From: Lepisosteus oculatus
Taxonomy: Eukaryota; Chordata; Actinopteri; Semionotiformes; Lepisosteidae
Direction: 5' to 3'
Assembly (NCBI RefSeq): GCF_040954835.1
Contig: NC_090699.1
Span: 13,757,817-13,821,816, forward strand
Length of the DNA: 64,000 nucleotides
Position 1 is the first letter of the stretch, and each line of letters opens with the position of its first letter. The notes under the pieces are model-generated. The model worked only from the letters and a program-made list of their open reading frames with translations. It did not search any database and had not been told where the DNA came from. Below are positions 1-64,000 of the stretch, piece after piece. A program made the translations under genes and the position numbers.

Positions 1-175
1 TTTAATAGCCTGAATTCAATAGTCTGTAATATGTCTGTAGATTTTATTTAATTTGTATTCTTTGTTTAGTTCCATGTTAATTTTATTATCTTTATTTGCT
101 TTGGCAACACTGATTGCACCCATCGGTCATGCTAATAAAGCACCTTGAACTGAATTAAACTGAATTAAAAAGCTC
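1..175 (+). mobile_element. 3' tail of a non-LTR retrotransposon (copy 1)
   Basis: This stretch matches the reverse complement of 6966-7100 over the segment running through GCTTTGGCAACACTG to the AATAAAGC-like end. It finishes in a degenerate GAATT-type repeat tail. It is therefore the 3' end of the LINE family found in RABGGTA intron 3, here in the opposite orientation and without coding sequence. Confidence 0.65.
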
Positions 176-199
176 ACTACCCAAAGCAGCCAAACACAC

Positions 200-500
200 T
201 GCACAGTACAGATAGAGCCAGACAGCACTGCAGTGTGCAGAGAGACAGAACTGCAGAGTGCTGTGAACCAGACAGCACTGCAGAGCGCAGAGAGAGAGCC
301 AGACAGCACTGCAGAGCGCAGAGAGAGCCAGACAGCACTGCAGAGCGCAGAGAGCCAGAACTACACAGTGCTGAGAACCAGACAGCACTGCAGAGTGCAG
401 AGAGAGAGCCAGACATCACTGCAGAGTGCAGAGAACCAGAAAGCACTGCAGAGCACAAAGAGAGCCAGACAGCAATTCAGAGTGCAGAGACCAGGAGTGA
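200..500. repeat. Minisatellite, unit about 27 bp
   Basis: Degenerate tandem copies of a unit built on CCAGACAGCACTGCAGAG lie just downstream of RABGGTA exon 6 (in the gene's direction). Several frames are open through it, which is a by-product of the repeat. Confidence 0.8.
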
Positions 501-523
501 CACCAACGGACCGAGACACTGAC

Positions 524-3500
524 CTCTGCCCAGCAGCCAGCGGTAGTAGAACCAGGCGCTCTGGTCGTTGGGGTCGGTGAAGAAGGCATTCTGCACCAGC
601 TCGTACTCTAAGGAGAAAGACAAGTCCCGAGGTCACCACCACTCTGTCAGCACAGCGCTCTGATCCAGCACACTGTATCTCACTCCTGACACACACCAGC
701 GTATCACTCCTGACACACACACAGCCCCTCCACACCAGCGTCTCACTCCCGACAAACACACGGCCCCTCCGCACCAGCGTCTCACTCCTGACACACACAC
801 AGCCCCCCACACCAGCATCTCACTCCTGACACACACACAGCCCTTCCGCACCAGCGTCTCACTCCTGACACACACACAGCCCCTCCACACCAGCGTCTCA
901 CTCCTGACACACACAGCCCCTCCACACCAGCGTCTCACTCCTGACACACACACGGCCCCTCCGCACCAGAGTCTCACTCCTGACACACACACAGACCCTC
1001 CACACCAGCGTCTCACTCCTGACACACACACAGCCCTTCCGCACCAGCGTCTCACTCCTGACACACACGGCCCCTCCGCACCAGCGTCTCACTCCTGACA
1101 CACACAGACCCTCCACACCAGCGTCTCACTCCTGACACACACAGCCCCTCCACACCAGCGTCTCACTCCTGACACACACAGCCCCTCCACACCAGCGTCT
1201 CACTCCTGACACACACAGACCCTCCACACCAGCGTCTCACTCCTGACACACTACTCCAATACTCTACACCACTGCCCCACACTGCTCCTCCACTACTCCA
1301 ATACTCTACACCACTGCCCCACTACTCCAATACTCTACACCACTGCCCCACACTGCTCCTCTACTACTCCAATACTCTACACCACTGCCCCACACTGCTC
1401 CTCCACTACTCCAATACTCTACACCACTGCCCTACTACTCCAATACTCTACACCACTGCCTCACACTACTCCAATACTCTACACCACTGCCCCACTACTC
1501 CAATACTCTACACCACTGCCCCACACTGCTCCTCCACTACTCCAATACTCTACACCACTGCCCCACACTGCTCCTCCACTACTCCAATACTCTACACCAC
1601 TGCCCCACACTGCTCCAATACTCTACACCACTGCCCCACTACTCCAATACTCTACACCACTGCCCCACACTGCTCCTCCACTACTCCAATACTCTACACC
1701 ACTGCCCCACTACTCCAATACTCTACACCACTGCCCCACACTACTCCAATACTCTACACCACTGCCCCACTACTCCAATACTCTACACCACTGCCCCACA
1801 CTGCTCCTCCACTACTCCAATACTCTACACCACTGCCCCACTACTCCAATACTCTACACCACTGCCCCACACTGCTTCTCCACTACTCCAATACTCTACA
1901 CCACTGCCCCACACTGCTCCTCCACTACTCCAATACTCTACACCACTGCCCCACACTGCTCCAATACTCTACACCACTGCCCCACTACTCCAATACTCTA
2001 CACCACTGCCCCACACTGCTCCTCCACTACTCCAATACTCTACACCACTGCCCCACTACTCCAATACTCTACACCACTGCCCCACACTACTCCAATACTC
2101 TACACCACTGCCCCACACTGCTCCTCCACTACTCCAATACTCTACACCACTGCCCCACACTGCTCCTCCACTACTCCAATACTCTACACCACTGCCCCAC
2201 ACTGCTTCTCCACTACTCCAATACTCTACACCACTGCCCCACACTGCTCCTCCACTACTCCAATACTCTACACCACTGCCCCACACTGCTCCTCCACTAC
2301 TCCAATACTCTACACCACTGCCCCACACTGCTTCTCCACTACTCCAATACTCTACACCACTGCCCCACACTGCTCCAATACTCTACACCACTGCCCCACT
2401 ACTCCAATACTCTACACCACTGCCCCACACTACTCCAATACTCTACACCACTGCCCCACACTGCTCCTCCACTACTCCAATACTCTACACCACTGCCCCA
2501 CACTGCTCCTCCACTACTCCAATACTCTACACCACTGCCCCACACTGCTCCTCCACTACTCCAATACTCTACACCACTGCCCCACACTGCTTCTCCACTA
2601 CTCCAATACTCTACACCACTGCCCCACTACTCCAATACTCTACACCACTGCCCCACACTGCTCCTCCACTACTCCAATACTCTACACCTCTGTCCCACTA
2701 CTCCAATACTCTACACCACTGCCCCACACTGCTCCTCCAATACTCCATTACTCTACACCACTGCCCCACTACTCCAATACTCTACAACACTGCCCCACAC
2801 TGCTCCTCCACTACTCCAATACTCTACACCACTGCCCCACACTGCTCCAATACTCTACACCACTGCCCCACACTGCTCCTCCACTACTCCAATACTCTAC
2901 ACCACTGCCCCACACTACTCCAATACTCTACACCACTGCCCCACACTGCTCCTCTACTACTCCAATACTCTACACCACTGCCCCACACTGCTCCTCCACT
3001 ACTCCAATACTCTACACCACTGCCCCACACTACTCCAATACTCTACACCACTGCCCCACACTGCTCCTCCACTACTCCAATACTCTACACCACTGCCCCA
3101 CACTGCTTCTCCACTACTCCAATACTCTACACCACTGCCCCACACTGCTCCAATACTCTACACCACTGCCCCACACTGCTCCAATACTCTACACCACTGC
3201 CCCACTACTCCAATACTCTACACCACTGCCCCACACTGCTCCTCCACTACTCCAATACTCTACACCACTGCCCCACTACTCCAATACTCTACACCACTGC
3301 CCCACACTGCTCCTCTACTACTCCAATACTCTACACCACTGCCCCACACTGCTCCTCCACTACTCCAATACTCTACACCACTGCCCCACACTGCTCCTCC
3401 ACTACTCCAATACTCTACACCACTGCCCCACACTGCTCCAATACTCTACACCACTGCCCCACTACTCCAATACTCTACACCACTGCCCCACACTGCTCCT

Positions 3501-6500
3501 CCACTACTCCAATACTCTACACCACTGCCCCACTACTCCAATACTCTACACCACTGCCCCACACTACTCCAATACTCTACACCACTGCCCCACTACTCCA
3601 ATACTCTACACCACTGCCCCACACTGCTTCTCCACTACTCCAATACTCTACACGACTGCCCCACACTGCTCCTCCACTACTCCAATACTCTACACCACTG
3701 CCCCACACTACTCCAATACTCTACACCACTGCCCCACACTGCTTCTCCACTACTCCAATACTCTACACCACTGCCCCACACTGCTCCAATACTCTACACC
3801 ACTGCCCCACTACTCCAATACTCTACACCACTGCCCCACACTACTCCAATACTCTACACCACTGCCCCACACTGCTCCTCCACTACTCCAATACTCTACA
3901 CCACTGCCCCACACTGCTCCTCCACTACTCCAATACTCTACACCACTGCCCCACACTGCTCCTCCACTACTCCAATACTCTACACCACTGCCCCACTACT
4001 CCAATACTCTACACCACTGCCCCACACTGCTCCTCCACTACTCCAATACTCTACACCACTGCCCCACTACTCCAATACTCTACACCACTGCCCCACACTG
4101 CTCCTCCACTACTCCAATACTCTACACCACTGCCCCACACTGCTTCTCCACTACTCCAATACTCTACACCACTGCCCCACTACTCCAATACTCTACACCA
4201 CTGCCCCACACTGCTCCTCCACTACTCCAATACTCTACACCACTGCCCCACTACTCCAATACTCTACACCACTGCCCCACACTGCTCCTCCACTACTCCA
4301 ATACTCTACACCACTGCCCCACTACTCCAATACTCTACACCACTGCCCCACACTGCTCCTCCACTACTCCAATACTCTACACCACTGCCCCACACTGCTC
4401 CAATACTCTACACCACTGCCCCACTACTCCAATACTCTACACCACTGCCCCACACTGCTCCTCCACTACTCCAATACTCTACACCACTGCCCCACACTGC
4501 TCCAATACTCTACACCACTGCCCCACACTGCTCCTCCACTACTCCAATACTCTACACCACTGCCCCACACTACTCCAATACTCTACACCACTGCCCCACA
4601 CTGCTCCTCTACTACTCCAATACTCTACACCACTGCCCCACACTGCTCCTCCACTACTCCAATACTCTACACCACTGCCCCACACTGCTCCTCCACTACT
4701 CCAATACTCTACACCACTGCCCCACACTGCTCCTCCACTACTCCAATACTCTACACCACTGCCCCACACTGCTTCTCCACTACTCCAATACTCTACACCA
4801 CTGCCCCACACTGCTCCAATACTCTACACCACTGCCCCACTACTCCAATACTCTACACCACTGCCCCACACTGCTCCTCCACTACTCCAATACTCTACAC
4901 CACTGCCCCACTACTCCAATACTCTACACCACTGCCCCACACTGCTCCTCCACTACTCCAATACTCTACACCACTGCCCCACTACTCCAATACTCTACAC
5001 CACTGCCCCACACTGCCCACTGCCCCACACTGCTCCTCCACTACTCCAATACTCTACACCACTGCCCCACACTGCTCCTCCACTACTCCAATACTCTACA
5101 CCACTGCCCCAAGACTCTATCCTGCTGCTCCAGTGCTCCCAGTGTCCTCACCCTTGAGCAGCTGCTCCTCGCAGACGCGGGCGCGCTGCCCGGCCCCGCG
5201 GGGCCCGGGGGCCCGGGTGTCGGGGTGCGTGTCGGGGTGCACCGCGGGCAGCAGGGTGCTGCGATAGTGCCAGCTGGAGTAGTTGGAGAAGTTGGAGCCG
5301 ATGAGCCGGTCGGTGAAGCGCAGCTCCTCCTCCAGGGGCACGCCGCAGCGCTGAACACACAGCCGGCGATAATCCCAGCAGTGGACTGCAGGAGAGAGAG
5401 AGAGAGGAGACACAGCTCACAGACACTCTGCACACCCAGTTCTGTACACACACAGCTGGGGGTAATCCCAGCAGTGGACTGCAGGAGAGAGAGAGAGGAG
5501 ACACAGCTCACAGACACTCTGCACACCCAGTTCTGTACACACACAGCTGGGGGTAATCCCAACAGTGGACTGCAGGAGAGAGAGAGGAGACACAGCTCAC
5601 AGACACTCTGCACACCCAGTTCTGTACACACACAGCTGGGGGTAATCCCAGCAGTGGACTGCAGGAGAGAGAGGAGACACAGCTCACAGACACTCTGCAC
5701 ACCCAGTTCTGTACACACACAGCTGGGGGTAATCCCAACAGTGGACTGCAGGAGAGAGAGGAGACACAGCTCACAGACACTCTGCACACCCAGTTCTGTA
5801 CACACACAGCTGGGGGTAATCCCAGCAGTGGACTGCAGGAGAGAGAGAGAGAGAGGAGACACAGCTCACAGACACTCTGCACACCCAGTTCTGTACACAC
5901 ACAGCTGGGGGTAATCCCAGCAGTGGACTGCAGGAGAGAGAGGAGACACAGCTCACAGACACTCTGCACACCCAGTTCTGTACACACACAGCTGGGGGTA
6001 ATCCCAACAGTGGACTGCAGGAGAGAGAGGAGACACAGCTCACAGACACTCTGCACACCCAGTTCTGTACACACACAGCTGGGGGTAATCCCAGCAGTGG
6101 ACTGCAGGAGAGAGAGAGAGAGAGAGAGAGAGGAGACACAGCTCACAGACACTCTGCACACCCAGTTCTGTACACACACAGCTGGGGGTAATCCCAGCAG
6201 TGGACTGCAGGAGAGAGAGAGAGGAGACACAGCTCACAGACACTCTGCACACCCAGTTCTGTACACACACAGCTGGCGGTAAGCCCAGCAGTGGACTGCA
6301 GGAGAGAGAGAGAGGAGACACAGCTCACAGACACTCTGCACACCCAGTTCTGTACACATACAGCTGGCGGTAAGCCCAGCAGCAGGGAGAGGAGACACAC
6401 CCAGTTCTGTACACACATCCATCCTCCACGTGCAGAGAAAAACCTGTAGGAACGCGTGCAGGGCCGAACTGGGCCAGTACACTTAATGCCACAGTGTAAT

Positions 6501-6631
6501 TCAGCAGTGCAGTCATGGAAACGAAGCTTGATGAACTGAACTGCAGGGTGAGAGAGGAGACAGAAGAAGGGAGATATTCAGGCAGAGAGGGGAGAGAGTG
6601 GAAGGGAGAGAGAGGGGGAGATAGAATGGAG

Positions 6632-6680
<49 letters not shown>

Positions 6681-9600
6681 TAAAGAAGGGGAGAGGAGAG
6701 AGAGGGAGGAGACGGGAGAGGCGCTCACAGTTCCTGTCGTCGGTCTGCAGGAAGCGCTCACACAGCCCCAGCTCGCGGGCCCAGTCGGGCCGGGGCAGGC
6801 GGCCCGTCACCCAGCCCCGGTGGTGCCAGCTGCCGTAGGACTTGGGGTTCACCTTCAGACACTGCTCCAGGAACCCCAGCTCCGACTCGTACAGAGCCTG
6901 CACCTCCTGCTCCGCCCTGCGGGACACCGGGGAGAGGGAGAGATCTCACAGGGCTCTCTGACACCCAGTTCAGTTCAACTCAAGGTGCTTTATTAGCATG
7001 ACCGATGGGTACAATCAGTGTTGCCAAAGCAAATAAAAATAATAAAATTAACATGGAACAAGACAAAAAATAGAAGTAAAATAAAACCTACAGACATGTT
7101 ACAGAAATTTACAACAAAGACATATTATAAAATATTGACATATACTGTAGGCGGCTGGAGCATTATTGGGAGACGGACTCACTGTTCCTCAGACTGTGAC
7201 AGGAGATCACATACTGGGCTGCCAGATCAACTGAGTTCCCTCCTCCCTCTCCCAGTAGGATTGGGACCTGTTGTGGTTTTGGCAGGTGTGGGAACTCTGG
7301 GATTAGATTTCTGAATTTCGGGAAGAATGTTTCTCTAATCCCAGAGTATCTGTCACAGTGCAGTAGGAAGTGCACCTCTGTCTCTATTTCTCCCTGCTGG
7401 CAGTGGGAGCACAGCCTGTCCTCTCTGGGCAGCCAGGTCTGCCTGTGTCGCCCAGTTTCTATGGCCAGGCTGTGGTCACTGAGCCTGTACTTTGTCAGGG
7501 TCTGTTTCTGCTTGTTGTTTCTTATTTTGGTCAAATATTCAGCTAGTGTGTATTGTCTGTTTAGGGTTCTGTAGCATTCTACAGATCTCCATGTGCAGAG
7601 TTTCTGTGGGGTGTTTGTCCCATTGAGTGTACTCCTGGTCTGTGAGGGGACCCCACACTTCACTGCCGTATAGGGCAATGGGTTGGATTACACTTTCAAA
7701 TATTTGGAGCCAGATTCTTGTTGGTGGGTTGATGTTGAAGAGCCTCCTTCTTATTGCGTAGAAAGCCCTGAGTGCCTTCTCCCTCAGTGCCTTCACTGCC
7801 AGGTCAAAACTCCCGGAAGAGCTGATGGTGAGACCGAGATATGTGTAGTTGGATGTGTGCTCCAATGTGTTGCTGTTGAGTGTGAATGGTCAGTGTCACT
7901 GTCAGTCTCTCTCTCCTCACTGTCCCTCTCTCCTGTTTTTGGACTGTCTTCCATGAATAATAATAATAATAATCTAGACACACATGAACAGATCCTGTCA
8001 GATTCAATCACACCTCACCAGTCAGTGCGATGGGCACGGGCCCGTTAATCACCTGAGTGTCTCCAGCTGCCCCAGGATCTCCCTCCTGAAGTTCCAGAGG
8101 GAGGCGAAGTCCGGGTTCGAGCCCAGGAGCTGAGCTGTGAGCTGCAGACTGTCCTCATCCAGCTGGCCCTCCGTCCTCTGGGAGACACAGAGACAGAGAG
8201 AGACATGCGAGACAGAGGGTCAGCGTAACTCCGCGTCTCTGTGACAGCCTCTGCGCGTCCTCCGGGGTGCTCGGTGCAGGAGCAGTCAGCCTGACCTTCT
8301 GAAAACAGGCGTCCCGGGCAGCGATGTACACTGTCAGCTTCTTCTCTCGCTCCTTACGCTTCTCCTCCTCCTGCTGCGCCGTGGATTTTAATTTCACACG
8401 TCCATGCTGAGAGAAAGAGAGACACTCAGTCCATTACCACTGAGAGAGAGGGGTTCATACAGACACACTGACTGACTGGACACTCCAGTACATTAACACT
8501 GCACTGAGAGAGAGGGGTTCATACAGACACACTGACTGACTGGACACTCCAGTACATTAACACTGCACTGAGAGAGAGGGGTTCATACAGACACACTGAC
8601 TGGACACTCCAGTACATTAACACTGCACTGAGAGAGAGGGGTTCATACAGACACACTGACTGACTGGACACTCCAGTACATTAACACTGCACTGAGAGAG
8701 AGGGGTTCATACAGACACACTGACTGGACACTCCAGTACATTAACACTGCACTGAGAGAGAGGGGTTCATACAGACACACTGACTGACTGGACACTCCAG
8801 TACATTAACACTGCACTGAGAGAGAGGGGTTCATACAGACACACTGACTGACTGGACACTCCAGTACATTAACACTGCACTGAGAGAGAGGGGTTCATAC
8901 AGACACACTGACTGACTGGACACTCCAGTACATTAACACTGCACTGAGAGAGAGGGGTTCATACAGACACACTGACTGGACACTCCAGTACATTAACACT
9001 GCACTGAGAGAGAGGGGTTCATACAGACACACTGACTGACTGGACACTCCAGTACATTAACACTGCACTGAGAGAGAGGGGTTCATACAGACACACTGAC
9101 TGACTGGACACTCCAGTACATTAACACTGCACTGAGAGAGAGGGGTTCATACAGACACACTGACTGACTGGACACTCCAGTACATTAACACTGCACTGAG
9201 AGAGAGGGGTTCATACAGACACACTGACTGACTGGACACTCCAGTACATTAACACTGCACTGAGAGAGAGGGGTTCATACAGACACACTGACTGGACACT
9301 CCAGTACATTAACACTGCACTGAGAGAGAGGGGTTCATACAGACACACTGACTGACTGGACACTCCAGTACATTAACACTGCACTGAGAGAGAGGGGTTC
9401 ATACAGACACACTGACTGGACACTCCAGTACATTAACACTGCACTGAGAGAGAGGGGTTCATACAGACACACTGACTGGACACTCCAGTACATTAACACT
9501 GCACTGAGAGAGAGGGGTTCATACAGACACACTGACTGACTGGACACTCCAGTACATTAACACTGCACTGAGAGAGAGGGGTTCATACAGACACACTGAC

Positions 9601-9965
9601 TGACTGGACACTCCAGTACATTAACACTGCACTGAGAGAGAGGGGTTCATACAGACACACTGACTGACTGGACACTCCAGTACATTAACACTGCACTGAG
9701 AGAGAGGGGTTCATACAGACACACTGACTGGACACTCCAGTACATTAACACTGCACTGAGAGAGAGGGGTTCATACAGACACACTGACTGACTGGACACT
9801 CCAGTACATTAACACTGCACTGAGAGAGAGGGGTTCATACAGACACACTGACTGGACACTCCAGTACATTAACACTGCACTGAGAGAGAGAGACACACAG
9901 ACACACTGGACACACTGGACACAAGATTACTTCATCAGTAACAATAATGTAATTACTCTCACCAT
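524..9965 (-). CDS. RABGGTA: Rab geranylgeranyltransferase subunit alpha, 5' part (6 coding exons; runs off left edge)
   Basis: The alpha subunit of Rab GGTase (GGTase II) works with the beta subunit and REP in the cytosol to attach geranylgeranyl groups to C-terminal cysteines of Rab GTPases. Coding exons on the minus strand are 9963-9965 (ATG only, followed directly by a GT donor), 8296-8406, 8053-8177, 6729-6916, 5152-5385 and 524-607. All have AG/GT borders and their phases join without a break, giving 248 codons. The N-terminus reads MHGRVKLKS, close to the mammalian start. Prenyltransferase alpha (PFTA) repeats are visible as [26 protein letters not shown], the HCWDYRR block, [12 protein letters not shown] and [13 protein letters not shown]. 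Human RABGGTA is about 567 aa, so the remaining alpha repeats, Ig-like insert and LRRs lie to the left of the window. The loop after [11 protein letters not shown] is Pro/Asp-rich and differs from mammals. Introns hold five minisatellites and a LINE tail. Identification is firm; the exact 5'-UTR exons are not. Confidence 0.95.
690..1250. repeat. Minisatellite, unit about 36-39 bp
   Basis: Tandem copies contain CACACCAGCGTCTCACTCC with variable CA content. The array lies in the RABGGTA intron between exons 5 and 6 and abuts the larger array that follows. Confidence 0.85.
1243..5115. repeat. 3.9-kb composite minisatellite (26- and 42-bp units)
   Basis: A core unit containing CTCCAATACTCTACACCACT alternates with a longer form that adds a CACTGCTCCTCCACTA-type insert. 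Order varies along the array and point variants are rare, so the copies are very homogeneous. It fills most of the RABGGTA intron between exons 5 and 6 and ends only about 35 bp from exon 5. Confidence 0.95.
5386..6415. repeat. Minisatellite of 87-93-bp units derived from the RABGGTA exon 5 boundary
   Basis: About ten full copies plus a partial one sit immediately upstream of exon 5 on the minus strand. Each contains a CTCCTGCAG acceptor followed by the first bases of exon 5 (TCCACTGCTGGGATTA), then diverges. Length differences come from a GA microsatellite inside the unit. Each unit translates as a short echo of exon 5 ([14 protein letters not shown]). Confidence 0.9.
6635..6675. repeat. GA microsatellite
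   Basis: Simple (GA)n run in the RABGGTA intron after exon 4, just downstream of the exon 4 donor in the gene's direction. Confidence 0.9.
6966..7935 (-). mobile_element. 5'-truncated non-LTR retrotransposon, RT C-terminus and 3' tail
   Basis: Minus-strand reading recovers two frames of one LINE protein. The first (7865 to about 7560) contains [14 protein letters not shown] and [17 protein letters not shown]-like motifs typical of the region after the RT domain. The second (7678 to 7163) carries a C-terminal CysCysHisCys knuckle (LCSHCQQ...HFLLHC). A frameshift near 7560-7600 separates them. The 3' tail at 6966-7100 matches 1-175. The element is dead and lies in RABGGTA intron 3 in the same orientation as the gene. 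Family within non-LTR elements is not resolved. Confidence 0.8.
8411..9893. repeat. Minisatellite, 60/64-bp units, about 23 copies
   Basis: The unit contains GGGGTTCATACAGACACACT. The two lengths differ by one CTGA step. It fills the intron between the ATG exon and exon 2 of RABGGTA. On the minus strand every unit carries a CTCTCTCTCAG tract, so this array also presents many acceptor-like sites, ending in a partial copy that abuts exon 2. Confidence 0.95.
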
Positions 9966-9993
9966 GACTCCTGTCAATTAGGGATTGTCAGTC
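9963..9993 (-). other. RABGGTA: RABGGTA start-codon exon
   Basis: This short exon ends with the ATG and is followed at once by GTGAG. A pyrimidine-rich acceptor (TTTCCAG) precedes it on the minus strand, so at least one further 5'-UTR exon should lie upstream, probably in 10.0-10.55 kb. Its borders are inferred from splice consensus only. Confidence 0.6.
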
Positions 9994-10329
9994 CTGGAAA
10001 TAAGCAAAGCAGAGTTAGAAACAGACTGACAGGCAGAGAGACAGACAGGCAAGGTCAATCACAAAGACAGACAAGCCAGAGGAAGACACGCTGTCAGTGA
10101 GACCTGGCGACACGTTAAAGCCGGTTTCCACGATCTCTGCAGAGAAACACTGTCCAGCCAGCGTGCTGAAGTCCTGTTCACACTGCTGAGCGGCCCCTGC
10201 ACGCACCGGGGCGCTGCAGATCATTGAGCATCAACAGCAACAACAGCATCGCAGCAATAATAACACTGGAGCAGGGAGAGAAACACCCGAGCTGAACTGG
10301 ACTCTGACGTAGTGACCCCCCTGTCCGCC

Positions 10330-10470
10330 TCTGTCCCTACTGGACCTGGACTATATCTCTACTGGACCTGGACTGGATCTGTACTATATCTCTACTGGAC
10401 GCGTACTGTACCTGTACTATATCTCTACTGGACCTGTGCTATATCTCTACTGGATCTGTACTAGACCTGT
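10330..10470. repeat. Short tandem repeat, about 22-30-bp unit
   Basis: Degenerate copies of CTACTGGACCTGTACTATAT-like sequence near the RABGGTA 5' end. Confidence 0.7.
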
Positions 10471-10489
10471 ATCGGTCAGTCCGGATCCC

Positions 10490-10570
10490 GGATGTCAGAA
10501 CCTCTACAGCGTCGCCTCGAGCCGCCGCGCTCTTCCGGGTCTGGCAGGAGAACCGTGGAGGCAGGGGGGG
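10490..10570 (-). promoter_or_regulatory. Candidate RABGGTA promoter (GC/CpG-rich, ETS-like site)
   Basis: This is a short CpG-rich stretch upstream of RABGGTA. On the minus strand it contains a CCGGAAG core of ETS/GABP type, common in housekeeping promoters. No TATA box was seen. The role is inferred from position and composition. Confidence 0.35.
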
Positions 10571-11636
10571 TCATTTTAAACACATCGTGACACCGGATCT
10601 TCAGATTAGTGAAAACGGGGTTCTGACAACATACAACGATCGTCAAATCACACAGTGATAAACAATCAATAAACTTGTTTTAAAGTATTTATCTGCCAAC
10701 TCAGCATGGCATATGACCTTTGTTTGTGTGTAATACCCGGTTAACCTGTTCCCCCCTTGCACTGCTAGCTTGGTTCAGTCCAGCGGCGTTTCCTCCTCGG
10801 TCTTTGTTTATATCTGCGTGTCCCTGTGATTCGCGAGAGTCAGTGATATTAGAAAACATGTGAACGTTTTTGAAAAAAAAACGCAGTTGCAAGAAAAACC
10901 CACTACAGCACATTAAGACTGTGGAAACGTATCTAATTTAATGTGAGCAGAGAAACAAGGAGGAAGTGATCAGTCGATACAGCAGTTATATCGTGTGTGG
11001 ATGTTGTTACAGGCTGAGGTGGATGACAATGGAGGTCTCGGAGATCATTTTCTCAGAAGTGCAAAGTGTTTATTGTGAGGAGCTGGGTTCCCAATGTCCA
11101 CACCTAAAAAAAAACGACTGTGAAAAATACAAAATAACCAAAGGGGTGTAAAAACACACAAATGTAGTTACAAGAAGATACACCTTAATTGCTTTAAAAG
11201 TTGATTGCAGTAGGTACTCCTATTCTACACTACTGCAAGTTTTCTGCTATTTTTTTTAAAAAAACTAAGTTTTATTTTTATGTATATAAAAAAAATACAA
11301 CAACCAGGGTGTACGGATGTCACAACATCATTTGAATGAAACAGAATAACAAATCAGAACCTTATCAACAGTGCAAAGGTTGAGTGATTTTAGGGGTCAC
11401 ATTAAATAATTCTGCGTAATTAAGTTTAGATAATAATTTATATGTGAAAAGATTTCTGTAAACCAATTCACCAAACATATTTTTATATTTTAAATGAATT
11501 TGAGTATAGCTTGAATTAGAAAATTCTTTAAAGCACAGTTTTTTTACTCTACACATATGTGTACACATACACATAAAAGTTAGATTTACACAAATATTAC
11601 TATTATTTAACCAAGGACATACAGAGGGTCATAAAT
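10571..11636. other. AT-rich intergenic sequence, nothing recognised
   Basis: It lies between the RABGGTA 5' end and the repeats 3' of TRIM-A. No ORF, RNA gene or repeat family was recognised beyond short homopolymer runs. Confidence 0.5.
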
Positions 11637-12405
11637 CTATAATAATAATAATAATAATAATACAAAATTGCTTACACTTATAGGGCGGTTTTCTGTACAC
11701 TCCACTCAAAGCTCTTTACAGGTAATGGGAATCCCCTCCACCAGCACCAATGTGCAGCCCCACCTGGATGATGCGATGGCAGCCATAGGTTGAATGATAA
11801 CATGAGAAAAAAATGTGTTCGGTTGTTTCAATATCTGATTCACAAAAAGCACAGGTGTTACAGTCAAAGTGAAACCGTTTTCTGAGAAATTCCTTAGAGA
11901 AATATGTGTTGCTCAGTATTTGAAAATGTCTTTAGTTTTTGGTGGCGTGGGGAGAGTAATGTATTCAGGGTTAGCAGAAATAGGAGAATCATTGTCTATA
12001 TCATTAAAAATTACTTTCTCCTTGATAACAGGGAAGACATCTCTTGGTCGGATGTATTTTGAATTAGAATTGTTCTGATGTATTTATTATTGCACTTTTT
12101 TTCTAAAATATTGTTACAGTTTTAGGTGACTTTTCTAACTTCAAAGCAGAGAGGATGTTTGCTGAAGTCTGGGGGTCCCTTGAGCAGAAACCATTAAAGG
12201 TGCCTTTTTACAGTCTAGTGTCCCCATCACTATAATGGGGAATGAGGACCCATACACACACACCACAGGGTGAGCACCCCCTACTGGCCCCACTAACACC
12301 TCTCCCAGGAGTCTCCCATCCAGATACAGACCAGGCTCACACCTGCTGAGATTCAGGGGACTGACAGGGGTGAGTTTCAGGGTGATATAGCTGCTGATGT
12401 TAAAT
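11637..12405 (+). mobile_element. SINE-like dispersed repeat copy A, interrupted
   Basis: Starts with an ATA microsatellite and matches the near-complete copy at 22727-23285 on both sides of a gap: 11660-11790 (CACTCCACTCAAAG block) and about 12195-12405 (TTTACAGTCTAGTGTCCC block). The middle is replaced by a LINE fragment. Non-coding. Confidence 0.75.
11790..12190 (-). mobile_element. LINE fragment (Tx1/L1-like C-terminal knuckle)
   Basis: Minus-strand translation gives CNTCAFCESDIETTEHIFFSC, the Cys-Cys-His-Cys pattern found after the RT domain of Tx1/L1-type elements. It replaces the centre of the SINE-like copy around it. Short and decayed. Confidence 0.5.
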
Positions 12406-12457
12406 CATGATGAAGATGAAGATGAAGACCAAATGTCAAATATTCAGAATTTCAGAG

Positions 12458-12463
12458 TTTATT
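12458..12463 (-). terminator. Candidate poly(A) signal of TRIM-A
   Basis: AATAAA on the minus strand about 480 bp past the TRIM-A stop codon. Chosen by position; not proven. Confidence 0.45.
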
Positions 12464-12940
12464 TAATACAGAAATAGTTCTATCTGAGTCCAGGCCATGA
12501 CAGTGAAGCAGCAATGTCCATCATGTAGAAAGCGACTGGCATTCAGCTGACGTGTTAGTCTGTGTCTGATGGTGACCCAGCTAGTCAGCCATGAATCTGG
12601 AGAATTTACAGGTGAGAGATAAAGAAAACAACTGTGACTCAATTTTACTGATTTACTGAAAGAAGTGATTAATGCAGAGCAAACAGAATAGAGCAATAAC
12701 ATGGACTGAAAGTAGAAAGTAGAACAGTTTGACACAAGCCAGTAATAATTTCATTTTCCAAGAGAGCCCCTCCCACAGGTGATGATGTTTCTGGTGACTG
12801 AACGAGTAGCGTTGAGAGCAGATGTGGACATGCCCAGCAGTGGGTGGAGAAAACAACACCCAAGAAACAGAAGAACAATTTCAAATGAAAAAGACTAAAC
12901 GATTTACATGCCAGGAGAGAGAATCAGACAATGTGCTGAT

Positions 12941-15900
12941 TCAGTCTGTGTGATTGACAGGACAGATGATCAGTGGGGCTGAGTTTGTACCTCCCTCATG
13001 AAGATAGGGGCTGAAGTATGGAAAGAGTTTCTCAGTGAAGGAGGCAGTGAAGGTGTAGATATGAGACCTGTTGTCCACATTGTAAAAGGAGACCTGTCCC
13101 CCCTCATAGTCCACATACACCCCCACCTTCTGGGGCTTCTGGCTCAGGGGGAGGAGGACTGAGGAGTCATCAAGAGCCTTGTACTCATTCCCATTCCTCA
13201 GCCACACAGTCCAGTAACCATCCTCAGGGCTCACTGTGATCTCCCCCTTCCTGTTGATGGACTCTCTGGCGACTCCCAATGTCCACTTAGTCTTCTCTCC
13301 CACCTCCACCTCCCAGTAGTGTCTCCCTGAGGTGATCCCATCCTTTCCCAGGACACAGGGACAATGATCAAATCTCTCTGGATTGTCAGGGAGATCCTGT
13401 CGTGTGTCTCCCAGTCTCACTTGTTTCCCATCCTCAGACAGGATGAGATAGAGATGAGCTGTATTGGGGTCCAGAGTCACATCAGCTGTGGATCAGAGAG
13501 CAGACAGAGAGAATGAAATGATCTGTATCTCACTCCTCTCTCAGATGAAAATACAGGCCCAGCCCGGCTGAGATGAGCTGTGAGCGTGTGCAGAGCTCTC
13601 ACACTGCGAGAGTCTGGCTCCTGTGGGAGAAAGTGTCTTTAAATCTGAAGGAGACCTGATGATCCACTGTGTGCAGATCACACGGCTGAGGGCATCTTTA
13701 TACTGATGGATACATTATTTCACAAGAAGAAAAACGATCAAACTGTCTTTTCATGGTTATTCTGGTTCCTCTCTATCAGTTAGATTATAAAAGTCTCGTT
13801 AAGACAAAATTCTTAGAAGCTGAAATTGCTGCCACTTCATTAACAATAACAGGGACCTGAATCACACAGGCAGTAACTGCAAGCTTGTCTCCTCCTGCGC
13901 TGCTGAGGACAGTAATAAAAAGGATCTGTTGTTTGTGTGTGTTAAGAGCTGTCTGTCAGTGTATTTAACTCTGTCACCTGAATTAAGGCTGAAGTTGTCT
14001 TTACACAAGACAGGGGAACCCGAGAGAGAACAGACAAAGCTTGTGTGTGTCTTTTTTTCTTGTTCGTTACACACAAATCAGTGTAATACGTATGGAAACC
14101 TGAAAAACAGACATTGTGGGTCAGTTGTAACGAACTGACACAGCGCACTAACTGGAGCTCAGCCCCTGGTCAGCACACAGCTCCGTGTTAAACTAGCGCG
14201 CCAACTTCAGACCAAGAGCAACGAACTTGGCCGCTGAAATCAGTCCGCAGCTCCGAGCTGAACCTGCTCTCCACTGCAACGAGCCCAGAGTGAGAGCTGC
14301 TGCCCTCTAGAGGTGACTGGAGTACAGGACTGACTCCCAGCGCCTCTTCACATGGGGAGACAGCTCAGTGTGGGACAGGCGGAGCTCTGGATCACAGGAG
14401 AATAGAGGGGAAACAACACCGGCACTACGGCAGGAAGTCATGTGTCCGTCGCTTGGAAAAGGATTGTAATGTTTAGCTTAAACTACTTTCCAGTGAAACC
14501 ACATTTATTGATAAAGAACTTAGTTAACGTGCTTATTAATAAGGGTAATTTAATAAAAATTAATTTTATTGCACATAAGTAGCTGTATGTAAAGCATATT
14601 ATATACTGTATGCGACAGTGTATTTTCTTTATCCCAGGGAGTGAAGAGAACAGAAAATAAGAAAATATTTAAATATTGTGAGTCTTGAATGTGTTTTGTC
14701 ACATCTGGTTGTGAATTGAGCAGATTTGTTATTTATTTGTTGTGATTAGTCTCTACAATTGTATTTCTTAAGGGAAAGCAGGGATATTCAGAAACTGGGG
14801 GAACAGATATTAAAGTTTTGCAGTCAAATGTAAAGGTTAAAGAAATAAAAATACTGAAATCTCCATCTTTTTAAAAGTGATGATTAGTGACAGTTCTAGA
14901 TGAAGGCAGTCTGCAGGAATGGCTGTAAGAGCTGATGGAAGGACATCTGTGGATATTACTGCACAGAATGATTTAACCTCAATAACTTTCCTTACTCGTT
15001 TCGACATCAGTTTGCTGGACTAATAATTAATTTACCTCCAGATCTCACTGTTTTCACTGTTTGTATTTGTTGAGCCATGTGTTGGTGACCCTGCTCTTCA
15101 AGGCTCAGCTGTGTGAGTCTGCAGGTGTGTGTTCATGCTGAAGATCACGATGGTCAGGTACAGTATAACTTCTACAGGCAGCGCCTGGCTCAGACAGACT
15201 ACAGAAGGAGAGAACCTGGCAGTTCTGCTGCAGACCAGTGAAGAGAGCTTTCCCTGGATGGCCAGGTGAGAGGATGGAGTCACTGGTACTGAACTCCTCT
15301 GTGCAGAACCGTGCGTCTCGAGAGCAGTGCCAGCAGGAAATGCCGAGTGGCCCTCAAGCTAATAGCAGCGAGGGGCCACACCTCCTCCTGGGTACCAGTG
15401 CAACAGCTCCAGAGCAGCCCAGAGTTACCATGGAGATACAGCAGGGAGCCCAGAGACTCCCCCTGAGCCAGGAGACACTGACCCACGGTGCGAGGGAGCA
15501 GCATCCTGAAACTGAGGACAGGGGCTCGGCCTTCAAGACCACAACAAAATCAGACAAAATGGTGGAGGAGCTTTCTCAGCGCAGCAAAGAGGGACTGAGT
15601 GAGGCAGAGCAGGGACAACCAAGGACTCTGCTACGAGAGTTTGCAGATGTGTTTGCTGGAAGAGAGGAAGACTGTACTCATACAAACGAAGCTCAGCGCA
15701 CCATCGACACTGGCGAAGCAAGACCCATCTGCATCCCTCCCCCCGCCTGGCCATCCACAAGAGAGCCGAGGCAGAGGAAGCAGTCCGGGGTCTGACTCCT
15801 AGTTGTCAGTGTAGATTCTAGTTTACAGGTTTAACAGGATTACAATCCTCTGTTTCACAATGATGTAAAGGAGAACTGCAGTCCTGACACAGTGATGGGG

Positions 15901-18900
15901 TCTTCAATCTGTGTATTGGGGATCCCAAGACATGGGTCAGTGTTGGGGTCCCCACTGTGTGCCACAGTGTTGGGGTCCAATTCCTCATCAATCCTGATAA
16001 GCACAAAGCCCATCAGAGGGAATTTGCTCACAATATCAGCTGTGTATAAAGCAGGAGTTACAACATGTCCCCCTGTTAGAGTAAGAGCCTGTATTGACCC
16101 CTGTGACCCTGCTGTGACCTTTGTAAATGACAAGTTCCTGTCAGTGACAACAGACTCACCTGCATGTTTGCGAAGCCTCTCAAACTCTGCAAACAGAGAG
16201 AAAGATGTTAGAAAGCTGAGAGCACATTCCTGCTGGAGTCTGGTCTCCAGGTGTGCAGTGTTGTGTGTTGTAGTGCTGTGCTGATCTCTCAGGCAGGACA
16301 GTAACACACAGGAGTGTGTTGTCTGGCCAGTGGAGCTGTGGGTCTGTAAGAGACACTGACAGCTCATCCTGCTGCACTGGAACAAACTACTGATCCTGAA
16401 GAAAACCCCACTAATCTGTCAGGAGATTATGATGGAAAAACACAGTCATGAGGATCTTGTGTCCAGATACAGTCAGGGGGAGGTGAGTAAAATATAAATA
16501 TGAATTTGAAGGTAAACATGATTACAATTTGCATCTATTATGAGTTAAATTATGACAAGATAAAATCTATAAATCAATTAATAACCAAGATATGAAACAT
16601 TGAAATAAGAACATCAAATAAATATTGTGTGAAAAAAAAGTTCCTAACTGATACTTAAACACTTAAACTTAAACTTGATTTTTTTAATTTGTTGATGCTA
16701 AGTAAAGCTGAATATAAATATGATAAAACAAAACTTTGAATTTGAATTAAATGAAAAGCTAAACTTTAAATCAATTATGAACCATTAAATAAAAAACTTA
16801 CATTTTCTAATTGACATTAAAACAGTGATTTTTTTATTATTTTGTTGAATCAGTAAGGAAAGGGAGTGAAACACAAACCTTCCTCTGAGAGCCTCTTGAC
16901 TTCCTCTCTGAGTCTGTCCTCCAGCTGACACACAGCCCTCCTCACAGCCCCCAGACAGAGATCAGGGTGAACAGTGATGTCAGACCAGTCCTTGGGGTGT
17001 GGAGGGGAGCACAGGGAGGGGAAACTCTACAGCAGGAGAGACTCAGAGTCATGGGGGGTCACAGCCCTCTAAGGCAATAAGTCACCTGTGAGTCTGAAAC
17101 CTAGAGCCCAGTATAGATCACTAAGAGTCACACAGTGAGCTCTCTCTGCTCTCTGTAGATACTGTATCTGCTCTCTACAGTGTGTGCTGACCTGTAGGTC
17201 TCCCTGCTCTCTGTAGATACTGTATCTGCTCTCTACAGTGTGTGCTGACCTGTAGGACTCTCTGCTCTCTGTAGATACTGTATCTGCTCTCTACAGTGTG
17301 TGCTGACCTGTAGGACTCTCTGCTCTCTGTAGATACTGTATCTGCTCTCTACAGTGCGTGCTGACCTGTAGGACTCTCTGCTCTCTGTAGATACTGTATC
17401 TGCTCTCTACAGTGTGTGCTGACCTGTAGGACTCTCTGCACTCTGTAGATACTGTATTTGCTCTCTACAGTGTGTGCTGACCTGTAGGACTCTCTGCTCT
17501 CTGTAGATACTGTATCTGCTCTCTACAGTGTGTGCTGACCTGTAGGACTCTCTGCTCTCTGTAGATACTGTATCTGCTCTCTACAGTGTGTGCTGACCTG
17601 TAGGTCTCCCTGCTCTCTGTAGATACTGTATCTGCTCTCTACAGTGTGTGCTGACCTGTAGGACTCTCTGCTCTCTGTAGATACTGTATCTGCTCTCTAC
17701 AGTGGGTGCTGACCTGTAGGAAGTAGATGTGGTCCTCAGTGTGGGAGAGCTGCTCCAGCTCAGTGTTTCTCCTCTTTAGCTCAGTGATTTCCTGCTCCAG
17801 CTCTTTAATGATCCCTTCAGCCCTCCTCTCTGCTCCTCTCTGCTTCTCCTCAATCAGCTCGATCAGCTCAGCCTGGCTTCTCTCAATGGAGTTTCGAAGA
17901 GCAGTGAAGACCTGCACACTGTCCTCAATCTCTCTCTGGGCAGATCTCTGAGGAGACACCAGGAGACTTTATGAGGTAACAGGAATTAATGAAATAATAT
18001 TGACATGTCAGAAATAAGTAATTATTTGCATGTATATACAGATTTTAATCCCAGTCCACAAGGTCTACATACAGGAAGGACAGCATTTGTAGTGTAGCCC
18101 CACCTGGGTGACACAATCTTCACCAGCAGCCCCTCTACACAGAAAGTCTGATTATCATGTACTGTAGTTATAATTGGGGAGGTTATGAAAATGGTGAAAA
18201 TCAGGAATTGACCGAGCGGTTTAGTCTATAAGTGAAAAAAAGATTCATAACCCCCAACTTGTAAGTGATTCTCCAGAGTATACCCGAGTTGTATAACGTG
18301 AATTCCTTGTCCTCTGGCAGGAATTTGCTGGAAAGTAATAATCCTCTTGTAAACAAATATTTATTACAATGAGAAGACACAAACTACACTAGACACAAAA
18401 CAAAACATGCAACACACAAGTTACTCTCTATGTACTGTACAATATTTACAAAAAAGGTGTATCAGAGACCCAACATCCTAATCACCCAGAAACCCCCCAG
18501 ACTTCTACTAAGCAGTAAACTCTTAATGCCTACAGAGGCCACATCACAGATGAGCTGGAGGTGTGGTGGTGAACACAGCCGTCCTGCAGACGGCACAAAC
18601 GATGAAAACCACCTCATTCGTTAGTGCTGCGTTTGTGCTGCTTTTGTTTCTGAGATATAGCGCCTTGTTTTATCTGGGTCCTGACGCCACTCAGCCCCCT
18701 AAAGGGAAACCAAACCGGTCCAATTCGTTAGTGCTGCGTTTGAGCCGTTGATACAGGTAGTAGAGTTTGTGCTGCTCTCGTTCCCGAGATATAGCGCCTT
18801 GTTTGTCGGGTGATCACGTGACCATGACTGGTGACGTGACCCCGTCTGCCCAGTTCAAGCGTCTGTTACTGGTGCGAGAGGAACAGTTCTGCAGTTGTGT

Positions 18901-20862
18901 TTCTCTGTGTGACCAGGTGGAGGGCGGCGATGGATTTTGGTTTTAATACCAGTATCTTCTGTGCGTTTGTGCAATCAGGAAAATTAAAAATTGTCACCGA
19001 TATCACACCCTAATCAGAACAGTTGCAGATGTAAAGGAACAAGTAATAGGTTTATTCCAGGCTGAAAAGAGAAGAGAAGAAACACAACGTTTCGTCTGTG
19101 AAGCCTTCTTCAGGTGTGAGAAAGACAGCAGACAGCAAGGATTAAAGAGCACAGGAGAACAGAAGCTGGGAGAGGGGAGGAGGCAGGAGGAGCAGAGAGC
19201 CCACTCAGGAAGTGCCAAGTGCAGAAGGGTGAAGAAAGGTGTGAAGACAAAACCTGCAGGAGAACAGAGAAGATCACACGAAATCAAGTCGGTCATTGAG
19301 AGAAGGGGCATGGTGTGAACCGAGTTTCAGGATGAGTTTCAGGATGAGTCCACCGCCGCCCCCCACACCAGCAAACAGAGAAACACAACTGCAGAATTGT
19401 TCCTCTCGCACCAGTAACAGACACTTGAACTGGGCAGAGGGGGTCACTGGAGGTGAAAGTCACCGGACATGGTCACGTGATCACCCGAAAAACAAGGCAC
19501 AATCTCTCGAAATTGAAAGCAGCACAAACACTACTTTTAACAGCGCAAACATGGCACTAACGAATGAGGTGGGTTTCATCGTTTGTGCTCTCTGTAAGGG
19601 GGCCAGCTTCACGGAGGTGTCTGTTTGGTTATCTAATTCTAGATGGTTTACACCTTCCCCTGCTGACTGAGGTACAGACCTGTGACTGAGGTGCCCTCTG
19701 CTGACGGGAAACTGATATCGAGACACAAACATAATTTTGTCCTTTAAATGGACAATGACATTACAGTATCTTCCCAGTCTTCCTAAGTGTCCTCTCTCTG
19801 TGCAGAGAGCAGTGACCCCAGCACTGAGCCCTGCAGTACCCCACTGAGAAGGATTGACAGGACTCACTTTGCTGAGCTCCACTGCCTGTTTGATCTCCTC
19901 CACCTTCTTCAGTCTCTCCTGGATCATCTGTTGTACTTCTGCCTCAGTCTTCCTCAGCTGAGTCTGTGGACAAACAGGGGAACAGAGGCACTGAATTCAC
20001 TGCTACTGGTGCAGTAACACTGGGCTGGTCAAAAGAGGCTCACACTGACACTGAGCTGGTCAAGAGACTCTTACACTGACAGTGGACTGGACAAGAGACC
20101 CTCACACCAACACTGGACTGGACAAGAGACACTCACACTGACACTGGACTGGTCAACATGAAATGAATGTCTATTCGGGTCATTCTGTGTGAGCTCAGCA
20201 TGAGGGAATGTTGGGATTGTCATACACTGTATGTATAAAGTGGTAGTAATTAGTACAAGTTATCAGAGAGAAATAAGAAAGGTCACCTGCTTCTTTGTCC
20301 ACTCTGTCTCTGCAGGGACAGTGCTGTGTGTCCTGTGGTCAGTCTCAGTACACAGCACACAAATACAGGTCTGGTCAGTCCTGCAGAACAGCTCCAGGAG
20401 TCTCTCATGCTTCTCACACAGCCTGTCCTCAAGGCTCTTCACTGGCTCAATCAGTCTGTGCTTCTTCAATGTTGTGACTCTCAGATGAGGCTCCATGTGA
20501 GTCTCACAGTAAGAGGCCAGACAGACCAGACAGGATTTCACAGCCTTGAGTTTTCTCTCAGTGCAGTAATCACAGAACACTTCTCCAGGTTTAGCAGAAA
20601 GTCCTTCATCACTGCTGACTCTGGTCCTCTTGAACTGCTCAGTGATTTCTGCCAGGCTTCTGTTCACACTGAGATCAGGTCTTATAGGAAATTTCTTCTT
20701 ACACATTGGACACTGACACACATCACTGCTGTCCCAGTATCCTTCAATACAGGCCAGGCAGAAGCTGTGTCCACATGAAGTGGACACTGGGCTGGTGAAT
20801 GTGTCCAGACAGATAGAGCACTGGAACTGCTCTTCAGACAGGACACTGCTGGATGAGGCCAT
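12941..20862 (-). CDS. TRIM-A: finTRIM-like RING E3 ubiquitin ligase with PRY-SPRY, complete
   Basis: Six coding exons on the minus strand, 20287-20862, 19868-19963, 17714-17947, 16879-17026, 16160-16186 and 12941-13485, join in phase to 541 aa. The C3HC4 RING has C15, C18, C30, H32, C35, C38, C51 and C54; B-box 1 lies at about 97-135 and B-box 2 at about 149-186. Exons 2-4 encode a Glu/Lys/Leu-rich coiled coil, and the last exon a B30.2 (PRY-SPRY) domain with LDPNTA, WEVEVGE and VYVDYEGG. This is the class IV TRIM layout shared by fish finTRIMs; such proteins are cytosolic E3 ligases in antiviral defence, binding ligands through SPRY loops. The start follows an acceptor reading CTCAG-GAATGG. 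No stop or frameshift interrupts it. Introns carry a gypsy fragment, a minisatellite and a 1.6-kb insertion that the paralogue at 54028 lacks. Orthology to a named TRIM is not resolved. Confidence 0.93.
15095..15800 (+). mobile_element. Ty3/gypsy pol fragment in TRIM-A intron 5
   Basis: An ORF from 15238 ends with [15 protein letters not shown] and IDTGEARPI, the conserved lead-in to the reverse transcriptase of Ty3/gypsy elements. The frame then shifts: the expected continuation ([14 protein letters not shown]) is in another frame just before 15800. Fragment only, opposite in sense to TRIM-A. Confidence 0.75.
17150..17713. repeat. 60-61-bp minisatellite grown from the TRIM-A exon 3 donor
   Basis: About nine copies directly abut the exon 3 end at 17714. 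Each contains the last bases of exon 3 and its donor (minus strand CCTACAG-GTCAGCA) plus a hairpin-prone AGATACTGTATCT core. TRIM-B has about three copies at the same place. Confidence 0.9.
18170..18560 (+). repeat. Dispersed repeat, family X, copy 1
   Basis: Shares GAATTGACCGAGCGGTTTA-like and CACCCAGAAACCCCCCAGAC-like blocks with 46950-47100 (same strand), and an ACTTGTAAGTGATTCTCCAG block with 22180-22325 (opposite strand). Non-coding and unclassified, possibly LTR-derived. It is part of the 18.15-19.73 kb insertion in TRIM-A intron 2. Confidence 0.6.
18594..19600. mobile_element. Fold-back element with long inverted arms
   Basis: The segment 18594-18935 is mirrored, imperfectly, by 19372-19600. 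Both contain GCACAAACGATGAAA, CACCTCATTCGTTAGTGC and GGTGATCACGTGACCATG in inverted order. The loop (about 18940-19370) holds a copy of another repeat. This layout fits a non-autonomous DNA transposon or two head-to-head insertions. No clear target-site duplication was found. Confidence 0.65.
19005..19130 (-). repeat. Dispersed repeat, family Y (AACGTTTC core), copy 1
   Basis: Minus strand reads CTGAAGAAGGCTTCACAGAC then GAAACGTTG and a CTTTTCAGCCTGGAATAAAC-like block. Relatives lie at 35390-35800 and 48960-49115. It sits in the loop of the fold-back element. Confidence 0.6.
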
Positions 20863-21314
20863 TCCTGAGCACAGAGAAGCAGAAACAGAGACGATCAGAT
20901 GAGATCAGCACCATCTCAATACAACACAAAACATCAAAAAGTAATACAGGTGAGTAACTCCAGAAAACAATACAGCAGAACAAACAAAACTCTCTGTCCC
21001 CCCATCTAGGCTAGGCTAAATATTCTGTACCAACCGGGTACTGCCTGACAGGATCAGGCATTTTTTCTGTCACCTGACACATCATAGCAAGACAAGAAAT
21101 TTGTGGATCTACAACAGGTAACACATTAAACACAAAACACATATCTAAAACTTGACAACAAATACACCATCAATTTACACAATGCAGGGCCACACAAGCT
21201 GTGTGACCAGAACAATAACACAGCCCTTCTTCACAATTATATACCAGCATTTACTCACACAGTAGATACACACAAACTACAGACAAGAGCAGAAAAACAC
21301 CTGAAGAAACTCAC

Positions 21315-21400
21315 CTGGAGATACAGGTACACAGACACACCTGGACTGAAACTAGAATTCTGCAATACAGGAAACCCCAGACTGGACTGACTGGGAGAGT
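21315..21400 (-). other. Candidate 5'-UTR exon of TRIM-A
   Basis: A minus-strand segment ends in CTGTATCTCCAG followed by GTGAGT, a good donor at 21314-21313, upstream of the ATG exon whose acceptor abuts GAATGG. The upstream limit is a guess. The homologous junction in TRIM-B seeds a minisatellite. Confidence 0.55.
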
Positions 21401-21454
21401 CACAGGGAGCTTTAACTGGGGAGAACAGCACTCAGGAAACTAAAGTCTGAATCA

Positions 21455-21470
21455 GAAACGAAACTGAAAG
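21455..21470 (-). promoter_or_regulatory. ISRE-like element upstream of TRIM-A
   Basis: The plus strand reads GAAACGAAACTGAAAG, containing GAAANNGAAA spacing twice. It lies about 60-140 bp upstream of the proposed UTR exon, a normal position for an interferon-stimulated response element. IRF/STAT binding is inferred. The equivalent part of the TRIM-B 5' flank does not show it. Confidence 0.65.
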
Positions 21471-21499
21471 TTAATTCTCCCGCCAAACACAACTTCCTG

Positions 21500-21975
21500 C
21501 AAGAGCAGCACTTACAGTGTCTCTTCAACAGCTCCTCCCGTCCCTAAATCCTCAGCACACTCCTCCAGCACAGAGGAACAGGCTGCCTGCTGTCCAGACC
21601 TGTCCCAGTCCTCAGCACAGCAGCTCTGCTCTCTATTGTAGTGAAGGAGCCTGCAGTGTCAGAGCTGAAGCTGCAGGAGAGAGAGTCCAGCTCCAGGTCC
21701 AGCCTTTCCCTCCCTGAGCTCTTTATTCCCTCTGTCCTTTCCCTCCTCTGCCAGTCAGACACACCGCAGCTCAGTCCTCCTCACACAGGGCCAGGGCTCC
21801 AGTCCAGCAGGTGCTCATGTCTTCTTGAAGAGGAAACAGGGCAGCAGCTCTTCCCAGCGACAGGGTGCAGCTCTGCAGGTCTCTCTCACTTCAGGACAGA
21901 GACTCAGGGGAGCTCCTCCCTCTCCAGAGCTGCTGTGCTGTGTGGCTCCTCTGCTCTTAAAGGAGCAGGATTAAT
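21500..21975 (-). other. 5' flank of TRIM-A, homologous to 52305-52510
   Basis: The reverse complement of the distal part (about 21830-21975) matches 52305-52440 closely, and a CCAGGAGCTGGACTCTC-like block recurs further in. This marks the outer limit of the inverted TRIM duplication. No coding sequence recognised. Confidence 0.7.
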
Positions 21976-22179
21976 AGACGTCTGGGGTTTTTAGGATGTT
22001 AGGCCTCTGAAAAGCCTTGTCTGGAAGTACTGTACATAGAGTAACTTGTGTGTTGTATGTGTTGTTGTGTGTAGTGTAGTGTTTGTATTGTTATCATTAA
22101 GAAATATTTGTTTAACCAGGTGTACCTGGATTATTACTCTTTCCAGCACAGTTTTCTAGAGAAAAAAGAATTCACGTGC

Positions 22180-22325
22180 CTCTAATTATACCAGCCTCTT
22201 GGGTATATTCTGGAGAATCACTTACAAGTTGGGGATCTGAATAATTACTTTACTTATTGACTAAGCCGCTCAATTAATTTGTGATTCTCACCAGTTTTGT
22301 GACCCAGTTTGTAACAGTGTTGTTA
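22180..22325 (-). repeat. Dispersed repeat, family X, copy 2 (inverted)
   Basis: Reverse complement of part of 18170-18330, sharing the ACTTGTAAGTGATTCTCCAG block. Non-coding. Confidence 0.55.
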
Positions 22326-22654
22326 ATGACACTCAGATAAGTTATTATACTTTTGGTTTTTAGCTACATTTACATTTAGATATACTTATATTTTTAGCTA
22401 CAGTACCAAATTTTTTTTATTTTAGTTACATGATTCCATATTAATATTCCCTCTTAAGTGGATTTAAAGAAGTACAATAGCGAAATAAGGCTGCTGATTC
22501 ACGGGACTGGGAACAGATCGGGTCTGGTGGGAAAGGTGGGATTCACCGACCGGCGACCCGATCCAGTTGGAGTGACGGGTCGGGAGCTCGTGGGAAGGTT
22601 GCTGTTGCCAGGGGCAACCGCAGGACGCGAGTCGGACCCGAGCCAGGCAGGACA

Positions 22655-23385
22655 GTCGCTTGTGAAGAAAGACAACAGCTGTGACAGTGATTTTACTGTT
22701 TTACTGAAAGACATTATTAATAATAATAAAAATAATAATTGCTAACACTTATATAGCGCTTTTCTGGACACTCCACTCAAAGATCTTTACAGGTAATGGG
22801 GATCCCCTCCACCACCAGTGTGCAGCCCCACCTGGATGATGCTCCAGTCTGCTCACACACACCAGCTCTCAGTGGGGAGGAGAGCAGAGTGATGAGGCCA
22901 GTTCAGAGAGGGGGGTTATTAGGAGGCCATGATTGGTAAAGGACAGGGGGAAATTTGGCCAGGACACTGGGGAAACACCCTTACTCTCTTCGAGAAACAC
23001 CCTGGGATTTTTTAATGACCACAGAGAGTCAGGACCTCGGTTTTACGTCTCATCCGAAGGACGGCGCCTGTTTACAGTCTAGTGTCCCCGTCTCTATACT
23101 GGGGCATTAGGACCCACATGGACCGCAGGGTGAGCGCCCCCTACTGGCCCCACTAAGTCCTCTTCCAGCAGCAGCCTTAGCTTTCCCAGGAGTCTCCCCT
23201 CTAGGTACTGACCAGGCTCACTCCTGCTGAGCTCCAGGGGGCTGACAGGGTGAGTTTCAGGGTGATATGGCTGCTGGCCATATCATATTAATGGAGAGCC
23301 AATTAAAAATAGAGCAATAAAATGGAATGAAAGTAGAACAGTTTGACACAAACGAGTAAAATAATTTTCCACATGCTGCAATCTC
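22655..23385. other. Remnant homologous to the TRIM-A 3' flank, split by a SINE-like insertion
   Basis: 22660-22726 and 23286-23385 match 12615-12665 and 12680-12770 (shared TTTTACTGAAAGA and GTAGAACAGTTTGACACAA blocks). At 12.6 kb the two blocks are continuous, so they record the pre-insertion state here. This suggests a third, degraded copy of TRIM 3' sequence. Confidence 0.55.
22727..23290 (+). mobile_element. SINE-like dispersed repeat copy B, near full length
   Basis: Begins with an ATT/AAT-type microsatellite and runs from GCTAACACTTATATAGCGC to GGTGATATGGCTGCTGGCC. It is the best copy in the window; partial relatives are at 11637-12405, 26970-27415 and, inverted, 51136-51395. Short ATTAAT-like repeats flank it. 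No ORF. Confidence 0.75.
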
Positions 23386-23389
23386 TTAT

Positions 23390-23968
23390 TTTTTCCATTT
23401 GAAACCAGGCAACAAGATGTGTTTTACTATTGTAGTGGCAATTGTAATTCTTAGCAGTACACGGCCCCAAACATGCTCATTAGATACACCATTTCCACAG
23501 CAGGTTACAGAAAAAAGAATAAGCTGAAACTTTAAAACAGATCCACACAGTGATACAAATAAAATACCTCAAAACTGCTACGGTAAGTCAAAAGATCTGC
23601 GTATTTTTGTGTACACTGTACTGTAGAGTAAAAAATAAATACAATTGTTTACAGGGCCACAATAACAAATATTAATGTCATCTGTAATAGTTCCTTCGTT
23701 AAAATAATTGAATTGCGTAAATGCTGTCCAGTCCTTGTCCTGGATACCCCAATCAAGTACGTATTATATAACGTCCTAAATGAAAAAATAACCACACATT
23801 GTGTAGATGCTGGGAACTGCATCAGATAAACAAGTATTCTTTTCCGTTGCAATTGACAGAAAGTATCCAGTTGCTTGTTGAAGATTTATGCTATTTTATT
23901 TAAGTGGCAATTGTTCAATGTCCTTTGAGACAGATTTGATAGATAGGGGGACAGACTAAAAAGAATAT
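23390..23968. other. AT-rich spacer, nothing recognised
   Basis: No coding potential or known repeat was seen between the TRIM-flank remnant and the solo LTR. Confidence 0.4.
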
Positions 23969-23973
23969 TAGTG

Positions 23974-24416
23974 TGTAACGAAGGCCTTCTTTCCGGAGCC
24001 TATGCAGACGAGGCAATCCGGGGTAGAGTGAGGAAAACAGGGGAAAAGGCAGGAGTCGGGAATGAAGACAGGGGGCGTGTCCACGGTGCGCTGGTGTGGC
24101 CGAGGCAAACCATCCAGAGCTGAGTCCAAAAGGGGAATCCAAAACGGGACAAAAGTCCAAAGCCAGGCGATCCATCCAAGACAAGAACCGGGTCGGGACC
24201 GGCACGGGAACGGGAACAGGAACAGAAACTCAAACCTTGACGGGACCAGGCGCTTCCAGGTCCCGGACTCGCCTGGCGCGGGAACCAATGCAGAGCCCGG
24301 AACAGAGTGAGCGCCTGGCTTTCATAGGACGAGGGGCAGGAGCCGGAGGCAGGGAATGAGTACTGAATGAGGACGGGCTGGGGCGTCCTTAAGAGGAGGG
24401 GTTTACGATCGAGACA
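23974..24416 (-). mobile_element. Solo LTR 1 (443 bp) with 5-bp target duplication
   Basis: Runs from TGTAACG to GAGACA and is flanked on both sides by TAGTG (23969-23973 and 24417-24421). Ends and duplication length fit an LTR retrotransposon of Ty3/gypsy type. Orientation is set by likeness of its start to the LTR at 37305. No internal region. Confidence 0.7.
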
Positions 24417-24589
24417 TAGTGCATGGATACTGTCACGGACGGGCCTCTGTCTCCCGCGGAGCGTTGCCAATTACACCCCATGCGGTGCGGCGTAACCCCG
24501 AGAGAAACAGGAGGCGGACATCAGGGAAAACACACAAGGGTTGTTCACCTGGACACCAGTCCACCGCTGGGCCTGCACACAACACACTC

Positions 24590-25975
24590 TCACACACCCT
24601 GGACAGGACACCAGTCCCTCACAGGACACACACAGACACACACTCTCACACACCCTGGACAGGACACCAGTCCATCACACGACACACACAGACACACACT
24701 CTTACACACCCTGGACAGGACACCAGTCCATCACAGGACACACACTCTCACACACCCTGGACAGGACACCAGTCCATCACAGGACACACACAGACACACA
24801 CTCTCACACACCCTGGACAGGACACCAGTCCATCACACGACACACACAGACACACACTCACACACCCTGGACAGGACATCAGTCCATCACACGACACACA
24901 CAGACACACTCTCACACACCCTGGACAGGACACCAGTCCATCACAGGACACACACAGACACACACTCTCACACACCCTGGACAGGACACCAGTCCATCAC
25001 AGGACACACACAGACACACTCTCACACACCCTGGACAGGACACCAGTCCATCACACGACACACACAGACACACACTCTCACACACCCTGGACAGGACACC
25101 AGTCCATCACACGACACACACAGACACACACTCACACCCCCTGGACAGGACACCAGTCCATCACAGGACACACACAGACACACTCTCACACACCCTGGAC
25201 AGGACACCAGTCCATCACAGGACACACACAGACACACACTCTCACACACCCTGGACAGGACACCAGTCCATCACAGGACACACACAGACACACACTCACA
25301 CACCCTGGACAGGACACCAGTCCATCACACGACACACACAGACGCACTCTCACACACCCTGGACAGGACACCAGTCCATCACAGGACACACACAGACACA
25401 CTCTCACACACCCTGGACAGGACACCAGTCCATCACACGACACACACAGACACACACTCTCACACACCCTGGACAGGACACCAGTCCATCACAGGACACA
25501 CACAGACACACACTCTCACACACCCTGGACAGGACACCAGTCCATCACAGGACACACACAGACACACACTCTCACACACCCTGGGCAGGACACACACAGA
25601 CACACACCCTGGACAAGACACCAGTCCCTCACAGGATACACACAGACACACACTGTCACACACCCTGGACAAGACACCAGTCCCTCACAGGATACACACA
25701 GACACACACTGTCACACACCCTGGACAGGACACCAGTCCATCACAGGACACACACAGACACACACTGTCACACACCCTGGACAGGACACCAGTCCATCAC
25801 AGGACACACACAGACACACACTCTCACACACCATGGACACCAGTCCCTCACAGGACACACACAGACACACACTCTCACACACCCTGGACAGGACACACAC
25901 AGACACACACTGTCACACACCCTGGACAGGACACCAGTCCCTCACAGGACACACCCTGGACAGGAAACCAGTCAA
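24590..25975. repeat. Minisatellite, about 54-56-bp unit, about 25 copies
   Basis: The unit contains CCTGGACAGGACACCAGTCC followed by a CA-rich stretch. All three plus frames are open for more than 1.4 kb because the unit lacks stops. The same motif ends the SINE-like copy at 51300-51390 (inverted), so the array probably grew from such a tail. Confidence 0.9.
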
Positions 25976-26193
25976 AACGTGTTCCACATGCAACAGACGT
26001 CGGATTAAGTCCTCAGTAATTACATACCAAGTGAAACTCTTTGCACTTTACAGACACAGTCGACACAGATTATTTCCCATTTTGATCTTAAATTACTTTT
26101 TACTGAAAATTAAGTTTGAAGATCATCTGGTTAGGGCGCTCGTCCCTGCTGGAGGGCGTGCTGTTTGATCCAGATCCAGCAAAAATACCCGTC

Positions 26194-26205
26194 GAAAGTG
26201 AAAGT
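26194..26205 (+). promoter_or_regulatory. ISRE/IRF-like element
   Basis: Reads GAAAGTGAAAGT, the GAAANNGAAA spacing of IRF sites, about 30-160 bp before a CpG-rich candidate first exon. Function inferred. Confidence 0.45.
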
Positions 26206-26229
26206 AAATGCTGTTTTTATCCCTGCGCG

Positions 26230-26359
26230 TCCAGACAGTCACCGTGTAGTGGGCTAAACCGAGCCAGCCCGTGCTTGTGTTTTGTGTCGGATCCTCGCGG
26301 GAATCGCGATCCGGTTCGCCTGGCTATCCGCAGTGCTGCGGGTCCGGGAGAGGACACAG
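26230..26359 (+). promoter_or_regulatory. CpG-rich candidate promoter / 5'-UTR exon of the BTN-like gene
   Basis: A GC- and CpG-rich patch ends in GGACACAG followed by GTAAGC, a strong donor. The BTN-like ATG exon 3 kb downstream begins right after an acceptor and so needs an upstream non-coding exon; this is the best candidate seen. Transcript data would be needed to link them. Confidence 0.35.
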
Positions 26360-26920
26360 GTAAGCGGGCTGGCGGGCTGGTTTCTGGGGCTCTAGCTGTG
26401 ATCCTGCACCGCGGGTTTGGTCGAAGTCCGCGGTTTATCCAGAGAAAATGGCCTCCCAGCGATTTCTCTCTTCCTCGCAAAATATTGACCCCCCGGCGTT
26501 CATCCCTGTGGATCACAGGCAAGCGAACAAGTAGCCGATGAGCGAGTACCGCAGCAGACAGAGCTGGAGCGCCGCACTCGCCTTTAAACGCTTCAAACAC
26601 CGAGTTTGACTTCTTTCAGAGGGTGCTGACATACCCGTAGGTCGGAACTTTTTCTCTCAAATGAACCTGTTCAAATCAGGTAAGTTTTCTGAAGTTTTGT
26701 TGGCCGTGTTAATATATTTTATATATATATACATTACATACTGTACATGCCGCTATGGTCTGGTGCACACTAAAGTCACCTTGCAGAGGTGCACTGTGCA
26801 GAAGTCTGACCGACGTTTTCCAGCGCAACAGGTACAGGACGGTATCTGTAGCAACTCGGTGCTACGGGAACAGCGGGTTCGCCAGTGGTGCCCCCTTGAG
26901 GAAACTTTAAGTCGAGTGGT

Positions 26921-26921
<1 letters not shown>

Positions 26922-26965
<44 letters not shown>

Positions 26966-26979
26966 CCACTGTAATGCGT

Positions 26980-27027
<48 letters not shown>

Positions 27028-27415
27028 GGAGTCTCCCCTTCACCACCACCAGTGTGCAGCCCCACCTGGATGATGTACCAGTCCACTCTTACACACCTCT
27101 GGGGAGGAGAACAGAGCGATGAAGCCAGTTCAGAGACAGCGTATCTATTAGGAGGTCAGGGGGAAATTTGGCCAGGACGCTGGGGTAACACCCCTACTCT
27201 TTTTGAGAAACACCCTGGGGTTTTTAATGAACACAGAGAGTCAGGATCTCCGGTCTCATCCGAACGACGACAGCTTTTTACAGTCTAGTGTCCCCGTCAC
27301 TATACTGGGGCATTAGGACCCACACACACCACAGGGTGAGCGCCCCCTGCTGGCCCCATTAACACCTCTCCCAGGAGTCTCCTGCCAGGAAATGGGCTCA
27401 GAGAGCCAGTCTGAC
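26922..27415 (+). mobile_element. SINE-like repeat copy C with ATA microsatellites
   Basis: Two (ATA)n runs (26922-26961 and 26980-27027) precede a copy matching the family from GTGTGCAGCCCCACCTGGATG to CCAGGAGTCTCC. Internally deleted relative to copy B. Confidence 0.75.
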
Positions 27416-27425
27416 TGAGGGAAGG

Positions 27426-27442
27426 AGTTTCAGTTTCACTTT
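27426..27442 (-). promoter_or_regulatory. ISRE-like element
   Basis: Plus strand reads AGTTTCAGTTTCACTTT, the inverted ISRE consensus. It lies 1.9 kb upstream of the BTN-like ATG exon, just after SINE-like copy C. Could serve the BTN-like gene; inferred. Confidence 0.45.
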
Positions 27443-27569
27443 GACTTGCTCCAGGGTTTGAAGGATTTTTGTTTTCCTGTAACTGAAGTAGTGAAGATCA
27501 GTGCAGGTGTGAGACACATGTTTAACTCTCCCTGTCTCTGCGTGGAGCAGTTTCTTTTGAGTTTCAATT

Positions 27570-27775
27570 CAGTGTATTCCTATATAGTGCCACACAACAA
27601 CAAGGCTGCCCCAAGGCGCTTGACAAAGCAAGTGACCGGGCAGGCAGTGGATACAGAGCAGAAAAGACCAGAAGACAACGAAGGAGAGGAACCAAAACCT
27701 CCTCAGTAAGGAGAAAAAAACCTCTAGGGGTCCAAGGTCCACTGGCTGCCCACCCCTCTGGGCACGCTAACATTA
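27570..27775 (+). repeat. Dispersed fish repeat (TATATAGTGCCA... AAACCTCTAGGGG type)
   Basis: Resembles a widespread fish non-coding repeat with a block like CCAAGGCGCTTGACAAAGC followed by an AAACCTCTAGG block. Identified from memory of the family only. Confidence 0.45.
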
Positions 27776-28076
27776 TACAATTAAAAAAAGGAATAAATTA
27801 AATAAGGGTATGAATCCATTCATCATGTCTTGTGTATGTCAGTACTCCATGCAGATCTCTGTAGACCAGTAAATTCCTCCTAAATGATAGCTATATCCAC
27901 GATGTCCCTCTTGGATCCATGGCAGTGATGCAGCATCCAACTCAGGTGGTGCCCAGCCTGGGCGCCATCCGGACATGTGGGGAGGAGGACAGGATAGTCT
28001 GGTCAGAACAGATGTATCTACCTGGTGGGCCAACACACAGACACACAATGGCACCAGCAGCCATGGCTGCAGCAGG

Positions 28077-28330
28077 CTATGATGTAAGGTGTGAGTAGGC
28101 TCGGCTGAAGTCATAGGTCTTCAGGCTGGATTTGAATACCGAGACTGACTTATCCCAAATATGGGGCGGGAGACTGTTTATACTGTTGTAACTAAAGGCT
28201 TTACTGCCAACTGTTATTTTATTAATGTGTGGAATAGGAAGTAGACCTGCTTTCTGTGATCTAAGCAGGCGACTTGGATGGTAAACATTAACAAGTTCCA
28301 TTAGATAGACAGGTGCCTGACCTCTGAGAG
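28077..28330 (-). mobile_element. LINE C-terminal fragment (CR1/L2-like)
   Basis: Minus translation from 28301 gives FSYNSINSLPPHIWDK and FKSSLKTYDFSRAYSH, the conserved tail (FSY..LWNSLP..FK..LKT.LF) of CR1/L2-group reverse transcriptases. Fragment only. Confidence 0.65.
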
Positions 28331-29373
28331 CCTTGTAAGTAGGTAGAAGGATTTTGAAGTCCGCCCTGTACCTGACAGATTCAGTGCCAGTCTGTGGAGG
28401 ATGCTGTTAGGAGGTGATTTTAATGGTTGTTGCGATAGAAATGGCCTTTATCCTGAGCCTCTATCCGTTAGGAAGCTGGGGATGAGAGGAAAAGGTGTTT
28501 AACAGAAGTTGGGAGGATATGTCAGATTCTAAATCTCAGACACTTCTTTTACGCATATATCCAGTAACTCTGCGCGCCGAGGCTGCGGGAGACACCCAGT
28601 TCAGAGACTGCTACAGCTCCTTCTCACTCAGCTGCTCCAGTGAATCACAGCCCCTCTTTCTGATCACAACTTGTCAGAGTTTATAGATGTTTAAAACAGA
28701 GGTGTTTATAGAGTGACCCTGCCTATCTGTCCTTACCTCCTCTCTGCTCCTGGAAAGTGTAAAGTACATCCAAGGAAAATGAAGGCTTTGAGTTTATGGC
28801 TGCTTCTTTTATTCATTAACCATGTGCAGTGTTTTATTAAACATTATGACTACCCTGGCCTGTGCCTAAGTGTTGATTGGCTCACTGCTTCGCAGGCTCC
28901 TGGTCTGAAGAGTGTTGTTATTTAATCACCTGGCCCTGAGGATTTCTGTGAGAGGCTGCCCAGAAACTACAGACTACTTTTCGCCCCACATCTTGCAGTG
29001 TCTTTTTCAGACACTCGATCTGCTCTCACGGTACAGTCTGTGTAGATATCCTTGCACATTATTTTAATTAATAGCTCGGTGATGTGGAGTGATTCTAGAC
29101 TGGTTTTTAACGGGGCTCTGGTTAAGAGATCTGGCTCAGGAAGGGGCTCCCAGCCTGAACAGAGTGAACTCCCCTGTTCCAGTGAGGGGCAGGTCACCCC
29201 GACAGTGTCTGAAAAGCAGCTCTCAGAGGAGCCCTGATGAGCCTGCTGCAATGTCAGCAGTCCCGATCAGTGATGCAGCATGTGTGACAGTAGTGTAAGG
29301 GCTGGGTGACTTTCCGAGAGAAAGCAGGGCTGTCAGTGCTGTCAGTGAGCCTGTGTGTGCTTGTGTTGCAGCG
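28331..29373. other. 5' flank of the BTN-like gene, nothing else recognised
   Basis: No repeat or gene was recognised with confidence. A 5'-UTR exon of the BTN-like gene could lie here. Confidence 0.35.
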
Positions 29374-32300
29374 ATGGAGTCTGGTCGCCCACAGCGTCTG
29401 TTTCTGATCGTCCTGTTTCTCCAGCAGCCCTCTGTCTCCAGACCAGGTACAGCTCCTCACCCTCACCCTCCCACTGACTCTCCAGGGCAGCGCGGTCCCG
29501 TTGCTTCAGGGTGAAAGTGCAACGCCATATCGTTATCTCAGCCTAGGGACTGTAGAAACCGTGTCGTTATCTCAGCGTAGAGGCAGTCGACGCCTTGTGT
29601 GAGAGTGAGAGTCTCGGAGTGAGTGTGTGACTGTGTGACAGTGAGGGTCTCAGTCAGGGTGTGTGGTTGTGTGAGAGTGAGAGTCTCGGAGTGAGTGTGT
29701 GACTGTGTGACAGTGAGGGTCTCAGTCAGGGTGTGTGGTTGTGTGAGAGTGAGAGTCTCAGAGTGAGTGACTGTGTGACAGTGAGTCTTAGAGAGTGTGG
29801 TTGTGTGACAGTGAGAGTCTCAGAGTGTGTGACAGTGTGAAATTGTGTGTTTTCTCTCAGTAACGTGTGTGGGTGTCTGGGACAGGTGATGTTGTGTGAC
29901 AATGTGAGTCTCAGTCTGTGTCTCATTCCTCTCTCCAGAGACGTTTCAGGTTCTTGGTCCAGCTGATCCTGTTGTCGCTGTGGCTGGTGAAGACACTGTC
30001 CTGCCCTGTTACCTCTCACCCAGGATCAGCGCTGAGGGACTGGAGATCCGCTGGTTCAGGGATGAACCCACTGAACCTGTGTTTTTATACCGCAAGCAAA
30101 GACCAGAGCTGCAAGATCAAGCCCTGACCTACAGGGGAAGAGCCGCACTGTTTCCAGAGGAGCTCAGTAAAGGAAACACTTCCTTACGACTGACACGGGT
30201 GCGAGGATCTGACCATGGGAGATACAAGTGCTTTGTCCGGTCTGTAAATTGGTACAATGAGGCTGTCATTCATGTGTCAGTCAGAGGTGAGTATCCTCCT
30301 CTCTTTATTCCCGGGAAAGATCATACCTGCAGGAGGACATGCTAGAGAGCGACAGGACAGGGAAATTCTTACCGAAAGTGGCCTAAAACTGCATTTTTGT
30401 GAGAAAATGACCAGTCAAGTGACCAGTATGATCTCATGAAAAGATACCAGTGATATAAGCACATGCGGTCTTTGGTCTGCTGGTTCAATTAAAGTTTTCA
30501 GTCTCTCTGATGCTGTGGTTGGCAGCTGAGAATGTATGTTAACACATTTCATCTAGAAGCGTGTTGAGCAAAGTGAAAGCGCTCCACAGCACCACACACA
30601 CACACACACACACACACAGGTCCAGGAGCACAAGGCCTGGAGGGCCACCTGTCTCCTCACAGCGAAGAGGAGACAGAGATGTAGAGTATGACACAGCCCT
30701 GTGGAGGCTACTGGGATGGCAGTAGGCTCACTCCACTGTATTCATCTGCGGGAGGAACTCGCTGTGTAGCTTCGTCTTTACATATAAAACGCAAACTTCC
30801 CAGAACTTGAACAATTAATGGAACCACAGGAGGGTTCTACACAACGCTGAATCAACACAAGTCACCTCATACACTATGTGACCCAGGGAGGAGGTGTATT
30901 AAGTAACTGTCATACATGGATAAATTGATTTAGTTAAAAAAAAGAACTGACCTCTATCAGAGTGCAATCATATAAATATAATGCCCAAATACTGAGCTGT
31001 ATGTTCAATATGAGAGTGTTTAATAATTTTTGTACTGAGAGAGTTCTATTTAATGGTGTACATTAAAAAAACATTAAAACTGTTACAGCACTGTTGATGC
31101 AGAGTGAGAGGGGTGGGGCGGTCTGGGGTGTCTGACAGCAGGAGAGGGGTGGGGCCGTCTGGGGTGTCTGACAGGAGGAGAGGGGTGGGGCGGTCTGGGG
31201 CGTCTGACAGGAGGAGAGGGGTGGGGCGGTCTGGGGTGTCTGACAGGAGGAGAGGGGTGGGGCGTCTGGGGTGTCGGACAGCAGGAGAGGGGTGGGGCGG
31301 TCTGGGGTGTCTGACAGGAGGAGAGGGGTGGGGCGTCTGGGGTGTCTGACAGGAGGAGAGGGGTGGGGCGGTCTGGGGTGTCTGACAGGAGGAGAGGGGT
31401 GGGGCGTCTGGGGTGTCGGACAGCAGGAGAGGGGTGGGGCGGTCTGGGGTGTCTGACAGGAGGAGAGGGGTGGGGCGTCTGGGGTGTCTGACAGGAGGAG
31501 AGGGGTGGGGCCGTCTGGGGTGGGAGACCTGATTTTTCTTCTTCTTCAGCAGCTAACCCATGACTGACTCTCTCCCTGCAGGGAAGACTTCAGCCTGCTC
31601 TTATAGGCATGCCCACAGCTATGTCTTGTTTGTTTACAGACTTCATTCATTCTAATGAGAGAGCCAGCTCCTGACAATCACACACTGGATTACATCATAG
31701 TATTTAATTATTGATTTGATAAAGGAAATCTGAAAGGGCAAAAGTTCTTTTAAATACAAATTACAGGATGGAAAACAACTCAGATACTCCACTTAAAACT
31801 CATATAAAAGGCAAAGCTGACTCTCAAATGTCCTTTCAGCTGTGGGCACCCAGACGGCGATCTCTCTGGAGACGCACCAGGCTCAGGGGGTCAGGCTGGG
31901 CTGTGAGTCTAAAGGCTGGTTCCCAGAGCCTGAAGTGGTGTGGCTGGACAGTGAAGGACAGAGCCTGACTGCCGACCCCACAGAGACGCACAGGGACAGC
32001 CAGGACCTCTTCACTGTGAGGAGACAGGTGACCGTGCAGCACAGCGCCACCAACAGGTTCACCTGCCGAGTTGAACAGCAGCAGCTGGACCAAGTGAGGG
32101 AGGCAGAGATCGACGTCCCCAGTGAGTAGCAGGGGCTCCTGTTCACAGCCTCAGGACGCCCTGACTCTGTGCAGCTCTGCAGCTGTGATGCTGTGTTTTC
32201 CAGGTGAACTCTTCCCCCGAGTCTCTCCCTGGATGGTGGCTTTCTGGGTGATCCTGGTCCTCGTGCTCTGCGCTCTTGTTGGTCTTGCTATGATCATGTA

Positions 32301-35300
32301 TCGCCATGTCACAGTCCATAGGGAGAGAGGTATTTGACCAGTTTCTCTTACTATTTTATTAAATCTGCTGAACATGACATTTTCCTAATATGATTGTTCA
32401 TTTGCTTTCATTGACAGAGAATCTTTCCAGAGAGAAAAGTAAGTGTTGTTTCTTCTGGGTGTCCTATGTTTTCTTTTGACTATTTCAGAACAATATTCTT
32501 GATGCTCAGTTGAGTGTTATCCTTTCTGGAAAATCTAGTTTCAGATATTTATGCCCCAGCCAGTGGTTCTGCTCAGGTTCTGTCACTAGTGTGATAGTAA
32601 GCAGTAACCCTGCTTAAAAACACACTGGATTTCAGGACTATCTAGTTTAATTCATCTAATTCTACACTTTCTCAATGGGAAAGAAAGGTATTGATCTGAA
32701 TTCTTACAGTGTTTTCCAAACCGTTTTCTGTTGAAAAGGTTTTCCTGGTGTAATTTACTGTTGTTTTGCTTTGATTGACAGATGCTCTATGTAAAGAGAA
32801 GAGTAATTACTGTCTTCCTTTGAAATCCAGGTGTCACGCCCTCTGCAGCCAGCGGGCCCTCCTTCTCTGTCCTGTCTCTCATTTCCGGTTCTCTGCTGTC
32901 CTTCCGGTGTTTCTCTCTCTCTGGGGCTATATATTTCCGGGTCTTTCAGTCTGTTTTTGCTCAGCATTGACATTGATGTCCTGAGACCCTCCTGGCACCA
33001 GGTCGCCCCACGTCCGCTACCTGAGGGCCTAGGTTTCTATACGGCTTCTCCTGAACAGCTGAGCCCGGCTAACCCCCGTCTCGCCGCTACGCATAGGGTC
33101 TTTTTGTCCTGTCCTGTCTTTCCACGGTTCGTCCTTTCCGACATCCGTGACACCAGGGAAGCAATATGACATTTTTCTTACAGAACTCTTCTTACATTAC
33201 TCTAACATTACCTCCAAAAACAGACCCCTGTCTGCTCTGGTGCTGAATTTGTCTCTCAGCATTGGTCCCAGTCAGTTCTTTCATCTGTAGTAATGTTGCC
33301 AGTGTGGCTATATCAGCTGCTCCTCATTGTTACTGGTCTGGGAGATACAACCAGCTTCCTGAGAGAATCAGAGTGAATCGCTCACAGGGACAGGCATGTC
33401 AGATTCATCACTCTTACACCTGTGGGTTTGTTACTTCATCACACAATTTATGCCAGAGCAAAAGGAAAGAAGTCAGAGCTCACTCACGTTATACAGCATG
33501 TGAGCATGTCTCTCCCTTATAAAAGGAGTTTGAAACAGATGTTTGGGAGAAAGGTACGTCCTCATAATAGAGGTGGACAGACAGAGTGACAGGGACAGAC
33601 CTGTCTTAGTGAGCACTCTCACACTACTGAGACAGATTTTCTGAAGAGTGTGCTGGGATTTTGTTGTGATGTCACAGCACAATAGACGTGGATGTGTTAC
33701 CACAGCACACAATGTATATCACAGCTGAAGAACAGAAACTGTTACTGATAGTCACATTATACAGACTTGAAACTTATTTCTTTCAAAATATAATACTGAC
33801 TTCATCTGAGGAGGAGTGTTTTTACACTCAGCTAATTTAGAATGTTTTTCCTGAAATCGAATGTCTCTTGATTTTTTTTTGTTCTTATACGTTGTTTTAT
33901 ATTCCGATTCTATTGTGTATTGAAATTCCTTAAATACACTAGAAGTGATTGTTGAAAGGAGCACTGCTGAAGACATTGTTGTGATCAGTCTCGTATCACT
34001 GAACTAAACCTCTTTTTCTTCTTTCCATTGTAGAACAGCTGATTGAAGACCAGGGTGAGTGTGTGTGTGCTGTGATGAATACTGTGTGTGTGCTGTGATG
34101 AATACTGTGTGTGTGCTGTGATGAATACTGTGTGCGTGCTGTGATGAATACTGTGTGCGTGCTGTGGGAAGTACTGTGTTTGTGTATTGTAGGGAGTACT
34201 GCATGTGTGTATTGTGGGGAGTACTGTGTGTGTGTATTGTGGGGTGTACTGTGTGTGTGCTGTGGGGAGCACTGTGTGTGTGTATTATAGGGAGTACTGT
34301 GTGTTTGTTGGAATATGGTGTGTTTGTTGTGGGGAATACTGTGTGTGTCTGTTGTGGGGAGTACTGTGTGTGTGTATATTCTGGGGAGTACTGTGTGTGT
34401 GCGCTGTGGGGAGTACTGTGTGTGTATATATTCTGGGGAGTACTTTGTGTATATTCTGGGGAGTACTGTGTGTGTGTATTGTGGGGATCAATTTCGATCA
34501 CTTGTTCAGTGGCGAGCGTGGCGCTCAGCTGTGTCTCTGGAAGCTCGAGAGGAGTCTGCACACTCGAGTATTAGCGCGCGCTGTATCGATGTAGCACAGT
34601 ACGTGCGCTGCATATTTGACACACAAACGCATTTTATTAAAATACAGAATATGAGAACCCGTCTCAAGCTTTCTGAAACCGATTAAGTAAATAACAGGGG
34701 ACACATTTACATCATTTTTAATTATTCCATTTTAATTCCCAATTTTTCAGTGCACACAACACATTTCCAGGGTCATCTAGCGGTACCACCTGAGGGCGCT
34801 CCACGTACCACAGTTTGAGAACCAGTGTTATAGAAGAATGACAGACCATAGTACTGCTGATAGCCCTGCTGAAGAGACAGCAGTAAACTGGGAACAGGCC
34901 TGTGTCACAGGGAGTTCAAACTGGGAACAGGCCTGTGTCACGGGGAGTTCAAACTGGGAACATGCCTGTGTCACTGGAAGTTCAAACTGGGAACAGGCCT
35001 GTGTCACGGGGAGTTCAAACTGGGAACAGGCCTGTGTCACGGGGAGTTCAAACTGGGAGTGGAACTAATGGTTCTTTTTCTGAAAACATTTGAGTTAAAC
35101 TCTGTTTAATCCTTTTTCCTGTGAGTGGGGTGCAGATCTCTGCTGGACTGACTGTTTGTTCTTGTTCTTTACCAACAGGAAGTGCTGCCGCAGAACGAGG
35201 TAAGCCATTTCTGTTACATTTCTGTTAACACAGTATTTTCACCTTTGAAACTTTTTTTTTGTTTCGGGTTGTAATTTTTTCTTTGTTTTCCATTTCAACG

Positions 35301-38300
35301 TGATCATAAATTGGATTTTTCGGTGGTTTATGGTGTTATCCTTAACTTCACAAGAATGTTTTTAAGAAAACCAGAGAACTAGTCGTTTCCTTCATGTGCT
35401 GAAAAGAAAAGAGAAACAATGTTTCGGATGTGGAGCCTTCTGCAGGCGTCAGAGTCTCCACACATCCACGCACTCGCCACCACATTCCAGCTGCAATTAA
35501 CCTATTATCCAACCACTTTCCCCCTTTTGTTTGACTTAACCCTTTCTACCTCACCTCATCTACTCACCTGAGCTATACAGTACCTCTCGCCGCCTGATTG
35601 TCTCGCTGCTCTTGGTTAACGATTCTGCCTTCCCACCTCCTGACCACGGTACTGCCTAATGATCTGGACTCTCAGGGTCTGAATCTGCCCCCTACTGGTA
35701 TCTGACAACAGGTGACACCTTCTTGAGACCCGAAGAACATCCACGGCCGGAAACGTTGTGACTCTTCTCTTTTCAGCATGGAATAAACGTTTGCTTGTTC
35801 CTCTGCCGCCGATGCATGCGGACGCAGCTTCCCACCTGAATTTCCCCCAAATGTACGGTATACAGTAGTTTAATCGTTAAATAATGAGCATCTCAGGCAA
35901 GGTGGCCGGTAATTCTCTCCACAACCACAAGAGTTCAAAGCGGTGTGAAGCCTGATGTCAGATAATATCAGCTGTGATGATCAACACAGACCATACAGAT
36001 AGGCTCCTCTTATCTAGAAAACAGTGGCTTACAGCCAGCTGCAAGCTAAACTCCTGGGGAACACCTGGGGTGTGTTCAGCATCTGTCCTGTATGTGTTCA
36101 GGCTATGCTATTGTCCCTGTGTGTCTGTGGGGCTGTAGGATGGTCTTCCTCACCTCTTTCAGTGCTTTTCGTAAATCCCTTCTACTGTTAACTGGCTTTC
36201 CTTATGTACTGTATCTGATTGTTCTTTCTTTCATTGACAGATACTCTTTCTGCAGAGAACAGTAAGTGTGTGTTTCTCTGTGTGACCAGTGACTCAGTTC
36301 GAATGCAGTAGGGTTTATCATGGCAGCCGTGCATCACTCTCTCTCTCTAAAGTTCGGCTCCATTCAGGTCTGGGTGCTTACTTTTTCATCACCTTACTCC
36401 TACTGTAGTCAACACTTGAGTCCTTCTTGCTGCAGGTATGACCCCATGTTTCACAGATACAAATCAATGATCAAATATTGTGATCCAACACAGAGAGGCA
36501 TCTGTACATATTCAGCACCCTGTAGCACTGAAGATGTGTGTTGTTGTGTTGAGTTATTCATTGTCAGTCCGCTCACCAGTACTCAGCTGGATTTACTGCT
36601 TTGACTAATGAAATGCTTGTGACCGATTTTTGTTGCTTCTTCTCATTGACAAATAAACTCTCCACACAGAATAGTAAGTATTCAACACTAATCATGCATG
36701 ACATGCATTCAATATCGTGAGCCTCTGAACTGAGGATCTGCTTTTTGATTTTCTGTTGTATTGTACACTCCTTAGGGAGTTGTTCATCTCTGTATGCAGG
36801 CTCTGTAAAATGATACGCAGTTTTGTTTCAACAGGAATTGCAAACAAAATCGATTATTAATTCCTTGTTTATGTTGTGAATGAATAGATATCAGTCCTGT
36901 GTTTTATACTACTAGACTTTAAAACTTTATCTTTCTTTCATCTGCAGGGAGTAGACAGTGTGTGTGTGTAGTGTAACACTGCTGCTGTGTTCATTGGGAG
37001 TAGACAGTGTGTGTGTAGTGTAACACTGCTGCTGTGTGCATTGGGAGTAGACAGTGTGTGTGTGTAGTGTAACACTGCTGCTGTGTTCATTGGGAGTCGA
37101 GTGTGTGTGTAGTTTAACACAGCTACTGTCTTCACACACGTGTCTGGGAGTACAAACAGACATGAGATTATTCACCTGTGTATTGTCCTTCTGTACAGAA
37201 CTGTTGCTTTCCTGTGTGTTTGTGGTAGCCATGTCTTTCAAATGTTGAGTGATTTTATAGAATTTGTGTTCAGCTGAGTCAGGAGCAGGAGTCAGTGTGG
37301 AGTGTGTAACGGACACGGACTGGAATCCGTGTCAGATCTTGTAGAAGACCCTATGCGATGCGGTAAGAGCTGGAGTAAACAGGAGGCGTGGTAAAAAGGA
37401 ACACACAGGGGTTTAATAGTGCACAAAATAATAGTGACAGTCCGTGAGACAGTGTACGGGGAAGACAAAACGGCATCCAAATCCAAACGGGTCCAAGGGC
37501 AGGTCAAAGCACAGTCCGAAAGTCCATAAACTGGAAATCCATCCTGGGACGCGACAAAGTTAAAATCCCCGGGAGGGGGAGCACACAGACAAACAAAACA
37601 TGGAGGTCCAAGGGTGACGGGGCGAGATCCTCCAGACCCCGGGCTCGGGAAGCGTGAGGTGTCGGGGATGAGGCCTATGCCCTCAGGAGACGGACGTAGG
37701 GTTTCCTGGTGCTAGGCGGGCCTCGCGACATCTTACCCTAATGATGAGCCCCGACTGGAGGAGCTGGTCTTTAAATAATAACGCTAAAAGGGTACACCTG
37801 GAGAGCTAAATGACACGAACAATAATGAGAGCAGTGGAGCGCCCTCTAGGGAGGGATGTCGGGCGTGACAGAGTGTGTGAAAGGGACAGAGTGACTCCTC
37901 ACTCCTCAGACACAGGAGAGGAGTCCTGTAGGAGAGACTCTGCTCTCAGGGAGATCCTGGAGAAACTGCTCTCTGTCTCACTGCTGTTTCTCTCCTCTTC
38001 CTTTGACAGAAGCTCTGAACAGAGAGATCGGTGAGTGTTTCTCTCATCACTGCTGTCCTTCATGTTCCTCAGTCCTCTAGTGCACAGTTTCTAGTGTTTG
38101 ATACAGTTCAGGATTTAGTGATGGTCAGTTTTGTTTCCACAAAATCTACAGTTCCAGCGTTGTAGTGTCAAGTGATGTTTAGGTGGTTTGTGGTGTTCTC
38201 CTTATTTTTTTCTAACCCACCAGTAAGAAATGTTACTCTTATATTAAGATGTTTGCAGACTTCAGTTAATCTGAATTTTCACCTTTCATGTTCTGTTTCT

Positions 38301-41300
38301 TTCTGTATTGAAACTCTTTAATTTTTCCTTTGACAGACTCTCTGACCACACAGAACAGTAAGTGTTTCCCATTACTACTTTCTTATGAATTATCGGTCAT
38401 CCTTTGCTGCACTTATTTCAAAGATGTTAGGATTTCTTCATGAGATATGTCTTATGTTTCTGTAACCATACACTTAATGTCCATTGATTTTGATCAGGTT
38501 TGTTGCCTTTTTGTTTCAAAACGTAATTATTTTATGTTTTAGAAATTATACCCTTGTTAACAGATGATTGCAGCATTTAGGTAGTGTGCATTTTAGTTTC
38601 ATACTTTCTGTAATTTGTTTTCAATTAAAATATAGTGAATGAAACAACTTATACACATTTATGAAAACAGCATTTTTTAAATTGAAGTAATTTGTGTTTT
38701 ATTAATCAAAGTAATTCTTAGTCCACCAGTGTGAATTTAGATTCCTGTCTGCCCCTTATCGAAATGCTTGTGTACAGATAGAGACAGACTAATGAGCCTG
38801 TCCAGCTGAGACAGATGTGTGCAGTGATTCATACAGAACTGCTCATGTTCCTCTTTCTGAAACCTGTCCAGTTGAACTCTCCTGAGTCTGATTTGCCTGG
38901 AATCTGAGTGTCCTGTGGGCAGGTGTGGAGTTAGAGGACTCTGCTGCAGTAACACTGTCAGCTCTCATTGCAGGGGTCTGCCTGTGCTCTCAGGGAGATC
39001 CTGTAGAGACTGCTCTCTGTCTCACTGCTGTTTCTCTGCTCTTCCTTTGACAGACACTCTGAACAGAAAGATCGGTGAGTGTTTCTCTCATCACTGCTCT
39101 CCTTCATGTTCCTCAGTCCTCTAGTGCACAGTTTCTAGTGTTTGATATAGTTTAGTTTATATTTTATATTTGAGTAATAAAAGATACTCTTATTAAAAGA
39201 TGATAGCCAATAGTATTTATAGCATTGAATTGGAATTTCTGTGCTTTCCTGTGTGTCTCTGGAAGTCTTGGTGGTCAGTTAGTTGTCTTGAAGTGAGTCA
39301 GGAGCAGGAGTCAGTGTGGAGTGTGTGAAAGGGACAGAGGGACTCCTCACTCCTCAGACACAGGAGAGGAGTCCTGTAGGAGAGACTCTGCTCTCAGGGA
39401 GATCCTGTAGAAACTGCTCTCTGTCTCACTGCTGTTTCTCTGCTCTTCCTTTGACAGACGCTCTGGACCAAGAGAAGAGTAAGTGTTTCCTACTGTTACT
39501 GGTTTTCTTTTCCTTCATTCTTCACTGCTGTAGTTTTAGTGTTTGATGTAGTTTAGGATTTGTGTCTGTTTTCCTTCTGTCCTCAAATCCTGTATCATGT
39601 AGTCCTGTATCGTGAGCTTCTGCTGTTAAACTGGTTTCTCTTTTCTCTGCAGGGGAGCTTACTAAGAAGCTGGGTGAGTAGTTTCTTTTTGTCAAACATA
39701 TTTATTACGGTTGTTTTCCCCTTTAAAATATTTTTGTCAGGGAGTGCAAAAGTCAAGGAAACACAGCTGTCCAGAACTTCAGTTTTAACACAGACAATAG
39801 TAAGATTTCGAACTACACAGACATGTTTGGCATATTATATTTTTAACAAGTGTGGACTTCTTTAAAAAGTCTGAATATGTTGGGACGTCACTGCTGAGTT
39901 TTCATCTTTGCCCAAGACTAAAGGTACGTTCCAGTCAAACTGTCTCTTTGGCGTGCTGAAAAGGCTGTGCTCCCGTGCTCACAAAGGAAAGTCAAGCAGT
40001 GTTTTCTTACAAGAGCTGCTCTGGCCTCGTCTTCGACAGGCCTGTGCTGAGGCCCAGCGATGAGCTCTCTGTTTGCCCCTCTCGCCACAGCGCTTATCTG
40101 ACATGGGGCCACACTGGCTCTGAACGTGAATGTGTTGCTGTATGACAGTGTTAGCAGAGATGGACATTCAGCTGACTCATGTTCCACTGTTTTGTTCTCT
40201 TTGACAGAATCTGCTTCTAAAGAGAAGGGTAAGAATGTTCCCGTGTGTCCTGAGTTGAGATGTTTTGTTGAATTAAAGAATTTGGCTCTTTTGCTTTCCT
40301 GTGTGTTTGTGGTAGCCATGTTTTTCAAAAGTTGAGTGATTTTATAGAATTTGTGTTCAGCTGAGTCAGGAGCAGGAGTCAGTGTGGAGTGTGTGAAAGG
40401 GACAGAGGGACTCCTCACTCCTCAGACACAGGAGAGGAGTCCTGTAGGAGAGACTCTGCTCTCAGGGAGATCCTGGAGAAACTGCTCTCTGTCTCACTGC
40501 TGTTTCTCTCCTCTTCCTTTGACAGACGCTCTGGACCGAGAGAAGTGTAAGTGTTTCTCTCATCACTGCTCTCCTTCATGTTCCTCAGTCCTCTAGTGCA
40601 CAGTTTCTAGTGTTTGATATAGTTTAGTTTATATTTTATATTTGAGTAATAAAAAATACTCTTATTAAAAGATGATAGCCAATAGTATTTATAGCATTGA
40701 ATTGGAATTTCTGTGCTTTCCTGTGTGTCTCTGGAAGTCTTGGTGGTCAGTTAGTTGTCTTGAAGTGAGTCAGGAGCAGGAGTCAGTGTGGAGTGTGTGA
40801 AAGGGACAGAGGGACTCCTCACTCCTCAGACACAGGAGAGGAGTCCTGTGGGCAAGTGTGGAGTTAGAGGCGTCTGCTGCAGTAACACTGTCAGGTCTCA
40901 CTGCAGGGGTCTGCCTGTGCTCTCAGGGAGATCCTGTAGAAAGTGCTCTCTGTCTCACTGCTGTTTCTCTCCTCTTCCTTTGACAGACGTTCTGACCAGA
41001 GAGAAGAGTAAGTGTTTCCCTCATCAATGATCTCCATCATGTTCCTCAGTCCTCTACTGCGCAGTTTCTAGTGTTTGATACAGTTCAGGATTTAGTGATG
41101 GTCAGTTTTGTTTCCACAAAATCTACAGTTCCAGCGTTGTAGTGTCAAGTGATGTTTAGGTGGTTTGTGGTGTTCTCCTTATTTTTTTCTAACCCACCAG
41201 TAAGAAATGTTACTCTTATATTAAGATGTTTGCAGACTTCAGTTAATCTGAATTTTCACCTTTCATGTTCTGTTTCTTTCTGTATTGAAACTCTTTAATT

Positions 41301-44300
41301 TTTCCTTTGACAGACTCTCTGACCACACAGAACAGTAAGTGTTTCCCATTACTACTTTCTTATGAATTATCGGTCATCCTTTGCTGCACTTATTTCAAAG
41401 ATGTTAGGATTTCTTCATGAGATATGTCTTATGTTTCTGTAACCATACACTTAATGTCCATTGATTTTGATCAGGTTTGTTGCCTTTTTGTTTCAAAACG
41501 TAATTATTTTATGTTTTAGAAATTATACCCTTGTTAACAGATGATTGCAGCATTTAGGTAGTGTGCATTTTAGTTTCATACTTTCTGTAATTTGTTTTCA
41601 ATTAAAATATAGTGAATGAAACAACTTATACACATTTATGAAAACAGCATTTTTTAAATTGAAGTAATTTGTGTTTTATTAATCAAAGTAATTCTTAGTC
41701 CACCAGTGTGAATTTAGATTCCTGTCTGCCCCTTATCGAAATGCTTGTGTACAGATAGAGACAGACTAATGAGCCTGTCCAGCTGAGACAGATGTGTGCA
41801 GTGATTCATACAGAACTGCTCATGTTCCTCTTTCTGAAACCTGTCCAGTTGAACTCTCCTGAGTCTGATTTGCCTGGAATCTGAGTGTCCTGTGGGCAGG
41901 TGTGGAGTTAGAGGACTCTGCTGCAGTAACACTGTCAGCTCTCATTGCAGGGGTCTGCCTGTGCTCTCAGGGAGATCCTGTAGAGACTGCTCTCTGTCTC
42001 ACTGCTGTTTCTCTGCTCTTCCTTTGACAGACACTCTGAACAGAAAGATCGGTGAGTGTTTCTCTCATCACTGCTCTCCTTCATGTTCCTCAGTCCTCTA
42101 GTGCACAGTTTCTAGTGTTTGATATAGTTTAGTTTATATTTTATATTTGAGTAATAAAAGATACTCTTATTAAAAGATGATAGCCAATAGTATTTATAGC
42201 ATTGAATTGGAATTTCTGTGCTTTCCTGTGTGTCTCTGGAAGTCTTGGTGGTCAGTTAGTTGTCTTGAAGTGAGTGAGGAGCAGGAGTCAGTGTGGAGTG
42301 TGTGAAAGGGACAGAGGGACTCCTCACTCCTCAGACACAGGAGAGGAGTCCTGTAGGAGAGACTCTGCTCTCAGGGAGATCCTGTAGAAACTGCTCTCTG
42401 TCTCACTGCTGTTTCTCTGCTCTTCCTTTGACAGACGCTCTGGACCGAGAGAAGAGTAAGTGTTTCCTACTGTTACTGGTTTTTCTTTTCCTTCATTCTT
42501 CACTGCTGTAGTTTTAGTGTTTGATGTAGTTTAGGATTTGTGTCTGTTTTCCTTCTGTCCTCAAATCCTGTATCATGTAGTCCTGTATCGTGAGCTTCTG
42601 CTGTTAAACTGGTTTCTCTTTTCTCTGCAGGGGAGCTTACTAAGAAGCTGGGTGAGTAGTTTCTTTTTGTCAAACATATTTATTACGGTTGTTTTCCCCT
42701 TTAAAATATTTTTGTCAGGGAGTGCAAAAGTCAAGGAAACACAGCTGTCCAGAACTTCAGTTTTAACACAGACAATAGTAAGATTTCGAACTACACAGAC
42801 ATGTTTGGCATATTATATTTTTAACAAGTGTGGACTTCTTTAAAAAGTCTGAATATGTTGGGACGTCACTGCTGAGTTTTCATCTTTGCCCAAGACTAAA
42901 GGTACGTTCCAGTCAAACTGTCTCTTTGGCGTGCTGAAAAGGCTGTGCTCCCGTGCTCACAAAGGAAAGTCAAGCAGTGTTTTCTTACAAGAGCTGCTCT
43001 GGCCTCGTCTTCGACAGGCCTGTGCTGAGGCCCAGCGATGAGCTCTCTGTTTGCCCCTCTCGCCACAGCGCTTATCTGACATGGGGCCACACTGGCTCTG
43101 AACGTGAATGTGTTGCTGTATGACAGTGTTAGCAGAGATGGACATTCAGCTGACTCATGTTCCACTGTTTTGTTCTCTTTGACAGAATCTGCTTCTAAAG
43201 AGAAGGGTAAGAATGTTCCCGTGTGTCCTGAGTTGAGATGTTTTGTTGAATTAAAGAATTTGGCTCTTTTGCTTTCCTGTGTGTTTGTGGTAGCCATGTT
43301 TTTCAAAAGTTGAGTGATTTTATAGAATTTGTGTTCAGCTGAGTCAGGAGCAGGAGTCAGTGTGGAGTGTGTGAAAGGGACAGAGGGACTCCTCACTCCT
43401 CAGACACAGGAGAGGAGTCCTGTAGGAGAGACTCTGCTCTCAGGGAGATCCTGGAGAAACTGCTCTCTGTCTCACTGCTGTTTCTCTCCTCTTCCTTTGA
43501 CAGACGCTCTGGACCGAGAGAAGAGTAAGTGTTTCCTACTGTTACTGGTTTTCTTTTCCTTCATTCTTCACTGCTCTAGTTTTTGTGTTTTATATAATTT
43601 AGGATACTGAATGTGTGTGATTGTATGTTGTGTAGTATTGTAATACTAAAACAATAAAAGATAAAGCTAAATAATGAAGATTGATTGGGTAATAGTCATA
43701 TGAAAATGTAAAAATACTCTTTCATTTATTTTTATCTTTATATATTGAGAAGATAAAAATGCCTCTTTCTCTGCATGAATATTTTCAATACTTCTGCACT
43801 TGTGCAGATTACACAAAACACTTTCTCACTTCCTGACTGTACACACCTGCGATTGAGCTAATTCTAGAGTTTATAGAACTGAGAGAAAGGTGTTGAACTC
43901 AGTTCTTTTAAAACCTGTTCAGTTTTAAATGCAGGCAAAAGACCACTGACTGCTTGAAGATCCTAGAAAAAGGGCTGTCCGAGAGCAGGCTTGTAGATAT
44001 CACCTGTTTGGTCTTTAACTGAAGAGCAATTTATAATGAAATAGATGGAGATCTGATTGCATCAAGCATTACTTAATAATATTGAATTTCGAGATCATAC
44101 TGTTTGGCAATCGAACCACATCAATATTGAGTCCAAAGTGGCAAATTAAGAGATAAACAAGAGATACGATAAAATCATTTTATTGGCCATATACAGTTTC
44201 TTGCATCAGGAATGTGTCTTTTCCCAGACCCCAGCTTGCTCTCCATGAGACACACAGACAGGGAGAGAAGCTGAGGGTCAGAGCGCAGGGTCGGCCATTT

Positions 44301-47300
44301 ATACAGCACCCCTGGAGCAGCTGGGGTGAAGGGCCTCGCTCAGGGGCCCAACGGAGTAGGATTCCTCTGCCGGCCATGGGATACAAACCAGCAACCTTCC
44401 AGCCACAGGTGCAGATCCCGAGCCCCAGAGCCACCACTCTGCCCGGTGTGTCATAAATTGAGATATGACACTTCCTGCTGCTCGGTTAGCGGTCCGCATT
44501 TGGAACAAATACAAAATAACATCCTCCAGTTTTCACTGGTAATGGACTGCAATAAGTACTGGATGTGTTGCTGCTTCCCTTCATTCCCTTGTAGAAGGAT
44601 TTACTTTGAATATTCCATTAAAATGCAATATTATGCACCATAACTATTCAAGAAGACCTGTGTTTTGCTACTGTAGTTTGATATTAAATAAAATGGAAAA
44701 ACATGGGTAGTTCAGAATCCTAAATACCGAACCTGTGTGAACCACACAGAAGAGGTTGAGTTTTCACATATATAGATCGTTTTGTCTCAACAGAGCTACA
44801 GGTAACTGGCAAAATAAAGGAAACACTGGAATAATTGAGGAATACAAAGTATATTCAAAACAGGTGCTTCCACATGGGTAGAGACTGTAGACCCAGAGAG
44901 AGAGTCTCTCCTGTAGCTTCAGGAATACAGGGAGGAGGAGAGACTGTAGACCCAGAGAGAGAGTCTCTAATTCAGCTACAGGAATACAGGGAGGAGGAGA
45001 GACTGTAGACCCAGAGAGAGAGTCTCTCCTGTAGTTACAGGAATACAGGGAGGAGAGACTGTAGACCCTGAGAGAGAGTCACTCCTGTAGCTTCAGGAAT
45101 ACAGGGAGGAGGAGAGACTGTAGACCCAGAGAGAGAGTCTCTCCTGTAGCTACAGGAATACAGGGAGGAGGAGAGACTGTAGACCCAGAGAGAGAGTCAC
45201 TCCTGTAGCTACAGGAATACAGGGAGGAAGAGAGACTGTAGACCCAGAGAGAGAGTCTCTCCTGTAGCTTCAGGAATACAGGGAGGAGGAGAGACTGTAG
45301 ACCCAGAGAGAGAGAGTCTCTCCTGTAGCTACAGGAATACAGGGAGGAGGAGAGACTGTAGACCCAGAGAGAGAGTCTCTCCTGTAGCTACAGGAATACA
45401 GAGAGGAGGAGAGACTGTAGACCCAGAGAGAGAGTCTCTAATTCAGCTACAGGAATACAGGGAGGAGGAGAGACTGTAGACCCAGAGAGAGAGTCACTCC
45501 TGTAGCTACAGGAATACAGGGAGGAGGAGAGACTGTAGACCCAGAGAGAGAGTCTCTCCTGTAGCTACAGGAATACAGGGAGGAGGAGAGACTGTAGACC
45601 CAGAGAGAGAGTCTCTCCTGTAGCTACAGGAATACAGGGAGGAGGAGAGACTGTAGACCCAGAGAGAGAGAGCCACTCCTGTAGCTACAGGAATACAGGG
45701 AGGAGGAGAGACTGTAGACCCAGAGAGAGAGTCTCTCCTGTAGCTACAGGAATACAGGGAGGAGGAGAGACTGTAGACCCAGAGAGAGAGCCTCTCCTGT
45801 AGCTACAGGAATACAGAGAGGAGGAGAGACTGTAGACCAAGAGAGAGAGAGTCTGGGTCTGTGGTCAGCTGTATTCCTGTAGCTACAGGAGAGGCTCTCT
45901 CTCTGGGTCTACAGTCTCTCCTCCCTGTATTCCTGGATATTGTGGTCAGCTTTCAGTGTATAAACCCCTTATTACATCTAAAACTGAACCTTTGACTGTA
46001 AACTGGTACAGAGAACACAGGCAGGGATCTACTGAGCAGTGGAAACAAGTCATATGGACAAGTGACTCATCCTTCACTCTGTTCTCAGCAAGAGGATGAG
46101 TACATATGTGGCACACGCCTAGAGAAGCCTACAGGCACCAGTGGACGAGTACACGTGGGGCACACGCCTAGAGAAGCCTACAAGCACCAGTGGACGAGTA
46201 CACGTGGGGCACACGCCTAGAGAAGCCTACAGGCACCAGTGGACGAGAACACGTGTGGCACACGCCTAGAGAAGCCTACAGGCACCAGTGGACGAGAACA
46301 CCTGTGGCACACGCCTAGAGAAGCCTACAGGCACCAGTGGACGAGAACACGTGTGGCACACGCCTAGAGAAGCCTACAGGCACCAGTGGACGAGAACACG
46401 TGTGTCACACACCTAGAGAAGCCTACAGGCACCAGTGGACGAGAACACGTGTGTCACACACCTAGAGAAGCCTACAGGCACCAGTGGACGAGAACACGTG
46501 TGTCACACACCTAGAGAAGCCTACAGGCACCAGTGGACGAGTACATGTGGGGCACACGCCTAGAGAAGCCTACAGGCACCAGTGGACGAGAACACGTGTG
46601 GCACACGCCTAGAAATCAAAGCCGCTGTGAGTGATCATGTTCATCGTACTGTAAAGTGAAGCATTTCTTTCCTGGATGTCCGTAGGACAGGAGTGATCAC
46701 TGAACAGTTTGATGAACATGAAGACAATGTAAACCATATGCAATGGCCAACCCAGTCACCAGAGTTCTAGTATAGAAAGCCAAGTGAGTCACTTAACACC
46801 CAGCAACACACTTCCCCAAACAGAGAGAGGGAGAGAGCTGCTCCGTTCTGTAGAGACACGTGGGGGATTGTAGTATGGGCAGCATATATACTGTATATAC
46901 TGTACATGTACATTCTACAGCATATTATATATACACTACTGCTATTATTTTTATTATAATGTTGCAAATGGGTGGTTATGAAACTGGTGGAAATCGGAAA
47001 TTGACCGAGTGGTTTACAAACAAGGCGTTTCAGAGGCCTAACGTTCTGGACACCCAGAAAACCCCAGACTGCTACCTAGAGAGGCCATATAAGAGATGAG
47101 CTGCCTTCTAACTGAATACAAATCAACTTACAGTTACATCTCTCTCTCTGCACCCCAGATGCCACAAAATTAATGTTTTGTATACATCCCTATATCCCTG
47201 TCCTTGAAAGTGCACCCTAAGCAGGAAAGACATTTCTAACTGAGCTCTCTTTTTCCCAGGAAACCCAAGTTACCTAAAAACACAGAACAGCTCTCTCTCT

Positions 47301-47325
47301 CTCTCTCTCAGGGTTCAGATACTGA
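29374..47325 (+). CDS. Butyrophilin-like receptor with 19 heptad exons and no B30.2 domain
   Basis: Coding exons 29374-29446 (signal peptide, LFLIVLFLQQPSV), 29939-30286 (IgV: VLPCYLSP, IRWFRDE, DHGRYKC), 31840-32121 (IgC: GCESKGWFPEP, FTCRVE) and 32204-32329 (TM about residues 245-267) are followed by 21-bp exons at 32418, 32782, 34034, 35179, 36241, 38010, 38337, 39054, 39458, 39653, 40208, 40526, 40987, 41314, 42031, 42435, 42631, 43186 and 43504, then a last exon at 47312 (RFRY, stop). All introns are phase 1; the total is 413 aa. It is a type I membrane protein of the B7/BTN family. Butyrophilins are known to have heptad exons next to the TM; 19 is unusually many. The intracellular part would be a long coiled coil (DALDREK, RELTKKL, ESASKEK). 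No SPRY exon was found before the next gene. Ig and TM exons are sure; use of every small exon and the final exon is inferred from splice sites. Confidence 0.85.
29595..29840. repeat. TG-rich minisatellite in BTN-like intron 1
   Basis: Degenerate repeats of GAGTGTGTGACTGTGTGACA and GTGAGAGTCTC, close to the IgV exon acceptor. Confidence 0.8.
30597..30619. repeat. CA microsatellite
   Basis: Simple (CA)n run in the intron after the IgV exon. Confidence 0.9.
31085..31525. repeat. Minisatellite, 33/36-bp units
   Basis: About 12 copies of a G-rich unit containing GTCTGACAGGAGGAGAGGGG, in the IgV-IgC intron. Strand-asymmetric G-runs could form G-quadruplexes. Confidence 0.9.
32832..33152 (+). mobile_element. 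Solo LTR 2 (321 bp) with 5-bp target duplication
   Basis: Runs from TGTCACGCCC to CCGTGACA, flanked by CCAGG at 32827-32831 and 33153-33157. It contains a TATATA-type core near 32925 and a CTATGCATAGGG-like block near its end. 51831-52110 is a diverged inverted relative. It lies in the BTN-like gene about 30 bp after the second heptad exon. Confidence 0.8.
34055..34490. repeat. TG-rich minisatellite starting at a heptad-exon donor
   Basis: Copies of GTGTGTATTGTGGGGAGTACT-like units begin directly at the donor of the heptad exon ending at 34054. Confidence 0.85.
34865..35060. repeat. Minisatellite, 33-bp unit, 6 copies
   Basis: Unit contains TGGGAACAGGCCTGTGTCAC. Reading NWEQACVTGSS repeats in frame but has no exon support. 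Confidence 0.9.
35390..35800. mobile_element. Family Y element with inverted ends, copy 2
   Basis: The left end (GCTGAAAAGAAAAGAGAAAC, then AATGTTTCGG) is mirrored by the right end (GGAAACGTTG, then CTTCTCTTTTCAGCATGGAAT). About 300 bp of unique sequence lies between. No ORF. Lies between heptad exons 35179 and 36241. Confidence 0.6.
36652..36672 (+). pseudogene. Decayed heptad exon of the BTN-like gene
   Basis: Context TTGACA-AATAAACTCTCCACACAGAATA-GTAAGT looks like the other heptad exons, but the acceptor AG has become AA. It should not be spliced in. Its donor is intact. Confidence 0.55.
36945..37125. repeat. Minisatellite, about 45-bp unit, 4 copies
   Basis: Unit contains GTGTAACACTGCTGCTGTGT. 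It begins just after a CTGCAG acceptor-like site and precedes a decayed copy of the sequence found around heptad exon 40208. Confidence 0.85.
37305..37870 (-). mobile_element. Solo LTR 3 (566 bp) with 5-bp target duplication and paralogous empty sites
   Basis: Runs from TGTAACGG to GGCGTGACA, flanked by GAGTG at 37300-37304 and 37871-37875. Paralogous positions at about 39315, 40390, 40790, 42290 and 43365 read straight through GTGTGGAGTGTGTGAAAGGG, giving exact empty sites. In antisense it has TG...CA ends as expected for an LTR. Confidence 0.88.
38090..40545 (+). repeat. Tandem segmental duplication, copy 1
   Basis: Matches 41068-43523 at an offset of 2977-2978 bp, with only a few differences seen by eye (a base near 39300, a codon in the exon at 39458, and one extra T near 42481). 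Carries heptad exons 38337, 39054, 39458, 39653, 40208 and 40526. Confidence 0.95.
41068..43523 (+). repeat. Tandem segmental duplication, copy 2
   Basis: Second copy of 38090-40545. Carries heptad exons 41314, 42031, 42435, 42631, 43186 and 43504, all with intact AG and GT borders. It adds 42 residues to the stalk in frame. Confidence 0.95.
43525..44162 (+). other. Start of the last BTN-like intron, nothing recognised
   Basis: AT-rich intron sequence without further heptad exons. Confidence 0.5.
44163..44455 (+). repeat. Dispersed fish repeat (GAAGGGCCTCGCTCAGGGGCCCA block)
   Basis: It resembles a common fish repeat ending in a block about cataloguing 'GCAACCTTCCAGCCACAGGTGC'-type sequence near CCAGAGCCACCACTCTGCCC. 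Recognised by likeness only; non-coding. Confidence 0.5.
44876..45945. repeat. 56-bp palindrome-bearing minisatellite ending in an inverted unit
   Basis: About 17 copies, each with the perfect palindrome CCTGTAGCTACAGG and an arm pair GAGAGACT / AGTCTCTC. After 45845 the array turns into an inverted unit and stops. It lies in the last BTN-like intron. Confidence 0.9.
46090..46615 (+). repeat. 49-bp minisatellite derived from transposase-like sequence
   Basis: About 11 copies of a unit containing CGCCTAGAGAAGCCTACAGG. One frame of each unit reads WHTPREAYRHQWT, like the WR.P.EAY region of Tc1-type transposases. The 49-bp length shifts frame at each copy. It leads directly into a transposase fragment. 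Confidence 0.75.
46616..46790 (+). mobile_element. Tc1/mariner-type transposase fragment
   Basis: Translation includes FDEHEDNV and MQWPTQSPEF, resembling the WP.QSPDLNPIE motif just before the last catalytic acid of IS630-Tc1-mariner transposases. The reading frame stops soon after. Dead fragment. Confidence 0.6.
46950..47100 (+). repeat. Dispersed repeat, family X, copy 3
   Basis: Shares the ATTGACCGAG and CACCCAGAAAACCCCAGAC blocks with 18170-18560. Truncated. Confidence 0.6.
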
Positions 47326-48955
47326 GCTCCAGTCAGGTTTGGTCTGGATGATCATGAAGTCAAGAAGAAGACTCATCCTCTTCACCTGCTAAACGTACAA
47401 CACCTGGTTCTTCCTCACGATCCACCGACATGAAATATGGCTACAGAAGGTATTGAACATAGAAAGGCACTGTGTTTGACTAAATGGTGTAAACTTTCAG
47501 AATAATTTCATGCAGGAGCGTCCTGTTTCTTAAAGAACAAAGTCGTTCAATGCCAATCACTGACCACTTTATTAGGATCACAGAATATTCGTCTCAAGTA
47601 AGTCGGGATCGCTTGACGCACAGGGCAAGATGGCTGTCTTTCACTTTTACACTAATACATCGAATTCACCCTCCTGGAAAGTACGCAGCTTGGACTGTCC
47701 TGACAAGCCTGCTAGCAGCCCCGATGTCCTTGTGCGGAAAGATAATGGATGTTGTAGCGATGTGATATTTCAGCTGCACATTAAACGGATTGACTTGCTC
47801 CTTCAAATGCAACAACAGTTCTGATTATATTAGATGTTTCATCTCTGACGCTTTCACTGAGCTGCATGGCAACGATCGACAATGATCCACATATTTGCTG
47901 ACCATTTAAAGTAAAGGCTACATGTGCTGTAAACTCTTAAAAAACTTTTCAGATGCAGTGTAATTGTTTCTTATGTTTATGGTTACTTTTGTTAGGAAAT
48001 GTAAAACAATACAGGATTAAAGGTAACATCTAGGATGGGGTGGCAAGTCCATATTTAGGGGTGTCCACCCCTCCTCTGGCTACACCCCTGTGACAGGGGT
48101 ACGCTGTACCCCAGCTGAGGGGTGGCGAGACCAGACCTTGAGAAATACAGTCAGACAAACACATTGTGATCAAGGGGTGTCCTAGAGCAGTGGAAATCTC
48201 TACGGCGTTATTAGTGGCTCTGTGACATGGTTCCTGTTGACCCAACACTGCACACTGTTCCAGTGACAGAAACGTTTCTAAAGGAAAAAACCTCAGTCAA
48301 GGACTGACTCAGCATCTACAGTATGTGCACAGTCTGGGTGGTGTTGGACTGCTGTGTCTTGTGAGATTGTGCAGCCTGTTTTATCACCTGGGTCACTAGG
48401 AGAGTGATAAAGGGACTTGTTCTAATCTTTAAAAAAACCGCCATGTTTTAACAAATTCAGAATAGCATTTCTTTATATGTGACGTATATACACTGCAACA
48501 CAAGTCCTGATTAAAAGTAAAATATTGGTGCTTCTATCACAGTGGAAGATAAAATAAAAGATTCTGCCTGGAGCGCTTTGGAAGTGTTTTTAAACTGTTT
48601 TGTCTGTGTATTTTAACACCTCTTAAAGTGTAAAAATGTATTTACATGCCTGAGATGTAAAGACTACAATCCTGTTTTTTTTGTAAGTTATAAATTGTTA
48701 TTCTTCTTAAGAATGCACAGAATGCACACTGTTCTTTTTAAAATCTGCACGTGTTCACATACAATCAGATCAGATTAGCTACTAGCAGTTGAACCATATA
48801 CAGTTTGTACAGTAGATGGGCAGAATGACCTGTTGTTTAGAACTGTTGTTATATTCACACGCACTAGAGTGATTACTGATGTGAACAGTTTGTATTGGAA
48901 AGTAGTGATAGTGTAGTAACACTGCAGTACTAGTTCAAGCAGGCAGCTGCGTCAG
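47326..48955. other. 3' flank of the BTN-like gene, no gene recognised
   Basis: AT-rich. 48000-48250 (CCACCCCTCCTCTGGCTACA region) looks like an unclassified transposon remnant. No convincing exon or RNA gene was seen. Confidence 0.45.
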
Positions 48956-48959
48956 CATG

Positions 48960-49115
48960 CGCAGACTGCAAAGGAACAGGTAGAGGTTTATTCCGGGCTG
49001 AAAAGAGAAGGAAGAAAACACAGCGTTTCGGCTGTGGAACCTCACACCCGAAGAAGACTCCACAGCCGAAACGTTGTTTCCTTTCTTCTCTTTTCAGCCT
49101 GGAATACACCTTTAC
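48960..49115. repeat. Family Y element, compact inverted repeat (copy 3)
   Basis: The left arm (GGGCTGAAAAGAGAAGG, then GCGTTTCGGCTGTGG) is mirrored by the right arm (CCACAGCCGAAACG, then CTTCTCTTTTCAGCCTGGAA). Only about 25 bp separate them, so the RNA of either strand can fold on itself. Confidence 0.75.
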
Positions 49116-50401
49116 ACTGCAGTGCTGCTCATGGTAACTGCATCGACAGCACAAAAACACATCATTTTCCTCACTGTAGCTCTGTCACAGTTCAGCTACA
49201 CACCAGCAGGTGTTACACGTCATGTTGACAGTGTATTTTATCATTCTGTTAGGAATCTGCAGTCTGTTGGAATTCAATAAGCTTTTTGCCAGTGTATTTG
49301 GGTTTGTATTTTTGAATAAAAGTTAAACAATTGTTTTAAAGTGACTTTTTTCCCCTCTCTTGTGATTGGCAGGTGTTAATCACATGTTGAAAGGTTGCTG
49401 TATGAAAAACTCTAGATCAGAGACAATGGGCAACACCTGGCTAGTATCGACATCTCCAGTTCTTGGGAGCTTCCCAGCAGGAAAGGAGCTGAGGTGTAGG
49501 GGTTCTGAGACACACCGATCAAAGGAATTGGTTTTGGTGTATCTTGTTTAACTAAGCTCTCTGTATATCATTAATAAGCATCAACAATCAAGGAAGATCC
49601 ATACAAAGAGAGAAGAAGGAGTGGCAGAGGAGAGGGGAGAAGGGATGGAGAAAATAAGATGAAGAGACAGGGCCAGGCGGGAGGTCCTTGTTCTGATCAG
49701 CCTTTAAGACCGGATTTAAGTATTTGAACCTTGTTAAGACGGCTTGCCATTCTGTTGTTTTTAGGAAATAGAATCCCCTCTGTTAGAAACGTTCTCTCCT
49801 GGTTGGTGGGCGCATCTTTAGAAAATGGAGATATGTTCCCATTCTATTAATTCTGTAGCACCTGGGTTGACAGAGAGTTTGGGCTCTAGGTGATATTCTG
49901 TTTGCTGCAGGAGGCAGGACTGTCGCTCTTGCTGGCCTGTGCCACAGTCCCCCATTGTCAGGGTGAAAACCTACAGGCTTGGTGCAGGAAGCAGACTCTT
50001 CTGGGACGCTGCTGAAGGTGCTCCTGCTGGGCTTCATTGCCAGTGCAGCCTTCGGGGGAAGTCACACAGCACAACCCCTTCAGTTTCAAGAGTTACAACG
50101 GGAATTTCTTGACCTTTTACTCAGTTGGCAGACAAATACTGTACCTGCAAAGCTGCTAAAACCTGATTTTTTCAGGAAGAACTATGTGAATATTTTAATC
50201 AGGTGACAACAGCAGATAAACATCTGAAGGACACTTCCTTATACTTTATACCCTTATATACCCTGTTAAATAGTAACAGGATAGTTTCCGCCATTTTTGA
50301 CAGTGTGATAGAGACCAACATGAGGCAGCAGATGCTGTACGACTTCAGTTGAAGAGCACAACATTTACACAAGACAGCTTGAAGACACACACACACACAC
50401 A

Positions 50402-50446
<45 letters not shown>

Positions 50447-51130
50447 AGCCAGGTTCCTCAGAGGATCTCCAAGCCACATGTTGCCCAGAGACGGAGGTCT
50501 GAAGGCTCCTGCATGCCTGATAGTCAACACTCTCCCGCGTCACTTACCAGCTAAGCGTGGCCTCACTATACACCCGCCCTCCGGAGGACAACCAGAACCA
50601 CGCCTGAGGTGGGTAATGGTGTATACTTGCCTTTGAATACTACTCATTAAAGCCACTGTGGCTATGGATTATAATGATACTCCAGAACCATGAAGTGGTA
50701 TTACAGAGACAATAATCTATAAACATGTAGGATCAGTGGTGTTATGAACCAGTCACTGCTCCTGAATGATTTGATCTCCCTCCTCCCTCTCTGTGCACGA
50801 CAAGCCGGGGCCCTGCAGAGAGAGAAGGGTGAAAGTGAAAGGAGGAGAGGAGAGGAGCGACAGAGTAAAGGATGAGTTTTCCTTCACCCGGCCATCACGT
50901 TCTTGAAAACTTCCTGAAACGTGACGAGCAGGAGGAGCGACAAACAGTTCAACAAGTAAAAGCAGTGGTGGGCCAGGAACTTAATTATCACTCCAGCAAA
51001 GTGATGTTAAAATGAATCATGAAAGTTATTGAGTTGATGTCTTCCGAGCTGTAATATCCACGGATCAGCTATTACAGTTGGTCTTGCACACTGCCTTCAT
51101 CTAGAAGCAAATAGTTTCACTTCATATTAA
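49116..51130. other. Intergenic spacer with AC microsatellite at 50386-50447
   Basis: No gene recognised. A GTGAAAGTGAAAGG stretch at 50829-50842 resembles an IRF site but lies about 2 kb from the likely TRIM-B first exon. Confidence 0.45.
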
Positions 51131-51135
51131 TGTTC

Positions 51136-51395
51136 ACCCAGTTCACTTCCGTCTTTCGGATGAGACGTTAAACCGAGGTCCGGACTCTCAGTGGTCATTA
51201 AAGATCCCTGGGCATTTCTCGATAAGAGTAGGGAGTTATCCTGGTGTCCGGGCCAAATTGTCCCCCTCGGCCTTTACCATGGCCTCCAAATTGTCCCCAT
51301 GTCTGATGGACTGGTGTCCTGTCCAGGGTGTACCCTGCCTTGCGCTCGTTGTTTGCCGGGTAGGCTCCGCATGGTATCAAGTGGTTTTGCAAATG
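51136..51395 (-). mobile_element. SINE-like repeat copy D (inverted, partial)
   Basis: Contains CTTTCGGATGAGACGTTAAACCGAGG, the reverse complement of the family's central block, followed by GATGGACTGGTGTCCTGTCC, the motif multiplied in the 24.6-26.0 kb minisatellite. Confidence 0.7.
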
Positions 51396-51830
51396 ACCTG
51401 ACATGACCCAGTTCACTTTGCCTGCTAGGGATCACGGAAGGGAGGTGGGTATTGGAACAGACGGATCGCTCACAGGCGCTGTGTGAGCTTAGGAGCCCCA
51501 GTTCCCACAGATCCCAGACAGGAACAGAACCGTACAGTAACGCTGATCAAAGTGAAAGTCTCTAACAGTGTCTCTAACCCTAACCCCGGCCAGGCTCCTT
51601 TTCTAACCCCAGAGTCTGAGCTCATGTAAGAGTGCTCGAACAGACAGCCAGTCAGCCAAGATGGCAGCAGATGCTGCTCCAGCTCAGGGCACTTCGAAGT
51701 CTGGGAGTCCTGCAGGTTTCAATTGTGAACAGGAAAGAAACTGAAAACTCCTCGAGACAACCTTGTGTACAACGAGACGCCGTACACGAGAATGTTCATA
51801 CTCATTCTGATGATCTTCAGCTGCTGTTGG

Positions 51831-52110
51831 TCACAGATGTCGGAATGGCAGGAGAGAGAAAAAAGACCCTATGCGCAGCGGAGAGACAGGGGTTAGCCCG
51901 GGCTCAGGAGGTCAGACAAGGTCAGGTAGAAACCTAGGCCCTGAGGCCAGGGACGTGGGGCGACCTGGTGCTGGGGGGGTCTCAGGACATCCGAAACCAA
52001 AAAGGTTAAGTGAGGAGGAAAGGGTGACCTGGAAATATACAGCCCCAGACAAAGACACACAGGAAGGACAAGCAAAGCTCAGGGAAACTAGGGACAGGAC
52101 AGAGTAGGAG
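51831..52110 (-). mobile_element. Diverged solo LTR related to LTR 2
   Basis: Reverse-complement relative of 32832-33152, sharing AAGACCCTATGCG, AGAAACCTAGGCCCT and GGGGCGACCTGGTGC blocks. Ends are worn and no clear target duplication was seen. Confidence 0.7.
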
Positions 52111-52304
52111 CTGCACTGCTGTTCATTCATTTCCACTGTCATGTGGAAACTGGATTGGCCTTGAAGCAGAAAGAGCAGCCTGTCTGTCCTGTGGAAGGGC
52201 TCCTGGCTGGGGCTGCAGGCTGACCCCTGCAGGGACTCAGCTGGGCGGTGGACTGGTGTCAGTGGTGCTGAGAGAGGCTGGGAGCCCAGCGGGGTGGAAA
52301 GGGT

Positions 52305-52890
52305 TAATCCTGCTCCTTCAGGAGCAGAGGAGCCACACAGCACAGCAGCTCTGGAGAGGGAGGAGCTCCCCTGAGTCTCTGTCCTGAAGTGAGAGAGACC
52401 TGCAGAGCTGCACCCTGTCGCTGGGAAGAGCTGCTGCCCTGTTAAGTTTTGTCAGAGTCCTGACCAGTTAAAGGCTGGACCAGGAGCTGGACTCTCTCTC
52501 CTGCAGGTTCAACTCTGACACTATACAATCTGTACAGGTATGTGTGGGCTGGATTGGACTGTGTGATGTGTCTGTCAGGAGGGATATGAGACCTGTGAGC
52601 TGTGTTACTGTAACTATGATAAAGAGTCTGGTGGGCTGATCTTCTGAGGACTGGAATAGATCCTTCAGGACAGGCTGATCCTACTGAGTGCTGGAGGAAT
52701 GTGTTGAATTTTAGACATGGGATTAATTTTAGTAGCTCAAATGTGAGTGTTTTAAGATTGGTTGTGTTTAGTAGAGTAATACATATTTTTAAAGATGAAT
52801 GTGTTAATGACTCAGTTCCCAGAATGTAGATCATCCCTGATAAAGTCTCTGCCGGTTAGTCCAGTCTTGGGCATCTTGTACTGCAGCATT
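52305..52890 (+). promoter_or_regulatory. 5' flank of TRIM-B
   Basis: Homologous to the TRIM-A 5' flank in inverted order (52305-52440 closely; 52850-52895 around GTCCAGTCTTGGGC). This should hold the TRIM-B promoter. The strong ISRE-like site of TRIM-A has no visible counterpart. Confidence 0.5.
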
Positions 52891-53905
52891 CCAAAGAGCT
52901 GCAGCACTGTGTCAGTGTTTCTGTATCTACAGGTTGTGTTTCCAATGAGCTGCAGCACTGTGTCTGTGTACCTGTATCTACAGGTGTGTTTCCATCGATC
53001 TGCAGCACTGTGTCAGTGTACCTGTATCTACAGGTTGTGTTTCCAATGAGCTGCAGCACTGTGTCTGTGTACCTGTATCTACAGGTGTGTTTCCAATGAG
53101 CTGCAGCACTGTGTCTGTGTACCTGTATCTACAGGTGTGTTTCCAATGAGCTGCAGCACTGTGTCAGTGTATCTGTATCTACAGGTGTGTTTCCAATGAG
53201 CTGCTGCACTGTGTCAGTGTACCTGTATCTACAGGTGTGTTTCCAATGAGCTGCAGCACTGTGTCAGTGTACCTGTATCTACAGGTGTGTTCCAATGAGC
53301 TGCAGCACTGTGTCAGTGTACCTGTATCTACAGGTGTGTTTCCAATGATCTGCAGCACTGTGTCAGTGTACCTGTATCTACAGGTGTGTTTCCAACGATC
53401 TGCAGCACTGTGTCAGTGTACCTGTATCTACAGGTGTGTTTCCAATGAGCTGCAGCACTGTGTCAGTGTACCTGTATCTACAGGTGTGTTTCCAATGAGC
53501 TGTTGCACTGTGTCGGTGTACCTGTATCTACAGGTGTGTTTCCAAAGAGCTGTTGAAATGTCTGTGTACCTGTATCTACAGGTGTGTTTCCAAAGAGCTG
53601 TTGAAATGTGTCTGTGTACTTGTATCTACAGGTGTGTTTCCAATGAGCTGTTGCACTGTGTCTGTGTACCTGTATCTACAAGTGTGTTTCCAATGAGCTG
53701 CAGCACTGTGTCTGTGTACCTGTATCTACAAGTGTGTTTCCAATGAGCTGTTGCACTGTGTCTGTGTACCTGTATCTACAGGAGTGTTTCCAATGAGCTG
53801 TTGCACTGTGTCTGTGTACCTGTATCTACAGGTATGTTTCCAAAGAGCTGTTGCACTGTGTCTGTGTACCTGTATCTACAGGTGTGTTTCCAAAGAGCTG
53901 CTGTA
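52890..53905. repeat. 48-49-bp minisatellite grown from the TRIM-B 5'-UTR exon donor
   Basis: About 20 copies, each ending in ACCTGTATCTACAG followed by GTGTGTTTCC. TRIM-A has the single-copy counterpart (CTGTATCTCCAG-GTGAGTTTC) at the end of its UTR exon. So each unit is an exon end plus donor. Confidence 0.9.
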
Positions 53906-54027
53906 GTGGTTGTGTTTCTGTCTGCAACTGAATACTTTTACCTTCAGGTGTTTATTTAGGTGTTGTATTGAGATGGTGCTGATCTTCTCCTCTGATCATC
54001 TCTGGTTCTGCTTCTCTGTGCTCAGGA

Positions 54028-57000
54028 ATGGCCTCACCCAGCAGTGTCCTGTCTGAAGAGCAGTTCCTGTGCTCTATCTGTCTGGACACATTCACCAGCC
54101 CAGTGTCCACTCCATGTGGACACAGCTTCTGTCTGGCCTGTATTGGAGGATACTGGGACAGCAGTGATGTGTGTCAGTGTCCACTGTGTAAGGAGACATT
54201 TTACAGAAGACCTGATCTCCGTGTGAACAGAAGCCTGGCAGAAATCACTGAGCAGTTCAAGAGGACCAGAGTCAGCAGTGATGAAGGACTTTCTTCTAAA
54301 CCTGGAGAAGTGTCCTGTGATATCTGCACTGGGAGAAAACTCAACGCTGTGAAATCCTGTCTGATGTGTCTGATGTCATACTGTTCAGTTCACATCCAGC
54401 CTCACTATGACCTTGTTAAACTGAAGAAGCACAGACTGATTGAGCCTGTGAAGAGCCTTGAGGACAGGCTGTGTGAGAAGCATGAGAGACTCCTGGAGCT
54501 GTTCTGCAGGACTGACCAGACCTGTGTTTGTGTGCTGTGTACTGAGACTGACCACAGGACACACAGCACTGTCCCTTTAGAGCAGGAATGCAGAGTGAAA
54601 AAGGTGGGTTTATGGTTATATATTAATTTAAAATTATTGTGAATTAAATTATTATAATCACTAGAATATGGATCAGTGGCTATAATCAATACATTCAGAA
54701 ACTGATGGTATCTTAGCACAACTTCCCTGGTGTAAGAGTCTGTTGTCCAGCCCAGCATCAGTGTGAGAGTCGTTTGACCAGCCCAGTGTCAGTGTCAGTG
54801 TGAGCCTGTTGTGCAATGTTTGTGCACCAGCAACAGTGACTTCAGTGTCTCTGTTCCCCTGTTTGTCCACAGACTCAGCTGAGGAAGACTGAGGCAGAAG
54901 TACAACAGATGATCCAGGACAGACTGAAGAAGGTGGAGGAGATCAAACAGGCAGTGGAGCTCAGCAAAGTGAGTCCTGTCAATCCTTCTGAGTGGGGTAC
55001 TGCAGGGCTCAGTGCTGGGGTCACTGCTCTCTCATCCAGAGAGAGAGGACACGTAGGAAGACTGGGAAGATAAAACTGTCCAGTTAAAGGACAAGATGTT
55101 GTTTATTTATAGTTAAATCAGATTTGCTGTGGGGCTACTGGTGCAGAATGTGTCACCCAGGTGAGGTTATAAATGCTGTCATTCCTGTATGTGAAGAACT
55201 TTGTGGACCTGTGGATTGAATACATAGTACATGCAAGTAAGTATTTATTTCTGACATTTCAGGGTTATTTAATTCATTCCCGTTACCTTATGAAGTCCCT
55301 GTTTTCTCCTCAGAGCTGCGCAAAGAGAGAGATTGAGGACAGTATGCAGGTCTTCACTGCTCTTCGAAACTCCATTGAGAGAAGCCAGGCTGAGCTCATC
55401 GAGCTGATAGAGGAGAAGCAGAGAGCAGCAGAGAGGAGGGCTGAAGGGATCATTAAAGAGCTGGAGCAGGAAATCACTGAGCTAAAGAGGAGAAACACTG
55501 AGCTGGAGCAGCTCTCCCACACTGAGGACCACATCCACTTCCTACAGGTCAGCACCCACTGTAGAGAGCAGATACAGTATCTACAGAGAGCAGGGAGACC
55601 TACAGGTCAGCACACACTGTAGAGAGCAGATACAGTATCTACAGAGAGCAGAGAGTCCTACAGGTCAGCACACACTGTAGAGAGCAGATACAGTATCTAC
55701 AGAGAGCAGAGAGTCCTACAGGTCAGCACACACTGTAGAGAGCAGATATAGTATCTACAGAGAGCAGAGAGAGCTCACTGTGTGACTCTTAGTGATCTAT
55801 ACTGGGCTCTAGGTTTCAGACTCACAGGTGACTTATTGCCTTAGAAGGCTGTGGCCCCCCATGACTCTGAGTCTCTCCTGCTGTAGAGTTTCCCCTCCCT
55901 GTGCTCCCCTCCACACCCCAAGGACTGGTCTGACATCCCTGTTCACCCTGATCTCTGTCTGGGGGCTGTGAGGAGGGCTGTGTGTCAGCTGGAGGACAGA
56001 CTCAGAGAGGAAGTCAAGAGGCTCTCAGAGGAAGGTTTGTGTTTCACTCCCTTTCCTTACTGATTCAACAAAATAAAAAAAGGTTTAAGTTCCAGTTAGA
56101 GAATTTAAGTTTTTAATGTTTTGTTTCCTGTTTCATGGTATTTTCATGTTATGATTCAATTTTAATATCATGGCTATCAATTCATTTATACAATTGATCT
56201 TTTCTTATTTTAATTCATATCAGGTGCCATTTTTAATCATTGTTATTTTCTATTTACCTCCCCCTGACTGTATCTGGACACAAGATCCTCATGACTGTGT
56301 TTTTCCATCAAAATCTCCTGACAGATTAGTGGGGTTTTCTTCAGGATCAGTAGTTTGTTCCAGTGCAGCTGCATGAGCTGTCAGTGTCTCTTACAGACCC
56401 ACAGCTCCACTGGCCAGACAACACACTCCTGTGTGTTACTGTCCTGCCTGAGAGATCAGCACAGCACTACAACACACAACACTGCACACCTGGAGACCAG
56501 ACTCCAGCAGGAATGTGCTCTCAGCTCTCTAACATCTTTCTCTCTGTTTGCAGAGTTTGAGAGGCTTCGCAAACATGCAGGTGAGTCTGTTGTCACTGAC
56601 AGGAACTTGTCATTTACAAAGGTCACAGCAGGGTCACAGGGGTCAATACAGGCTCTTACTCTAACAGGAGGAGATGTTGTAACTCCTGCTTTATACAAAT
56701 GCAACCATTCAAAATGCACGGTACAACCCTGTACCGCGCAAATTATCTACAGTTCACCGCTTTGTACCGTGGTACGTAATTGGCTGGCCAAAATGACCGA
56801 CAGGGGTACTCGTGGTGCGTTGGTCGGTCGTGGAAAGATTTACTCATTTAATGTCTTTACTGTACATGTTTTAATCTGCTTAATATTGAATATTAATATG
56901 GAATTTTACAACTAAAGGAAAATTTTAGTAGCTGAGCTTGAAAAGAAGAGGAACATAATGCATCTGAAGGTCATAAGCTATATTAATTTAGGTATATAAA

Positions 57001-58703
57001 CATATTATGTAAACTGTATATGGTTGGCACTGGTAGTTTAAATAAAAAATACACACCAGTATTCCACTTTCTCCCTAAACATTTTAAGCATCAAAGTCTT
57101 TCATTCGGTTACATACTGTGGTTATTTTGGAAAAGTTGTTACATGCTCCTTCTGACTATATTAAGTTTATATACTTTATAAAAAAGTTATATTGTTTAAA
57201 CCTTATCGCAATATTTGCACTCGTTATCGCAATATAAATGAGTTAAACTGATGCAGACGGTTACAAAGAAAGTGGACCACAGTAATACTTTGAGCTTATA
57301 GCCTGTCCAAGGTCATTCATTATTAATAATATCTTCTGTAAAGACTTTAATGCATAAAATATTTAAGCATAATTAAAATACTTCTGATGAAGGTGGGAGG
57401 TTGTGTACTTTTGTCCAACTGAGCAATCTTGCTTTTATAAAATATACCAACTTTTTAATGTTTAATGATTAACATGCTGTAATACACAGTTTAAAATTAT
57501 TAAAAGTCTAAAGAGTATACAACTTAAATTCTTAATTGGAAAAGGATTGTCCCTCAGCAGTGACCGGGATTCTAAACCAGGCGTTTTCTGGGGACAGCTC
57601 AAATGCTGTACATGAGAGGTTAAGTTTTATTAGCTCCACCTGGTGGTTTTGCAAGGTGCTTCCAGATACTAGTATCATAGCGATATCATGCGTTAAAATG
57701 CGCCACGCCTACGCGCATTTTGAATGGCTGGATCTGCACACAACTGATGTGTTTCAACGATTTAAGGATTAAATTTATTTAAAACTAAGGAAGGTAAATT
57801 AAAGAACCAAGAAATACAAAACACAGTAAACCTGACATAACACTTCTTCTGCAGTATCTGGAGTCACTGACAGGAGGACAATGTTATTTCCACACCACAG
57901 TGACTGACACCTCTTCACACACTCCTGGAGTTTGACAGTGTGTGTCTGTGAAAGAAAGACCACTTGTGTGTGTCTCACAATTCAACTGTGATTCTCTAGG
58001 AATCTGAATTCAGTCGCTGAAAAAACTTTCCTTCTTCAGTTCAACACATACAGTCATGACCAGTTACATCACAGTCTCAGTAAGTCTGTCATCTACTTCC
58101 ATCTGAGAGAGGAGTGAGATACAGATCATTTCATCCTGTCTGTCTGCTCTCTGATCCACAGCTGATGTGACTCTGGACCCCAATACAGCTCATCCCAATC
58201 TCATCCTGTCTGAGGATGGGAAACAAGTGAGACATGGAAGCACACCACAGGATCTCCCTGACAATCCAGAGAGATTTGATACTTTTGTCAGTATCCTGGG
58301 AAAGGATGGGATCACCTCAGGGAGGCACTACTGGGAGGTGGAGGTGGGGGAGAAGAGTGGTTGGGATTTAGGCATCACCAGAGAGTCCAGAAACAGAAAG
58401 GGGAGGATCACAGTGAGCCCCCAGTATGGTTACTGGGCTGTGTGTCTGAGGAATGGGAATGAGTACAGGGCTCGTGCTGAACCCCCTGTCCTCCTCCCCC
58501 TGAGCCAGAAGCCCCAGAAGGTGGGGGTGTATGTGGACTATGAGGGGGGACAGGTCTCCTTTTACAATGTGGACAACAGGTCTCATATCTACACCTTCAC
58601 TGCCTCCTTCACTGAGAAACTCTTTCCATACTTCAGCCCTAATCTCAACCTTGGAGGTAAAAACTCAGCCCCACTGATCATCTCTTCTGTCAGTCTCTCC
58701 TAA
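54028..58703 (+). CDS. TRIM-B: finTRIM-like RING E3 ubiquitin ligase with PRY-SPRY, complete
   Basis: Six exons, 54028-54603, 54873-54968, 55314-55547, 55887-56034, 56554-56580 and 58162-58703, join in phase to 540 aa. The first five are 576, 96, 234, 148 and 27 bp, exactly as in TRIM-A; the last is 542 bp instead of 545. RING ([21 protein letters not shown]), two B-boxes, coiled coil and B30.2 ([21 protein letters not shown]) are all intact, so it should be an active E3 ligase of the class IV TRIM type. It is an inverted paralogue of TRIM-A. About 50 residues of the SPRY core from [10 protein letters not shown] onward are identical, while the PRY turn and the loops near WDLGITRES and RARAEPP differ. 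It lies downstream of and parallel to the BTN-like gene. The donor after exon 1 is GTGGGT. Named orthology not resolved. Confidence 0.93.
55548..55745. repeat. Short form of the exon 3 donor minisatellite (about 3 copies)
   Basis: Same unit as 17150-17713, beginning at the TRIM-B exon 3 donor. Each copy carries CCTACAG-GTCAGCA. Confidence 0.9.
56581..58161 (+). other. TRIM-B intron 5
   Basis: The first about 110 bp match TRIM-A intron 5. From about 56700 it diverges: an unclassified block (TACCGTGGTACGTAATTGGC) and AT-rich sequence. The gypsy fragment of TRIM-A intron 5 is absent. Confidence 0.5.
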
Positions 58704-58859
58704 TTGAATCAGCACGTTATTTTTGGTTGGAGCTTTCCTGGAAAACAATTTTGTTCCACCGTTGATTGTGTCAATTTTTTCTATTTTTTCTTCATGTTAT
58801 GTGTCTAATGTCAGTACTCATAAGTTGTTCTGTGAGTACCATTACACTGTGACCCCCAT

Positions 58860-59650
58860 CTTAACATAACCACCCTACTGTACTGGACTGTAGCTCCTAT
58901 TGTAACAGACTGTTCTACTGTACTGGACTGCAGCTCCTATTGTAACAGACTGTTCTCCTGTACTGGACTGTAGCTCCTATTGTAACAGGACTGTTCTCCT
59001 GTACTGGGACTGTAGCTCCTATTGTAACAGACTGTTCTCCTGTACTGGACTGTAGCTCCTATTGTAACAGGACTGTTCTCCTGTACTGGACTGTAGCTCC
59101 TATTGTAACAGGACTGTTCTACTGTACTGGACTGTAGCTCCTATTGTAACAGGACTGTTCTACTGTACTGGGACTGTAGCTCCTATTGTAACAGACTGTT
59201 CTCCTGTACTGGACTGTAGCTCCTATTGTAACTGGACTGTTCCCCTGTACTGCGACTGTAGCTCCTATTGTAACCGGACTGTTCTACTGTACTGGACTGT
59301 AGCTCCTATTGTAACAGACTGTTCTCCTGTACTGGACTGTAGCTCCTATTGTAACAGACTGTTCTCCTGTACTGGACTGTAGCCCCTATTGTAACAGGAC
59401 TGTTCTACTGTACTGGACTGTAGCTCCTATTGTAACAGACTGTTCTACTGTACTGGACTGCAGCTCCTTTTGTAACAGACTGTTCTCCTGTACTGGACTG
59501 TAGCTCCTATTGTAACAGACTGTTCTACTGTACTGGACTGTAGCCCCTATTGTAACAGACTGTTCTCCTGTACTGGACTGTAGCTCCTATTGTAACAGAC
59601 TGTTCTCCTGTACTGGACTGTAGCTCCTATTGTAACAGGACTGTTTTACT
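58860..59650. repeat. Minisatellite, about 40-bp unit, about 20 copies
   Basis: Unit contains GGACTGTAGCTCCTATTGTAAC. It lies in the 3' flank of TRIM-B, before the nearest AATAAA, so it may fall within the 3'-UTR. Confidence 0.9.
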
Positions 59651-59746
59651 GTTGTTTCCCCCTTGTAAGAACAGAATGAAGGTCACCATCAGACACAGAC
59701 AACAACAAAACAATACACTGGTAGAGGACACTACAAATCTAAACAT

Positions 59747-59752
59747 AATAAA
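59747..59752 (+). terminator. Candidate poly(A) signal of TRIM-B
   Basis: AATAAA about 1.04 kb past the stop. If used, the minisatellite is transcribed in the 3'-UTR. Confidence 0.35.
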
Positions 59753-59779
59753 TTAAAGTTTTTACATACTGTAAGAGGA

Positions 59780-60350
59780 CACGGGGAAGGGTCATCTCTA
59801 ACAGGTACTTCCGAAACGAAACGCTGAAAATGCTAGAGATGGACCTTAGCGAGATGGCGGACAAAAAGAATCAGCTGACCAGTAGATGGAAAGGGTCTAC
59901 CTTAAGAGACAACGAGACACAGCTGAGACGCATCAGGAACCGGGATATAAGTGGCCCGGAGGCAGTGAACAGCGCGGAAGCCGGTAAGGTGAATGTGTTT
60001 TGGAGGAAAAGAGTGGAAAGAGGTGGATGTTAAGGATCGGGCTAACGAACGACTGCAAGGAGAAAGGTTTATGATTTTGGATTACGGACACTGGTTTAGG
60101 ATACATCGCGGATTGTCTTTATTACGAACTTTTGGAACTCGGAACGAGTCAGGACTAAGGGAACGGATTACGGACTGTATTAGGAAGACAGTTGTTGGAA
60201 GAAACGCCACGGATCGGAGGACAGTAAAGTGTGGTGTAAGTACGACCTTCGTTTACATAAACTATTCCCCCCGAGACACCACAATACGTACTGTACATCA
60301 TTTGTTTTTTCTCATTTGGTATTGATCATTTTGTGTTGTGGATGTTATAT
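59780..60350 (+). other. Unassigned region with GAAACGAAACG site and a small ORF
   Basis: An IRF-like CGAAACGAAACGCTGAAA stretch lies at about 59811-59828, followed by an ORF from 59830 (MLEMDLSEMADKK...) that reaches a plausible donor GAAGCCG-GTAAGG. It could be a first exon or the leader of a worn retroelement. Not recognised. Confidence 0.3.
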
Positions 60351-60770
60351 TCACCCAGCATTACTAACAGATGAATTTTAAATGCATGTTATTTTTCCAG
60401 ATCTTTATTTACGTCTTGTATAGTATAACACATTAATTCACATTAAAATGCTGAAAGATAAAGTCCATCCAAACAGCTGTGTGTCTGTGTATACAAGTGT
60501 CAGATAAGTGTGTCAGAGCTGTGATGGGGTGTCTTGCAGACAGGCTGGTGTCCCAGTGCGAGAGCTCGGTGATTTCAGGCTGGCGGAGACAACGAGGCGG
60601 TGAAGATGACTGAGGCAGGTCAGAGAGTAGTCACTCCTACCACCACAAGGCCCTGCTGAGCCAAGAGCTGAGCCCAGAGAAGAGCCCCCTGAGCCAGCTG
60701 GTCCTGAGGCTCACTGACCTGAGCCACACCGACACCAGCCAGCCTCAGGACAGCACTGCTAGAATCAAAC
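60350..60770. other. Spacer, nothing firm
   Basis: A block with GAGCCAGCTGGTCCTGAGGC occurs here and again near 60865, so it is a local duplication. No gene recognised. Confidence 0.4.
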
Positions 60771-60832
60771 AGATCACAGATCACAGATCACAGATCACAG
60801 ATCACAGATCACAGATCACAGATCACACACAC
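60770..60832. repeat. ATCACAG short tandem repeat
   Basis: About seven copies of an 8-9-bp GATCACA unit. Confidence 0.85.
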
Positions 60833-61109
60833 ACAGAGAGAGGAGCCCAAAGAAGAGCCCCCTGAGCCAGCTGGTCCTGAGGCTCACTGGCCCGAGCCGT
60901 GCCACAGTGACACCAGCCAGCCTCAGCACTACAACCGAGGCAGGACGAAGAGTGATGGAGAGCAAGCGAGAGGAGCAGCAATGGTGATCAGGACTGGGCA
61001 GGAAGAGAGCGCAGCTTTCGGGGCAGGAGCAGACGGGGGGCTGGGCTGGTTTAGAAATTGGAGCCACTGGCTAAGCGATGGGCAGCAGACTGGTTAGTGA
61101 CTGGGGGTT

Positions 61110-61625
61110 TGGAGTCATTCAGGTGGATCTAGATCAGGATAGACCTGGGGTCATTCAGGTGGATCTAGATCAGGATAGACCTGGGGTCATTCAGGCGGAT
61201 CTAGATCAGGATAGACCTGGAGTCATTCAGGCAGATCTAGATCAGGATAGACCTGGGGTCATTCAGGCGGATCTAGATCAGGATAGACCTGGAGTCATTC
61301 AGGCGGATCTAGATCAGGATAGACCTGGGGTCATTCAGGCGGATCTAGATCAGGATAGATCTGGGGTCATTCAGGCGGATCTAGATCAGGATAGATCTGG
61401 AGTCATTCAGGCGGATCTAGATCAGGATAGATCTGGAGTCATTCAGGTGGATCTAGATCAGGATAGACCTGGAGTCATTCAGGCGGATCTAGATCAGGAT
61501 AGACCTGGAGTCATTCAGGTGGATCTAGATCAGGATAGACCTGGAGTCATTCAGGTGGATCTAGATCAGGATAGACCTGGAGTCATTCAGGTGAACGTTG
61601 ATCAGGACAGATATGGAGTCATTCA
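61110..61625. repeat. 36-bp minisatellite with open frame
   Basis: About 14 copies of a unit containing GTCATTCAGGTGGATCTAGA. The 36-bp length keeps a frame open (GVIQVDLDQDRP repeated, ATG at 61078), but there are no flanking splice or domain signals. Confidence 0.9.
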
Positions 61626-61899
61626 GGCAGATTCAAGCGGAACTTAATGCAGTGACACAGGTCAGTTCTTGTTCATGAAGCACCTCAATGACAGAGCACC
61701 GTGCCAGTGGCATAAGAGAGTTTAAGCAATGAGGTCTTGATGGATTGTCTCTGTTAAGTGGTGGAAGGGGACAGAAAACTCGGTCTGAGTTAGTCTGAGT
61801 GAAGCAGCTCTTTGGGGAAACTGGAGGCAGTGAGCTCTGGCTCTCAGAGTTTCCTTCCCAGCCCACAGAACACACAGCACTCATCTGGCTCAGGTCTGA

Positions 61900-64000
61900 A
61901 TTGACACGGCGTTAGTCGAGCTGGTTGAAACCTGTGAACAGTTTGAAAAGTTATGTCTTTAGCCTTGTTTGTAAGGCCCTGTCTGTCAGGGACTGTCCTG
62001 GCTCATTTCCAGTTCATATGTTTAAACATTGCTTTCCAGAAGGATGTGCAGGGAGGAATGAAGCTGGGGATGCAAACATTCCTTGTGTGGTTATCATGGC
62101 ACTTCCTACCTTTTATTAGCAGATATTACCTTTGGTCAATCTCAGCACTTTCTCGGGAATAATGTCGAAGACTGTGTCATTTTCCTGAGGGGTAACTGGA
62201 ATCTGGAATCTCTCCAAAAATTCAGCATAAGACAACAATCTACCCTCTTTAGCTATCGTCCCACTAACTGCAACTTCCCATTCTACCATGTTTGCAAAAA
62301 TATACTTTTAGTTTTGTTCTTTATTACTCCATTTATAGTATGTACTGTATGTGGTGAGAAATTCCATTTATATTAAATTCCAAGACAGTAGGACTTGAAT
62401 GTGAAAGTTAGATAACCTAGTCAGGATTTTACTTGTAACAGAATGATATTTTAATAGAAAGCTGAGGTCAGCTGTATTTAACAGTTTGGCGAATCAGGCT
62501 CCATATATTATGTTTGTTTTTAATATAATTTCTAATCCAGTTGATTTGGAAGGTTATATACAAGGTATAAACATCTGAAACATTCAAACCACCCTGGTTT
62601 TGGGTTTAACAAGAGAATGGTTTCTGATTGCATGAAATTGTTCTTCCATATGAAGTGCTAATACTTCAACATCATCACTGATGTCCTTAGAAAGTGAAGC
62701 ACTCGCAAAAGATAAGATAAGACTTTATTGATCCTGAAGGGAAATTGAGGTGTTACAGCAGCCCAGTCAAAGACAAGCAAAAACAGACATCGGAAAAGAC
62801 AAAAAATTAAAATACGTACAGTAATACAAAATAAATATAAAATAAGTATATAGTTAGGTGTGTACAAAATATGCTCATAAAAGGAGAAATACCCTCTGCT
62901 TTCGACAGTAAGTCACCACCTGCCAGCAATAAATGTCTTATTAACCAGGACTGAAAACGTTTTCTGTTTTGTTTTGTCTAAAATGAATGCAAAACCTAAC
63001 TCACATCTCTATTCTTTTTAATGCCCAGATATAGAGTATTGTATTATCATTTCCTTTACCGGTGTATTATCATTTTTTCCTAAATCAGAATATTTAAGAC
63101 AAAATAGTTCACATTTACTCATATTTAATGATAAACCTGGAACAGCTGAAAACACATTTCTACCTCCAACTGCATCAGCCAGTTCTCTTCCATCCTTAAA
63201 GAAAACAGTATTATCATCCACTAGCTGACAAATTTTAATTTCTCTTCCTTCAATATTAATACCTTTTGTAGTGCTATTATTGATATGTACAGCCAAAGTC
63301 TGAGTAGCTAATAAAACAGAAAAGGAGATATCGGGCAGATATCCTTGTCAGATACAGTACCTCTACCGGTTGAAAGTCTTGGAGAAGTTCCTGTGAATAG
63401 TCTCACTGAGCTGTGGCCTCCATTGTCAACTGTCTTAATAACATTTTGAAAGTAAAGACCAGATCAAAAACACTAAGCATTTGAAACTAAATGGGTTCTA
63501 CTTTATCAAAAAATTCATAAACGTATCAAATAACATCAAGCTGTCAATTTTTAGAATATCACTGCAATCCACCAAATTTCAATTAACAGGAATTATTACA
63601 TCTATGTCTATCTTTCATGAACCAGATTGCAACTCATCAGTGATCTGATCCAGTCCTACCGTCAGTCGGTCCTTCCTCAGGCTAAGAGATTCACATCGTT
63701 GTCCAGCAGTGTCACAGGTCTCCAGTGTTCTAATATTAAACTGTCCTTATTGGGTTTGGGTGTAAGAGAGATCACTCCCTGTTTTATAAGGAGAGGGCAT
63801 TTCTGTCATTTGCACGGATTTCTTGAAGACACTAAATAGGAAGTCTATCAACACATCTACTAACAGATAAAAATGGTAAAATCCACCAATCAGTTCCTCA
63901 TTCCTGGGAGGTCTATTGTCTTTCTGTTTAAAATGTTTACTTTGATTTCACTCTGTGTGATCTGTTGGTCACATTGCGATTGAATTGACTCATCTACAGT
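61900..64000 (-). mobile_element. Degenerate Tx1/L1-type LINE, RT and 3' part
   Basis: Minus-strand reading from the right edge gives, across several frames, pieces such as LRKDRLTVGLDQITDELQSG, QLVDDNTVFFKDG (the YADD-type motif region), PGLSLNMSKCELF, LLSKAEGISP and AKEGRLLSYAEFLERF, in the order found in Tx1/L1-like ORF2. Many stops and shifts make it dead. It continues past the window. Not full length. Confidence 0.8.
62705..62865 (+). mobile_element. Short repeat nested in the LINE (TTTATTGATCCTGAAGGGAA type)
   Basis: Matches by memory a frequent fish repeat with a GATCCTGAAGGGAAATTG block. LINE sequence resumes on both sides, so this copy is younger than the LINE. Confidence 0.55.

Follow-up and report, generated by a model that had tools for sequence, protein, structure and literature searches.

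In a 64,000-nucleotide stretch of Lepisosteus oculatus DNA (the window, within which positions are counted), 18 exons of exactly 21 bp follow the transmembrane (TM) exon of a butyrophilin (BTN)-like gene, in an array that extends from 32418 to 43524. In our view the gene probably encodes a BTN-family single-pass receptor in which a coiled-coil tail of 18 heptads, resembling the tails of chicken BG proteins, replaces a short stalk and B30.2 domain. A sequence-only reading of the same DNA had described a BTN-like stalk of one-heptad exons here; its observation was confirmed in part, and its interpretation is partly supported.

Anatomy of the gene and its heptad exons

All exons described lie on the plus strand. 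The coding part of the leader exon (29374–29446; read directly and joined in frame) runs from the ATG (MESGRPQRLFLIVLFLQQPSVSRP-) and ends in phase 1. The IgV exon (29939–30286) has splice sites and phase 1 at each end, matches Pfam V-set (E 3.3e-11), and encodes two cysteines, taken as the canonical pair. The IgC exon (31840–32121), also in phase 1 at each end, matches C2-set_3 (E 1.2e-21), which Pfam describes as “Butyrophilin subfamily 3 member A2-like, Ig-C domain”. The top PDB matches of the ectodomain are CD276, BTN1A1, and BTN2A1. Together, these matches bear out the assignment to a BTN-like gene. The connecting peptide and TM segment occupy 32204–32329 and join in frame, with the TM segment called by reading the sequence. 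The donor of this exon, gtattt, is weak, yet it is identical in a paralogue, gene 2. As in the BTN family, a single TM segment is then followed by heptad exons, and the joined leader, IgV, IgC, TM, and heptad exons give an open product of 402 aa.

To count as a strict heptad exon, a 21-bp segment had to be open and in phase 1 on either side, with a pyrimidine tract and AG as its acceptor and GTRAG as its donor. The strict scan and in-frame joining identified h1 (ENLSREK, 32418–32438), h2 (KQLIEDQ, 34034–34054), h3 (GSAAAER, 35179–35199), h4 (DTLSAEN, 36241–36261), h5 (KALNREI, 38010–38030), h6 (DSLTTQN, 38337–38357), h7 (NTLNRKI, 39054–39074), h8 (DALDQEK, 39458–39478), h9 (RELTKKL, 39653–39673), h10 (ESASKEK, 40208–40228), h11 (DALDREK, 40526–40546), and h12 (YVLTREK, 40987–41007). 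The remaining six, supported additionally by block alignment, are copies of earlier exons: h13 (41314–41334) of h6, h14 (42031–42051) of h7, h15 (DALDREK, 42435–42455) of h8 with one change, h16 (42631–42651) of h9, h17 (43186–43206) of h10, and h18 (DALDREK, 43504–43524), the array end, of h11 minus its final base. Thirteen of the 18 sequences are distinct. The sequence-only reading had counted 19 such exons between the TM segment and the tail. Eighteen pass the strict scan and lie downstream of the TM exon as proposed; the nineteenth (NALCKEK, 32782–32802; nhmmer E 1e-4) is doubtful on account of its weak donor, gtaatt, and the tail exon is itself a candidate. A twentieth, relic heptad exon at 36653–36673 (nhmmer E 0.037, and its sequence) has a dead acceptor, CAA.

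Dinucleotide shuffles (n = 300) gave a mean of 0.28 strict exons and a maximum of 3, against 18 in the real sequence, and a search of the same stretch and strand for exon sizes of 12–45 bp other than 21 returned a single candidate of 18 bp. The multiplicity of exons is no proof by itself, because this sequence is repetitive and “exons” of recurring size also turn up on the opposite, minus strand: 7, 8, and 5 of 31, 33, and 42 bp, along with single ones of 20 and 28 bp. We considered whether repeats had simply been misread as exons. The repeat partly drives the multiplicity, but differently flanked exons keep both the 21-bp length and phase 1; by eye, the flanks of h2, h3, h6, h9, h10, and the pair h1/h4 are unlike those of the h5-type units.

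A decaying gene or an unused array, in which local duplication accumulates heptad exons that are mostly not spliced into protein, would account for the relic exon and the weak donor (2 of 20 heptad-like exons damaged or doubtful), for the weak TM donor, and for the recent, near-identical duplication described below. Against it, all 18 exons retain phase, an open frame, and consensus splice sites, the Ig and TM exons are open, every heptad keeps Leu or Ala at codon 3, and comparison of the IgV exon with its paralogue (dN 0.089, dS 0.171) suggests constraint. We regard decay as highly doubtful.

A doubled block and divergent exons between similar introns

The bases at 38085–40545 (h6 through h11 minus its last base) align with those at 41062–43523 (h13 through h18 minus its last base). 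These two copies of a 2.46-kb block carry six exons each and differ over 2461 bases by two mismatches and one gap. With a duplication this close to identity, the exon count is in part either very recent or an effect of assembly. One locus assembled twice would leave a real count of about 11 or 12 exons, and two mismatches and one gap are what such an error might look like. The sequence between the copies (40546–41061), however, is not near-identical to either block edge and carries its own exon, h12; its segment 40915–41061 differs from 37938–38084 at 17 of 147 positions. An assembly artefact is unlikely in our estimation. The block, together with the phase-1 borders, upholds the proposal that gain or loss of these symmetric exons leaves the frame intact. 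Since each of them spans 21 bp between phase-1 borders, the rod changes by whole heptads whenever exons are duplicated, deleted, or skipped, and the related intron units around many exons would permit unequal exchange and so a change in exon number.

Among the distinct copies h5, h7, h11, and h12, 10 of 21 exon columns are variable, compared with 4 of 69 upstream and 9 of 75 downstream (10/21 vs 13/144, one-sided Fisher p 5e-5, the copies compared being related). The exon window has 10 variable columns, and the top non-overlapping window has 5. Of the 14 exon columns at codon positions 1–2, 8 vary, as do 2 of the 7 at position 3. A looser test of pairwise divergence is less uniform, with 12 of 28 pairs missing p 0.01. 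The 60 bases upstream of h5, h11, and h18 are identical; the h5 exon differs from h11/h18 at 6 of 21 bases.

Selection may have caused this exon divergence, although patchy conversion could mimic it. Heptads are not generally fast-evolving, because the heptad exons of macaque BTN3A1 and BTN3A3 show no non-synonymous variation in the portions of the published account available to us. Alternatively, short exon patches swapped between units, combined with homogenised introns, would produce an excess in the exons without selection. Upstream, exon, and downstream segments each group the units differently, as patch swapping predicts; the downstream intron of h18, for example, is common to h8 and h15. 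Conversion that homogenised the two flanks should nonetheless have reached the 21 bases between them, and no other window varies as much as that of the exon. We give patch swapping a substantial chance, though one short of even.

The predicted tail and the 3′ end

If the gene is transcribed and all of its heptad exons are spliced together, the tail would comprise 126 residues, or about 19 nm as a single straight helix. Codon 3 encodes Leu in 15 of the 18 heptads and Ala in the other 3, codon 6 is acidic in 12, and Pro is absent. The amplitude of the tail at a period of 3.5 residues is 0.93, compared with 0.24 for shuffled sequences, and was reached by 0 of 5000 shuffles (3 of 5000 for the first 11 heptads alone). 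The predicted tail thereby has the heptad periodicity of a parallel two-stranded coiled coil. Hydrophobic residues do not fill both core positions: at codon 7, 13 of the 18 heptads have Lys, Asn, Gln, or Arg, and 5 have a hydrophobic residue. The coil may be loose, given the polar codon 7. Searches of the rod against the PDB gave six weak matches (E 0.03–0.07), whose titles read as coiled coils. The cytoplasmic rod of the sequence-only reading is therefore plausible on the strength of codon 3 and the periodicity, while codon 7, the other core position, speaks against it. In the mechanism that we propose, two chains would zip together through their codon-3 leucines, forming a parallel coiled coil that projects into the cytosol. 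This tail may act as the chicken BG tail does, as a dimerising rod or submembrane scaffold to which cytoskeletal or signalling partners would attach.

Our candidate for the terminal exon, a guess, would end the protein with RFRY and a stop followed by the 3′UTR, at 47312–48570 (end approximate). Among 14 candidate last-exon acceptors, 47312 ties with 49098 at 17/17 pyrimidines; the latter is probably part of a dispersed repeat, as the same DNA is also found beside gene 2. An acceptor near 44797 lies in what we take to be sequence resembling part of a transposon. Polyadenylation signals are present at 47780, 48016, 48510, and 48553.

From 43524 to 53983, tblastn with a TRIM B30.2 query found no B30.2 (one unlike the query could escape), and neither did Pfam in the 10 ORFs examined of 21 on the plus strand. 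The B30.2 at 58155 was considered as a tail for the BTN-like gene and rejected; same-strand exons for RING/B-box and a TRIM coiled coil precede it. If this were instead a conventional BTN ending in B30.2, its heptads would form a long spacer to a B30.2 exon that is unrecognised or lies past the TRIM gene. Gene 2 (C4:13860524), which encodes IgV and IgC and is 97.6% identical over 503 bp of IgC-TM, offers some precedent, having one strict 21-bp exon, one of 27 bp, and a downstream B30.2 exon, with no RING between. Three further BTN-like genes encode IgV and IgC with one 27-bp exon each, and B30.2 lies within 10 kb in two of them; a split B30.2, assigned to no gene, also occurs beyond the window, at about window position 66178–67025. 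The spacer reading is set against the empty interval to 53983 and the TRIM context of the next B30.2, and we judge it improbable. Nor would an absence of B30.2 be odd, because BTN3A2 lacks it in the descriptions at hand.

Relation to BG genes and other butyrophilins

The sequence-only reading held the number of heptads to be far above the small numbers usually reported for butyrophilins. This does not stand: as far as the available text of the reports goes, chicken BG genes have 13–36 heptad exons over 14 genes, with a mean of 26 (PMC4046983), or 27–38 repeats (PMC5938342). The count does exceed that of mammalian BTNs, which have few heptads (exons 6 to 8 or 5 to 8 in macaque BTN3A, in the extracts available), and, as far as seen, that of BTN-like genes of the same genome. 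No strict 21-bp exon was found within 10 kb of any of the three further BTN-like genes. Over a 314-kb neighbourhood, the scan returned, beyond the 18, one plus-strand exon (in gene 2) and two minus-strand sites, both within IgV exons. A genome-wide motif (TTGACAG + A..CT[CG] + 15 + GTRAG) matched by 12 of the 18 exons, and one that a diverged array would escape, occurred at 13 places in the 1.2-Gb genome, namely 12 in the array and one on C17, with one for the reversed control. By this measure the array looks unique within the genome.

In the passages of the BG reports available, chicken BG (also zipper protein, BG10-like) shares several features with this gene. There too a TM exon precedes a long series of 21-nt exons, each encoding one heptad and beginning within a split codon, the molecule lacks B30.2 (none found here), and a TRIM region is nearby. 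Exon number differs among genes and haplotypes, and selection on tail variation is reported; PMC5938342 supports selection for the tail and not for the ectodomain. In other respects, chicken BG has a single IgV, whereas this gene has IgV and IgC. BG carries an extra CDR1 cysteine, through which the disulphide forms, while the IgV exon here has only its two cysteines. Some BG exons are 18 or 24 nt rather than strictly 21, and BG heptads are mostly hydrophobic at codons 4 and 7; of the 18 heptads here, all are hydrophobic at codon 3, 2 at codon 4, and 5 at codon 7.

Mammalian BTN1A1, BTN2A1, and BTN3A1–3 share the IgV and IgC ectodomain by sequence and, in the accounts available, tiny heptad exons downstream of the TM exon; BTN3A2 is without B30.2. 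They typically have B30.2 and few heptads, in contrast to the 18 heptads here, for which no B30.2 was found. In the available part of a report on squamate butyrophilins (PMC12841164), the number of heptads after the TM segment is a notable difference from human BTN3A1; those proteins retain B30.2. The PMC full-text literature, as far as it could be consulted and with subscription journals and preprints outside its scope, yielded no comparable array outside chicken BG.

On these sources, the long heptad-exon design is already known from chicken BG, and this is not a new kind of gene. More tentatively, and with somewhat less than an even chance of being right as a whole, we propose that outside birds one BTN of a large family gained, probably independently, a BG-type rod that replaces B30.2, with heptad exons diversified by selection against homogenised introns and with a rod length that changes fast and in frame, while a neighbouring paralogue, its membrane module the same, carries a single heptad exon and a downstream B30.2. 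Tails of the BG type are known from chickens, with a role that is largely open. A BTN ectodomain joined to such a tail, with a near-identical membrane module close by that bears a different one, would amount to a natural module swap in which to study the function of the rod and possible selection on tail diversity.

Heptad exons of the window gene

The window gene opens with leader (29374-29446), IgV (29939-30286), IgC (31840-32121) and TM (32204-32329) exons, each of which ends in phase 1. The sequence-only reading had called the gene BTN-like, and it is genuinely so: Pfam gives V-set and butyrophilin Ig-C models, and among PDB entries the part up to the TM is most closely related to CD276, BTN1A1 and BTN2A1 (best 60 of 356 matches). 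The same reading had also claimed nineteen 21-bp exons with phase-1 borders at either end between 32418 and 43524. A first scan for AG, 21 bp and a GT-type donor was tightened to a strict rule (at least 12 of 17 upstream pyrimidines, a GTRAG donor and an open phase-1 frame), which returned exactly 18 exons (h1-h18, numbered 5' to 3'), all on the plus strand and all within that interval. Joined to the four upstream exons, they form a single open frame of 402 residues.

Under the same rule, lengths of 12-45 bp other than 21 gave one plus-strand candidate in total across 32418-43524, and dinucleotide shuffles (n = 300) gave a mean of 0.28 candidates and a maximum of 3. The minus strand of the interval yielded seven candidates of 31 bp, eight of 33 bp and five of 42 bp, showing that repeated DNA alone can multiply chance exons. 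Support for the exons therefore comes from their exact length, their phase and their open frame, kept across differing flanks, which by eye fall into h2, h3, h6, h9, h10, the pair h1/h4 and an h5-type family. Counted from the exon list, 13 of the 18 sequences are distinct. When a profile of the 18 exons and their flanks was searched against the window, two further heptad-like exons emerged, one at 32782-32802 with a weak GTAATT donor (E 1e-4) and one at 36653-36673 with CAA as its acceptor (E 0.037). The array is real and its design principle already known; its true exon number is 18, or the 19 first claimed if the weak donor of 32782-32802 functions.

Doubled block, predicted rod and exon divergence

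Positions 38085-40545 and 41062-43523 carry the same 2.46 kb with two mismatches and one gap, and identity is lost sharply at both sides. Each copy contains five complete exons and a sixth minus its last base (h6-h11; h13-h18). Either the block was duplicated or converted very recently, or a single locus was entered twice in the assembly; with one block removed, the array holds ~11 or 12 exons.

If the split codon is counted as position 1, the 18 heptads have Leu (15) or Ala (3) at position 3. Twelve have Glu or Asp at position 6; position 7 carries Ile or Leu in five and a polar residue (Lys, Asn, Gln or Arg) in the other 13. None contains proline. The 3.5-residue hydrophobic amplitude of the 18 heptads is 0.93 versus 0.24 in shuffles (reached by 0 of 5000), and that of the first 11 heptads alone was reached by 3 of 5000. 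Placing d at codon 3 puts a at codon 7; since most residues there are polar, the predicted coil may be loose. If one helix, this predicted cytoplasmic rod would be ~19 nm long. Its sequence matches in the PDB are six and weak (E 0.03 to 0.07), and several Pfam coiled-coil models match, all below cut-offs.

Eight heptad exons (h5, h7, h8, h11, h12, h14, h15 and h18) share a related flank, and 16 of their 28 pairs show an exon excess over flanks (one-sided Fisher p < 0.01); the other 12 include recent copies. These pairs are not independent, and flank extension halts where divergence begins, biasing the test toward low rates in the flanks. Four distinct copies with both flanks shared at fixed lengths (h5, h7, h11, h12) allowed a cleaner test, which left out h14, a copy of h7, and h8, h15 and h18, which have a different downstream intron. 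Variable columns numbered 10/21 in the exon, 4/69 upstream and 9/75 downstream (p 5e-5), with 8/14 at codon positions 1-2 and 2/7 at position 3. Six distinct copies gave 11/21 exon versus 4/69 upstream columns (p 7e-6). Such an excess is what one would expect from diversifying selection acting on the rod; the main rival, mosaic exchange between units, could give it without selection, and such exchange among heptad units is itself evident.

Paralogues and a candidate 3' end

The window is C4:13757817-13821816 of a 1.2-Gb assembly. An IgV-IgC-TM query, with 150 of 265 candidates scored, found at least 151 matches at E ≤0.001, making the window gene one member of a large family over C4 and other contigs, one that by sequence is strongly expanded in this genome. 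BTN-type IgV matches cluster densely at G000:C4 3.49-4.83 Mb, with further groups on C13, C14 and C21.

Gene 2, a paralogue at C4:13860524, lies ~73 kb downstream, with protein identities of 85% (IgV), 98% (IgC) and 90% (TM). At the DNA level the two genes share 97.6% identity across a 503-bp stretch that starts shortly before the IgC acceptor and ends shortly after the TM donor; downstream of it they are unrelated. This segment, intron included, spans window 31834-32335 and G000:C4:13861710-13862212 (L017-L018); outside it, the DNA is either more diverged (IgV region 86%) or not related. The segment looks like a recent gene conversion of the membrane module. Gene 2 carries a single strict 21-bp exon. 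It also has a 27-bp exon, encoding a peptide found in the TRIM genes too, and a B30.2 exon without an intervening RING. Further right come a third BTN-like gene (IgV 56%, IgC 33%) and another IgV, the fourth (55%); the regions scanned there gave no strict 21-bp exon. Three relatives elsewhere (L029-L031; IgV 61%) have one 27-bp exon each and, in two of three, B30.2 within 10 kb, and no strict 21-bp exons in the 10 kb scanned for each. A motif fitting 12 of the 18 heptad exons, which would miss a diverged array, occurred at 13 genome places, those 12 and one on C17; its reversed control occurred at one. Together, the paralogue and motif surveys suggest that BTN-like genes of this genome ordinarily have a short stalk plus B30.2 and that the array is, as far as seen, peculiar to one gene.

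Between the array and the next TRIM gene (same strand, RING exon from ~53983, own coiled coil and B30.2), no B30.2 was found by tblastn with a neighbouring TRIM B30.2, nor by Pfam in 10 of the 21 plus-strand ORFs that reach 75 aa. Fourteen downstream acceptors have a good pyrimidine tract, 47312 and 49098 scoring highest. The latter sits in DNA repeated beside gene 2; a terminal exon from the former would give the protein a C-terminal RFRY before the stop codon, and 47312 is our guess at a candidate 3' end.

An inverted pair of RING/B-box/coiled-coil/B30.2 TRIM genes flanks the BTN-like gene (12941-20904, minus; 53983-58703, plus), with more RING and B30.2 copies to the right of the latter. 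A B30.2 coding region at ~66178-67025 in window coordinates (right flank, L014), interrupted by ~330 bp and lacking an assigned RING exon, may be a relic, an orphan or a distal exon. The window also contains many long minisatellites with units of ~40-80 bp (1249-5111, 8438-9922, 24576-25896, 44880-45849, 46107-46613, 52889-53901, 58878-59652) and, at 63018-63347 on the minus strand, a fragment weakly similar to reverse transcriptase (Pfam RVT_1, E 0.0019, below cut-off).

Comparison with B-G and butyrophilin tails

The heptad count had been described as far beyond the usual. In the portions of the cited papers available, this holds against mammalian BTNs, which have few heptads (PMC5938342), but not against chicken BG genes, whose tails comprise, in one haplotype, 13 to 36 exons (mean 26) with a length of 21 nt or sometimes 24 nt (PMC4046983), or 27 to 38 repeats (PMC5938342). 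BG heptads are hydrophobic at codons 4 and 7, intron read-through shortens BG tails, selection on their variation is supported, and a soluble BG tail displaces tropomyosin (PMC5938342). BG has been compared with BTN, and a TRIM region adjoins the BG region (PMC8813856). Macaque BTN3A genes carry heptads in exons 6-8 or 5-8, with isoforms lacking a heptad and a BTN3A2 without B30.2 (PMC6790196); squamate BTNs differ from human BTN3A1 in heptad number (PMC12841164). The term 'heptad' does not occur in the available part of a paper on duck BTNs (PMC10845735).

As far as could be seen, what is new is the joining of IgV and IgC to a BG-length tail with no B30.2 found, the isolation of the array within a large BTN family, a neighbour gene with the same membrane module, and exon-over-intron divergence in a heptad array. 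The genome survey leans toward convergence, over shared descent with BG, as a possible origin of the BG-like tail, though the odds given to this reading were left as before.
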